Positions 1 to 64,000 of a DNA stretch of 64,000 bases are shown here, in pieces. The DNA is from Zanthoxylum bungeanum (lineage: Eukaryota; Streptophyta; Magnoliopsida; Sapindales; Rutaceae). The notes under the pieces were generated by a model. The model saw only the letters and a list, made by a program, of their open reading frames with translations, ran no database searches and was not told the origin of the DNA. The DNA lies in NCBI GenBank assembly GCA_019454045.1, contig SKCR01006519.1:496001-560000 (forward strand), written 5' to 3'. A program made the position numbers and the translations under genes. Every line of letters begins with the position of its first letter. Position 1 is the stretch's first letter.

Positions 1-614
1 TTTATCAGTTTTGTAATGAAGTTTTATAATTATTTATATTCTTTTGAGTTTAATGCTTCTTGATTGCTGGCCACAATTGGAGATGATGAATGTTTAGAAT
101 CTATCACTCGAGAGAGGGGATTTTGAATAGATCTAGAGAATATAACCTAGGATTTTATAGAGTTCGAGAGAATCTGTAGTCCTTTGAAGTCGTTAAAATA
201 GAATCACAAATCGTAATGAGTTGTTAACTATTGGATTTTTATAGAGATATCGAAGTCTATAGTTGATAATATTTTTGCTCGGCACTCGAGAGAGGGAGTG
301 AATATTTTAGGATCTTGACTTATAAATAATATAACTGAAAAAGATTAATTGGCATAACAAATACATAGGTGACAGTTAGGTGAAATCAGGATCCAGAGTC
401 TCTATCGTATTAGTTCCTCCTATTTTATTATTTTTATATTTTATTTATTTATTAAAAATATCTTGATTAATTATCGTCTAAATAAAGTTAGGATTATCAA
501 TTGTAGTACTTAATGCGAGTTAACGCAATCCCTGTGGGTTCGACACTCTAAACTCATTTATACTAAAACTTGACACCGTACACTTGCGGTACGATATAAA
601 AATATCACAACAGT
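1..614 (+). mobile_element. Truncated gypsy LTR, 3' end only
   Basis: A+T-rich sequence with two 'CACTCGAGAGAGGG' copies. Its last 120 bases (a 'CCCTGTGGGTTCGACACTC' stretch, then 'ACACCGTACACTTGCGG' and 'AAATATCACAACA') have the layout of the 3' end of Athila/Tat-type gypsy LTRs. The left part lies outside the window and no PBS follows, because another LTR begins at about 615. There is no coding potential. The assignment rests on the LTR-end signature alone. Confidence 0.45.
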
Positions 615-1440
615 GCTCAGCATCTCAGTTCGTCAAACTTCATTCATATGTTTCTTTTGAGAATTTATGAAGGGTTCCAATACTTGAGTGTTTTTTATTT
701 TTTTGTTGTAATTTATTTTCTTTCAGTAATAAAATTATACATGTTTTTATTCAAATCATGAGTAGCTAACTGCATTCTGTTGAGGTGAATGGTGAAACTC
801 TTAATATGAGCATATAAATTAATCTATTAATATGAGAATATTGATTAATCTTAGTTATATTATAATATATGAATTGTAATATAAACACTAATATTCAATT
901 TTCTCTTATATTTGTAAGTGTCTTGATCTGTTGTATACAATCTCATCTTGGTTGGCACAATTAATACTTTACCCTATATTACATGAGAGAGTAATTTAAA
1001 TCTGGAGTAATTATCGATAAAATCGTATCACCACTTTTATGGATGATTTTATATGTTCTAGCATAATTGAGTACTTAATTGAACTAGTTATAGAGAAACT
1101 GTATCACCATCTTTATGGTTTTATATGTTTTGACATAATTAAACCCTGAAATAAATTAACTACGCAATAATGACAATTTATATATTATAAAAAGTAAGAT
1201 ATTTCTATATTTGAAATATCGAGAGTGGATCCTCTAGCTCTAATATTTAATTTATTGTTGCATTTTAATTTAAAAAGTGTTCATCACTTCAATCAATTTA
1301 ACATTTTTATTTTGTTACTTGAATTGTTATTTTTTTTTACTAAATCTATTACTTGTGGATCGAGCCTAGACTTAACGGGTTATTTTATTACTTCGACACT
1401 CTTATACTTGTGAGCAAAGAACCACTTTGTGAGCGTGTCA
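615..1440 (+). mobile_element. Truncated LTR of the alpha (Athila-like) family
   Basis: About 700-1440 is a diverged copy of 3240-3847: the same 'TTTCTTTCAGTA.TAAAATTAT' start, the same 'ATAAATTAATTG' blocks and the same end at '...GTGTCA', directly followed by a degenerate PBS. It keeps degenerate copies of the 'TATCACCaCTTTTATGG' hairpin repeat (about 1027 and 1105). Its 5' half is missing. The short open frame at 1225-1413 lies within LTR sequence and is not a gene. Confidence 0.55.
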
Positions 1441-1447
1441 AGTTTTT

Positions 1448-1465
1448 TGGCAATGTTGCCTGTGA
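1448..1465 (+). other. Degenerate primer binding site (tRNA-Asp type)
   Basis: 'TGGCAATGTTGCCTGTGA' follows the LTR end by 7 bases. It resembles the tRNA-Asp type plant gypsy PBS seen nearly intact at 49360-49377 (TGGCGCCGTTGCTGGGGA). Several mismatches mean it is probably inactive. Confidence 0.5.
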
Positions 1466-2037
1466 ATATAATTTACTAGATAAAATAATAATTTAACATC
1501 CTTACATTTTTTTTTTCTTTTTATCTTTTTTATATTTTCTCCATCTCATTTTTTTTTGTATTTTTGTAGATCCAAGATGTCCTAATTGATCCTAAATTAA
1601 TTCTAAACCCAGACATCATACATATAGACAGACCATGTACTTGATTCTTCAAGGTTACATGAGAGAAAACTCAATTAAAATAGAGCTTGCACTTTTCCAA
1701 AGAATTTATTGACCATCCTCATCTAGGGATTCTTTCATAATATTTTGTGAGAACCTAATTTGAGAAATTGAGACAGTTGAACGAGAAATTCAATTGAGAT
1801 TTAAATTTACAGAATCAGAGAACATTTTTAGGATCTAATCACTACACTTGTATTTTTTTCTTTTGTCATTTACTGTTACTTTTATCATTTGTTTATTATT
1901 TTTTATTTTTATAAGTATTGCATTTGTATATTTAAATTTTAGTATATAGCCCGCATTTAGATTGCATGAGATATTGGTTTCGATCATCTACCAGTAGATT
2001 AAATAAAGAGTCTCAAACACCTTCACCATTAGTTAAA

Positions 2038-2546
2038 ATGACTGATAACCAAAATGAAAACCCACCTGGCAGAGATAAAAATCTAGTTGATTAGGTAAAA
2101 CACGAGTCACAACATGGTGATCTTAATCATAATAGGTCACTTAGAGAATTCATTAATCCCACTAGGTCAGGATCACCGTCTCGCACTACTTTCCCCCAGA
2201 TACATCACATTTAAATTTTAAACCAGGTGTCATCAAACTTTTACCCACATTTCATAGTCTAGAATTAGAAAATCCTTATCACCATTTAAGAGAATCGAAA
2301 GACGTATGTAATACTTGTACAAACCAAAATTATAACATTAATATAATTTGAATCAAATTTTTTCATTTTTTCTTTAAAGGATAAAGCTAAATTTGGCTGC
2401 ATAACTTTAGGACAAGATCCATCAAAACATGAGATGATTTGCAATAGAAATTTCAGAAAAAATTCTTTCCCCTCGGAAAAATACTTTTAAAAGGAGAACC
2501 ACAATTTTCACACAAGAGTCGGGAGAAATACATTACTAATATTGGG
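2038..2546 (+). pseudogene. Athila-like gag, N-terminal fragment (copy 1)
   Basis: Starts with ATG and M-T-D-N-Q-N-E-N, and matches the better copy at 4493-4757 block by block (the 'ESQHGDLNH' and 'LREFINPTRSG' stretches). It carries several in-frame stops (the first in 'VD*VKHES') and frame breaks, and is cut at 2547 where a complete alpha LTR begins. The part after about 2380 corresponds to the gag core around 16930-17100 ('KDKAK.WL'). This is Ty3/gypsy capsid; function is lost. The 570 bases upstream (1466-2037) are element leader with no gene. Confidence 0.6.
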
Positions 2547-3847
2547 TGATGAGTATTAAAAAGTGTACATTAATAAAAGTGAAACTAATCAGTTTACACT
2601 TATAATGTCATTAATCCCCTTAATTTAGCACTTTTATAAAATAATAATTAAATTTATGTTTTATATATTTTTATTGTGATTTTTTATTTCTTATGTAGGT
2701 GAAATAATAATGTTGATGCATAACTAGAAAAATAGACATGATATTTAGATTTTGGAGGTCAAAAACTTAAAATGGAGTTCTAACAGTGTACAATTTTGAA
2801 AATTCCAACCATGCGCAATATTCGTATTTTTGTCATAACATTTTACTCTGCTATCAAATTGAGGCGATTTCAGTCCCAGATGAAAGAGGACTCAAATATC
2901 TACAATTATGATTTTTTAAAAGTGTTTCTAATTTTGAAGTTTTTCAAGGTCGAAATTGATGACAATTCCAAAATATGTTATATGTAATCATTAAAAACAA
3001 AAACAAGAATAAAAACAAAAACAAAAAAAAAAATAAAGGTGGATTGGCCCATTAATTTGAGAATTTGTATTGCATTATTAATGCAATGTAAATTGTTAAA
3101 GAATGAGGATGTTGAGCCCCTCTATAAATAGAGATGCTCAACACCTAAGTTAAGCTTTTGAATTTCTCTTGTGGAATTTTGGAGAGAATGTCTTGTGTGT
3201 TTTAAATTTTTTTTTTTTTTTTTTTTTTATGTTTTCTTGTAATTTTTTTCTTTCAGTAGTAAAATTATGTGTGTTTTTATTCAAATCATGAATAGCTAAT
3301 TTCTTCCTGTTGGGGTAAAGAGTGTGAAGCTTATAATATTACAATATAGGTTAATCTAACTTATATTATAATATATAAATTGTAATCTAATGATTAATAT
3401 TTAATTTAAATCAGGACCAATTATTGAAGAATTTTATTATTGCCTATATGGCTGGTTTTATTTATTTGGCATAACTGAGTATCTAACTGGACTTGTTATA
3501 GAAAAATATTATCACTGCCTTTATGGCTGATTTTATATATTTTGATACAATTAATTCATGAGATAAATTAATTGGGTAATAATGAAAATTCATATATTAT
3601 AAAAAGTGAGATTTTTAAAATTGAAATATTAAAAGTGAATCCCCTAGCCCCAATATTTTATTTTATTGTTGCAATCCAATTTAAAATTTTTCAATCATTT
3701 TTATATTTCAGCCTTTTTATTTTTCACTCGAATTATTATTTTATTTTACTAAATCTATTTCATGTGGATCGACACCAGACTTATCATGTTATTTTATTAC
3801 TTCGACACTCTTATACTTTGAAGTAAAGAATCACTTTTTGAGTGTCA
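2547..3847 (+). mobile_element. Alpha 5' LTR
   Basis: Begins TGATGAG after 'ATTGGG' and ends '...AGTGTCA' just before a PBS. Its first 260 bases recur at 21894-22155. It holds a TATA box near 3121, an oligo-T tract at 3208-3228 and two degenerate hairpin repeats ('TTGCCTATATGGCTGGTT' near 3436 and 'ACTGCCTTTATGGCTGA' near 3510). About 1.3 kb long, non-coding; short open frames inside it are not genes. Confidence 0.65.
3121..3132 (+). promoter_or_regulatory. TATA box of the alpha LTR
   Basis: 'TCTATAAATAGA' lies 575 bases into the 1301-base LTR, the expected U3/R boundary position for an RNA polymerase II start. It is followed by a short C-containing stretch ('TGCTCAACACC'). No experimental support. 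Confidence 0.5.
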
Positions 3848-3853
3848 AGTTTT

Positions 3854-3868
3854 TCGCGCCTTTGTCGG
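3854..3868 (+). other. Degenerate primer binding site (tRNA-Asp type)
   Basis: 'TCGCGCCTTTGTCGG' lies 6 bases after the LTR end and keeps the order of the tRNA-Asp-type plant PBS with a few substitutions. It marks the 5' end of alpha's internal region. The following 620 bases (3869-4490) are leader, rich in T tracts, with no gene. Confidence 0.55.
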
Positions 3869-4492
3869 AAAATATAATTTAGCATATAGAATACTAATTT
3901 TTCTTTCTTTTTATTTTCTTTGTATTTCCTTTCTTTTTTGTTGTATTTTCTGCATCTCATTTTTTTTCCTTCTTTTCATTTGTATAGATCCAAAATATCT
4001 TGATTGATCACAAATGAATCTTGAACCTAGACATCCCACATACAGACAAGTCTTGTACTTAATTCTTCAAGGTTAAATGAGACAGGAAATTCAATTAAAA
4101 TTCTTACATTTTTCCAAAGAATTTCTTTCACCATTCTCATCTAGAGATTCTTTTATAATTTTTTGTGAGAACCTAATTCGAGAGATTGAGACCGCTGAAT
4201 GAGAAATTCAATTGATATCTGAATTGACAAGAATTAGAGGATATTTTTAGATGTAATCACTACAATTGTATTTTTTCCTTTATTTTTTCTTTACTTTTGT
4301 CATTTATTTTTATTTTTACTTTTATATATTTTCCACTTGTTTATTATTATTTTTTAATTTTTTTTATAAGAATTACATTTGTATATTTAAATTTTAGCAT
4401 ATACTCTGCATTTAGGTTGCATGAGACATTGGTCTCTATCATCTAACGGTAGATTAAATATAGAGTTTTTATCACTTTCATTGTCAGTCAAA

Positions 4493-4757
4493 ATGACCGA
4501 GAATCAAAATGAAAACCCATCTACCCGAGTTGAAAATCCAGTTGATCAGGAACAAAATGAGTCTCAACATGGTGATCTTAATCATCCTAGGACACTTAGA
4601 CAATTCATGAATTCCACCAGGACAAGATTACCATCTTGCATTCTTTTTCCCCAGATGCATAACGTTTCAATTTTAAACCAGGTGTCATCCAAATTTTACC
4701 TATATTCCATGGTCTAGAATCAAAAAATCCTTATCAACACTTAAGGAAATTTGAAGA
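4493..4757 (+). pseudogene. Alpha gag, N-terminal part
   Basis: ATG at 4493 opens a frame beginning M-T-E-N-Q-N-E-N, then 'LNHPRTLRQFMNSTRTR', 'PQMHNVSILNQVSS', and after one frame break 'NPYQHLRKFEEV'. This is the usual N-terminal region of Athila-type gag, the structural capsid precursor that packages element RNA in cytoplasmic particles. The frame is split at 4758 by a Tekay-type LTR; the text resumes at 16877. It carries a stop near 4715. A first-copy homologue lies at 2038-2546. Not functional. Confidence 0.7.
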
Positions 4758-6934
4758 GGTATGTATGTAATGACTCGAATTCCATAGCTCAACTAAAGTC
4801 GTAACTTGGTGACTTATATAAAAAATTTCTCCAAGCCTTAGCGAAGATTTTGGAGACGACTTAGAGACCAATGAACCATATTCGATAATGGGCCTAGCGG
4901 GACTAGTATTAGTCTATTGGGCCTAAGTCAAAATAAAGGCTCAATTCTAATAATAATGTTAGTTATATTTTAACCAACCCAATTAAGCCTAACAAGAATC
5001 ATAATTTGGCCCAAGTCTCTCTTATCTAGAAAAACCCATAATTTTCAAGAATTTTCAAGACTTACTTTATAATTTACTAAATACTAAAGAAAAATTTGGA
5101 AATCACTTGTTCTTCCCCCATCTTGGCCGAAACAATCATGAAGCATAGGTGAAATTTTTTCATTTTTCTTGCAAATTTCCAAAGACAACCAAGAACAATC
5201 CATCACAAATTAAGTTTAGGAAATAGAAAGGAAGCTTGAGGACTCTATTAGTGAAGAAAAAACTTGATTCAAGGTAAGAAAAACTTGACCCAAATTTTGA
5301 AATATTGATTTTTGATGATTTGATGATCAATGGATGTTATTGGCTTGTGGTTGATGTTGTTTATATATTTATTGTATTAAGAAAGTAATATTTTTAAAAA
5401 ACCCCAAATTATGAAACCCTAAACATTGAGCTAATTTGAGTTTTATGAGATTGGATGTTGTGATGATGTTAGAAGGTTAGATTTATGATGATTTGAATAC
5501 TTGTAATTGATTTAGCTAATGTGTTGTTGTAAACTTTGAGAGTGGAGTTGGAGGGGGTTTCAGCCAAGCCTAGGAGGAAGGGTGGGCTGTTTTAAATGTG
5601 TTATGAAGTATTGATTGATGTTGTTAGGAGATAGATATATAAAGTGGGATTGGAGATAATTTGGATTGTGTAAAAGATGAAGTATTGGTATTTCACGCAT
5701 CAAGTGTTTGATGAAATGCCAAGCTCATATTAAATTAGGAAATCAAGCATGTTTTATATGTTATGAAGAGTGCTTATAATAATGAAAATTCTGTTAGATT
5801 GAAGGAGTTAATGAGAAGGCGAAATAAGAAAGTAAAGTGACGATGTCGTTTTAGGATACTTTCATGACAGACAGTGAAGATTTGCTTATAAGTCAAGTTT
5901 GTGATGTCTGATTGATGAACTGTAAATTAATAGGTAAACTAGACACATAGAGGAGTAAAATATCCAAATTTAGAATTTTTTGACATAAGATGCAATTGGA
6001 CCGAATTTTTGAAGTTAGCAAATATGTTGCCCCTGTACCAGTTTTTCAGTTGCAAAACCCCTGTACTTTAGTCTATAACTTGGGTTTCTAGTATCAGAAT
6101 GGAGAACCGAAAAAACCATCATAAACTGGATACATAAAGGACTATTCGATTAAAATTTCAGCTTCAGATTCATCCCCAATTAATTACAGTGAATTTTCAA
6201 AATTATACGTCAAGTAGTAAATTTTCTAGCGATTAGTAAAATACAAGTTTCCGTTATCGTACTTGTATAACTCCAAATCTAAGACCGTAAAATTCATAAA
6301 TATCATAATATTGTCAATGTTTAAGTAGATTTAATATTCATGCATTGCATATTCTTTCAGTCATATGTAAATTTTATGAGTTATAAGAAATAAGACTAAT
6401 GGTTCCTTTGACTTTAGGTCGATGTCAAGGTACTCGAAGGCCACCCACGCCCTGTATCGCCCCCGACTTGCCATAGCACTGTAAGTAGATTACTTGCTTT
6501 CAAAATTTACCTATTTTAGTTATTTCTTAATGAGCTTAAAGTTTTATAATTTATATAAGATATTTAGTTCTTTTCTTTTCATGCTATTTAAAGGACATAC
6601 ATAAGGTATTTAAGAGATTTGAGATTCTGAACACAAAGGATTTTGATGAGAATGTTTTCAAAATTATTTTAAGGAATTGCTATTGATTTTCATTCATATG
6701 ATTTTTATTTCGATCTTGGATTTGACAGATATTGGAATTTACAGATATAGACATATGCACATGTAGTTTCAGGACTAGGGGACACCGATATGTAAAGCCC
6801 ATAGATCCTAGTCTCAGGGTCGGGATGATGGCATTGATTATAACTTATGGCTATAGTTCAGTAGCTTGGGGGACGGTGATAAGTAATGCTCGAAGACACT
6901 AGTTTAGGGGTATAGGGGGACGACGATATGTAAT

Positions 6935-9721
6935 AGTAGGACACAAAAATCGATGACGCTGTTCCACGCTCGCGGCCTGGTCGGGAGTACAGTGTAGCCC
7001 GTGGGGGACTAAATCGGAGAAAAAAAGAGTCGCCACCCAGCGTGAACTGGGAAACGATTTAAGGCCACACTCACCCCTCACAAGGGAAGACCTCAAACCG
7101 TTGGGTTCAGAATGGTCTCTTACTTAGGCCACTTATGCAATAATATAACCAAGTCTACGCGACATCCATACGCAAGAATAACTTACATCTAAGTTTGCAT
7201 ACATCATATATCTAAGTTTGCATGCATAAAAGTAAATGAAATAAAAGCGAGCACACAATCCCATGAACACATGCGTGAACGTTTCCTCAAGCGGTACGTG
7301 GAGTTGTATCCCAAGTACATACTGCACTACCGTCCATTCGGATTCGACTATGAAATTTACGTATGGGTTTCCATCCGATATACCACGAGAGGCAATACAC
7401 AATCATTAACCAAATGTTGACATACATGAACTATGATAATGCATGTAACAATAATAACCAAAGAGACAAATATGCGAAATAACAAGGAAGATAAACAACA
7501 TAAAATAAAAAATACGGAACAACAAAACAACAATAAATGAAAATTAAATGCAAAATAATAAAAGACTAATAATATGAAATAAATGCGGAATGATAAATAT
7601 ATGACCAAAGAACTTGGCCGTTTTCAATATAGGACTTCGCATACCCGGTTAGACATAGTCCACGTCCAACCAAGCATGTCGTGTTCGGGATAATAAAATA
7701 AAATATAACAAAGGGTGCCCTCAGGTTTTACCTTTTAAGTTGCTTCTCGGGAGTGCGTTGGGACATCGCCGGAAGGGTTAGCATTTCCGCTGTTTCCGCT
7801 CGCTATTTTCAACCGCCGTTTCCACTCGTTATTTTCAACCGCCGTTTCCGCTCACTGTTTTCTCTATTTTCAATTGCTGTTTTTCAGGTAATTTTTCAGT
7901 TTTATTCACTATTTTGGGGGACTGTTTTGGGTTATTTTATGGACCTTTTCAGTGAGTGTATTGCTCTTGGCTAAGGGTAGTTTGTTTATTATTTTATTAT
8001 CGATTTAGGGTTTTATTTGTGGCAGTGAAGGGGTCGGTTCACGTGGCCTTTCTCTTGTGCTGTGTGTCGGTGGGGGCTGCCTTTTTGTTGGTTTGTGTGT
8101 AATAGTGCATTAAAAGTGTGTTTGCAGGTGGAGTCGGTGTTGGTTATGTGTGGATCATGAGTGGTTGGTTTGAGTTTGTTATTGTTGTCGGTTTGGTGGC
8201 CTGGTGATTGTTACATTTCTGCTCGACATGGTAGATGATGTTCGGTTAGCTTATTGGTTTTACGTTTGGCTTCTGCATGTGTTAGTGTGTGGGTGTTTGT
8301 GAGCAGTAGGGTTTATTCTTTGCTTGGTGGGTTTGGTCTCTAGGTGAGGTGTGTGCCGTGAAGTTGTGTATATCCTAGTCTTTCACGATAATTGGCTTGG
8401 TTTATGGTTTTTTTATTTATTTATTTTGGTTCCAGCCGATAGAGAGGATAACAGAGAGTTAGAGTTGTGGTTCTTTGCTGCCGAGTTAGTGAGGGTGAGG
8501 GCCGTGAACTGGAGTCATTAGGGTTTATTCGCTTTGCCTTGGTGAAGTTCCGTGTGGATGTGGGGAGTGAGGAGGGAAGAGGCCGTAGAGTTATTATAGT
8601 TTATATCCTTTGTGAAGTTTTCGAATGAGAGAGTGGTGTTGGTTTTGTTTTGGTGTCTTTGCCGAGTGTGTCAGGGAGAATGTGAGAGGCCTTAGGGTTT
8701 CTTTATTTTTCGTGTGTAGTTGCTGCCGTGAAAGAGAGAAGGAATTAGGGCCAAGGAAGAGAGGATGAGTTATGGAGTCGATAGGGGTGAGAAGATGAAA
8801 GTCTTAGCATTTCATTATTTGGTGAGGCCGTGAGTGTCTTGGTAGGGTTTGTTGGTTGGCCGTGTAAGCGAGAGCGGAGAGAGAAGATGTAGGCGAGGAG
8901 AGTTGGGAACCGAGAGCTGCTAGGGTTTATTTGGTGTTTGTTTGTGAGAGAAGAGCGGGGAAGGACTGTCGAATGAGTGTTCAAGGGAAAAAAAAAGAGA
9001 AGAGATAAGAGAGGAAGGACGAGAGAGAGGGAGTGTGAGAGAGAGATGGAGCTGTGCGCCGAGAGAAGAGACACCTCTTAGGCTTTTGTTGTTTTTTGTG
9101 TTTTCTGAGTTGTGCCGTGAATAGTAAGCCCTCTTTAGGGGAATGGTTTGGCTTATGGTCCTTTTTATAAGAGTGGGTTAGGGTTGTCCTTGTATGGGTA
9201 GGAAATGGAGATTGTGTAATCATGAGGGAGATTTAATTAGTTTGTTATAAGGAAATGATTTCTTTAGTTTAAGAATGCGATTTATTTAGTTTAGGAAATA
9301 GATTTGTTCAATTTAGGAAGGTGATTTGATTTGATTTATTTAATTTAGGCATGTTATTTATTTAAATTATAAAGGTGCTTTATTTGGATTTGATTGGATT
9401 TAATTTGTGACATGTGTTTTAATGTGTTGGATATTTTTGGATGAGATTTTAATTGGCTTGGTGGGCGTGTGGGATGGCTTCTTTGGTGGGCTTGGGCGTG
9501 TGGTTGGTGTAGGTTATGGGGGTTTGGGCCGAGGATAAGTTTTTTTAAAACAAAGATCCCACGAGTGAACCCGAGGCTAAGCAAATGAATTAAATACAAC
9601 AAGGTATTCATTTCTAAATTTTCCCTTCCGACGGCCGTTTCTCACGACTTTCGCAACTTAAAGGGTAGTGCCTCCATACGAGGCTCGTCATCGGGTCTTA
9701 TCCAAAAATGTAATGCCTACA
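6935..9721 (-). mobile_element. Ogre-like element 1, 3' LTR
   Basis: About 2.79 kb. Read on the minus strand it begins TGTAGGCATTACATTTTTGG and ends with 'GTGTCCTAC'. It matches 13457-16270 throughout and 57909-60727 at both ends. A TATA-like 'CTTATAAAAAGG' (minus strand) lies near 9161-9172. Many short open frames are present, but none recurs intact in the partner LTR with coding character. Confidence 0.75.
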
Positions 9722-9741
9722 GTCACCCCCACTTTGATGAG
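9722..9741 (-). other. Polypurine tract of Ogre-like element 1
   Basis: On the minus strand 'CATCAAAGTGGGGGTGAC' directly precedes the LTR start TGTAGGCATT. This is the plus-strand priming site expected next to a 3' LTR and sets the element's orientation. The stretch from here to 9964 holds no gene. Confidence 0.6.
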
Positions 9742-9964
9742 ACTTGTGCAGTGTATGATAATGACAATCCTATCAAAGTTATGCATGCATTTTTACTTAC
9801 CTGGCTCACCAGCTGCTGCTTGACTTGACTGTTGCTTCGAACTGAGTTGATTTGGTGGTTAGGTGCTGGGACCTAAGGTTCATCCCTGTAAGATGCTGCG
9901 ATTTCTAGGAATCACTGCCGAACTGAACTAATATGAGGTGGTCGATTTCTGAACCGTTAATAAC

Positions 9965-10570
9965 GTGGGCCTCGACCTTGGGATTCATTATCGAAACTGC
10001 TGACAATGTGGGCTTGAACCCTGGGATTTGTTCCCAAAACTGCTGATAAAGTGGGCCTCGACCCTGGGATTCATTCCCAAAACTGGTGATAGTGTGGTCC
10101 TCGACCCTGGGATTCATTCTCGAAATTGCTGATAGTGTGGGCCTCGACCCTGGGATTCATTCTCGAAATTGTTGATAGTGTGGACCTCGGCCCTGGGATT
10201 CATTCCCGAAGATTGCTGATAATGTGGGCATCGACCCTGGGATTCATTCCCAATACTGCTGACAATATGGGCCTCGACCCTGGGATTCATTCCCGTAACT
10301 GCTGATACAGTGGGCCTCGACCTTGGGATTCATTCCCGAAACTGCTGACAATGTGGGCCTCGACCCTGGAATTCATTCCCAAAACTAATGATAATGTGGG
10401 CCTCGACCCTAGGATTCATTCCCGAAACTGCTTGTCTTTGTCGCTTTGGCCTCGACACTGGGATTCATTCTCGAAACTGTTGACAATGTGGGCCTCGACC
10501 CTGGGATTCATTCCCAAAACTGCTGATAATGTGGGCCTCGACCCTGAGATTCATTCCCGAAACTGCTTGT
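9965..10570 (-). repeat. 43-bp tandem repeat array, about 14 copies
   Basis: Units follow the pattern 'GTGGGCCTCGACCCTGGGAT' + 'TCATTCCCGAAACTGCTGATAAT' (plus strand), about 43 bp each with mostly point changes and one variant ending 'TGCTTGTCTTTG' that recurs twice. The unit is not a multiple of three, so it is not a coding repeat. Each unit contains GGGA-TTCAT-TCCC, a short inverted repeat. It lies in the 3' UTR of Ogre-like element 1, a usual place for tandem arrays in this lineage. Confidence 0.85.
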
Positions 10571-11960
10571 CTTTGCCGCCTTTTCTTTTTCTTCAAACCC
10601 TGTAAACAAAAACAAAACAAAAAATGCGTGTATGTGATGTGTATGCATGTATACATGGATGTATTTCCTATTCCGATGGGTTAGGCCTTCCTTGTGCTCC
10701 TTGGTGCCATTCGCCTACAAATGTCTCTGGTCGCCTCCGGGTCTGGTTATAATTTCCTTCTGCTGGTTCTTTTCTGGTGATTATTCAGTTATCTTTTGTC
10801 TCATGACTCAACATCTCATTATGTCCCTGATTCGCGAGGTGGTAGATTGGTCGCCCCCAGTCTTGGTTTAGCTTTCTGCTCCCCGCTGTTTGTACTTGGT
10901 CAAGATGAACCACATGGTGGGGCCTTCCATATCATCATACTATATTACATGCTACAAAAATAGTCCCAATAGTTATACATATTGTCGCCCTCAAAGAATG
11001 CCCAGTATTGAAACCAGAGAACCTTCAAAACATTCAATGCAACTCAAATCCAAGTCTTTGAATAAATGATCTAAGCTAGACTCAAAGTGTGTGTGCAAAG
11101 GTTCCTTTGCAGATTCATCCTCAGGTAAGCCAACTCAATGATTTCGTCAAAAAATTGGGATCGATGTGTCAAACCAACCTAGATGTCTCAATTATGCCTG
11201 CAGTTTCTTTTATGTGCTCAATGTGGTATGGTTTTTTTTCTCTTTTTTCTCTCTAGTTTTTTCTTTTCGTTTTTAACTTTTTTTCTTTTCTTTCTTTTTT
11301 TTTTCTTTTTTTCCCAACACACCTACCCTTTAAGGTAGCATTTCTCCTCTTGGTGGTCCTAATACTCGCCCATGGGTAGCTTCACGCTTATCGGTTATAG
11401 ATGGTTTAATTTTTTTCCTTAGAGACTTTTATTTTATTTTCAACCATACCACACATCATAACACAAGCAAATCAGGATAGACATTTAGGCGAACGGTCAT
11501 TCACCGACCTACAATTTCTTCAACTAGTCACTTCGCTAACTACTCAGGTTTTCACTGCTAAGAACCATAGTCAAGTGCTTATGAGTCTAACATAGATCAA
11601 TCACTCAAAGTATCAGATAAAAGCACATCAAAGTTTATCGTTTCTAAGGTTTCCTCCTAAAGTAAACGATTTCATCATTGGACTTATGTCTAACTATCAA
11701 TGACTAGAAATAAATAATTTTTTTTTCTTTTTCTTTCTTTTTTTTTTTTTTCTTTCCTTTTTTTTCTTTTTTTTGGCTGAAGGCCCCCCATGGTCTTTCT
11801 ATCCTTACCATAAAGTTTTCTGTTTCTCAGTTTCCTTTTCCCGATATCCATGTTGGCTGAACTCTTTTTGACAAATCTTTCTTTCTTCTCTAATCCAGCA
11901 GATATCTATGATGGCTTTTAAGACACAGGGTTAACATGATGTGTGTATGCATGAGATGCA
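10571..11960 (-). other. 3' UTR of Ogre-like element 1, no gene
   Basis: Non-coding. It holds two T-rich tracts (about 11226-11310 and 11719-11775). The blocks at 11030-11240 and 11440-11660 share sentences with the beta element at 38600-38860 and 39150-39350, for example 'GACTCAAAGTGTGTGTG' and 'CGGTCATTCA', in the same order and orientation. No protein-coding similarity was recognised. Confidence 0.5.
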
Positions 11961-13436
11961 TGAGACTCGTGTGATACATGGAATATATAAGCCCGTTAAG
12001 GTTTTCATACAAGTCGACCCGTTATCATTTTAAATCATTCAATCATACTATTACGAGGTGCAAACTTATCCCAGATGAAAAAGGCCCAACAAGTTTACAC
12101 TTTTACGATAACATGGCTAAACAACTTCAAATGATAAAGGGCCTAAACACAAAACGGCCCATTGGCATTTTAGAAACTTTCGGCCAGATCGTCTAAGATA
12201 CATTCTTGTCCCAGTTTAAATGGCCCAACAAGCTTATACCTCATGACAAAAAGTCCAAATGAATGCAAATGATGATGGTCCTAAACACAAGCATAAAAGG
12301 GTGGCTCCTATGCGTCATACAACTATGGTTCACATATGGGTTTATAGGAGTATAGACAAAGGCTCCTGTCGGCAAAGAATTACCCACAACTAAGACTCCC
12401 CACTCAAGGGTTCGAGCGACCAAGTGATCGCACATTTTTTATACCTTAAGGTACGTGCCAACGAGTTATGATGTATGACTGACTGTCAAATGGATTTCCT
12501 ATCGAAGATTCCCCAGAGGGAGAGTGAAGCGAACTCTCTTAAATACCCTTGCCTCTTAGGCTCTTATCGCCTTGGTGACAAGAATAAACAATGGGTCCTC
12601 CAAATTAGTCCATCGCGGTAAGCTTCGGGTAAATGATTATCTACGTGCCTTCACAGCTTTTCCTTCAGCTATAGAAAGGTAGTGAATGAAGGGAGACACC
12701 AAACCATTACCTAACTCTAATAATGCCTTTGATTAAACCCCTTCAACCCATGGTAGACACGGTTAACTAAAACAAAAATCACAAATATTACAAGACATAA
12801 TTTCGGGGCCGATTTTCTTTCCCAAGTGGCGTCGCCAGACTGTAGGACACAGAAATTGACGACGATGTTCTAGGCTCGCAGCCTGGTCGGGAGTACGGTG
12901 TAGCCCACGGGGGACTAAACCGGAGAATAAAGGAGTCGCCACCCAGCGTGAACTGAGAAATGATTTAAGGCCGCACTCACCCCTCGCAAGGGAAGACCTC
13001 AAACCGTTAGGTTCAGAATGGTCTCTTACTTAGGCCACTTGTAATGAACGGATTTATGCTATAATATAACAAAGTCTACGCAACATAAATATGTAAGAAT
13101 AACCTACACTATGTTTCCATACATCCTATATCTAAGTTTTCATGCATAAAAGTAAATAAAATAAAAGCGAGCATACAATCCCATGAACACATCCGTGAAC
13201 GCTTCCTCAAGCTGTACGTGGAGTTGTATCCCAAGAACAGACCGCATTACCGTCCATTCGGATTCGGCTATGAAATTTACGTCTGGGTTTCCATTCGATA
13301 TACCACGAGAGACACCAAACCATTACCTAGCTCTAATAATGCCTTTGATTAAACCCCTTCAACCCATGGTAGACACGGTTAATTAAAACAAAAATCACAA
13401 ACATTACCAGACATAATTTCGGGGCTGATTCTCTTA
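11961..13436 (-). other. Leader of Ogre-like element 1
   Basis: Minus-strand leader between PBS and the deleted coding region. It matches the leader of Ogre-like element 2 (60749-61057 and 63150-64000) in order: the 'GGTTTGGTGTC' block, the 'CCCTCTGGGGAAT' block, the 'CGAACCCTTGA.TGGGGAG' block, and repeats of 'GGGCCATTTAAACTGGGACA' (here on the minus strand near 12206-12230). No gene. Part of it is included in a 615-bp tandem duplication. Confidence 0.6.
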
Positions 13437-13926
13437 TCCCAGTGGAGTCGCCAGCCTGTAGGACACAAAAATTGGTGACGATGTTCCAGGCTAGCGGCCT
13501 GGTTAGGAGTACGGTGTAGCCCGTGAGGGACTAAACTGGAGACTAAAGGAGTTGCCACCCAGCGTGAACTGGGAAATGATTTAAGGCCGCACTCACCCCT
13601 CACAAGGGAAGACCTCAAACCGTTGGGTTCAGAATGGTCTCTTACTTAGGCTACTTGTAATGAACGGATTTATGCGATAATATAACCAAGTCTACGGAAC
13701 ATACATACGCAAGAATAACCTACATCTAAGTTTGCATGCATCCTATATCTAAGTTTGCATGCATAAAAGTAAATGAAATAAAAGCGAGCACACAATCCCA
13801 TGAACACATGCATGAACGTTTCCTCAGGCGGTACGTGGAGTTGTATCCCAAGTACAGACCACACTACCATCCATTCGGATTCGGCTACGGAATTTACGTC
13901 TGGGTTTCCATCCGATATACCACGAG
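12697..13926 (-). repeat. 615-bp tandem duplication across the LTR/PBS junction
   Basis: 'GACACCAAACCATTACCTA' occurs at about 12697 and again at about 13312, and both are followed by the same series: leader, 'GGCGACTCC'-type PBS (minus strand), then the first 470 bases of the LTR up to 'GATATACCACGAGAG'. The right copy continues into the full LTR; the left copy stops and restarts. Two PBS sequences therefore exist, at about 12823-12839 and 13437-13453. Confidence 0.8.
13437..13453 (-). other. Primer binding site of Ogre-like element 1 (tRNA-Arg type)
   Basis: The minus strand reads TGGCGACTCCACTGGGA three bases after the LTR end. Published Ogre-type elements use a tRNA-Arg primer with this kind of PBS. 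The copy in the tandem duplication (12823-12839) has several changes. Confidence 0.65.
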
Positions 13927-16270
13927 AGGCAACACTCAATCATTAACCAAATGTTGACATACATGAACTATGATAATACATGTAACAATAATAACCGAAG
14001 AGACAAATATGCGAAATAACAAGGAAGATAAACAACACAAAATAAAAAATACGGAACAACAAAACAACAATAAATGAAAATTAAATGTAAAATAATAAAA
14101 GACTAATAATATGAAATAAATGCGGAATGATAAATATGTGACCAAAGAACTTGGCCGTTTTCAATATAGGACTTCGCATACCCAGTGGGACGTATTCCAC
14201 GTCCAACCAAGCATGCCGTGTCCGGGATAACAAAATAAAATATAACAAAGGGTGCCCTCAGGTCTTACCTTTTAAGTCGCTTCTCGGGAGTGCGTTGGGA
14301 CATCGCCAGAAGGGTTAGCATTTCCATTGTTTTTAATGGTTCACTGTTTTCTCTATTTTTGCATGTTGTTTTCGCTCGCTATTTTCAACAACCGTTTTCT
14401 CTCGCTGTTTTCTCTGTTTTCACTTACTATTTTTAGGCTATTTTCTGCGGTTTTATTCACTGTTTTGGGTTATTTTCTGGATCATTTTCAGTGACTGTAT
14501 TGCTCTTGGCTAAGGGCAATTTGCTTATTGTTTTGTTTTCGGTTTAGGGTTTTATTTGTGGCAGTGAAGGGGTCGGTTCACGTGGCCTTTCTCTTGTGCT
14601 GTGTGTCGGTGGGGGCTGCCTTTTTGTTTGGTTAGTGCGTGAGTTGGTTTGTGTGTAATAGCGCGTTAAGAGTGTGTTTGTCTGTGGAGTCGGTGTTGGC
14701 TGCCTGTGGAGCATGAGTGGTTGGTTTGAGTTTGTTATTGTTGTCGGTTTTTGGCATGGTGATTGTTGAATTTGTGCTTGGCATGGCAGATGGTGTTCGG
14801 TTAGCTTATTGGTTTCACATTTGGCTTCTGCATGTGTTAGTGTGTGGGTGTTGTGAGCAGTAGGGTTATTCTTTGCTTGGTGGGTTTGGTCTCTAGGTGA
14901 GGTGTGTGCCGTGAAGTTGTGTATATCCTAGTCTTTCACGATAATTGGCTTGGTTTAGGGTTTTATTTATTTATTTTGGTTCCAGCCGAGAGAGAGGATA
15001 ACAGAGAGTTAGAGTTGGTGGTTCTTTACTGTCGAGTTAGTGAGGGTGAGGGCCGTGAACTGGAGTCATTAGGGTTTATTCGCTTTGCCTTGGTGAAGTT
15101 CCGTGTGGACGTGGGGAGTGAGGAGGGAAGAGGCCGTAGAGTTATTAGAGTTTATATCCTTTGTGAAGTTGTCGAATGAGAGAGTGGTGTTGGTTTTGTT
15201 TTGGTGTCTTTTCCGAGTGTGTCAGGGAGAATGTGAGAGGCCTTAAGGTTTCTTTATTTTTCGTGTGTAGTTTCTGCCGTGAAAGAGAGAAGGAATTAGG
15301 GCCAAGGAAGAGAGGATGAGTTGTGGAGTCGATAGGGGTGAGAAGATGAAAGTCTTAGCATTTCATTATTTGGTGAGGCCGTGAGTGTCTTGGTAGGGTT
15401 TGTTGGTTGGTCGTGTAAGCGAGAGCGGAGGGAGAAGAGGTGGCCAATGAGAGCTGGGAACCGAGAGCTGCTAGGGTTTATTCGGTGTTTGTTTGTGAGA
15501 GAAGAGAGGGGAATGACTGCCGAATGAGCATTCAAGGGGAAAAAAGAAGAGATGAGAGAGGAAAGACGAGAGAGAGGGGGGGTGTGAGAGAGAGAAGGAG
15601 TTCTGCGCCGAGAGAACAGACACCTCTTAGGGTTTTGTTGTTTTTTGTGTTTTCTGAGTTATACCGTGAATAGTGAGCTCTCTCTAGGGGAAGGTTTTGG
15701 CTTATGGTCCTTTTTATAAGAGTGGGTTAGGGTTGTCCTTGTATGGGTAGGAAATGGAGATTGTGTGATCATGGGGAAGATTTAATTTGTTTGTTATAAG
15801 AAAATGATTTCATTAGTTTAGGAAGGTGATTTATTTAGTTTAGGAAGAGGATTTGTTCAATTTATGAAGGTGATTTGATTTGATTTATTTAATTTAGGCA
15901 TGTGATTTATTTAAATTAGGAAGGTGATTTATTTGGATTTGATTGGATTTAATTTGTGACATGTTTTTTAAGTTGTTGGATATTTTTGGATGAGATTTTA
16001 ATGAGCTTGATGGGCGTGTGGGATGGCTTCTTTGGTAGGCTTGGGCGTGTGGTTGGTGTAGGTTGCGGGGGTTTGGGCCGAGGATAATTTTTTTTAATAC
16101 AGAGATCCTATGAGCGAACTCGAGGCTAAGCAAACAAATTAAATCCAACAAGGTATTGATTTCTGAATTTTCCCTTCCGACGTCCGTTTCTTGCTACTTT
16201 CAAAACTTAAAGGGTAGTGCCTCCATACGAGGCTCGTCATCAGGTCTTATGCAAAAATACAATGCCTACG
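13457..16270 (-). mobile_element. Ogre-like element 1, 5' LTR
   Basis: About 2.81 kb, matching 6935-9721 over its whole length. On the minus strand it begins 'CGTAGGCATTGTATTTTTGC' (first base changed from the usual T) and ends '...GTGTCCTACA'. TATA-like 'CTTATAAAAA' on the minus strand lies near 15711-15720. Non-coding. Confidence 0.75.
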
Positions 16271-16876
16271 AGAACTCCTTCATGCTTCAGGTTTTCTACA
16301 GTTTTTCAAATATCTCAGATATATGAGTTTCATAAATGATTTTTCAAAAAGTTTTAAAGGAAAAAAAAATTGAATTATATTTTATAAGTTCATAAAGTAG
16401 TTTTATGTTTTTATTATTTGATACAAAGTTATTAATACTCTTTTCTGATTTTATAACTCCATTCACTGAGTTCTTAAGGACTCACCCCTACTCTTCAAGT
16501 TTTGCAAGATCTTTCAGCTGGTGAGCCGAAATCATCTCTTGGAGACATGGATCAAGGACAAGAGTACCGCTACATTCACTAGTTATGTTAGTCTATCATA
16601 TCAGACCTATATTCACATATAATGTAGCCCCATTTTGGTTTCTTTTTTATGTATGATAGCTGCATGATTTCTGATGTGTTTGTAAAGAATTAACCAGATT
16701 TATGTATACTTTTATTGTGATTCACGTATTAAGTCAGTTCTATGAAATTTGTGTATGCATATTGATCTGGTGACTAGGTTAAGAAATGAGTTTTTCTTTA
16801 GTAATAGAATGTGGCTTAATGATAGTGGAATCTGTTAACTGCCTATAACCTTCCCGGATTGGGGAAGTTATAATAT

Positions 16877-18343
16877 AACACTTGCATAAACCAAAATTGC
16901 AGTTCGACTTAAGTTTTTTTTCCCCTTTATTTAAAGGATAAAGTTAAAATTTGGCTGCAAAACCTTAGGTCAAGATCTATCAGAACATGGGATGATTTGC
17001 AAGAGTGATTTCTGTAAAAAATTCTTTCCCTATCATTGGAGAAGCTCCTTTAAGAGGAGAACTTTCTCACAAGAGTCGGGGGAAATACTTTACCAATGTT
17101 GGGAGAGATTTAAAGAAATGTTGAATATTTTTTCACACCACGGGTTTGAATTATAGAGGTTGGTTTCGTACTTTTACGAGGGTTTAACACCCAAGGTAGA
17201 CAAGTAGTAGAAATGATATTTAATGGTGAGTTTATGGACAAAAATCCTGAAGATGCACTAGATTACCTAGAACACATAACAAAAAGTGCACAATAATGAG
17301 ATACAGTTGGCACTTATAAGTCGTCTGTAAAACCACAATCATCTGGTAGAGGTATGTTTAACCTTAGGGAAGACCGTGACCTTTCTACTAAATATGCATC
17401 TCTATCTAAAAAAGTCGAGGCATTAGAAATGAGGAAGAGTGATCATGTCAAGTCAGTTCAAGAAGTCACGTGCCATATCTGTAATTCAAATGAACATGTC
17501 ACACAAGTTTACCCAACCTTGCCAACCCTGCTTGAATGTCTCCATAACCAAGTCAGTTCCATAAATACCTTCAAGCGACCAAATCCAAACCCATACTCTC
17601 GAACCTACAATTCTAGTTGGAGAAACCATTCAAACTTTTATTGGAGGACTGATAACCAAGCATAACAATTTCATCCTCCCCCCAAGTATACCGGAATTTC
17701 CAAAATTTCCAGAATTATGCACCATATGTCGCACCACCTAGAAACCCTTGAGAATATCTTATATATATTCATTGAGAAACAAGAAGCCATCAATAATCAA
17801 AATGTGCAAACATTGATTGGTGTGAAAGATACTTTCACTAAAATCATATATATACTGACCATTAATGAGAAAAGAAAGTTACCTGCACAACCACAGCCAA
17901 ATCCCAAGAGTCATCGAAACCCTCACGATGGTAGTTTTGGTAGTCAACACATAAACCAAGTCAAATCTGTTATTACTCTTTGCAGTGGTAAAGTCATCCA
18001 CAGACCTAATCTTGAACCTCGCGAAGGTAAGAATAAATCAGATTCAGAGGATAAGGAAGGGGTTGATGAACCATTACCTATCGTTGATGATAATAATTTT
18101 TCTCATATGCCTCCATTTCCTCAAGCATTAAAAATAAAGAAATTGAACCATTCCCCAGAGATATATGAAATATTCAAACAGGTAAAGGTCAATATTCCTT
18201 TGTTAGATGTCATCCAACATATACCATCTTATGCCAAATTTCGGAAAGACTTGTGCACCGTTAAAAGAAAACATCAATTAAGAAAGAAAGCTTTTCTAAA
18301 TAAAAAAGTATGGGGCATATCTTTTCAGCACAAAGGGCGTTAG
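16877..18343 (+). pseudogene. Alpha gag, middle and C-terminal parts
   Basis: Continuation of gag after the nested LTR. Recognisable in order: 'KIWLQNLRSRSIRTWDDLQE' (16940-17010), 'FNGEFMDKNPEDALDYLE' (about 17220), a zinc-knuckle-like 'CHICNSNEHVTQV' (near 17480), 'FKRPNPNPYSRTYNSSWRN' (near 17570), then an open frame 17717-18343 with 'VITLCSGKVI', 'MPPFPQALK' and 'VNIPLLDVIQHIPSYAKF'. This order is the Athila-type gag and gag-protease linker. Frameshifts and stops break it into at least four pieces, and it ends abruptly at 18343 where LTR sequence begins, so protease, RT and integrase are missing. Confidence 0.8.
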
Positions 18344-18344
18344 C

Positions 18345-19016
18345 CATGATTTATTTACAGCTATTTTTCAAATAATGGTGATTTAGAAAATAAATATTTT
18401 TCAAAATATGAGTTTTATATTTTTCGGGGCATGGAGGAAAAACCCACCCCGGTATGCAACTTGATTCAGAGATGGAATTAACGGATAGATAACATGTGCA
18501 CATATAGAGGACTGAGGGGACGGCGATATGTAACGCCCTCAGATCCTAGTACAAGGCTAGGGGATGGAGATATATAATGCCTCTAATTTCAGAGCTTGGG
18601 TGGTAGCATAGATCCTCACCCCTAGTTCTAGTTTGTGGCTTGGGGGGCAACGATACGTAACGCCCCAAAACCACCAATTTCATTGACACTAGTGGCATGC
18701 TTTAGGGGACAACAATACGCAACGTCCCATAGTCACGGATTTGCACTGCTGGCTCTAGTTAGGCGTATGAGGGGATGCTGATATGTAACGCCCTCGTACG
18801 TCAAGTTTTTAAGACACATATCAGATTTCAGACACTAGACTTTCAGAAAAAGAGTTTTCAGATATCAGATTTTCGGAAAATAGATTTTCAGAGAATAGAT
18901 TTCAGAAATGGTTTTCAAAAAGTAGTTTATCTGTTCAGTATTAGAGATTAAGAGGCTTATGGGATTAGTACGGTCTAACCCCTACTGGTAATATCTCTCG
19001 AATCAGGGATGTTACA
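18345..19016 (+). mobile_element. Tekay-type LTR fragment (3' part)
   Basis: Ends '...CAGGGATGTTACA', the standard end of this LTR family, and carries five copies of the repeat 'GGGG...GATAtGTAACGCCC' between 18510 and 18800. The 5' part of the LTR is missing. A second 3' fragment follows at once. No gene. Confidence 0.6.
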
Positions 19017-20288
19017 TGATCTTTCTTTTTCAAAGTTGATTTTAATTATTTGTTTGATTCGAGACTTATTTTTAAGCACTTTAGGGAGTTGGCTGAAATG
19101 ATTTCCATTTATTTTATTAATAAGAATGTTTTAGAAAATTTTGATTTAAAAAATATGACTTTGATGATTTTTAGAGGCATAGGGAAAGACCCACCTCAGT
19201 TGTTACTTATGGGAATTGACAGATATGGAATTGATGGTTACAAATGACATTTTCACACGTAGTTCATGGCTAGGGGGACAGTGATACGTAACGCCCCTAG
19301 ACCCTAGATTCAAGATCAAGTTGATAGCATTGATAAACACATATGGCTCTAGTTTAGTAGCTTGGGGGATGGCGATACGTAACACACCAAGGCCACTAGA
19401 TTTCAGTGCTAGTGGACAATGATTCGTAATATCCATAGACCATAGATTTGGGGACAGAATGGTGGCCTACATTGGGGGACAACAATGTGGCATGGATTTG
19501 CACGTATGGATCTAGTGTTATGGCTTAGGGGACGACAATACATAATGCCCCAAGATCAGTAGTTTAGTCCTATGGGGGGACAATGATACGTAACGTCCCC
19601 ATGTGTCAGATTTTCTACAAATATCACAGAGATATGATTTTCAGAAAAGATAGTTTTACGAAAGCATTTTGAAAGAGTAGTTTTATGAAAGACTTTTAGC
19701 AGAATGGTTTTATAAAAGAATTTTACAGAAAGAAAGAGTTTTCTGAAACGTTTCACAGAAAGAGATTGGCTTTCAGTTACGAAGGAGTTTTCAGAAACGA
19801 TCATCTTTCCTCCAAATGATTTTGATTTTTGAAAAAAAATTCATAAAGTATTTCAGTTTCTGTTTTCAACTGTCTAATCACTGGGTCGTTCAAACAATCT
19901 AACCTCATCACTCCCAATGTTTTTGTTTTGTAAGTTTACCCAGAGGAGAAGCTAGAGAGGATGGATATCGATGGAAATCACTAGGGTGTTGATTCCACCA
20001 AGTCTTGTATAGAGATTCAGCACTGTCAGTATCAAAGTAAATTTGCATGTCAGATATTAGATTGTATAAGTCATTGTAATGTACTAAAAGTGTGCATGAA
20101 TAGAGTTGTGAAGTGTAGTATTATTGAGTACACAATCAAGAGTAATAAGTTGCATTTCTTGTTTTGAGTTGGGCAATGGTCCATATGCATTAGTTTGTAT
20201 TTATGATGGGATTGGTAGTTAGTCAGAGGCTCAGGTGGATTGGCCAGCCTATTCTTTACAGGTAGTATCTCAGAGAAGGGATGCTACA
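19017..20288 (+). mobile_element. Tekay-type LTR fragment (second, longer)
   Basis: Homologous to 18420-19016 and to 6640-6934, ending '...AAGGGATGCTACA' at 20288. It holds about six copies of the 'GATACGTAACGCCCC' repeat (19270-19610). It joins alpha gag to the decayed LOG gene, so the loss of alpha pol probably happened at these LTR copies. No gene. Confidence 0.6.
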
Positions 20289-20340
20289 AAAAAATATGAC
20301 AGTCAAGTTTTAAGGATGTTATAAAAAGACGATGTCAGTC

Positions 20341-20617
20341 AAGAAATATTCACAGTGACATCATGGGTAAACTTTAACATTCACTGAAAACCCATTGGAC
20401 TACTTAATGTTGACCATTTTTTGATTTTCTTTTTGTATTTCTTGGGTTCATTTCGAAACCGGTAAAATATATCATCCTAACTGCAAGAAAAGCTGATGAA
20501 TTAATTGATGAACTCTTAGCTTATGAACTAAAAGTCGACCCTATTCTTTCCAAGTTGAACTGGTCTTATAACGATCGTGGCAAGAAACGTATATTGGACT
20601 TGGATCTTAATCTGTAA
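20341..20617 (+). pseudogene. Decayed LOG (cytokinin phosphoribohydrolase) remnant in alpha
   Basis: Reading through breaks, the protein text follows the C-terminal 100 residues of the intact LOG ORF at 51268-51921: 'QEIF', 'SWVNFNIH', an in-frame TGA where the intact gene has Q135, 'KPIGLLNVD', a one-base frameshift, 'FVFLGFISKP' with about six residues deleted, then an open 52-codon run that includes 'ELIDELLAYE' and 'DRGKKRILDLDLNL' before TAA at 20615. The N-terminal half, with the PGGxGTxxE motif, is missing because LTR sequence abuts on the left. The UTR that follows matches the one downstream of the intact gene ('CTAACTAGGT', 'TCTTCTAAACTCT', 'GACAATGTCTCA'). Decayed and not functional. 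Confidence 0.85.
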
Positions 20618-21893
20618 TTTTTCTTTTACATAGTCGTAGATTCAGTTGTCAATTCCACACTAACTAGGTGATGTCTTCTAAACTCTACTTCATCTTATTC
20701 AGACACTGGAGACAATGTCTCAATTTAGTTGGAGGAGGGAATAGTTGACTAGATAATTTTTATTTTATGTTTCATTGCTGTGTTTTTTTTTTTTTAAAAA
20801 TTTTCATTTTTGCTTTGTTGTTTTATTAAAAAAAATGTATTTTTATTTTGTATGTAAAAAAAAATTATTTTTGTTTTAATTTTGTTTTGTGTTTTTCAAA
20901 AAAAAAAACTACACACAAGCCAACAATAAATTTTTGACTAACGAAATGGAATTATTGTTCAAAGATGGCAATGTAAGGAATTTTCGTTCTTGAGACGCAT
21001 CTCAATGTATTCGTAACAAGTTATTTTTGTTTCTTTCCTTTTGAATTATTTAAATTTATGAATTCTCCATAATATTGATTAAATTTGATCTCCATATGCT
21101 CATTTGAGTGATATTATCAACTTACACTATAAAATATGATCGTGGGTTGTAAGTGGAAATTTTATAATATTTAGTTCTCTAGTTTGTTGGAGGTAACACC
21201 TCAAGACAGTGAAATTTGTATTTTTATTAAAAAAATAACGTGCTTTTACTTAGTAATCGAACATATTGCCACAGGAAGCAGTGATTGTTTGCGTAAAATG
21301 ATAGAGCTTGAGTTTGTAAAAAAAAAATGTTAATAAGTTCGATCTTGTGCCCTCTCTAACCCGAGCAATTAAGTCTGTATGGGTATTTTAACAATTTGTG
21401 CCCTAAGGCCAATTGATATGGGAGTCACTAGCCCAAAACTCATTACATGGGTTAAAGAGAGAGCTTAAGGAAATTAGACACTTCTTATTTTTAACATCTG
21501 AAATCTAGTTATTATGTTCAATTGGGCTTCTTAACATCTAGTGCCTTAAAGCCAACTGGTTTGGGAGTCACTGGCTCAAAGCTCGCAATAAAAACTGAAG
21601 ATGTATTTTTATTTAAAAAAAATTATTTTTATATTTATAAATAAATTTCCATTGCTAAAAAGGTGTGACGTCTAATATAATTTTAGGACAAAAATGTTAC
21701 CTGTGAATATTGTGGGCATAAGAAATTGATTGATATTTTATTTTATATGCGAATGGAAGAAGGGTAAAAAGTATATGAGAATTTACTTATTTGATTATTT
21801 ATAAAGAAAGAAAATAATTATTAAATTAGATAAGATTTTTTTTAAGTTTTTGCTTAAATTACTAGGGACTAGTAATAAACTGGTTTGAAGGTG
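20618..21893 (+). other. Alpha 3' UTR with hairpin doublet, no gene
   Basis: Contains the 'GGAGACAATGTCTCAATTTAG' type block followed by a purine stretch (about 20709-20745), A/T-rich spacer, and a diverged doublet at about 21360-21590: 'GCCCTAAGGCCAATTGATAT' and 'GCCTTAAAGCCAACTGGTTT', each followed by 'GGGAGTCACT' and a partly complementary 'CCAAA/TCAAA'. The same doublet is present in beta on the other strand. The 3' LTR begins at 21894 after 'TTTGAAGGTG', a weak purine tract. No open frame of interest. Confidence 0.55.
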
Positions 21894-22155
21894 TGATGAG
21901 TATTAAAAAGTGTAAATTAATAAAAGAGAAACTAATCATTTTACATTTAAAATGTCATTAATCCCCTTAATTTAGCACTTTTGTAAAATAATAATTAAAT
22001 TTATGATTTATATATTTTTACTGTGATTTTTATTTATTATGTAGGTGAAATAATAATTTGGATGCATAACTAGAAAAATGGATGTGACATTTGGATTTTG
22101 TAGGCCAGAAACTTAAAAGGACGTTCTAACAATGTACAATTTCGAAAATTCCAAC
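21894..22155 (+). mobile_element. Alpha 3' LTR, truncated
   Basis: 262 bases matching 2547-2810 with few changes (TGATGAGTATTAAAAAGTGT..., '...CGAAAATTCCAAC'). It is cut at 22156 by another LTR; the remaining LTR was not found on the far side. Confidence 0.7.
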
Positions 22156-24404
22156 TGTAACATACCGCTCCAGAAGATGCTACCGGCAGGGAATAGACTG
22201 ATCTATCCCACTGAGCCTCTATTTTTCTGACTATAATCCATCCTACAACTCTTTCCAACTGTAAACTCACACATGGTACCATTGCCCAATTCAACAACAT
22301 ACAATGTCATTTAATACTTATAATAGTAACCCAAATGTACTTCTATTTACGACTTTGTATCAGACACTTTTTGTTTATTATAACGACTTATACAATACTA
22401 GTGTGTGCATGCAACTCTACTAAGACTCTGACTGGACTATAACTCTGTACTCAATCTATTTGACCCAAACACCCTAGTGATTGCTATCAGTATCCATCAT
22501 CTCGAACTCGCCCTCCTGGTAAACCTGCAAAACAAAGAATCTGGGAGTGGATACTGAAAATAACAAAACCATAAGAAAATCCAAAACATATTCGTAAACC
22601 ATTTTTCATGCATGCATCGTCAAAAACATATCAAGCGCTCAACGCCCAAGTCTCGCACGTAGACTGAGAGAGGAATGAATAATCCTTTGTCGACAAGGTA
22701 GCAGGTCATACTATTTCAAATGGACAAGACCCTAACAAGCACCCCAACGGAAACATATGATGAGTCATAAAAATATAAAACATGCAACAAGCGTTGGGGC
22801 GGAAACATATCATCAATCGATCATCTCAACCAAAAGATATAGATAGTTCAGAAATCATAAAAACAGTAAATAAGTCCTGTGACGGAAACATATTATCATC
22901 ATGCATATTCTTCATCAGATTGAAACCTCAAACAATGAAAATAATTTTAAAGCATAATTCAAGAAAATATAAAACAAAGCATCCACTCACTGTGCTATGT
23001 CAAATCGAGAGCGGTACACAGTGTGGAGGATCGTCGAGTATTCTGATGCCGATCTAAAGCTAAACAACTGTTAATTTCTATAACTCGAAATGTTTTCATA
23101 TGAAATAAAAAAAATATGTAATTCATAGACTCTTAATCTTTATGAATATATGATATATTTATGGTGCCTATGAATTTTACGGCTTAGGTTTCAAGTTACG
23201 CAAGTGTGATTGCGAAATTCCAAATTCTGCCCAATCGTTAAAATCCTCTAATCAACGGTTAATTTCGAAAATTCACTGCAACTAATTGGGATGGAATCTA
23301 AAGCTAAAATTTTAATATAATGGACTTTCATGTGTCTAATTTATGTCAATTTTTAGGGATCTCAGTTTTGATTTCGGAAACTTAAGTTCTAATCCGAATT
23401 TTAGGGGTGTTCAGAAAAAAAATGGATGTATTCGCAGCATGTCACGTGACTTTGATGAAACTTAAGTTCTAGGCAAGGATGTTACCGACATGATACAGGA
23501 AAAACCCATATCCATAAGCTTCTGATTTTGACGAAATTTCGGCATGATGTATGCAGAACATCATGCAACCTGGCTTATAGCCAACACCGGAAACAACCTG
23601 TTATGCATTTCAAATCATATGCAAACATCATCTAGGCCTCAGGCCTGAACTCAAAGAACAAAATGTAAATACTTGGCCTCCGGCCAGGACTCAAAATAAA
23701 ACTACACTATTACTTAAATCTTACATAAATGAAAATACAAATACAAGGGCCGTGAGGACCCATAACTCGACCCAGGACTCGAAGACTCTCTTCACTGCGA
23801 TTGGGGCGATCCATTGTCTTCAAAGTGTTCACTGAATTTTTGCTGGCTCAGTATGACTACTACTGACCTGCAAAACTAACAAACTGGCTAGACGGACACT
23901 CATGATCCTAGTCCGATCAAAATTCCAAGGGCATATTCGGACTCCTAACGGCCATACGAACGCGCTGGTGTCGTCGGAATTCTAATCGGAGCTACTGTTC
24001 ATATGGTTTTACTATTCATATATGGCTTTCTTCCTCGTTTTATGTGCAACCAAGCTATGATCAGGAAAATTGTCAACACCATCTTATAGTACTCGTCGAG
24101 GGCTTCGATTTGGTAGGTGGCTCGAGCCGTGAAACGAACCGACGAGCTGAGATCGACTAACCCATTGTCGCGACCCGTTCTCCTTCTTTCTCGCCGATTC
24201 CCGCGTCCAATGCGTCGGCACCGGCCACTAGCAGGTGCGCCATGGCCGGATGCTTTGGCGGCTGCTGCCCCACCAACGTGAGGCTGGTCGGAGGGCCACT
24301 GACGACGCTGCTTCCTTCTTTTCTCTCTCACTCGCTCGTAACTCCCCTAGTTCTTCTTATTTCTTTTTTTATTATTTGTTAAAACAGTAGTAGTAATAAT
24401 AATA

Positions 24405-24466
<62 letters not shown>

Positions 24467-24865
24467 AACACATATCTCATTCCAAAAATTACCGAAATGC
24501 CCCCACTTATAAGGGTAATTTCAGAAATCATCAATTTTGAAGCCCTCCTGGCATGATTTTCGAAAAGTGTTCAACACAAAAGTTGTTCGTCTCAGAAATA
24601 TGAGTCCGATGATTTAAGAATAAACTCGATCAGAGTTATTTTGCTAATTCCATGATCAAATTCGCAAACTTTACGCGTATAATAAAAATCGTGTAACTGA
24701 TTCTTTTGAGACGATGTGTCTTTTAATGCGACAACTCTTCATTTCATATTATTCTGATCCATATAACATCGTTTGAACTCTTATTCCTTACAATCATCCT
24801 ATTCCGAGACTATAACTTCAGTCCCGGAACCATCCAGATCTGTCCCGAAAATCTGAGATGTTACA
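22156..24865 (-). mobile_element. Tekay-type LTR, minus strand, probably solo
   Basis: Starts TGTAACATACC and ends GAGATGTTACA, complementary ends typical of this LTR family. The minus-strand end 'GGTAGCATCTTCTGGAGCGG' resembles the 20260-20288 end ('GGTAGTATCTCAGAGAAGG'), giving the orientation. About 2.7 kb with a CpG-rich block (23930-24330) and an AAT microsatellite. A clear target duplication was not seen. The open frame at 23999-24331 reflects GC-rich LTR and shows no family. Confidence 0.55.
24388..24464. repeat. (TAA)n microsatellite
   Basis: About 24 units of TAA/AAT with one ATAT interruption near 24405. It lies in the minus-strand LTR. Length is likely to vary between individuals. 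Confidence 0.95.
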
Positions 24866-26032
24866 TCACCCAACTTCAAAAATTCGATTTCACTTCATTC
24901 TAGTCCAACAATTTTGAATTTTGGTTATGTTATTCTTTTATATCTCTATTTTATTATAATTTTATGGTTCCTCATTTGGGCATCAAATACTCAAGTTACA
25001 ACCAGTTTATTACAACTTGTCCATAATGTGACTTCACTAAAATTTACTGCCCAACATACCAATATCACCACTTTCTTAATTTTATTTAATTTTCACACAA
25101 GCAATACTTATTACACTCAAAATAAGCCATTAACAAATATCATTAATTTACAAAACATGCTTTTCTAACACTTTCATACATAATTGGCCAAAAACATTAA
25201 CCATTTCACCTTTGAGTTATCAACTCCACACAATTTAATACTATAACATCCTTTAATGCATGAACTTTAACAATTTATCATCAAATCAACAAAACCAACT
25301 CCCCCTCCCCTAATATATTAAGAAACTTGGCCACAAAACCCATTTTCCACCTTACCCATTTTCCACATTGGCATTATGTAACCAAACTTAGGCATAAACT
25401 ACTCCAAACAACATCCTACACATGTCTTAATGCCTAATTTATATTCAATACTTTCAATCAAAAAAGTCCCAATCCGTAGGGTCCTTAAGTGCGAAAGTGG
25501 AAATGCAAAATGGATGTTTATTTGTCAAAATTAGAAGAATGAAGAAGAAGAGGCTTACTTGACTCAAAAGGGCTTGAAAACTCATCATCATTCCATCAAA
25601 CCTTTCTTGAGAGGAAGAATTTTGGTGGAGTTTCCCTTGAGCTCATCCATGTTTTTATCTTCAGAATGAGAAAAGTGAATAGTTCTCTATTTATAGACAA
25701 ATAGGTTGATTTTTGTCTGTAATTGAGTGGTTCAAAATTTGCTACCCCGCCTAATTTCTAGGGTATTCCAAAAATTACTGCAGCTACCATGGAAATTATC
25801 TTTCAGAATATATAAATTTCATAAAAATCGAAGATCGTATGAAAAAGTTACAGTCTAAATACTAAGGGCTATTCGAAGTGGTACCAGAAATGATTTTCAT
25901 AACGGATCTGCAAGGAATTTACCAAATGTCATAAACATAATTTCTCAAACATGTACATGCTTGAACATGATATATATCATATATCATGTCATCCCTAACT
26001 TAGTAGTCGTTGGGATTTTATGGGTATTACAA
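24866..26032 (-). mobile_element. Second gypsy LTR on the minus strand, truncated
   Basis: On the minus strand the boundary at 26032 reads 'TTAAGGGGAGAGAATT' (polypurine tract) then TGTAATACCCATAAAATCCC, the usual 3' LTR start of Tekay-type elements. The LTR runs leftwards to the neighbouring LTR end at 24865. It contains 'TATTTATAGAG' style sequence near 25690. Non-coding. Confidence 0.5.
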
Positions 26033-26546
26033 ATTCTCTCCCCTTAAATAGAATTTGTCCCCGAATCCTCTTTAAAATCGGAATCTAGGATTTATTTAGG
26101 CTTGAAATTCATGATATTAAGTATCTTGCCACACGTCATAGGGTTCATGACTATTTCTAAACCACCAAATTTCATTTGACTATCTACTCATAACCTTTGT
26201 CTCATCCACTATATCATACTACTTCTTGATGATCTTCCATGTGCTGTCATTACACCACATAACAATTGTGATTATCATGATGAACCTTGAATGCCATGAC
26301 TTGGAAGTCATAATTAGAGCTGTACATTAATTTTTCGGTGTGAACCCTTTCTATGTTATAACTATTTTCCATCATTTAGGATTCCATTTAACTTAATAAC
26401 GAAGATATCTACCAGACTGATCATGTATCATATGGCTAGTAGGCATTTGTTACTATTTATTTTTCTTAATATCTACTACATAAATCGTACCTCTTGTCAT
26501 GCTTGGATAAATTGTTCCAGTTTTCATGGCTATTAACCAATTGTCG
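26033..26546 (-). pseudogene. Possible end of a gypsy pol ORF
   Basis: Just inside the polypurine tract the minus strand can be read 'FKEDSGTNSI' or a close variant, followed by a stop, as at the end of chromovirus-type pol ORFs. The remaining 450 bases give no clear protein similarity. It ends where a copia LTR fragment starts (about 26547). Weak call. Confidence 0.3.
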
Positions 26547-27887
26547 AGAGACTAGTTTTGGTTTTGGTCGTCCAAGACTTTAACAGGTTCTGTGTACACC
26601 TCTTCTGGGTTTATTTGAGAATCATAGTGTATTGGGTGTGATGTCAAGACGAAAGTATGACTTCAATCATATGGAGATGATGATCATACAGGGATACAAA
26701 ACTGGTACTCTAATGGGTTGCAACCATCGGGATAATATGACAAGGTCATGATTATCCGATTAAAGAGACTAGTTACTAGTGATCCGATATATGCTTCGTA
26801 CGGGGCAGACACTATTCATGCCCTAGGCCTTGCATGTGACATCCAATACGGGATCGCAATACTACGTATACTACGCCTGGCAAAGATTGTATATTCCTTA
26901 CGCACATGTTCAGATAGTCCGACGATTGAATTTACTGCCAACATATTCGGGGATCTCATGGGTCACTTCCCGAAGATTCACCGATGACGTATGACTCGAA
27001 ACATAATTAATCTAAGATTAATTAGAAGAGAGAGAAAAATTAATCTAGGATTAATTACGGTAAGAATTTATCTGGGATAAAATTCCAATAGAAGAGAGAG
27101 AACGATTAATTCAGAATTAATCGGTAAAATAATATATTTGATATATTAAATGAAATTAGATTTCATAATGGAATTAAAATTGAATTTTAATTCGGGAAAA
27201 CGAATTAATTTAGAATTAATTCGCGAGCGACTTTAATAGTGATATTGCTAGGCATTATTATTTAATTAAATTTGATTTCATTAAGTCGCAACGAAAAATT
27301 CGTTAATTCTGAATTAAAGAACCCGAGCCCAGAATGTGCTTACGGGCCCACTCAGATTTTGAATTAAGTAGGGCCCACAAGTCACATCACCTAGTCAACT
27401 TTATCTAACTTTTTGGTTGATGTAAGTTGTTGGAGATGGCTTGTTCCTTACACAAGATTGACTTGTGAAAGACCTTTACTAACTTTGGAAATTTGGTAAT
27501 TGATTAATTGATTTTGGAAAATCAAAAACACATAAATTCATCTTCATCTCTCCTTGACCGAAAATGAGACTCCATTTTTTCTCTCAAATAGGCGTGAAGC
27601 TTGGCTTCATTTCTTCTTGATTTTGCTTCAAAATCTCAAGAGCTAGCACTCAAAGAATCATACAAATGTGTTAGGGAAACTATTCCCATTGAGCTTGGAA
27701 TCAAATATCAAAGCTTGGAGCTTGATACAAAACTTTGGAGGAGCTTAGACTACTTCTCAAATAGGAATTTTTGAACTTTACACATCCATCCAATCGAGCA
27801 TTGTGAGTATATTTCCGTTATACTTCTTTCCGTATTCACATGATTTTATGATTGAAATGATCTTGGTTAATTCATTAGAACCCAACA
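26547..27887 (+). mobile_element. Copia-1 5' LTR, 5'-truncated
   Basis: Matches the minus strand of 41006-42590 and 34092-35770: 'TTTGGTTTTGGTCGTCCA', 'GTGTATTGGGTGTGATGTCA', palindrome array (about 26995-27320), and the end '...CCCAACA'. The first about 0.6 kb of the LTR is missing. The 79-codon open frame at 26748-26987 is LTR sequence. Confidence 0.7.
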
Positions 27888-27888
27888 A

Positions 27889-27902
27889 TGGTATCATGAG
27901 CC
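27889..27902 (+). other. Primer binding site of copia-1 (tRNA-Met type)
   Basis: 'TGGTATCATGAGCC' follows the LTR end by one base and matches the initiator tRNA-Met PBS of plant copia elements apart from one inserted T. Confidence 0.75.
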
Positions 27903-30090
27903 AATTTAAGCATGAAATTGAATTTAGGGTTTATAATCTTGATTTGGGTAATTTTGATTTGAGCATAATTTGATCAAATTGTTTGTTTGAGTATGCTTAG
28001 ATATTGATAACTTAGAGTTATGTATAATCAATTTTATGAAAAATTAATTGGATTAATTTTCCCCAAATTGAGTAGCTTGGCCGAATATGAACCATTTCGT
28101 AGATCATGGTAATTTTTATTTTTTTAGACCATTAGATGTGTTTAAAGACATGTATATATTGATTTGTGATTTAATTGGATTGAAATCAAAATCGGATATA
28201 AAAATATCATATTGCCGTGACCTTGGGAGCATGTTTATGACTTGATTTTGTTTCAATAATGTTGGACATGTATTGAATATAATAAAGCATGATTAATTAT
28301 GTAAATTGGTATTTTGGAAATGTTAATTTGAATAACTAATTATGGCTATACACTTTAATTAATTAAATTATGATATTTGGAATATTAGAATTTAATTAGT
28401 TAGACTTAATTTGGAATTGGGCTAAAATTGTTGTATTTGGGCCTAATGGGCTTGGTTGAGCCAAGTTGGTTTAGGACAATTGGATTGGATCCAAATTGGG
28501 CCTAAACCATTCCATTAAGTCCAAATATAATAAATGAGCCTTTTAAATTTAATTGGGCCTAATGTGCCAAAATTAATTTTATGGCAAATAAGGTGATTCC
28601 TTAATTGGGCCTTAGCATTTTGGTTTGACCCATATTGGCCAAAGCCCATGCCTTATGAAATTAATTAAAAGCTCATTGGACTTTAATTAAAATTGACATT
28701 GGATGTTAATTGGGCTTTGAGACCTATTAAGATTAGATTTAGAATCTAAGTCGTAAAGGCACATTAAAAGTGTAATTATTTAATTTGGAATTAAATAAAG
28801 AATTAGTATTGAATACAAATTAAATCGGATTTAAAATTGTAGTTCGATATAATTCAAGAATACACACTTTGAGTACTTATTCTTAAACGAGTTGGACTCG
28901 CGTAAATAAAATCGTTGTTTGAACATTAGATGATCACTTAATTCAAAGATTAATTAATTAGATTAGATTGATTGAATAACATGCTTTGTGTGAGTACATG
29001 GATGTGTTGTATGAATAATGTATATCAGATGGATATTAGATGGGTGAGGGCAGTTTTGGAAATTGTTGTAATAAATTTAGAATTTATTAAATTGGACCTG
29101 CATGTCCAACCTTTATCTCTCGATTCTTTCTAATTCTTTTCTCACCAATTCCCCTTAATGTTAATAAGGTTTCTTTAATGTATTATGTAATTGAGTAGAA
29201 GTTAGAATAGTCCTAGCCGGGGAGAGGAAAGTGAGTGATTTGTTCTAGGAACAATTTGTAAGGCATCCATCCGCATATCATTATTAATTTACTTATCGTG
29301 CCTTATTATGCTTTTAGAATGCATGTTTAAGGGTGTATGATGAGATCTAATCAAAGACAATTAATTGGTTGCCAATTACGCGAAAAACCCTTAATAAATA
29401 TTAAGCATTTTTCTTCCATTAAGTGATTCATTCTCAAGATCCAAGATTGGCATTGGTTTGTTGGCCAAAGTCAAGACCTTTGTCCATCGTGGATGTGTTT
29501 GAATCATGAAGGCTTTGTTCCATATCGTATGTCTTGGCCAAGTTGTGATTTGTTGGCCAAAGTCAATATCACTTCTTGTTCATCGACATCGATTACGAAG
29601 CTTTCTAAAGTCAATGGGTCCCACTTAACTGGAATCATTAAGCTTGTTGTGCCAAAGCCAAAGCTTAGTTGATTCAGAGGAAAAGGTTAGGAAAATATAT
29701 TGGCATATATATTGTATATATGTTTCAAACTTGGAGTTCCACCTACCGGATCTAGGAATTAGATGAGATCCAATTGATCTTAATGATCTACCTAGTTAAA
29801 TATCACACAGCTTGTTGGCCAAAGTCAAGGTTGTGTGTTATTTAATGGGATCATAGACCACTAGGAAACGAGGTTTCACGAGTACTCAAAAGAGCGTTAG
29901 AGGCTCGCCGAAAAATAGTGGGAAGGCTAGTATTGAATTTGCAATTTCGTTCAAATACTTGGCATTACGCGCTTTCAAATTATTTCGTCAATTTTATTTA
30001 TTAGTTGGACTAATATTTTATAATTTTTCTTGTAACAGTTAGACTGCACCCATACATCGTTAATTGAATAGTTTAACTATTGTAATTAAT
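27903..30090 (+). other. Copia-1 leader, no gene
   Basis: A/T-rich, no long open frame. It contains a repeated 'TTGTTGGCCAAAGTCAA' motif at about 29459, 29552 and 29814 with a variant at 29645. A leader of 2.2 kb is long for copia. Confidence 0.55.
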
Positions 30091-30990
30091 ATGACCGGAA
30101 AGTTGAATGTTAGGGACATCGTCATGGGCGAAAATGTCTTCAATGGTTCGAACTTTCCAGACTGGGATATGAACCTTAGGATTGTCCTGGGGGCCGAGAA
30201 ATTACTCTACACTATAGAGAGACCTCTTGGGCCTAAGCCCGGAAATGAGCAGCAGCTTAAGCTTTGGAAGACTCATAGCGATGACAACTCAACTGCTCAA
30301 TCTGTCATGCTCGCTCCGATGACCCCTCAATTTCGGCGTCAAACTAAAGGAATGGATCCCTATAGTATGATGTTGAAATTGAAGGACCTTCACCGATCTA
30401 ACCTTAGGTCGTAGAAGTATGAATTGCAAAAGAAGCTTTTTCGCGCTCGCATGTCAGAGGGTACATCTGTTAAGCACCATGTGTCACAGATGATTGCTGA
30501 CATCGAATAGCTGAGACAACTAGGCATAGTCTTCGAGGCTGTGACTTCTATAGATTTGATCTTACAGTCTCTTTCTGACAGGTGGAGCGGGTTCATCATG
30601 AACTACAACATGTTGAACCAAGAAGACACTCTTGGAGAGTTGATGGCTATGCTTAAAGAAGCAGAGAAAGAGCTAATGAAGGGCAAAAAGGCACACTTCG
30701 CTTCAACATCTCAGTCTCCGAGGGCTTGGCCCAAGGCGATTGGAGGTGTTAATAACAAGAAGAAGAAGAAGAGCAAGGCCAAATCGTCAAAGTCTTCTGG
30801 GAAGGCAAAAGACAAATCCTAAGATATATGCATGTAGTGTGGCAAACGGGGTCACTGTAAGCGTGACTGTCGTGAGTACAAGGCGCACATGAAGGAAATC
30901 AAAGCAGGCAAGGCACTAGCTTCAGGTATGTTTGTTATAGAAATAAACATGTCTAATTCTAATTTTAAAAATTGGATTTTTGACTTGGTT
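30091..30990 (+). pseudogene. Copia-1 gag
   Basis: ATG at 30091. One reading frame carries the whole copia gag: 'FNGSNFPDWDMNLRIVL' near the N-terminus, 'KLFRARMSEGTSVKHHVSQM' in the middle, 'LSDRWSGFIMNYNM', a lysine-rich linker and a zinc knuckle 'CGKRGHCKRDC' near 30840. It is interrupted by in-frame TAG at 30412, TAG at 30508, TAA at 30820 and TAG at 30835. All four replace positions where CAG or CAA would be expected, and there is no frameshift until the protease. Gag would form the virus-like particle. Inactive as it stands. Confidence 0.8.
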
Positions 30991-31562
30991 GTGGTACTCA
31001 TATATATACTGATGTGCAGGATCTGCGGATTAGCAGGAGACTGGCTTCAGGGGAGATTGATCTATGCTTTGGAAATGGGACTCGAGTCGCTGTTTTGGCC
31101 GTTAGGACTTATGTTTTGGAACTGACCTCAGGGCATGTACTTAGACTTTCAGACTGTTATTTTGTACCTAGTTTGACTAGGAATATAATATATGTATCTT
31201 TATTAGCCCAATATGGGTATACTTTTGTATTTAAAAACACTGGGTGTTTTATGTATAAAAATGATATGGAGATATGCAATGCTGATGTAAATAATGGTCT
31301 TTATATTTTGAATATAAATCAATCTCAAACATATAATGTAACAAACAAAAGGCTTAAACTAAGTAACATAGATGAAACTTATATGTGGCATTGTCGTCTG
31401 GGACACATTAACAAGACTCACATATCCACACTTTCGAAGAGTGGGTACTTGGATGGATTTGATCCAAATTCATATGACGTCTGCGAATCTTGTTTATTTG
31501 GCAAAATGACTAAAATACCTTTTAGCGGAAAAAGTGCACGTGCCACTGACCCTTGTTCATAG
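30950..31562 (+). pseudogene. Copia-1 protease and GAG-pre-integrase
   Basis: Around 30970-31000 the text reads 'NWIFD' then shifts frame inside the aspartic protease D-[T/S]-G site, so the catalytic motif is broken. The next frame (31014-31562) holds 'LRISRRLASGEIDLCFGNG', 'SDCYFVPSLTRNIIYVS', then the GAG-pre-integrase signature 'WHCRLGHINKTHI' and 'CESCLFGKMTKIPF'. It ends in a frameshift stop at 31560. These are the usual domains between gag and integrase in Ty1/copia pol. Inactive. Confidence 0.8.
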
Positions 31563-32500
31563 TGACGTTTGTGGGCCCATGTCTAGCCAGGCTAGAGGTA
31601 GATATGAATACTTCGTAACCTTTACAGATGATGTATCGCGTTATGGTTATCTGTATCTTATGAGACACAAGTCGGAAACCTTTGAAAAATACAAAGAGTT
31701 TCGACACGAAGTAGAAAAACAGACCGACAAAAGTATTAAGACATTATAGTCGGACTGTGGTGGCAAATACTTAAGCATAAGTTTATTGATTACTTGAAAG
31801 AACATGGAATTCTTTCACAGTGGACTCCTCTCGGAACATCTCAATTAAACGGTGTGTCTGAACGGAGAAACTGAACTTTGTTGGACATGGTAAGGTCTAT
31901 GATGAGTCATACTGAGCTACCTATTTTCTTCTGGGGATATGCATTGAACAGTGCAATACTTATTTTGAATAAAGTTCTATCAAAGTCTGTTCAACAGACT
32001 CCGTATGAAATATGGACAGGAAAGAATCCAGGTTTCTTTTTCCTGAAGATTTGGGGTTGCTGGGCATACATCAAACGTTTGGAAGGTACCAAACTAGAAC
32101 CCAAATCAGATAAATGCATATTTGTAGGATATCCAAGGGAAACCAAAGGATATTACTTCTATCACCCACTAGAGAACAAGATATCTATTGCTCTACATAC
32201 GGTTTTCCTCGAAAGGAAATTCCTAAATATAGTGATAAGTGGAGGAAAGTAGAACTCAATGAAAATCGGAGTGATACCGTTCCTGGCACAGAATCCTTAA
32301 CGGAACATGAACAGTTCATCAGGGATGAAACTGTACCACAATATTCGAATACACAAGAACCACGTAGACTGGAGAGAGTCAGAAAACAACCTGAGAGGTA
32401 TGGGCTTCTGATCTCACCTAATGTGGATATTAATCTTATTGAGGATAATGAGCCGACTACGTATGAGGAAGCGATACAAGATATCGACTCCCGCTTTATA
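31534..32500 (+). pseudogene. Copia-1 integrase
   Basis: Integrase core pieces in order: '[20 protein letters not shown]' (first catalytic D), 'SDCGGKY' (second D) after an in-frame TAG at 31747, then after a frameshift 'LGTSQLNGVSERRN' (catalytic E), a TGA where R is usual, and 'TLLDMVRSMMSHTELPIFFW'. The C-terminal part 31878-32252 has 'CWAYIKRLEGTKLEPKSDKC' and 'FVGYPRETKGYYFY'. Two or three frameshifts are present. DD35E residues are still readable but the gene is broken. Confidence 0.8.
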
Positions 32501-32504
32501 GCAA

Positions 32505-32656
32505 GAGGCCATGAAGTCCGAAATGGATTCCATGTACACCAACCAAGTTTGGACACTGGTTGATGCTCCAGAAGGCGTAAAGCCTATTGGTTGTAAATTG
32601 GTCTTCAAGAAGAAGACTGACATGGATGGAAACATACAAACGTACAAAGCTAGGCA
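32505..32656 (+). pseudogene. Copia-1 reverse transcriptase, N-terminal fragment
   Basis: 'MDSMYTNQVWTLVDAPEGV' and 'GCKLVFKKKTDMDGNIQTYK' are the start of copia RT. After 'KAR' the sequence changes to unrelated text, because a minus-strand copia integrase fragment adjoins. The catalytic YxDD region is absent. Confidence 0.75.
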
Positions 32657-33250
32657 CTTGATGGATATGTATAGTTCATCATGGATCTCACCATATCCAA
32701 TAAAGTATGATTTCTATGCTCAAATATAAAATTGTGTTGAGGTGTTCCTGATGGGCTATATTGCGTCTATTCTATCTTAAATAACTTCTGAATTCTTCAT
32801 TCATTTATTCACCATCTCGATCTGATCGAAGGCATTTGATGAATTTAGTGGTTTATTTTTCTACTCCATTTCAGAATATTTTGAAGTTGTCAAATATTTC
32901 TGATTTATGTCTCATCAAATAGACATATCCAAATCTATACTTTTTATCCATGAAAGTCATGAAGTATATTGAACCATCATGAGGGCATGATTTAATGGAC
33001 CACACAAATCGATGTATATTAGCTCCAATAAATCTCCAGCGCGGTGTCTAATACCAAGAAATTGGGCCTTTGTCATTTTCCTTTGGATACATGACTCATG
33101 AATTGGATAAGGATTTGAGGTAAAATTTTCAATCAAACCATCCTTTACCAATTTGGATAGTCGTCTAACACCTATGTGGCTCAATCTTATATGTCATAAT
33201 TTAGTATTATTTAACTCATATTTCCTACTTGTATTTTACTCTACATTAAA
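32657..33250 (-). pseudogene. Copia-3 GAG-pre-integrase and integrase
   Basis: Minus-strand text: 'MSHIGVRRLSKLVKDGLIEN', 'HESCIQRKMTKAQFLGI' and 'LLELIYIDLCGPLNH' (first catalytic D), then a gap, then near 32740-32660 'TPQHN' and 'RNHTLLDMVRSMM'. The order matches the GAG-pre-integrase and DD35E integrase of copia pol. The middle of the core is lost or too changed to read. Several stops. Confidence 0.7.
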
Positions 33251-33539
33251 GACATCTCTATATGTTTTCAAAACATAGTGACCATTAGATAAATAACATT
33301 CATATTTCAAAATTTTTTCTTTATCATATAAATATAAAGTTTCATCCTTAATGTTTATTTTATATCCCTCTTTATCTAATATCATCTGTGATATTATTTG
33401 TCTGATAAGTGATGGTACATAATAACAGTCATGTAAACCTAATTTACATCCATTATGGAGGACTAGAACAAGTGTTCCTATGGCTTTAACATCTAATGTC
33501 TCGTCATTGCCAACTCTAAGTTGGATATCCCATTTGTTT

Positions 33540-34091
33540 AAACTTTTTAACCCTCATGACCTGTAGGAGTCGTAAATATGAGTAGAACTGCCGGTGTCCA
33601 ACACTCATCCACTATTTTCATATAAGGATAATGAGATGTCAATAATAGGAAAAATACAAAGCATACCTGAGTGTCCTTCTTTTCCTTTTCACTTAAGATA
33701 GTCCTTCTTCCAGTGTCCAGACTTCTTGCAATGTAGACATTGATCACGAGCTACATTTGATTTTTCACCTTAGGGCTTCTTATATTCTTCTTCACCATTT
33801 TGATTTCTTTGACTTCCTAGAAGTCTTTGAAGAGCCAACTCCACCAATAAGGTACAAAGTGGGGTTGTCTTTCTTCAAATCATGTTCCGCCGTGCATAAC
33901 ATGTTATGAAGTTCTTCATAGTTGGCTTGCATCGAGTGCATATGGAAGTTTAATACAAAACAAGCATAAGTATCAAGCAAAGAAGACAGAATCAAATTAC
34001 GGCCTATCTGTTCATTAATCACAATACCATGTCATTCCAAATATCAGATCTAGTCGATCATGTTCAAAATATGAACGCTGACAGCTCCTCC
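33540..34091 (-). pseudogene. Copia-3 gag C-terminal part and protease
   Basis: Minus strand: 'GAVSVHILNMID' at 34085-34050, 'FHMHSMQANYEELHNMLCTA' (near 33920), a zinc-knuckle remnant 'CLHCKKSGHWKKDY' (last C changed to Y) near 33740-33700, then the protease site 'VLDTGSSTHIYDS' near 33590 with the preceding W changed to a stop. The D-T-G catalytic triplet is kept. Frameshifts and stops make it inactive. Confidence 0.7.
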
Positions 34092-36269
34092 TGTTGGGTT
34101 TTCTAGGTCAAACCAGATCAATTAAGCAATAAATCATGTGAATACAACAAAGTAAGAATGCGAAAAATATTCACTTTGTTCGGTTTTGGATGTAGGAGAT
34201 AACAAAAATTCCAAGCCTTTGTGTTGTGCTCCAAGCTCCCCTTTGATGTATGTGTAAGCTCCATGCTTTGAATGAGATTCCAATAGTCTCGGGTGAGTAT
34301 CCCTATCACCTTCACTTGACTCCTTGAAGTGCTAGCTAGAACAAAATAAGCTCAAAATCGCCCTACAAGAGAAGCAATGTTTGACTTGGAGAGAGGGATC
34401 CAATCGGCCTAGATAAGGCAAGGCTATTCGGCCTAGTTCAAAGCCATTCGGCCAAGTTCAAGGCCATTCGGCCAAGAGACATGCCTAATCGGCCAAGAAG
34501 CAACCCAATCGTCTAAGACCAATGGCCATTCGGCCAAGGTGCTTCAAGGCCAATGGGCCAAGATCAATCGAGAGAGAGAGAGAGATATCTATTTTTCAAA
34601 AACAAAATGATGATCCTAAAAAAAATCTCAAAAGTGATAATATCTTTCAAGAGGAAATACAAAGTGTGTTGGACAAGTTTCCAACAAAACCCATCAATCA
34701 CTTCTATCACCATAAAGGTGACTTATGATATAAGTTGGTGGGCCCCACTTAAATTCAAAATTTAAGTGGGCTTACTCAACACATTTCGGGCTCGGTTCCA
34801 TTTAATCCGATTAAACGAATTTTCTTTCGCGACATAATTAAATCTAATTTAATTAAATAATAATGCCTAGCAAAATTATTACGGAAGTCGCCGGCGAATT
34901 AATTCTAAATTAATTCGTTCGCTTGAATTACAATCCAATTTTAATTTTGTATTGAAATCTAATTTCAATTAATATATCTAATATATTATTATAGCCCAAT
35001 TAAATAAATTAAATAGTAAAATCTAATTTAATTATTAAATTTACTTTACCGATTAATTCTAAATTAATCGCGTTCTCTCTCTTCTCGATGAATTTATTCC
35101 CAGATAAATTCTCGACGTAATTAATCCCAGATTATTTCTCCCATTTGATAATTAATTCCCAGATTTATTATTGCCATAATTAATCCCTGATTAATTTTCT
35201 CTCTCATAATTAATCCCAGATTAATTTTGTTCGAGTCAAACATCATCGGTGAATCTTCGGGATGCGACCCAAGAGATCCCTGGATATGTTGGTAGTAAAT
35301 ACAGTTATCAGACTATCCGAATACGTGCGTACCCAATACCACGTCCTTACCGATTTACAAGACATTATTGGCTTCTAGCAAAGCACCGTGCTTAGCAAAT
35401 TCTCCAAAAATATTCTGTAAACGAATATGTAATCTTTGTCAGACGTAGTATACGTAGTATTGCGTATTACAATCCAGTATCAGATGTAACATGCAAGGCC
35501 TGGGGCTGGAATTGTGTCTGCCCCGTACGAAGCATATGTCGGATCTCTGGTAACTAGTCTTTATAATCGAACAAACATGACCTAGTCATATTATCCCGAT
35601 GACTGCAATACTTAAAAGTGCTAGTTCCGTATCCTGCGTGATCATCATCTCCATATAACTGAAGTGATACTTCCATCTTGACATCACACCCAATACACTA
35701 TGATTCTCAGTATACCTAGAAGAGGCGTACACAGAACCTATTAAAGCCCTGGACGACCAAAACCAAATATACTGATTGTCGCACGTATTAGCGATGCAAG
35801 TCTCAGGTTAAGACCAAATACACCTACCCTGATTCAGATTCCCGTAGACACAAAGTTATACTGCCAATGGGTTTTCGAGGGGTCTATTGAGAACGAAGCT
35901 ATTTCCGTACCATCGGTAAACACAACCTCCTATCACACTTGCATAAGTATCCAATACTTAAATATATGAGAACTATGTCGTTATGCTCCCACAACGCGCA
36001 CAAGTGCAATGCTAGTCTATTCCGCATTATCGATGTCCAGTCTCGATAATACTACGACTATGGATTATTTAATGATTAAACCTTGGTGGATTAATACTGC
36101 CTCATATTTTATTAATCCAGAACTAATCATATGGACTTTTATCATTTATATATCCCGGTAATCCAATTACAAATGATAAAATAGCAATTTCCTTTGTCAC
36201 ATATTTAATTTGTACAACAACACCATGATCTGTACAAATAGTGATGTTATAGGTCATAATTGTCCAACA
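34092..36269 (-). mobile_element. Solo copia LTR in copia-3 gag
   Basis: 2178 bases. The minus strand begins TGTTGGACAATTATGACCTA and ends '...CCCAACA', the same family as 41006-43082. Flanks are CCTCC (34087-34091) and CCCCC (36270-36274), a 5-bp duplication with one change. The gag text joins across it: 'LFHATLKDGG' on the right, 'GAVSVHILNM' on the left. It contains the palindrome array at 34830-35225. A short GA-repeat lies near 34568-34588. Confidence 0.8.
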
Positions 36270-36415
36270 CCCCCATCCTTGAGCGTAGCATGGAATAATT
36301 CCTTAGACCTCCGATATATCTTTATCTCTTGATTTGCCTCGAATAACTTTTTAGTGTTCGCATAATGCTCCAAGCATCTGGTACCTCTATGTACTGTCTC
36401 AGCAAATCTGGAACC
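36270..36415 (-). pseudogene. Copia-3 gag, upstream fragment
   Basis: Minus-strand 'IYRRSKELFHATLKDGG' lies just before the solo LTR; the text farther upstream reads 'LGALCEH' or 'AWSIMRT' depending on frame. This is the middle of copia gag. It is cut at 36416 by the beta LTR. Confidence 0.65.
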
Positions 36416-38340
36416 TGACCAGTGCATTCACACGTGTATAACGCAAACGCACATATCGTTCAAGTAGTATAAAAATATCGATCCCACGAGGACTTAATTC
36501 CTACTGTTGTTATTAATTATTGATACTATGTATTTACAGGTATCTAATTATAGGGAGAAGGGAATCGATTACTTTTGGCTGGTTGAATGTGGATTTGAGA
36601 ATTAAAATAAAAATATATTCAAAAGAAAATACTAAGGAAAATAAAAGAAAAGACTCAAGGATCTAGGGTTGTGACTCCACACAATATTATTAAAAAGATT
36701 AATTGATTCTCTTATATATGTGTAATAAATTAATTTGCTAACCTGGAACACGATGATATGCAAAAGCCTCTTCTGATGGTTAGACGCAATACCGAGTATA
36801 ACCCAATTGAACCATATGTCTACGTCAACCAAATTTCCTGGATTCATTAAGATCAAGTTCCAATTATGGTTACCCACGCCCGATAGGTATATTCCTATCC
36901 TGTAAGGAAATCTATTAACAAGTTATCTATACTTAAGGAAGATCGTGAGCTATTGAATCTAAGGCTGAAACCTAAAATCTCTTTTCCATGTTCATTTTAA
37001 GTTTACCACATCAATCTTATTGATGATCAGACAACAAGACGCATTAAACTTAAGACTCAATAAACAAACTAAAGAATTACCATAAAAAGAAAATCAATTA
37101 TTGAGTGTGGATATTGTGTTTCATCACTTCCATAGAATAAAAATAAAATACTAGGGGTTGGGGTATCCACTTTTACTATATCTAATTTAGAAATCTCCCT
37201 TATTATAATATAGAATTTATCAGTGATATTACCAACCGACTATAAAGGTGGTATCCTCATTAAGTCATATTTTAAGTAAGTCCGACCAGCCATAAAGGCG
37301 GTAGTATTATTTGTCTATAAACCAGCCATATAGGCGGTAATTATCTGTCACCTAAAGACCAACCATGTAGGCGGTGTTATTTTATGTCAAATAAATAAAA
37401 CCAGCCATTAAGGCGGTAATCCTTTTAATTTGAATTATAATTTCCATATTATATTTAAGGGAGATTAATCTAAACTAAAATAATAAAAGCTTCACCCTTC
37501 CCCAGCGGAAAATCCAACTACTGAACATAAAAGTAAATAAATAAAATGATGTAATAAAAACTAAAAATAAAAATACATAATTTAATTATTACAAATATTT
37601 TACAAAATAGATGCAATCCTATAAAATCAGGAAAAATTCCCAAGGAAAGCACACCAAATGAGTTGCAAATGAGCTCAATTTATAGGCAAAAATTGGGATT
37701 GCCGTCACGACGCTAAAGGTCTTGGCGTCGCGATGTCGAGACACGTTTTGGTCTACGCGCTTTGACCACGCGCATTTCGTCAGTGCAATCAGGTGATGAC
37801 ACGTGTCACGTGGTGAGACGGTGCAATGGGAAGCTGACACGTGGCACGCGGTGATTGGCGGATGTTTCGGTCCAATGAGAAGGTGACACGTGACAGAATA
37901 TGATTCACCGATGATTCGGTCCAATGAGAAGGCGACACGTGGCACGCGCTATGTATGGTCCAATAGGATTGCGACACGTGGCACTTTGGCACATTTTAGC
38001 AGATCTTCTATGATGATGACACATCTCACGGCGCACGTTAGCAAGATCCGGCGCACGTTAGCAAGTCAAATTTCTCAGATTCTGACACGTGTCCATGGCG
38101 CACGTTAGGAGGCTTTTGGTGCACATTAGACGTCGCGACACTGACTCGGCGTCGCGACGTCGAAAATTGCGAAAATGTTTTTTTTGTCTATTTTGGCCCC
38201 AAATTGCTTCTAATGCTTCCCAAATTTTATTTATCTGCAAAATAACAATAAAACACATCAAAACGTTCACAAAACTCAATAAAATATACAAAATATTAGG
38301 TTAAATGAGTGGGAAATAGTGATATAAATATCACTCATCA
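36416..38340 (-). mobile_element. Beta 3' LTR
   Basis: 1925 bases. The minus strand begins TGATGAGTGATATTTATATC and ends 'GAATGCACTGGTCA'. U3 (right part) has seven G-box-like ACACGTG(G/T)C sites (37790-38100), 'GGCGCACGTTAG' repeats and CGTCGCGACG palindromes; the minus-strand TATA 'GCCTATAAATT' lies near 37678-37687; the hairpin array lies at 37230-37430. Open frames such as 37619-37945 come from this GC-rich array. Confidence 0.75.
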
Positions 38341-38352
38341 CACCCCAAAACC
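38341..38352 (-). other. Polypurine tract of beta
   Basis: The minus strand reads 'GGTTTTGGGGTG' directly before the LTR start TGATGAG. The phrase 'GCTCGAGGACTAGCAAAATG' precedes it, a common lead-in to the polypurine tract in plant Tat/Athila elements. Confidence 0.65.
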
Positions 38353-39637
38353 GAACATTTTGCTAGTCCTCGAGCAAAACATAAAATAAAATAACACAAA
38401 ATTTAACTAAGCCACTTTCGTAGGGATCACAGTTGCATTTAGCGTATGCAACAAGCCTTTAAACCCCAGGTGTCTCTAGTGGACGAGTTGTAGTCTCGTG
38501 AGGGTTTACAGCAATGATACCCATAAACATTTTACAAAAGTAAAAAGGTAGTGAAACTAATGCACACAAAAATAAAAAGAATAGAGAAAAGAAATAAAAA
38601 CAACGTCCTTAGAGAATGTCTAGTATCAAAGTTAGAGGAACTTTCAAAATGCATATCCCAACTAAAATTCTTTCTTTTGAACAACATATCTAAATCAGAC
38701 TCAAAGTGTGTGTGTGAATAATTCTACAAACAGCTTCGACTCTAAGTTGTCAACTCTGTGATTTCATCTCAACTCTCAGTAGTTAATGGGTCAAACCAAT
38801 CTGAGTATCTAAAATTGTTCTGTCTACTACAATCAGCACATGTGAGGTATGTGATTTTTCTAATTTTTTTATTTATATACAATATCTTTCATCTATGTAA
38901 GGAGCTTTGGGCAGGTGGCTCCCAAACCAGTTGGCTATAGGACACCAGGTGTTAAGACACCCCTACAGACTTAATTATTCAGACCTCAGATATATATATT
39001 TTCCAAAATATTTGATCCATGTAGCGAGCTTTGGGCCAGTGACTCCCAAACTAGTTGGTTTTAGGGCACTAGGTGTTAAAACACCCCCACAGACTTAATA
39101 ACTCGGATCTCAGATGTTTTTTTACCTTACATCATAAATAATTGTAGACGGAAATAGAAACTCAGACAAACGGTCATTCATCAACCACCGATTATTTTAA
39201 CTAGTCACTTTGTTGATTCCTTATTATCTAACTGCTTACAAGACTATTTTAAAAGTGCGCACGAGTCTGACCTAGATAAGAAATTCAAATTATGGATAAA
39301 AGTGAAATTAGCATTCATCTTTTCCTAAAACTTTTAAGCTAAACAAACAATCAAATCATCTGACTTTTTTTTTTTGGGTTTTTTCGATTTAAAACTCACA
39401 CAATCACACGAAATACGAACGAAAAATGATGAAATAAAACACACGACATGCAGAAAAGAAAAATTTTAACGGAATTTTAAAAAAATTAAAAGCTAACAAC
39501 CCACACCCCCAAACCTAAATCTAGCATTATCCCCAATGCGTTAAAAACAAAATAAAAAGAATGGAACAATAGTACCTAAGTTTTTAATCATCAGCCTCCT
39601 CCTCATCGCTGTTGTCAGCTGGTGGGTCAGGGAACTC
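38353..39637 (-). other. Beta 3' UTR with hairpin doublet, no gene
   Basis: Non-coding. At 38895-39110 two about 120-bp units repeat, each with an inverted repeat GGTGTTTTAACACC or close variant and a second inverted repeat TTTGGG...CCCAAA with a 9-nt loop. Other blocks (38600-38860, 39150-39350) match the 3' UTR of Ogre-like element 1. Oligo-T tract at about 39366-39376. Confidence 0.6.
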
Positions 39638-40636
39638 TTAGACAGTAATGTGCAAATCTTGTGCCATTTGTTGTAGTGCATGGCCGATTGCTCTGTTATA
39701 CTGAAGCATATAATCCACACGAGATCCCAATCGATGAACTTCCTGAGATATGGTGCGAGGTCTTGATGATCTTTGTGGTGGTTGAGGCTGTTGCTGTGGT
39801 TGCTGAGCAGATATCGAGGAGGATGATCCAGCATGAGCTTGTCTCTCTGTTCAAAGTTGCTGGATAATGCGGGTTGTCCATGATGTCATGGGCTGCATCA
39901 TTTCTTCTCTTGGGTTAACAGGGACCATGGCCAATGTGCAAAGTGAGATAATTAAGTGGCAGTAATAAAGGTCAACCTGTGTTGAATTTGCAGCCCAAGC
40001 AATATTAGTCGCAATCAGCTCCCCCACATCAATGGAAAACCCCTCCATTAAACAGTACAGCAAAATCATCATTTCTTTTGTAACAAATGAGATATGGGTC
40101 CCAGGCAGCAACGATCTGGTAAGAAAGTGAAACCAAACTCGAGCTTCAGGTTTAAGAGACTTGGAACTCATCTTCATATATTCCCCGCTACTACTCATTT
40201 CCTACGTAGCATTGGGAATACACAGTGTCTTTCTTAGGTGAGAAATGTTGATCTCATTCCTTATCGCAAAGTACTCATCAGCTTCCATCTCTGGTATCCC
40301 ATAAAACCTATTAATGTTTATGGCATCAAATGTTACTTGTTTTCCCCTAACCATCACTTCATATGCATGATGTTGTGAAGCATTTGCATAAAACTCCCGT
40401 ACTATAGAAATGCATGTAGGGCGGGGTTGCTGGCAAAGCTTTTGCGAGTGTCTGATAGTGATAATCTTGTCGATCTCTGGGAATAGCCCGAGGTTTATTT
40501 CAAAACCCCTCTCCATAATTGCAACCTTACTCCTCATTCCCTTATCATATCTTTGCTCAGAGACTACCGAAACAAATCTAGATCTGTCATAACTGGGTTC
40601 GGCAAATGTAGAGGCTCTGGATCTTTTCGGCGCCAT
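39638..40636 (-). pseudogene. Plant-transposon third ORF (putative plant transposon protein family)
   Basis: Start at 40636 (M-A-P-K-R-S-R). A single frame of 332 codons runs to TAA at 39640-39638 with two in-frame stops, TAG at 40204-40202 and TGA at 39853-39851, and no frameshift. Recognised stretches: 'FEINLGLFPEIDKII', 'RPTCISIVREFYANA', 'VRGKQVTFDAININRFYGIP', 'LKPEARVWFHFLTRSLLPGT', 'EGFSIDVGELIATNI', and a Q/P/S-rich linker followed by 'RLGSRVDYMLQYNRAIGHAL'. This matches, from memory, the family annotated in plants as 'putative plant transposon protein', a common non-pol ORF of gypsy elements. Function unknown. It sits between the missing pol and the 3' UTR, the slot that holds LOG in the LOG element. 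Confidence 0.75.
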
Positions 40637-41005
40637 CTTTCAAAAATTTCGACAGAATCTCCTCTAAAAGTTCAAGATTTCCCAAATTCAACCTAAATCT
40701 ATCACCACACAACATTTCAATCTTCGCCCCCGAATCTACGAAGTAACCAAATCCACACTCCAAAAATTCAATTAACAGTACCCAAATCAACCACAAATTT
40801 CAAAATTTTTCAGTTAATTTCCCCTTATATTTTACCGTTCAATATTTTGAAGAACCGGATCTGGAAGTGCTCGGTTGTGGCTTGGCTTGGTCACGGCTCG
40901 AACTGTTGTGGTTTCAATTTTAGCAGAGATTTGTGGTGCTAGAATGGTGGATCTCGATCGGTGATTTGGCTGTGTTGGCTGTGGTGGTTCGGCTTGGTGA
41001 ATACG
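40637..41005 (-). other. Upstream region of the beta third ORF, no gene
   Basis: About 370 bases; on the minus strand it is CA/GCC-rich ('CCACCACAGCCAACACAGCC') and leads to the ORF start. The 70-codon open frame at 40832-41044 crosses into an LTR and is not a gene. Confidence 0.4.
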
Positions 41006-43082
41006 TGTTGGGTTTCTACTATAGTCCCGGGATAAATTAAGCAATGAAAATCATGTGTGAATAATCAAAGAAATATGACGGAAACATACTTACATTGATC
41101 GGATTGGATGCGTCGAAGAACAAAACTTTTTCCTATATTGGAGAAGCTCTCGGCCAAGCTTGATTCATTGTCCTTCATGTTCATCTTCAAGCTCCAAGCT
41201 TTATCAATGGTGATTCCATGCTCACAAGTGAGTTTCTCTATCACCTTGTATGCCTCTTAGGTGTGCTAGCACATGGATAGATTTGCCACAAATCTATCCT
41301 TTGTTTTCTTCATTCTCGGCCAAGCAAGAAAAATGGCTTCTCAAGCCAAATGGAGAATGAGAGGAAAATGGCCATGTTGGCAGAATATGGAGAGAATAGC
41401 AATAAGGCCTCTTGGCCGAATCCAATGGGAGAGAGAAGAGATGTGAATTTTTTTTTGTTTTGTATATCTAATAATCAAAAACAAAAGTCAAATACCAAAT
41501 ATAAAATATTACTTTATGTCTTTCAAACAATTCACTTGAGTGTTAAAAACTCCTTCATCAACTACCATAACTATTCACATCAATAGTGACATGTTGTCAA
41601 TCACTCAAATTGACTAGACATCACATCAATCAAAGTGACTAATGATTTGACGCTTGATGTGACTTGTGGGCCGCACTTGAATTCGAAATGCGAGTGCACC
41701 CGCAAACACTCCCGGGCTCGGGTTCGTTAATTCCGAATTAATGAATTTTCTATTGCGACGCAATTAAATCAAATTTAATTAAATAATTATGCCAAGCAAA
41801 ATTACTATTCACATCGCTAACGAATTAATTCTAAATTAACTCGTTTGCCCGAATTAAAATCTAATTTTAATTCCGCGTCGAAATCCAATTTCGTTTAATA
41901 TATCAAATATATTATTTTATCGATTAATTCCAAATTAATCGTTCTCTCTCTTTAAATAGTATTTTATCCCAGATAAAATATCTCCGTAATTAATCCCAGA
42001 TTAATTTTCTCTCTCATCTAATTAATCCCAAATTAATAAAGTGCGAGTCATACGTCATCGGTGAATCTTCGGGAAGTGACCCATGAGATCCTTGGATATG
42101 TTGGCAGTAAATCCGGTTATCGGAATATCGAAATACGTGCGTACTTAGTACCATGTTCTTACGATTTACAAGACATGGTTTGCTTCTAGCAAAGCATCGT
42201 GCCTACCCAATTCTCCAGAAATATTCTTAAAGGAATATCATAATCTATATCAGGCGTAGTATACATAGTATATGTGCATATCGATCCAGTATCGGATGTC
42301 ACGTGCTAGGCCTGGGGCTGGAGTTGTGTCTGCCCGTACGAAACACATGCCGAATCTCTGGTAACTAGTCTCTAAAATCGGATAACTATGACCTTGTCAT
42401 ATTATCCCGATAGCTGCAGCATAAAAGAGCACCAGTTCCGTATCCTACGTGACATCATCTCCATATGTCTGAAGTGATACTTCCATCTTGACATCACACC
42501 CAATACACTACGATTCTCGATATACCCAGAAGAGGCGTACACAGAACCGATTAAAGCCCTGGACGACCAAAACCAAAGTATACCGACTGTCGTAAGTACT
42601 AGCGGTGCAAGTCTCAGGTTAAGACCAAATACACCTACTCTGAAGCGGACTCCCATAGACACATAGACATACTACCAATGGGATTTCGCGGGGTCTATCC
42701 AGAGCGAAGCTGTTTTCCGTACCATCGGTAAAACACAACCTCCTATCGCACTTGCATAAGTATCCAATACTTAAATATATGAGAACTATACATGTTATGC
42801 CCTCACAACGTGCACAAGTGCAATACTAGTATATTCCACATTATCGATGTCTAGTCTCGATAATACTACGACTAGGGATATTTAATGATTAAACCTTTAT
42901 GGATTGATACTGTCTCATATCATTCTCAATCCAGAACTAATCATAGGGACTTTCATCATTCACACATTTAAGTAATCCAATTACGGAACGATAAAAGGAA
43001 TTTCCTTTCCTACATAGTTAATTTGTACAACAACACCATGATATGTACAAATAGTGATGCTATAGGTCATAATTGTCCAACA
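41006..43082 (-). mobile_element. Copia-4 3' LTR
   Basis: 2077 bases, minus strand TGTTGGACAATTATGACC ... AAACCCAACA. Same family as the solo LTR 34092-36269 and copia-1's LTR. The palindrome array lies at 41755-42030. Adjacent polypurine tract identifies it as the 3' LTR. Confidence 0.8.
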
Positions 43083-43095
43083 ATCTCCCACTTGG

Positions 43096-44370
43096 CCTAT
43101 AGCCAATCACTCAGGTGTCTTACACCTGAACTATGTACGGGTGGCTCAATTTCTACTGAGAAACAGTTTTCATTTGCGGATTTAAAAGTTATCATCTGAT
43201 GTGATTTATTCGATCATCACATCGCCACAATGTATGATCCGACGAATCAGATGAAACATTTTGAAGTACACATCGGATCATTGATGAGACCGTTAATTCT
43301 TTAGCCTATGATGTAGCCTAGCTCAACTGCTAACAGAATTATATCTAATCTAATTAGAATTATTTAGATCCAAAATGCTACTTTTGTTACGACAGTTGCA
43401 GCAAAGTTCCGCTTTTGTTGTTTATTTGGTAACAGTATCTTGCTTGGAAGGTTTCCAGCTCACTATTCCATTATTTAAACTATATGGTACCCTTATTATG
43501 ACTTACAGTCATTTTATCGGTTCGGAAACTTGTAGTAGTGAACCCAGTCACTTCAAGTTCTCATTCTCCATGGTTTAAGAAAGCATCCTTAGTTCATCCA
43601 ATATACTAAAGGATGTTCTTAACATCAATCCAGTGACTATCACCTGGATTTGACTGATTGTGACTCCATATGCTCAAAGAATATGAGACACCAAGTCGGG
43701 TACATATTTTTAATGTACGAGTACTCAAAGAGTGCCAACAATTATTAGATCTATCCCAGTAGATCCTTATTCCTAAAATAGATGTTGCACTTCCTAAGTA
43801 TTCTATGGAGAATTTTTCATGAAATCCAAGTTTTCACCAATTATGATGGGAATGTCATTTCCAAGAAATGATGTATCATCATTATATAGGACGAGCATTT
43901 TCAGTGCGCTCCCACTAACCTCCTAATATACACAAGAATTCTATTTGTTTTGAATTAAATCATATACCATTATGATTACATCAATACATCAATTCCAAGA
44001 ACATAATGCTTGCTTCAATCCCAGATTGATTTAACTTGCAAACCTTGTTTACTTGTTTCGGTACAACAAAACCGTCAGGATGTTGATAAACATCCTCCAA
44101 AAGGTTTCCGTTAAGGAAAGTGATTTTGACATACAACTGCCATATTTCATAAATGAAATATGCAGTTTTAGCAAGCATTATCCGAATGGATTTAACTATG
44201 GCAACATTTAAAAAATTTCGTCGTGATCAACACAATGTTGATGACGATACCCTTTCTGTACAAGCCTAGCTTAGTACATTTGTATTTTGCCATCCATGTA
44301 TGTCTTCCTTGAAGACCATTATAGTACCAATAGACACAATGTCTTTCGGTACAGCAACCAGTGTCCAAAC
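43096..44370 (-). pseudogene. Copia-4 reverse transcriptase and RNase H remnants
   Basis: Minus-strand text from the right: 'WTLVAVPKDI', 'TIMVFKEDIHG' (start of RT fingers), then 'VKITFLNGNLLEDVYQHPDG' and 'PKQVNKVCKLNQS' (RT palm), then near 43900 'LVLYNDDTSFLGNDIP', where the catalytic YxDD reads YNDD, then 'YGVTISQIQ'. Towards 43100 it is too decayed to read. Many stops and frameshifts. RT would copy element RNA into DNA; this copy cannot. Confidence 0.75.
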
Positions 44371-46347
44371 TGTTAGAGATATGCCCTATATCCAACTTGT
44401 GGATGGGCTATATGTACATGTATTTGTAACATTTTCATTAATTAATAAAATGACAATCTTTATTATATGTGTCTTACATAACTTATATGAATCAACAACA
44501 CTGTAATAAAGCCCTTGGAGTAATAAGACGATGGCTTCCATGCCTTATGAGAATCATTACTCTTAAATGTTCATAGTCATAGTTTTGTGAATAATCTAGG
44601 CGTTCATAAAGCGGAAAGACTAGCATGATGATATGATTCGCCCTTAAGTGGGGTAGCCGATCTCATAGGCTACTAGCGGAGATCCGTCCGCTTGGTGTAT
44701 CACATGGATGCATGAGTTTCTCGTGTCCATCGAACTGACCACCGAAAGTTTTCATATGGAGTGTTTATCCTATGTGTCTGTGAGAACTTTCATGTATCGA
44801 TTATATGACTAGTCCTTAGACTTGAGGTCTTTATAATCTTATGTGTGGATCAAATAAATTTGACATTCTCATTCCCCGGTTCAAAAGATCCGGACATAAG
44901 GGTATGATTGGGTCATTTGTTGAAACACATGAAGTTTGTAAAGATACAACAGAGAATCGCCACTCTCTCGGATAATATTTTCTTATAAAAGTAGTATTCT
45001 AGTTCGCGGGTTGATATGTGTGATCAGTGCTTGAGACTGTGGCCACAGCGGAAGAATCATATGAGATTATTGGGTTTGCACGATTCATGACACTATCAAC
45101 ATCATACCTTTGACCATATGGGTAGACACTTTCCGTACCCTAGGTCAATAGGTGGGAACACAGTGAGGCGAGGGACCGTATCATATGTAAATCGCATACA
45201 GAATAGGTATATATATATTTCCTTCTCATTTGGGGGCCTTGGCATATTGCTAGATGTCAACCTTAGTCATTGAAATCGAATGACCATCTGATTGGAGGAT
45301 AATTTATGTTCGATTAAATTATCACGATTCATTTCATGTCCAACTTGAGGGGAACCCTAAAGGTCACACACAACAAAATCGAAACTAATGGTTAACAGTG
45401 CCCAATACATATTTAACAGCATATATGATTGCTGTAGAAATTGTTCATAAATTGTTCAATGTGTTTAATTATTGAACAGATCATTTATGAGGTTCCATAG
45501 TGGCTTAAGGATTGGTTAATGACGATAGGGGCACTTTGGGAATTGGAATAAATGGTTTTTTTATAAAAAAAATTACTATTCACATGAATAGTACCATGTG
45601 AATAGTAAAAAAATTTTAATTTTATTTTTTGTTATTTATTTTGAATTCCAATTCGGCCCAAACTCTTATTAGAGTTTTTATAATCTCATTATACCACTTA
45701 GTTAAGATCCAATGGCTAAGATTAAATTGGCTTTTATCCCACATCAGATTCTTAATTAATTTTGTTGTCTTTGGAGCACTATATAAACCTAAAGAATTCT
45801 TCACAAATCTTTGCATCAAACCTTTCATATCTTGGGTTTATATAAGTGAGCAACTCTAAAGTTTAAGAGTAAGCCACTGATTTTGAGGATCCTTAAGTCT
45901 AATTGACTAGAGGAACCTCGAGTTAAAAGTTTTGAGGTATTTGCCTAGGCTAGCACCAAGGGCAAAATACCCGTGCACTCAAGGCGTAGTTTTGCCGTTG
46001 AGTTTTGGCTTTGGTGTGTGCATCTTTGGAGGCCACACACTTGGGTGGCTCTGTGTAACTTGGAAGAGCTTGCTGAGTTTGAGAAAGGCTTGTAGATTGG
46101 AGGGAGGACTGGAGGAGTCTACGGTTCAAGTAAGTTCATTTTCTTTCTTTATTTTAATTAGAGTTCTTATGATAGTTAGCATGTTTAGGTTTATATTCTT
46201 TGCATGTTTTATGAGTTTTATGCTTAGAATATATATAGTAACATGCCTAGGCTTGTAGAATAATCAAAACAAATGGATCTTGGGCAAAGGGAAAGCGGCA
46301 TCATAATTGTTTTTTTTTTTTTGCGCACTCGCGGCCGCTTCCCAACA
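44371..46347 (+). mobile_element. Copia-2 5' LTR
   Basis: 1977 bases, TGTTAGAGATATGCCC ... CTTCCCAACA, then a PBS. It belongs to a different family from the other copia LTRs here and has no palindrome array. A TATA-like 'CACTATATAAACC' lies near 45776-45788, followed by 'AAGAATTCTTCAC'. The open frames at 45629-46258 are LTR sequence. Confidence 0.75.
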
Positions 46348-46348
46348 G

Positions 46349-46363
46349 TGGTATCAGCGCTCC
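46349..46363 (+). other. Primer binding site of copia-2 (tRNA-Met type)
   Basis: 'TGGTATCAGCGCTCC' follows the LTR end by one base; the first nine bases are identical to the usual initiator tRNA-Met PBS. Confidence 0.8.
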
Positions 46364-46365
46364 AT

Positions 46366-46735
46366 TTTGTTTTTGATTAGTTCTCTCTCATTTGAACTCG
46401 AAATTGGGTGTGTAAGAACTCGTTGGAAAGCTAACACCCTAAACTTAATTTTAGGCACAAGTTTTGCATGATTTGGTTAAGATTTGAATTGCGAAATTAC
46501 ATTTAAAGTTCACGTATCTACAGAAAAACGTGAACAGAAAATTTCTTTGATGCCGGTTTTGTTTTGATTAGTTCTCTCTCATTTGAACTCGAAATTGGGT
46601 GTGTAAAAGCTCATTGGAAAGCTAACACCGTGAACTTAATTTTAGGCACAAGTTTTGCATGATTTGGTTAAGATTTGAATTGTGAAAATGCTTTTAAAGT
46701 TCACGCATCTGCAGAAAAATGTGAATAGTAAATTT
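46366..46735 (+). repeat. Tandem duplication (about 190 bp) in the copia-2 leader
   Basis: 'TTTTGATTAGTTCTCTCTCA' occurs at about 46370 and 46560, and both are followed by 'GAACTCGAAATTGGGTGTGT' and 'AGGCACAAGTTTTGCATGAT'. The two units differ by roughly a tenth. Non-coding; just downstream of the PBS. Confidence 0.8.
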
Positions 46736-47582
46736 ATTTGAATAAAATAAAATACAATATCATAATGAAATATTAATCAAAGTTATTTAATGCCTAAAAT
46801 AATTCCAAAATATTAAAACTCATATGCTTGATGATTCTATGTTTGATTAGAATTGGCGTGATTATTTTAGGGTGCAAGCATCTAGAGACTTTCTAAGAAA
46901 TAGAGAGTGTATTGCTTATCCCTTAGCTAAGTAATTATTCCGTGATGAACTTAGAGATTTATTACCTTTAAGGCTAATAAATATAAATCACTTGTTTATA
47001 ATAAAAAAACATTATAAAAGATACAAGTGGGGTGGGACCAAGGAGTTAATAAAACTTTCCAAACTAAAGTTAATTTAACCAAATGTATTACTAGAGTTCG
47101 ATAATGATTTGATGTCTTCCTTCACTCACTACCTTTTTATAGCCAAAAGGAAAAGCTGTGAAGACATCTAGATAATCATTTACTCAAGACTTACCTTAAA
47201 TCATATTTAAAGTGTTGGACTAATTTGGAGGATCTATTGTTTATTCCTGTCACCAAGGTGATAAGAGCCTAAGAGGTAAGGGTATTTAAGAGAGTTCGCT
47301 CCACCCACCCTCTGGGGAATTTTCAATGGAGGAATCCATTTGACAGTTATTCACTTAAACTTGCTAAAATCCTCAATAAAAATTCAAGTCTAAAATTTTC
47401 CTCCCATTGTAAAGTATAGACCCAAATGGCTTAAACCGTATTGGCAGGACTAAGTTTTACCAGACTGACCAATACCAATTTATCCCTAAATCGTACTATT
47501 GACAATGGTTTGACTTTTCTGAGTCATAAGACGCAACGACCCTTAGGCGTGGTCTTATAACTTAGTGGCAAAGATTGGGTGT
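46736..47582 (+). other. Copia-2 leader with an Ogre-leader-like module, no gene
   Basis: From about 47102 to 47350 the sequence follows the Ogre-like leader: 'GATGTCTTCCTTCACTCACT', 'AGGAAAAGCTGTGAAG', 'GGACTAATTTGGAGGATC', 'CCCTCTGGGGAATTTTC', 'AATCCATTTGACAGT'. The rest is A/T-rich leader. The last five bases, GGTGT, are the target duplication of the LOG element. Confidence 0.6.
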
Positions 47583-48097
47583 TGATGAGTGGTAAAACTA
47601 TCACTATTTCCCACTCATTTAACTTAATATTTTGTATAGTTTCTTGAGTTTTGTGAATATTTTGATGTGTTTTGTGTTATTTTGTAGATAAATAAAGTTT
47701 CAGGATATTCTGGAGGTGATTTGAAGCAAAACTGTGAAATTTGGCAAAAAGGGTATTTTGGTAATTTTGGACGTCCCGACACAAATTTTGGTAATTTTGG
47801 GCATCCCGACACCGAAATAAAGTTTCAAGACATTCTGGAGGTGATTTGGAGCAAAACTGTGAAATTTGGCAAAAAGGGTATTTTGGTAATTTTGGGCGTC
47901 CCGACACCGAGGGTATTTTGGTAATTGCACCACCATGCCACATGTCAAAGATTCAACGAGCCGTCTTTTTTAGCCACCATGCCACGTGTCGAAAATTCAG
48001 CGATCCAAAAAAAAATAATAAAAAAAAAATAAAAATCAGAAAAATAATAAAAAAATCAAAAATCAAAAAATAATAATAAAAAATTAGATTTTTTTGC

Positions 48098-48108
48098 CTA
48101 TAAATAGA
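48098..48108 (+). promoter_or_regulatory. TATA box of the LOG element 5' LTR
   Basis: 'CCTATAAATAG', followed about 70 bases later by 'CTTATAAATAAAAG'. The same box is present in the 3' LTR at 52527-52537 and, as TATAAAAGG, in the related LTR at 61715. Expected to start the element's RNA. Confidence 0.6.
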
Positions 48109-48350
48109 TTTCGAATTTTTAGTTTCAAATGTACCTCTTCCTCTGAAATCCTTATAAATAAAAGAGAGTTCTTCTTATTTGCTTCTTTTATTCAATTTTA
48201 TTTACGCTTTGTAGTAGTAATTCTATTTTTCCATGAGGGAGTAACCTCACCATGCTGAGGTAATAAGGTAATTCTTTTACTTTTACTATTTAGATTAATC
48301 TCCCTTAAAATATAATATATAAACTATTTAAAATCTGAATTAATAAAAGA

Positions 48351-48470
48351 TACCGCCATTCTAGGTCGGTAGGTTTAAGTTTATATTTCTGTTCCGCCTT
48401 ATGGTTAGTATATTTGAATTTGACTTAATCAGGATACCGCCATTCTGGACGGTTGGTTTAAAATATCACA
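48351..48470 (+). repeat. Tandem short hairpins in the LOG element 5' LTR
   Basis: Three units: ACCGCCATTCTAGGTCGGT, TTCCGCCTTATGGTTAG and ACCGCCATTCTGGACGGT. The outer units pair ACCG with CGGT and CC with GG. They lie downstream of the TATA box, so in the transcribed leader. The 3' LTR has the same array at 52780-52897, and related LTRs carry up to five units. Confidence 0.7.
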
Positions 48471-49359
48471 AGATTATATATTATATTATTGGGAGATATC
48501 TAAATAGTGAATAGTAGAAGTTAATTCCTTTTATCTTAGCATTTCTTTTTATTACTTTTCAGCAATTTCATTTTATGTCTTTTAAGTTTATATTAACTTT
48601 AGTTATGAGTTGTAACTAAGTTAAATATCTAGGGTTGTGATAAAATCTAATATCACCGATTTAAAAAGGGTTAGATTATAGTTTGGGTAATTAAAGAATT
48701 ATTTGTTGAGTCATAATCTTAATGCCTTTTTATTAACTGATCACTAATAAAATTGATTAGATAAAACTTAAAATGAACTAGACATAGAGATTTTAAGTTT
48801 AAAGACCTTATACTCAACAACCCACGATCTTCTTTAAGGATAGATTAACCTTTAATAGATTTCCTTACAGGATAGACATATACCTGTCGGGCGGGGGTAA
48901 TCAATAATTGGAATTCAATCTTAATGAATCTAGGTAATTTAATTGACATAGACATATGGTTCAATTTGATTATTCTAGGTATTTGTAAATGACCATCGGA
49001 AGAGGCTTTTACATAATTTAGTGTTCCAGATTAATAATTCAATATTTTACCTAACTATGATATAATCACTTCATCTTTTAAAAGATATTAGAAAGATTCA
49101 CAACCCTAGATCTTTGAGTCTTTTATTTTCCTTAGTATTTTCTTTTGTCTTTTTATTTATTTATTTATTTAGCAAATCTACAAAGCAGATCATTTCAAGC
49201 AATCAATCACTTCTCCCTCAATTAGATATTTGTAAATAAATAGATTCAACAATTAATAACAACAGTAGGAATTAAGTCCTCGTTGGATCAATATTTTTAT
49301 ACTACTTGAACGATACGTGCGCTTGCGTTATACGTGTGTGTTTACGCCGGTCAAGTTTT

Positions 49360-49377
49360 TGGCGCCGTTGCTGGGGA
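49360..49377 (+). other. Primer binding site of the LOG element (tRNA-Asp)
   Basis: TGGCGCCGTTGCTGGGGA matches, from memory, the complement of the 3' end of plant tRNA-Asp with one difference (T for C). It lies 6 bases after the LTR end, as usual in Athila/Tat elements. It appears functional. Confidence 0.85.
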
Positions 49378-49491
49378 CTTATTTTTCTTGAGTTATTAAT
49401 TTTGAAGCTATCTAATTTACTTGTATCTAATTTTCTTTGTTTTTTATCTGCAATTTTTATTTCTTTCTTTTGTTATCAGGTGATTAAAAAA

Positions 49492-50733
49492 ATGGAACAT
49501 TTTGAAACATTACGAGCTTTACTAGAAAAAGATACATCCCAAATCCAGGAGCAACAGTCTAGTTTTCAGAGGCATGTTGTCCAGCCTAACAACTATCACT
49601 GGAAGCCAGAACCAAACAATACTACATTTGCTCATCAGAATGAAATGGGAAGATGTGTAATTTGTGATGGTAACCACCCCAGCGATCAATGTATTTATCT
49701 TTCAGAGTGGCAGAATTATTGGAATCATTCAAGGTACGTAGAATCATCACATTTTCCATCTTATCCACCATCCATTTACGATCTTCATCAAGAACCAGAT
49801 CCATCAGAGGAAGATCAGTTGATTCACATGCTCAAAAATTTGTTCGAGGAACGGTAAGCTCAATTTAATGTAAAAATTCAGAGTCAAGCGGCGTCTATAC
49901 AGAGGATGACAGATCAAGTTAGACAACTAACAGACAACCTGAATCACATATCTCACGGAGCAAATTCAAATAATATTGAAGAAGCCTTCGAATATCCTGA
50001 GATTCATCATGACATCATAACAGAGGACGAGGCTGAGCAGTATCAAGAATCAGAGGTATCAGTTCAGAAGTCTGCACCAACCAAGTCTCAATTTGACTTT
50101 TATTATTCTGACTCTGACGAGGATGAAGAAACTGAGCTTTTTGTACAAACTGCACCAACAAGGAAGGATGAAACTTTCCATCCTCAGAATGAAGATCTTG
50201 GAGCATGCTTTGCTACGATGTTTGAAGAAGATCTTCCTAAACCATCCATTCCAGTCATATCAGAGGATGAAGACCTAAAATCTGACATTTCTTTTCATCC
50301 TCAGGTTGACAATTTTGAAAAATGTATTTCACAGATGACAGATGAAGAGCTGAATACATAGATCCTAAAATTCATCTGTGAAGAAAAGGTGGAGCAAGAA
50401 GCAGAGCAAATGGAGGAGCAAATGTCTGACCAAATTGAAAATCCAGAGCATTCAGGAGAAACATCGCTGTATCGGGGAGTACAAATCAGAGATATCACCA
50501 AGAAGCTTGACAGAATGGAACTTCCATTCCAAGTCAAGCACCATACAAGACCTCCTGATTTTCTTTCTTTCTTTTCAGGAATCACTGGAGCAACAAAGAT
50601 TAAAAAGGTGGCACAAGCACTGAATGAGACAAAACTCTTTTTGCCACTTTACCGTTGGAAGAGACCCTTCAAAAGCAACGCTCACGGGATTGTCTTTAAT
50701 AGGACATCCAAAACGACGTTGAAACCTCCTTGA
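49492..50733 (+). pseudogene. Gag-like ORF of the LOG element, two in-frame stops
   Basis: One continuous frame of 413 codons from ATG 49492 (M-E-H-F-E-T-L) to TGA at 50731, broken only by TAA at 49855 and TAG at 50359; both could come from C to T changes. An N-terminal coiled-coil-like stretch (residues 1-30) is followed by a CX2CX3HX4C zinc knuckle (C55, C58, H62, C67; 'CVICDGNHPSDQC'), as in Athila-type gag. The middle is very acidic (many E/D, with 'YYSDSDEDEE'), and the C-terminal part ('DITKKLDRMELPFQ', 'PDFLSFFSGITGATKIKKVA') was not recognised. It may bind element RNA; the capsid core is not evident. It lies directly upstream of the block that normally follows pol, so it seems to replace gag and pol together. 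Confidence 0.65.
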
Positions 50734-50734
50734 C

Positions 50735-51267
50735 AGATAGATTTCAGTCACGTCTGGCTGAAGACGAAAAATTTAGCGCTAGCAGGGAGGCAACCCATGC
50801 AATTTGTTGTAATTTTTGTTTACATATTTTTTGTATACATGTTATAGAATTTTTAATTTTGTGTGTTGTTTTGTAGGGAAAAGCACAAACGGAGCATTTT
50901 AAAACAGAAGGAATGGTGTTTGGCAATCATAAAGATGAGAACTAATTCATTAGCAATGGCTGAGTAAGGAATGAAATCTTGAGACACATCCTAATGGATT
51001 TATATATCAAACGAGTGGTGTATTGCGTACGTAATTCTGTTGCCTTAATTATTGCTTTGATTCGCTTTTCAGTTGTAATTATCTTTATTTTCGTAGACAG
51101 GATCTAGACTTTTTGACCTTTCACGATTTCTTTTGTTTTGTTTAGCTAACAAGCTTCCTTTGGAAGATACTAATGCTATTATTACTCACCCATTTTCAGG
51201 TACTATAAATTTAGCCCGTCATTGCACTTTTGAAGGCATCCAGAGTTGAGAAAGAAATACATAAAAA
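50735..51267 (+). other. Inter-ORF region of the LOG element
   Basis: Starts with 'CACGTCTGGCTGAAGACG' and 'GGGAGGCAACCCATGCAATT', a conserved block found after the pol stop in plant Athila/Tat elements. Then T-rich sequence with possible splice acceptors 'TTGTTTTGTAG' (about 50877) and 'CACCCATTTTCAG' (about 51199). A spliced subgenomic RNA for the downstream gene, as suggested for envelope-like ORFs, is possible but unproven. No other gene. Confidence 0.5.
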
Positions 51268-51921
51268 ATGGAAGCCACTTCAAGAAGACGAGTTGAGAAC
51301 ATTTGTGTGTTTTGTGGTAGTACTATTGGTACTAAACCACAATACATAGAGGCAGCAAAGGAATTGAGTCGAGTCTTAGCTGCAAGGAATATGCACTTAA
51401 TATATGGCGGAGGAAATCTTGGACTTATGGGGATCGTTTCAAATGCTGTACAGGAAGGAGGCAGTCACGTTTTGGGAATCATCCCAAAACCCTTGGCAGA
51501 AGCGAATCTTATTGGATCATCAAACGGAGAGGAACTGATCGTGTCAGGTATGTCTGAACGACTAGTAGAAATGATTAACCGTTCTGATGCTTTTATTGCT
51601 TTGCCAGGTGGCTTGGGTACATTGGAGGAAATTTTTATAGTTCTATCTTGGGCGAACTTGAACATACATCAGAAACCAATTGGGCTGCTTAACGTTGATG
51701 GATTTTATGATTTTCTTTGTGTGTTTCTTGATGATGCCCGGAGAAATGGGTTCGTGTCAAAACCTATGAAAGAACTCTTTTTTACTGTCAGGTCTGCTCC
51801 GGATCTAATAGACCAATTTTTAGCCTATGAACCACAAGTTGATCCTAACCTTTCAAAGATAAAATGGTCCGATGATGATCGTGGTAAGAAGCGTCGAATA
51901 AATCTGGACCTTAACCTTTAA
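51268..51921 (+). CDS. LOG: LOG-type cytokinin riboside 5'-monophosphate phosphoribohydrolase carried by a retrotransposon
   Basis: 217 codons, no intron, ATG in a good context (A at -3, G at +4). LOG enzymes cleave cytokinin riboside 5'-monophosphates to the free active base and ribose 5-phosphate in cytosol and nucleus. Visible: N-terminal Rossmann start 'ICVFCGSTIG' (12-21), 'YGGGNLGLMG' (46-55), 'SERLVEM' (96-102) keeping the conserved R98, the signature PGGLGTLEE (113-121), 'KPIGLLNVDGFYDFL' (136-150). Up to about residue 190 the length and order fit plant LOG. The H and K that flank R98 in plant enzymes are S and L here, so activity is not certain. The tail (201-217) is unusual: acidic, then 'GKKRR', then 'LDLNL', a match to the EAR repression motif LxLxL. 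The gene lies between a gag-like ORF and the 3' LTR of a young element. Expression would depend on the LTR promoter. Confidence 0.9.
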   Translation: MEATSRRRVENICVFCGSTIGTKPQYIEAAKELSRVLAARNMHLIYGGGNLGLMGIVSNAVQEGGSHVLGIIPKPLAEANLIGSSNGEELIVSGMSERLVEMINRSDAFIALPGGLGTLEEIFIVLSWANLNIHQKPIGLLNVDGFYDFLCVFLDDARRNGFVSKPMKELFFTVRSAPDLIDQFLAYEPQVDPNLSKIKWSDDDRGKKRRINLDLNL

Positions 51922-52230
51922 TTTGCTTGTAGTAATTCAGCTAACTAGGTACTATCTTCTAAACTCTTCTTCTACTGTTTAAAGACATTGGGGACAATGT
52001 CTCATTTAGATTTGGGGGTGAGGAATAGTTAATAGTATTTTGTTTATAGTTTGTGTTTTTATTTTTAGTCCAAAATTTTTCGAAAAATACAAAAAAATTA
52101 AAAAATTTTCAAAAATTACAAAAATATTTTGCATTTTTATCAAAGGCATATTTAAAGCTAGGTGATGGTTTGGTGTCTTCCTTCACTCACTACCTTTCTA
52201 TAAGGAAAAGCTGTGAGGCACCTAGATAAT
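51922..52230 (+). other. 3' UTR of the LOG element with a foreign leader module
   Basis: Has 'CTAACTAGGTACTATCTTCT' and 'GACATTGGGGACAATGTCTC', then 'TTTGGGGGTGAGG' (purine tract, about 52012-52024), all matching alpha's UTR after its decayed LOG. From about 52140 to 52230 the sequence ('TCAAAGGCAT', 'GGTTTGGTGTCTTCC', 'GGAAAAGCTGTGAGGCACC') is the Ogre-like leader module, joined directly to LTR sequence at 52231. Confidence 0.65.
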
Positions 52231-53782
52231 CATCCCGACACCGAAATAAAGTTTCAAGACATTCTGGAGGTGATTTGGAGCAAAACTGTGAAATTTGGCA
52301 AAAAGGGTATTTTGGTAATTTTGGGCGTCCCGACACCGAGGGTATTTTGGTAATTGCACCACCATGCCACATGTCAAAGATTCAATGAGCCGTCTTTTTT
52401 AGCCACCATGCCACGTGTCAAAAATTCAGCGATCCAAAAAAAAATAATAATAAAAAAATAAAAATCAGAAAAATAATAAAAAAATAAAAAATCAAAAAAT
52501 AATAATAAAAAATTAGATTTTTTTGCCTATAAATAGATTTCGAATTTTTAGTTTCAAATGTACCTCTTCCTCTGAAATCCTTATAAATAAAAGAGAGTTC
52601 TTCTTATTTGCTTCTTTTATTCAGTTTTATTTACGCTTTGTAGTAGTAATTCTATTTTTCCATGAGGGAGTAACCTCACCATGCTGCGGTAATAAGATAA
52701 TTCTTTTACTTTTACTATTTAGATTAACCTCCTTTAAAATATAATATATAAACTATTTAAAATCTGAATTAATAAAAGATACCGCCATTCTAGGTCGGTT
52801 GGTTTAAGTTTATATTTCTGTTCCGCCTTATGGCTGATATATTTGAATTTGACTTAATCAGGATACCGCCATTCCGGACGGTTGGTTTAAAATATCACAA
52901 GATTATATATTATATTATTGGGAGATATCTAAATAGTGAATAGTAGAAGTTAATTCCTTTTACCTTAGCATTTCTTTTTATTACTTTTCAGCAATTTCAT
53001 TTTATGTCTTTTAAGTTTATATTAACTTTAGTTATGAGTTGTAACTAAGTTAAATATCTAGGGTTGTGATAAAATCTAATATCACCGATTTAAAAAGGGT
53101 TAGATTATAGTTTGGGTAATTAAAGAATTATTTGTTGAGTCATAACCTTAATGCCTTTTTATTAACTGATCACTAATAAAATTGATTAGATAAAACTTAA
53201 AATGAACTAGACATAGAGATTTTAAGTTTAAAGACCTTATACTCAACAACCCACGATCTTCTTTAAGGATAGATAAACCTTTAATAGATTTCCTTACAGG
53301 ATAGACATATACCTGTTGGGCGGGGGTAATCAATAATTGGAATTCAATCTTAATGAATCTAGGTAATTTAATTGACATAGACATATGATTCAATTTGATT
53401 ATTCTAGGTATTTGTAAATGACCATCGGAAGAGGCTTTTACATAATTTAGTGTTCCAGATTAATAATTCAATATTTTACCTAACTATGATATAATCACTT
53501 CATCTTTTAAAAGATATTAGAAAGATTCACAACCCTAGATCTTTGAGTCTTTTATTTTCCTTAGTATTTTCTTTTGTCTTTTTATTTATTTATTTATTTA
53601 GCAAATCTACAAAGAAGATCATTTCAAGCAATCAATCACTTCTCCCTCAATTAGATATTTGTAAATAAATAGATTCAACAATTAATAACAACAGTAGGAA
53701 TTAAGTCCTCGTGGGATCGATATTTTTATACTACTTGAACGATACGTGCGCTTGCGTTATACGTGTGTGTTTACGCCGGTCA
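52231..53782 (+). mobile_element. LOG element 3' LTR, lacking its first 219 bases
   Basis: 1552 bases, aligned without net length change to 47802-49353, ending TTTACGCCGGTCA with the target duplication GGTGT next to it. Differences from the 5' copy are mostly C/T changes. The missing start includes the LTR terminus TGATGAGTGG and the first copy of the 123-bp duplication. Confidence 0.85.
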
Positions 53783-53787
53783 GGTGT

Positions 53788-54125
53788 CTACAAGGACTAG
53801 CATAAGCTATGCCATGTTTGATTGCCCAACCCAATGATCAAGGAATTGTGATTTGTATCATAAATTGGTTGGGAACCTACATAATTATCATATTTTATAA
53901 TGACCGGTCCTAGTCGGAGTTATGAAATATGATAATGGGATCCTTGCCCACAAGAAATCCATCATATTGGGGTTGATGCGATTTGCTTAAATTTTTAAAA
54001 TAATTGAGTGGGAGCAACTTCATAATATTAAAAGTCCATGTTATTATGAAACATTAATGAAAACATATTCCTAATTTTAACATTCTCTCTTAACAGGTGG
54101 GTTCAAATATTTCACAAACATTCAA
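53788..54125 (+). other. Copia-2 leader, distal part
   Basis: Continues the copia-2 leader after the LOG element. 'TTCTCTCTTAACAG' near 54085-54098 could be a splice acceptor just before the gag start. No gene. Confidence 0.4.
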
Positions 54126-54451
54126 ATGGCAAACAGAGTATCACTTCGTTCCATCCTTGATGAGCATAAGCTCAAAGGGGAAAACTACAATGACTGGTTT
54201 AGAAACCTTAAAATTGTCTTACGACAACAAAAGATTTTCTATGTTCTTGAAAGACCATTTCCCCCTGAACCTACAGAAGATGCTGACTAAAATACATTTG
54301 ATGCTTGGAAGAAACATTTCGATGATGATGAGCAAGCAGTTTGCATAATGCTTGGCTCTATGTCGGACGAACTTCAGAAAGCTCACGAAGATATGGATGC
54401 TCAAACTATCATCTTTCACTTGAAGGAGTTGTATGCAACTTCCGTTCATAC
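54126..54451 (+). pseudogene. Copia-2 gag, N-terminal part
   Basis: ATG at 54126, 'MANRVSLRSILDEHKLKGEN', 'NDWFRNLKIVLRQQKIFYVL', an in-frame TAA at 54288 where a CAA codon is plausible, then 'NTFDAWKKHFDDDEQAVCIM' and 'MDAQTIIFHLKELYATSVH'. This is standard copia gag. It is interrupted at 54452 by a minus-strand LTR and resumes at 56635 in a consistent frame. Confidence 0.8.
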
Positions 54452-56629
54452 TGACCGGCGTAAACACACACGTATAACGCAAGCGCACGTATCGTTCAAG
54501 TAGTATAAAAATATTGATCCCATGAGGACTTAATATCTAATCTATTAATTTTATGAGGTCAAATGATTACTAGTATCTAACAGGTTGATTGATTGATTTG
54601 AAATGGTGACGATTCTAAATTTAAAAGCAAGTAAATAAAATTGTCGAAAATAGGTTTTAAGAAAATTCAATATTAAAAACTATCTAGGGTTGTGATGTCT
54701 TCCAATATCATTTTAAAGATGAAGTGGTTATCTTAAAGTTGGGTAATATATTGATTTATTAAGCTGGAACACTAAATTATGTGTAATCCTCTGTCGATGG
54801 TCAGACACAAATACCCAGTTTAACCCAATTGAACCATATGTCTATGTCAACCAAATTATCTGGATTCATTAAGTTTAAGTTCCAATTATGGCTACCCCCG
54901 CCCGACAGGTATATTCCTATCCTTTAAGGAAATCTATTAAAGGGTTATCTATCCTCAAGGAAGATCGTGGGCTATTGAGTCTAAGGCTGAAACCTAAAAT
55001 CCCTATGTCTAGTTCATTTTAGATTTACCAGATCAATTTTATTAATGGCCAGTTAATGAAAAAACATTAAGTTTAAGACTCAATAAATAAATCTTTATAT
55101 TACCCAAGCTATAATCTAACCCCTTATAAAACGGTGATATTAAAAGTCATCACAACCCCAGATAACTAATTTAGTTACAACACATAACTAGGGCTAGTAA
55201 AAACTTGAAAATAAAAGACATAAAGTAAAAATGCGGTAAAGTAAATACTGAAAAGTAAATTACAATAAAATAAAATGTTAAGGTAAAAGGAATTACTTTT
55301 ACTACTACTAATTTAGATATCTCCCATAATATAATATATAAACTTGTGATAACATTACCAACTAGCCATATAGGCGGTATCCTGATTAAGTCAAATTAAG
55401 TCCAACCAGCCATTAAGGAGGTAGTATTTGTCCATAAACCAGCCATAAAGGCGGAACCAAAATAAAATTACCAACCGACCAATCTAGCGGTATCCTTTAT
55501 TAGTCAGGTTTAAACCAGATTAAAATGAATTACCAACCGACCAATCTGGCGGTATCCTTTTTAAGTCAATATTTTAAATAGTGAATATATTATATTTAAG
55601 GGAGATTAATCTAAATAGCAATAGTAAAAGAATTACCTTTCACCCTAGCTGGGGAGGTTACCTCCTCATGGTAAATAGTAAAAACTGTAAAAAGTAAAAA
55701 ACAAGTAAATTACTATTATTACAAAACGTAATTAAAATTAATTACAAAACTAAAAAAAACTAAAAAAATAAAAATTAAAAGAAAGTAGAGAGAGAAACTC
55801 TCTCTTTACATCAAAGAGATGAGAGTGAGTGGTACCTCTAAAACTGAAATCTCGAGCTCAATTTATAGGCCTCGGTAGGCTTCCAGCGTCGCAACGCCAG
55901 GGCCTTTAGCGTCGCTACGCCAGCTTTTGTCGACGTGGCACGCTCTGGTTCGTCGGTTTGCAGATTCTGGATAAGCTGATAAGGTGACACGTGGCGAGGT
56001 GGTTGGGCTTCAATTATTGTGACACGTGGCGGCTTCTGATTGGTCGATGAGATTCTTATCCGCCACGTGTCAGATAAGGATTAGATACTCAATTATTGAT
56101 GCTGACGTGGCGCTAACCTGGCGACACTGGGAAAGAGACTGTCGGCACCGTAGGATTGCGACACGTGGCACTTCCTGATTGGCCGATGATGACGTGGCGG
56201 TGAGGTGGTAGTTTGACTTGGTCAACCTGGTGATGTGGCTGATGACGCGACAATGACGTGGAGTGACACGTGGCACACGTGGCGATGATGACTGTCGGCA
56301 CCGTAGGATGCTGACACGTGGCACGACGCATGTTAGCAGATCGGCTGTGATGGTGACACATGGCACGGCGTACGTTAGCAAAGTCAAACTTTTCTCAGAT
56401 TCTGATTTGTGGACCCGGCGCACGTTAGGCGTCGCGACGCGGGAATTTACTAAAATGCCCTTTTTGTCCAATTTTCACTGTTTTGGCCCAAATCACCTCC
56501 AGAATGTCCTGAAACTTTATTTATCTACAAAATAACACAAAACACATCAAAATATTCACAAAACTCAAGAAACTATACAAAATATTAGGTAAAATGTGTG
56601 GGAAATAGTGATAGATTTACCACTCATCA
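54452..56629 (-). mobile_element. Solo gypsy LTR (LOG/beta family) in copia-2 gag
   Basis: 2178 bases. The minus strand begins TGATGAGTGGTAAATCTATC and ends TTTACGCCGGTCA. Flanks CATAC (54447-54451) and CATAT (56630-56634) are a 5-bp duplication with one change. It holds a hairpin array (55350-55565, five units), minus-strand TATA 'GCCTATAAAT' at 55861-55870, and a G-box/ABRE-like array (55980-56370). Open frames such as 56070-56471 fall inside that array. Confidence 0.85.
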
Positions 56630-56634
56630 CATAT

Positions 56635-57908
56635 CGTGAGATTCCAAGTGTCATGTGCCTTATTCCAAACAAGGTATAAGGAATGATCTATTAATGGACA
56701 TGTGCTTAAGATGATTGGCCACATTGAAAAATTGGCCAACCTCGGGTTCATCATGGATCATGAGATATTTCAGGATCTAATTCTTCAGTCATTACCAAAA
56801 GAATTCTCTAACTTTATTATGCACTTTCATCTATCTGATAAAGAAGCTACTTTAGCAGAATTGCACAATCTGATAAAGCAAGCTGAGAATGACTTGAAAC
56901 CGGAGTTTAAAACCTCCGTTATGCTTATGGGTACAGACCTAAAGCCACGAGGCCCAAAGAAAAATAAGGGCAAGGCCAAGGCTCCAGATCACCTAAAGCC
57001 CAATGGTAATGTGGAGAAGAAAAATGGAAAGGGGAAATGTTTCTTTTGTGGAAAGAATGGACATTGGAAGAAAGACTGCAGATCCTTGAAAGCCAAGGAA
57101 GTTAGGGAAGCTCAAGAGGCCAAGAAGCCCAATGCTTCAGGTATGTTGTATATGATTGAACTATATTCTCAAAACTCTGAACCTTCTACTTGGGTGCTTG
57201 ACACCGGTTGTGGGACTCACTTGTGTAACAATGTGCAGGGCCTGAGAAAAAGTAGAAGACTCCATCATGAGGAGGTTGACTTACACATGGGTAATAGAGC
57301 AAAACTGGCTGCATTATGCGTGGGGACTTATTCATTAGTTTTGCCGAATGGTTTAGTTTTAGACTTAGAAGATTGTGTTTATGTACATTCTCTAGTAAAG
57401 AACATCATTTCAATTTCTTCATTATGTAATAAAGGCTTTTCATGCCTAATAATTTGTAATGAATGTTCTATTTATTTCAATGAAATAAAATATGGAGATG
57501 GTATTTTGAATAATGGTATCTATGTCTTACAAACTAACAAAGAATGTTCAACCTCTAATATATACAACGTTAACTCGAATAATCTCAATGAATCACTTCT
57601 ATGGCACAGTCGCTTAGGTCATATCAATGAAACAAGATTAACTAAGCTACATAAGGATGGGTATTTCAAACCCTTCAAATATGAACCTTATGGAACTTGT
57701 GAATCCTGTTTACTTGGTAAAATGACCAAATTACCTTTCAAAGGTAAATGACAGCGTGCAGCGGAGACATTAGACCTCATACACTCTGATGTATGCGGAC
57801 CAATGTCAGTCACCGCTAAAGGTGGATTCTCATACTTCATTACCTTTATCGATGATCATGCGTGATATGGGTATGTGTACCTTATGCGGTACAAATCTGA
57901 AACCTTTG
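56635..57908 (+). pseudogene. Copia-2 gag C-terminus, protease, GAG-pre-integrase, integrase start
   Basis: After two early in-frame stops a 349-codon open frame (56702-57751) contains 'HIEKLANLGFIMDHEIFQDL', the zinc knuckle 'CFFCGKNGHWKKDC' (57038), the aspartic protease site 'WVLDTGCGTHLCN' (about 57190), 'LEDCVYVHSLVKNIISIS', and GAG-pre-integrase 'WHSRLGHINETRLTKLHKDG' with 'CESCLLGKMTKLPF'. A TGA at 57749 is followed by integrase '[20 protein letters not shown]' (first catalytic D) with another TGA. It stops at 57908 where Ogre-like element 2 inserts. It is the best-preserved copia pol part in the window. Confidence 0.85.
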
Positions 57909-60727
57909 TGTAGGCATTGCATTTTCGCATGTGAAACCCGATGATGAGTCTCAGTTGGAGGCACTACTTTTTCAGCTAAGGATATTGCGGGAAACGGAGG
58001 TCGGAAGGGGAAATTCAGAATAAGTGCGTCATCAAGTTCATTCCACAAGTTCACTGTCTTCGTTGGTGCTGCGTTCGTTACTTCGTTCGAACGTCAGGCA
58101 GATTGTGGACGTTCGTGCCACGTTCGAATTGGCGTTCGAACGGAGTCAGTATTTCTGGTTTTGCTGTTAGCCTCGCACCCCAGCCCAATTAGCCCCCCAA
58201 AGCCCATAAAGCACATCCCAAATTAAATAAATAAATATTAATTAAAACATTAACTAAATAAGATAATAATTAAATTAATTAAATAATTAAATAAAACATA
58301 TACCAAACATAAAATAAACAATTACCAACTTAAACTAAAATCATGCCTAATTTAAATAATTCAAATACTAAAATTAAAATAAGATATGCCTATTTAAAAT
58401 CAATCCTAACCAATTAAAGCCAATCATATATTTGACTTCCTAATTCAATAAGATATCCACCAATTTAGATTATTTGACTTCATAATTTAAAATATTTTGT
58501 CCCCCCTCAATCTTGTATATACCTTTCCTATCACTCATAATTTGGAAACTAGATCTATTCCTTGTGAGACAAGGGCAACCCCTAGCTCTCTTCTATATAA
58601 ACATGCACTAACCTAGCCACCTCCTCCCGGGACTCTCTCTAATACACGCCTAAGACATCAACCTATCCCTCATCTCACACGTAAATCACAAGACACCAAC
58701 CAGAAACCTTACTCTTCATCTCACTCTCCCTTGGCCGAGAACCATACATCCACCATCCCCCCTCCTTAGCCGAGTTTCAACATCTATCTAACAGCCCCCA
58801 AAATACCCCAAACCAGTGAGCAAAAACTGCATATCTAACCATTAAAAAATCACAGACAAACCTGCACAAACAATCTTTAAAAAACACCCAAAACAGTCCA
58901 CCAGAACAGAAGAATAGGACCTGAAACAGTGAGCTGAAATGGCAAGCAGAAATACAGCGAAAACAGCAGCAAAACGGAGACCAGACAGCGAGAAAAATAG
59001 TAAAACAGTGAGCTAAGACGCTAAACCAGTGAACCGGAGAAGTTGAGGAGCTTTACCCTTCCGATCTCCGCGAAACGCAAGCCCGAAAGTTGGCAAAAAA
59101 AAGGTTAGACCTGAGGGTATTTTTCACACTTATTTCTATTTAATTTCTGGTCATTTACTTTGATTATATTTTCTATATTTGTGGCATTTGTTGTGTATAT
59201 GATGCATGTTGTGGGTATTGGATGAATAAAAGAGTGTCGCCTTTTGTGGTATATAGGATGGAAACCCAGATGTAAATTCTGTAGCCGAATCCGAATGGAC
59301 GGTAGTGCGGTCTGTACTTGGGATACAACTCCACGTATCACTTGAGTAAACGAAACCCTCTCTTGTTTTGTGTTGCTTTGGTTTATTTATTTCTCGTCAC
59401 TTGAATTCTGTATGTTGTTTATTTATGCATAGTTCAATCGAGCGCATGGGCTTAGTAAGTGGAATGAAAGATCCCCTATGGGGAGGGGTTAAAGCCCTTT
59501 ACCACGATGCTTTGCCGCACCGGTTGATGTGTGTCCGGTTGAATGCAAGATACGTTCAATCGGGCATACTTAGTTTGATATGATTGTCTTTATGTTTGTA
59601 TGCGTGATGCGATCGAGCGCATTGGCTTAGTAAGTGCGATGAGAGGTCCTCTAATTGAAGAGGTTAAAATCCTTTACCACGATGCTTCGCCGCGCCTCAC
59701 ATTGTACTATTTGTCATTTAGGTATTGCGTCCCATTTCATGCATCAGGTCCGTTCCCGTTCGAACGCGTTTACGAACGCAACTCGAACGCGCATGTATTT
59801 TTCCTTGTCATGCGTCAGGTCTTATTTCTGTTCGAACGCGTTCACAAACGCCATACGAACGTGAGCATTCTGTTTTATTTCCGTTCGAAGGCGTTCACAA
59901 ACGCCACACGAACGTGAGTATTCTGTTTCGTTTCCGTTCGAACGCGTTCACAAACGCCACACGAACTTGAGTATTCTGTTTCATTTCCATTCGAACGCGT
60001 TCACAAACGCCATACGAACGTGAGCATTCTGTTTCATTTCCGTTCGAACGCATTTACAAACGCTACTCGAACGAGAACCTTCTGTTTACCGTTCGAACGC
60101 GTCTACGAACGCTTCACGAACGTACACGGTAAACAGATCCTCTTGCATCATATTACGACATGTCCATCTTAGCATATAGTTACCCCTTTTCTACATTATG
60201 CTTTTGTATTACCTCTCTAGTTGTCTATTTCTGTTATGCGCCTACAATATTATTTGTCGTCATTTTGATTTCCTTTACATTACACGCAAATGTTACCATG
60301 ACTTTTTGTGTTTATATTTACATGAATGATTGAATTCTTATGACGTTATGTGCTTGTTATTGCAAAGGCCTACTTTTGAGCATGTGAATTTGGCAATAAG
60401 ATTTGGTTTCATGTATGTTAGATGTAAATTATACTTTTAAGCATGTGAATCTAGGATTGTGTTGCACTTGGAAATATATGTCATAGGCTTGGTTGGATTA
60501 TTGCATAAATCTTTACATTACAAGTTGCATAAGTAAGGGACCATTCCGAGCCCAATGGTTTGAGGTCTTCCCTTGCGAGGGGTGAGTGCGGCCTTAAATC
60601 TTTTTCCCGGTTCACACCGGGTGGCGACTCCATTACTCTCCGGTTTAGTCCCCCGTGGCTACTCCGTACTCCCAACTAGGCCCCCGAGCCTGGAACAACA
60701 TGCGTCGCCCAGTTTCTGTGTCCCACA
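57909..60727 (+). mobile_element. Ogre-like element 2, 5' LTR
   Basis: 2819 bases, TGTAGGCATTGCATTTTCGC ... TTCTGTGTCCCACA, then PBS. It matches Ogre-like LTRs 1 at both ends; the middle is different, with TATA 'CTATATAAAC' at 58593-58602 and a tandem array of TTCGAACG-containing units at 59750-60125. No gene. Confidence 0.75.
59750..60125 (+). repeat. Tandem repeat rich in GTTCGAACGCGTT
   Basis: About six units of roughly 60 bp containing 'CCGTTCGAACGCGTTCACAA' then 'ACGCCACACGAAC' and 'GTGAGTATTCTGTTT'. Unit length and spacing vary slightly. 'CGTTCGAACG' is palindromic. More TTCGAACG copies lie upstream at 58075-58140. Very rich in CpG for an A/T-rich window. Overlapping open frames (59600-59970) are repeat artefacts. 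Confidence 0.8.
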
Positions 60728-60730
60728 GTC

Positions 60731-60748
60731 TGGCGACTCCACTGGGGA
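60731..60748 (+). other. Primer binding site of Ogre-like element 2 (tRNA-Arg type)
   Basis: TGGCGACTCCACTGGGGA, three bases after the LTR end; the best-preserved copy of this PBS in the window. Confidence 0.7.
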
Positions 60749-61057
60749 TAGAGAATCGGCCCCGAAATAATGCCTTGTAATGTATAGATTTATGCTTTAA
60801 TTAACCGTGTCTACAAATGTGTGAAATGAGGGTTGTAATCAAAGGCATTTTGAGGCTAGGTAATGGTTTGGTGTCTTCCTTCACTCACTACCTTTCTAGA
60901 AGGAAAAGCTGTGAAGGCACCTAGATAGCCATCTACTCGTAGCCTATTGTGATGGACTAATTTGGAGGGCTCGTTGTTTATTCCTGACACCAAGCGATAA
61001 GAGCCTAAGAGGCTTGGGTATTTAAGTGAGCCTCGCTCCACCTTCCCTCTGGGGAAT
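60749..61057 (+). other. Ogre-like element 2 leader, proximal part
   Basis: Contains 'ATCAAAGGCATTTTGAGG', 'GGTTTGGTGTCTTCCTTCAC', 'GGACTAATTTGGAGGGCTC' and 'CCCTCTGGGGAAT', the same order as element 1 (minus strand, 12500-12720) and as 47102-47350. The solo LTR follows. No gene. Confidence 0.6.
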
Positions 61058-63144
61058 TGATGAGTGGTATTTATATCACTATTTCCCACTCATTTAACCT
61101 CATATTTTGTATAGTTTCTTGAGTCTTGTGAACGTTTTGATGTGTTTTGTTGTTATTTTACAGATAAATAAAGTTTGGAAAGCACTTGAGGCAATTTGGG
61201 GCAAAAACGGACAAAAATGCGTCAACAGGGATATTTTCGTCTTTTCCGAGTCGCGACGCTGAAGCCTTGCGCGGCGCGACGCCCAGGATGCGCCGAATAT
61301 GCTAACATGCGCCGTCAGCCACGTGTCAAAATCTGATAGGTTGGACTTGCTAACGTGCGCCGGATCTTGCTAACGTGCGCCGCCCTTGCTAACATGCGCC
61401 TCATGCCATGTGTCATCACCTCATTGGACCACCAAACCGCGTGCCACGTGTCGCCTCTCTCTTGGACCGAATAATCAACGAATCAGAGAATGCCACGTGT
61501 CACCATTTTATTAGATCGAATTTACACCCAATCACAAGATTACACGTGGCACGATTCTATTGGACCGCATCGCCAGTCAACCAGAGCGTGACACATGTCA
61601 CCAATTATTGTGCCGACAGCCGCGTGGTCAACATACGCGTGGACTCCATAAACTGTTTCCATCGTCGCGACGCTAGTGCATTTTCAGCGTCGCGACGCTG
61701 GGCCAAAATTTGCCTATAAAAGGAGGCCACCATTTCAGTTTTAGTTGCACATTCTCTCTCATTTTCTTTGATGTAAAATCGGGAGTTTCTCTCTCTAATC
61801 TCTTTTAATTTAAGTTTTGTAATTAATTACATTTTGTAATAGTAATTACTTTCTGTAATAGTAATAGTAATAGTAATTTATCTTGTTTTTACTGTTTCAG
61901 TTTTACTATTCAACCATGATGAGGTAACTTCTCCTTGCTAAGGTGAAAGGTAATTCTTTTTACTGTTACTATTTAGATTAATCTCCCTTAAATATAATAT
62001 ATTTACTATTTAAAATTTGACTTAATACGGATACCGCCATATTGGTCGGTTGGTTATTAAATTTAAATTGGTTTAAATATGACTAATCCAGGATACCGCC
62101 TATATGGCTGGTTGATAATTAAATTTTCTTACCGCCTATATGGCAGGTTCATGGACAAATCATACCGCCTTTATGGCTGGTCGGACTTAATTTGAATTAA
62201 TCAGGTTACCGCCTATATGGCTGGTTGGTAATATTATCACAAGTTTATATATTATTTTATGGGAGATATCTAAAATAGTAAATAGTAAAAGTAATTCCTT
62301 TTACCTTAGTATTTTATTTTATTTACTTTTCAGTATTTACTTTACCGCATTTACTATTTCGCATTTTTACTTTATGGTTTTTACTTTTAAGTTTTTACTA
62401 GCCCTAGCCATGTGTCATAACTAAGTTAGTTATCTAGGGTTGTGATGAATTTCAATATCACTGGTTTATAAGAGTTAGATTATAGTTTGGGTAATATAAA
62501 GATTTATTTATTGAGTCTTAATCTTAATGCTTTTTATTAACTGGCCATTAATAAAATTGATTAGGTAAACTTAAAATGAACTAGACATAGGGATTTTAAG
62601 TTTAAGACCTTAGACTCAATAGCCCACGATCTTCCTTGAGGATAGATAACTCTTTTAATAGATTTCCTTACAGGATAGGAATATACCTGTCGGGCGGGGG
62701 TAGCCTTAATTGGAACTTAATCTTAATGAATCTAGGTAATTTGGTTGACATAGACATATGGTTCAATTGGATTATACTAGGTATTTGTAATTGACCATCG
62801 GAAGAGGCTTTCACATAATATAGTGTTCTAGGTTAATAAATCAATGTATTACCCAACTATAGGATAACCACTTCATCTTTAAATAATATTGAAAAGATTC
62901 ACAACCCTAGATAATTTTTAATATTGAATTTTCTTAAAACTTACTTTCGAGCAATTTTATTTACTTGTCTTTAAATTTAGAATCGTCGTCATTTCAAATC
63001 AATCAAACAACCTATTAGATATTAGTAATCATTTGACCTCATAAAGTTAATAGCTTAGGTATTAAGTCCTCGTGGGATCGATATTTTTTATACTACTTGA
63101 ACGATACGTACGCTTGCGTTATACGTGTGTGTTTACGCCGGTCA
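61058..63144 (+). mobile_element. Solo gypsy LTR (LOG/beta family) in Ogre-like leader
   Basis: 2087 bases from TGATGAGTGGTATTTATATC to TTTACGCCGGTCA, with perfect 5-bp duplications GGAAT at 61053-61057 and 63145-63149. U3 has G-box-like sites, GCTAACGTGCGCC repeats and GCGTCGCGACGC palindromes (61250-61700); TATA 'TATAAAAGG' at 61715; hairpin array of five units at 62032-62235. The 103-codon open frame 61408-61719 is inside the U3 array. Confidence 0.9.
62032..62235 (+). repeat. Five tandem hairpins of type ACCGCC...GGCTGGT
   Basis: Units: ACCGCCATATTGGTCGGT, ACCGCCTATATGGCTGGT, ACCGCCTATATGGCAGGT, ACCGCCTTTATGGCTGGT, ACCGCCTATATGGCTGGT, spaced 30-60 bases. Each folds with a 4-6 bp stem around an A/T-rich loop. 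It lies about 320 bases after the TATA box. Confidence 0.75.
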
Positions 63145-63149
63145 GGAAT

Positions 63150-64000
63150 CTACAACGGGAAATCCATTTGACAGTCTGTCACACACCATAGCTCATTGGC
63201 ACGTACCTTATTGTATAAAAAAGGGTGTGCTCACTTGGTTGCTCGAACCCTTGATTGGGGAGACCTAGTTGTGGGCCATCCTTCGCCGATGAGAGCCTTT
63301 GTCCATACTCCCACGAACCCATGCGTAGACCGGGTTGTATAGCCTATAACAAATATTTCCTTGTGCTTTAGGACCATTATCATTTGGATGAATTAGACTC
63401 CTTGTCAAAAATGCGAACTTGCTGGGCCATTTAAACTGGGGCAGGTTCGTACCTTATGACAATTAGGCCCAAAGCTTCTGAAATGATGATGGGCCACACG
63501 GTAGAAGTTATTATTTTATGTTTATAAAATCTTCCTTGTATGCTTATGTTTGGGAACATTGCTATTTGAATCCATCTGGGTCTTTTGTCATGAGATATGG
63601 GCTTGTTGGGCCATTTAAACTGGGACAAGAACATATCTTATAACGATTGGGCCAAAAGGCTTCTAAATAACAATGGGCCATTTTATGATTGTGTTCGGAA
63701 TATTATTATTTGGATTTAGTTGGGCTCTTTGCCATAAGACATGAACTCGTTGGGCCATTTAAACTGGGACGGGTTCACTCTTATGACAGTTGTCCCAAAA
63801 GCTTCTAAAATGATAATAGACCGATTTGTTTGAGAATTTTATTTGATTTAGTATATGTTATATACTTCTTATGCACATCATGCATATATATACCTTGTTA
63901 ACACCATCCGTGTCTTAAAAAAGACACCATAGATACCGTTTGGGTTAGGGAAGGAACCAGACTCACTAAAAGAACAGTTGAAAGCATGAGTGAATCCGGT
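63150..64000 (+). other. Ogre-like element 2 leader, distal part, with three leader repeats
   Basis: Non-coding. 'GGGCCATTTAAACTGGG' occurs at about 63424, 63608 and 63752, each within a unit of roughly 150-180 bases that also contains 'CTTATGACA' and 'AAAAGCTTCTAAA'. The end ('ATCATGCATATA', 'GTGTCTTAAAAAAGACACC') corresponds to minus-strand 11880-11960 of element 1. The reverse-strand open frame at 63431-63634 is not a gene. Confidence 0.6.

What the first reader, a model, noticed from the sequence alone, without database searches (positions are those of the whole stretch)
47583..53782. A young gypsy retrotransposon carries an intact cytokinin-activating LOG gene
Seen: an uninterrupted 217-codon LOG ORF with YGGGNLGLMG and PGGLGTLEE lies between two LTRs (exactly 1552 shared bases, about 20 differences by eye), with a perfect GGTGT target duplication. 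The element's gag-like ORF has two stops and it has no RT or integrase, yet LOG is open. Known: LOG enzymes release active cytokinins. Inference: the element captured a host hormone gene and spreads it, possibly gaining by altering cell division or the expression state of host tissue. I know of no described plant retroelement with this cargo, but could not search.
Basis: partly seen in the sequence, partly recalled or inferred. Interest (0 to 1): 0.93.

Follow-up and report, generated by a model that had tools for sequence, protein, structure and literature searches.

The report
Retrotransposon carrying an altered LOG enzyme
A plant jumping gene carries its own copy of a hormone-activating enzyme, a kind of cargo already mentioned in print, but this copy and most of its nearest relatives have changed the part of the pocket thought to recognise the hormone, so what it does for the element is an open and testable question.

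Summary
In detail: an intact 217-codon LOG ORF (51268-51921) lies in an LTR element (47583-53782) with GGTGT duplications and 1552 bp of shared LTR with 22 differences. The element is non-autonomous: broken gag-like frame, no pol found, 3' LTR lacking 219 bp and the polypurine tract.

LOG is not a lone passenger: a decayed LOG of another sublineage lies at 20340-20617 before the same 3' motif, and a third element with the same LTR type has a Transposase_32 ORF in that slot. LOG in Gypsy elements is already in print (PMC9289625, citing Steinbauerova 2011).

New here: the window LOG belongs to a clade separate from the host LOG3/7/8 proteins sampled. Of the 120 nearest proteins listed, 110 have replaced Lys100 and Glu125 of the proposed prenyl site while keeping eight core sites at 96%. 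Over 305 proteins both are kept in 176, both lost in 126, Lys alone in 3, Glu alone in 0.

So 'cytokinin-activating' is doubtful; a conserved accessory phosphoribohydrolase with a changed pocket is likelier. The open ORF of this young copy is no sign of selection (85% neutral survival). dN/dS and genome-wide copies could not be tested.

The parts
47578..47582 (.). target duplication GGTGT, left
47583..49353 (+). 5' LTR, complete (TGATGAGTG...GGTCA)
   Evidence: start shared with three other related LTRs in the window
49360..49377 (+). primer binding site TGGCGCCGTTGCTGGGGA, tRNA-Asp type (tRNA recalled, not tested)
49492..50733 (+). gag-like frame with CCHC-type knuckle (read by eye) and two internal stops (49855, 50359); no Pfam gag match
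51268..51921 (+). LOG-family ORF, 217 aa, catalytic core kept, His97/Lys100/Glu125 changed to Ser/Leu/Ile
51984..52021 (+). 3' non-coding motif GACATTGGGGACAATG...TTTGGGGGTG shared with the second LOG copy and the third element
52134..52233 (+). fragment of an unrelated repeat (X) in place of the UTR end, polypurine tract and LTR start; short microhomology at the junction
52231..53782 (+). 3' LTR lacking its first 219 bp
53783..53787 (.). target duplication GGTGT, right
20340..20617 (+). second, decayed LOG (residues 120-217; one stop, frame change, 18-nt gap), followed by the same 3' motif to about 20804
39541..40639 (-). third element: broken ORFs with Pfam Transposase_32 in the slot that LOG has in the other two, followed by a related 3' motif (39578-39459)
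36414..38340 (-). related LTR of the third element, after about 1.1 kb of UTR and a polypurine-like tract
61058..63144 (+). related solo LTR with GGAAT duplication, in repeat X
54451..56629 (-). related solo LTR; flanks ATATG/GTATG (4 of 5)

Best explanation
The element is a young, non-autonomous (pol-less) member of a plant LTR-retrotransposon family, probably of the Athila/Tat type, in which the 3' extra-ORF slot just upstream of the 3' non-coding motif holds a LOG-family gene in some members [shown: anatomy, second LOG copy, another ORF in the slot of a third element; lineage inferred]. The LOG descends from an old acquisition that gave a separate protein clade, not from a grab by this copy [supported by the trees; whether most clade members are element-borne is not shown]. 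In most of the clade members listed, the window's included, the enzyme keeps the phosphoribohydrolase core but has replaced the charged Lys100/Glu125 pair, and often His97, of the proposed N6-prenyl site [shown by alignment]. Inference: the protein is kept in circulating elements as an accessory nucleotide 5'-monophosphate phosphoribohydrolase whose substrate is no longer, or not mainly, cytokinin ribotides; the element moved in trans with the pol of a relative.
For: Element. Second LOG copy with LOG plus downstream 3' motif shared. Third element with Transposase_32 in the slot. Fold: pLDDT 85.9; best PDB match Arabidopsis LOG3 2a33, rmsd 1.1 A, 49% identity. Sites, 120 nearest proteins listed: Met96 kept in 115, Arg99 108, Thr119 115, Glu121 116, Glu122 116, Trp129 118, but Lys100 and Glu125 in 10 each and His97 in 26; Lys100 is replaced only by L, I, M or F. 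The 120 AtLOG3-like proteins, AtLOG8 and two bacterial LOGs keep all eight. Coupling over 305 proteins: both kept 176, both lost 126, Lys only 3, Glu only 0. Core of eight sites kept at 96% in the 110 non-Lys proteins, 98% in the 75 under 60% identity, against 52% in neutral simulation at 55% identity, where 1.5% of frames stay open. Trees: clade with the window 96/93 against host LOG3/7/8 at 98/91. LOG-bearing Gypsy consensuses in print.
Against: 12 of 120 relatives have Gln at catalytic Arg99. Without the pocket columns and seven rows, clade support falls from 96/93 to 89/93 and the non-Lys group from 98/86 to 86/59. M. marinum LOG differs at three prenyl-site positions and is still treated as a LOG (passages), and wheat LOGs differ in product without a clear residue cause (PMC11593424 passages), so pocket residues alone do not settle the substrate. 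No DNA of relatives, hence no dN/dS; genome-wide copies unknown (genome search did not complete). Most relatives come from short unnamed contigs, so linkage to elements is not shown for them. The coupled loss may be one event (one change on the tree).
Confidence: 0.58

Rival explanations
1. One reading: the element carries a working cytokinin-activating LOG and gains by raising active cytokinin, and so cell division or expression, in host cells.
For: Catalytic Arg99, Glu122 and PGGXGTXXE kept; LOG fold; some clade members (Xanthoceras P0066, P0109, P0118; P0035, P0041, P0046) keep the full canonical site.
Against: His97, Lys100 and Glu125 of the proposed prenyl site are changed in the window LOG, and Lys100 and Glu125 in 110 of the 120 nearest proteins.
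Confidence: 0.25
2. The clade is a host LOG subfamily, or repeated retrocopies of one, that elements picked up several times; the element linkage is occasional.
For: Most relatives are from unnamed contigs without context; several Populus members are annotated as genes called LOGL10.
Against: Two elements in one window carry LOGs that are only 58% identical over the shared part yet share the downstream element motif; Gypsy consensuses with this domain in print; a Xanthoceras model mixes LOG with a gag/protease-like piece.
Confidence: 0.15
3. Chance passenger: a decaying transduced gene of no use to the element.
For: The ORF would survive the LTR age neutrally in 85% of cases; the second copy in the window is decayed.
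Against: Core sites kept at 96-98% in relatives that are on average 52-58% identical, against about 52% under neutrality; recurrence in two elements.
Confidence: 0.08

Closest known systems
Gypsy consensuses with a YgdH/LOG domain in Citrus and Populus (PMC9289625; Steinbauerova et al. 2011)
   Same: LOG-family domain inside a plant Gypsy element. From recall only, the 2011 abstract names two Athila-like elements similar to LOGL4.
   Different: Those consensuses were found through their RT, so they belong to pol-bearing sequences; this copy has no pol. The section and passages read say nothing of active-site residues or of a pocket change.
Athila/Tat (OTA) Ty3/gypsy elements with 3' extra ORFs (PMC6317226)
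   Same: 5-bp duplication, long LTRs, non-Met-type primer site (tRNA identity recalled), sense extra ORF before the 3' LTR.
   Different: No RT or integrase left to place it. That survey counted extra ORFs of at least 250 codons, so a 217-codon LOG would not be counted.
Type-I LOG phosphoribohydrolases (AtLOG3 2a33, AtLOG8 1ydh, CgLOG 5its, PaLOG 5zbk)
   Same: Fold, PGGXGTXXE, catalytic Arg and Glu.
   Different: His97, Lys100 and Glu125 of the proposed prenyl site are Ser, Leu and Ile.
Phalaenopsis Gypsy elements with an AlkB-type RNA demethylase (PMC9289625)
   Same: An enzyme domain of cellular type held as an extra ORF in a Gypsy lineage.
   Different: Different enzyme; its activity was shown in vitro.

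Membership tests
LTR retrotransposon | paired TG...CA LTRs flanked by a target duplication | tested here: met
   22 differences in 1552 bp; GGTGT both sides
LTR retrotransposon | primer binding site after the 5' LTR | tested here: met
   18-nt site starting 7 nt after the LTR end; tRNA identity recalled, not tested
LTR retrotransposon | polypurine tract directly before the 3' LTR | tested here: not met
   missing together with the first 219 bp of the 3' LTR; seen by eye in the third element
Ty3/gypsy, Athila/Tat (OTA) | RT/RH/INT phylogeny | not testable with these tools
   no pol match in the element's scanned ORFs; in all 24 window ORFs scanned the only RT match was a copia RVT_2
Ty3/gypsy, Athila/Tat (OTA) | primer other than tRNA-Met; extra ORF downstream of the pol position | tested here: inconclusive
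   layout fits passages of PMC6317226; tRNA-Asp match recalled
Type-I LOG | Lysine_decarbox domain and LOG fold | tested here: met
Type-I LOG | PGGXGTXXE with catalytic Arg99 and Glu122 | tested here: met
   residues from PMC4979012 passages
Cytokinin-activating plant LOG | proposed prenyl site Met96, His97, Lys100, Glu125, Trp129 | tested here: not met
   M, S, L, I, W: two of five kept
Cytokinin-activating plant LOG | release of iP or tZ from their ribotides | not testable with these tools
   needs an enzyme assay
LOG-bearing Gypsy elements | LOG carried by several elements of one family | tested here: inconclusive
   two LOG copies in the window share the 3' motif; LTRs of the second copy not identified; genome-wide copies not tested

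The most novel reading that the evidence does not exclude
A Gypsy lineage took a host cytokinin-activating enzyme once, before the rosid orders sampled here parted (or spread it between them), and re-tooled its base pocket into a new nucleotide phosphoribohydrolase that works for the element, for example by changing a signalling or defence nucleotide or the nucleotide pool during reverse transcription. It would be a retroelement accessory enzyme with a substrate of its own.
Probability: 0.3. Interest if true: 0.85.

Novelty: new variant of a known kind. Interest (0 to 1): 0.58.

Why it matters
Extra ORFs of plant Gypsy elements mostly lack a known function. This one has a well-studied fold, known catalytic residues and simple assays, so the question whether an element re-tooled a captured host enzyme becomes directly testable. 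It also warns that automatic names such as LOGL10 in plant genomes can label proteins of this clade that may not activate cytokinins.

Tried and rejected
Rejected: (1) 'cargo not described before': PMC9289625 section 12 reports it. (2) An open ORF as proof of selection: neutral survival over the LTR age is 85%. (3) A 3' LTR starting right after the TTTGGGGGTG motif at about 52020: related LTRs and the third element show that the LTR starts with TGATGAG after a further UTR of about 1.1 kb, so this copy lost that stretch and 219 bp of LTR. (4) Repeat X as the element's own 3' end: the solo LTR at 61058 sits in X with a duplication, and an unoccupied relative of the site is at 12156-13090. (5) The seven Lys-bearing clade rows grouped with the 15 host LOG7 rows apart from the rest: rejected, AU p 2.5e-47; the whole clade joined with LOG7 is not rejected, p 0.205.

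Led nowhere: scan of viral contigs (no match) and of prokaryote genome contigs (32 pattern matches, none confirmed). Ten paper searches: of what I opened, only PMC9289625 reports LOG in retroelements. Steinbauerova 2011 is not held; its content is second-hand or recalled. PMC7264820 has no occurrence of 'LOG', 'lonely' or 'cytokinin' in its main text. PMC11963269 passages gave context only.
Full report
OBSERVATION. The window holds an ORF of 217 codons at 51268-51921 that scores 122 bits against Pfam Lysine_decarbox, cut-off 27. It lies between two LTRs. The 5' LTR is 47583-49353; the 3' LTR is 52231-53782 and lacks the first 219 bp. The 1552 bp in common differ at 22 positions, K2P 0.0143, about 0.55 million years at 1.3e-8 substitutions per site per year (a recalled rate; 1.1 at 6.5e-9). 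GGTGT stands on both sides. Three further related LTRs in the window begin with the same TGATGAGTG, which confirms the left end. A primer binding site follows the 5' LTR. A gag-like frame, 49492-50733, has two internal stops. The three internal ORFs scanned besides LOG gave no gag, RT or integrase match; two gave only matches below the cut-off to unrelated families.

WHAT IS BROKEN. Just before the 3' LTR, about 100 bp (52134-52233) match a different repeat, X (90% to 60833-60933), and the junction shows a few bases of microhomology (by eye). The third element with a related LTR (minus strand) still has about 1.1 kb of UTR and a polypurine-like tract before its LTR (by eye). So this copy lost that stretch and the LTR start, most simply by repair after insertion (inference).

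NOT A LONE PASSENGER. tblastn finds a second LOG remnant at 20340-20617: its longer piece is 76% identical to P0005 and 58% to the window LOG over 72 columns; the remnant has one stop, an 18-nt gap and a frame change. The DNA match runs on through its stop into the 3' motif (20343-20804 against 51628-52079, 67%; alignment). Its own LTRs were not identified. The third element has ORFs with Transposase_32 (PF20167, E 1e-14 and 1.1e-18) directly upstream of a related motif (69% over 123 columns). So the slot before that motif is filled by LOG in two elements and by another ORF in a third. In Xanthoceras the gene model P0007 has LOG pieces on both sides of a 34-column stretch that is 76% identical to the window ORF 17666-18343; I take it for a gag/protease region from a recalled pattern (no Pfam match).

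RELATIVES. The four best proteins are 81-85% identical and come from short unnamed contigs. Named members come from Xanthoceras, Populus, Reevesia and Diplodiscus and Acer: Sapindales, Malpighiales and Malvales (for Xanthoceras, Populus and Reevesia; the other two genera recalled). AtLOG3 as query returned host LOG1/3/4-type names; the Lys-bearing clade members as query also returned host LOG7 names. Each search lists only its best 120. In a first quick tree of 113 rows (99 of the 120, by length) the proteins form one group against 11 host rows, support 95. In a careful tree of 73 rows, chosen by hand from 309 aligned sequences, the clade with the window stands at 96/93 (bootstrap/SH-aLRT) against 22 host LOG3/7/8 rows, and the rows without Lys100 form one group at 98/86. 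With the three pocket columns and seven rows (mostly long-branched) left out, these values are 89/93 and 86/59, and Lys to non-Lys still needs one change. Joining the clade with LOG7 is not rejected (p 0.205), so a LOG7-like donor is possible; grouping its Lys-bearing rows with LOG7 apart from the rest is rejected. That the clade falls outside the host LOGs may be partly long-branch pull.

ACTIVE SITE. In CgLOG, Met96, Lys100 and Glu121 hold the adenine, Arg99 and Glu122 are the proposed catalytic pair, and Met96, His97, Lys100, Glu125 and Trp129 form a proposed prenyl site identical in AtLOG3, OsLOG and Claviceps LOG; alanine in 'these crucial residues' nearly abolished activity, S19A excepted (PMC4979012, passages; which residues were mutated singly I did not see). 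The window has M, S, R, L, E, E, I, W at 96, 97, 99, 100, 121, 122, 125, 129. Of the 120 nearest proteins 10 keep Lys100 and 10 keep Glu125. Replacements at 100 are L 68, I 27, M 14, F 1; at 125 H 53, T 23, Q 17, I 13 and four others. His97 is kept in 26. Arg99 is kept in 108 and Gln in 12, against universal activity. The position of CgLOG Ser19 is Thr in the window. The 120 proteins keep all eight, but they were picked for closeness to AtLOG3. Of the 65 proteins new, 44 keep all eight, both host LOG7 and clade members. Over the 305 database proteins Lys100 and Glu125 are both kept in 176, both lost in 126, Lys alone kept in 3, Glu alone in 0. Shared descent explains much of this; it is not 126 events.

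CONSTRAINT. A neutral copy of this ORF would have no substitution stop in 85% of simulations after the LTR age (indels not modelled), so the open frame here says little. But the 110 relatives without Lys100 (mean identity 58%) keep eight core sites at 96%, and the 75 of them under 60% identity (mean 52%) at 98%. Neutral simulation gives 52% retention at 55% identity, with 1.5% of frames open. Database proteins are picked for being open, so the retention of the core, not the openness, is the argument. This is not dN/dS, since no DNA of relatives was at hand, and related sequences are not independent.

FOLD. AlphaFold2 with 42 sequences: pLDDT 85.9, pTM 0.83. Best PDB match AtLOG3 2a33 (E 1.5e-20, TM 0.94 by target, rmsd 1.1, 49% identity), then AtLOG8, PaLOG with and without AMP, CgLOG.

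KNOWN OR NEW. PMC9289625 (abstract, section 12 and passages seen) screened 121 angiosperm genomes and reports the YgdH domain in Gypsy consensuses of two Citrus species and, with its copy filter off, Populus trichocarpa, citing Steinbauerova 2011. That paper is not held; from recall its abstract names two Athila-like elements similar to LOGL4. PMC6317226 (passages) counted extra ORFs of at least 250 codons, so a 217-codon LOG would not be counted. PMC11593424 (abstract and passages) has no word beginning with 'retro' or 'transpos' in its main text and finds wheat LOGs that differ in product (iP or iPR) without a clear residue cause, a warning against reading substrate from residues alone. In ten searches I met no report of the pocket change in element LOGs.

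HOW IT MOST LIKELY WORKS. Shown: an LTR element that inserted recently, without pol in the parts scanned, carrying an intact LOG-family ORF whose catalytic core is like that of active enzymes. Inferred: it moved in trans with a relative's pol; LOG is read from a 3' or spliced RNA; the enzyme cleaves a nucleotide monophosphate other than, or besides, cytokinin ribotides. Which one, and what the element gains, is open.

Noticed in passing
window 61058-63144: Solo LTR related to those of the LOG element, with a perfect GGAAT duplication, in repeat X; an unoccupied relative of the site is at 12156-13090 (minus), so the empty site is visible in the same window.
   Followed up: yes
window 54100-57751: Copia-type sequence (ORF 56687-57751 with GAG-pre-integrase and zinc-knuckle matches) that seems interrupted by a related solo LTR at 54451-56629; by eye the LOG element may lie in the same older copia sequence.
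   Followed up: partly
window 17300-18343: Two adjoining ORFs with a gag/protease-like stretch that also occurs inside a Xanthoceras LOG gene model, P0007; about 2 kb upstream of the decayed LOG.
   Followed up: partly
window 51187-51199 and 49460-49479: Pyrimidine-rich stretches ending in CAG stand shortly before the LOG ATG and the gag-like ATG; they look like splice acceptors (by eye) and might serve a subgenomic LOG RNA.
   Followed up: no
window 9952-10605 and 46365-46741: Local tandem repeats, copies about 80-91% alike in the self-comparison.
   Followed up: no
window 18430-19620: A motif like GGGGACRRYGATACGTAACGCCC recurs many times between the gag-like ORFs and the decayed LOG (by eye).
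   Followed up: no
proteins P0008, P0010, P0021 and others: 12 of 120 relatives have Gln for the catalytic Arg99; all 12 lack Lys100 and 11 lack His97 (state strings), perhaps sublineages that lost or changed catalysis.
   Followed up: partly
public annotations: Populus proteins named LOGL10 (P0042, P0048, P0057) fall in the same clade as the window LOG, and P0042 lacks the canonical prenyl-site residues, so the name may mislead.
   Followed up: partly
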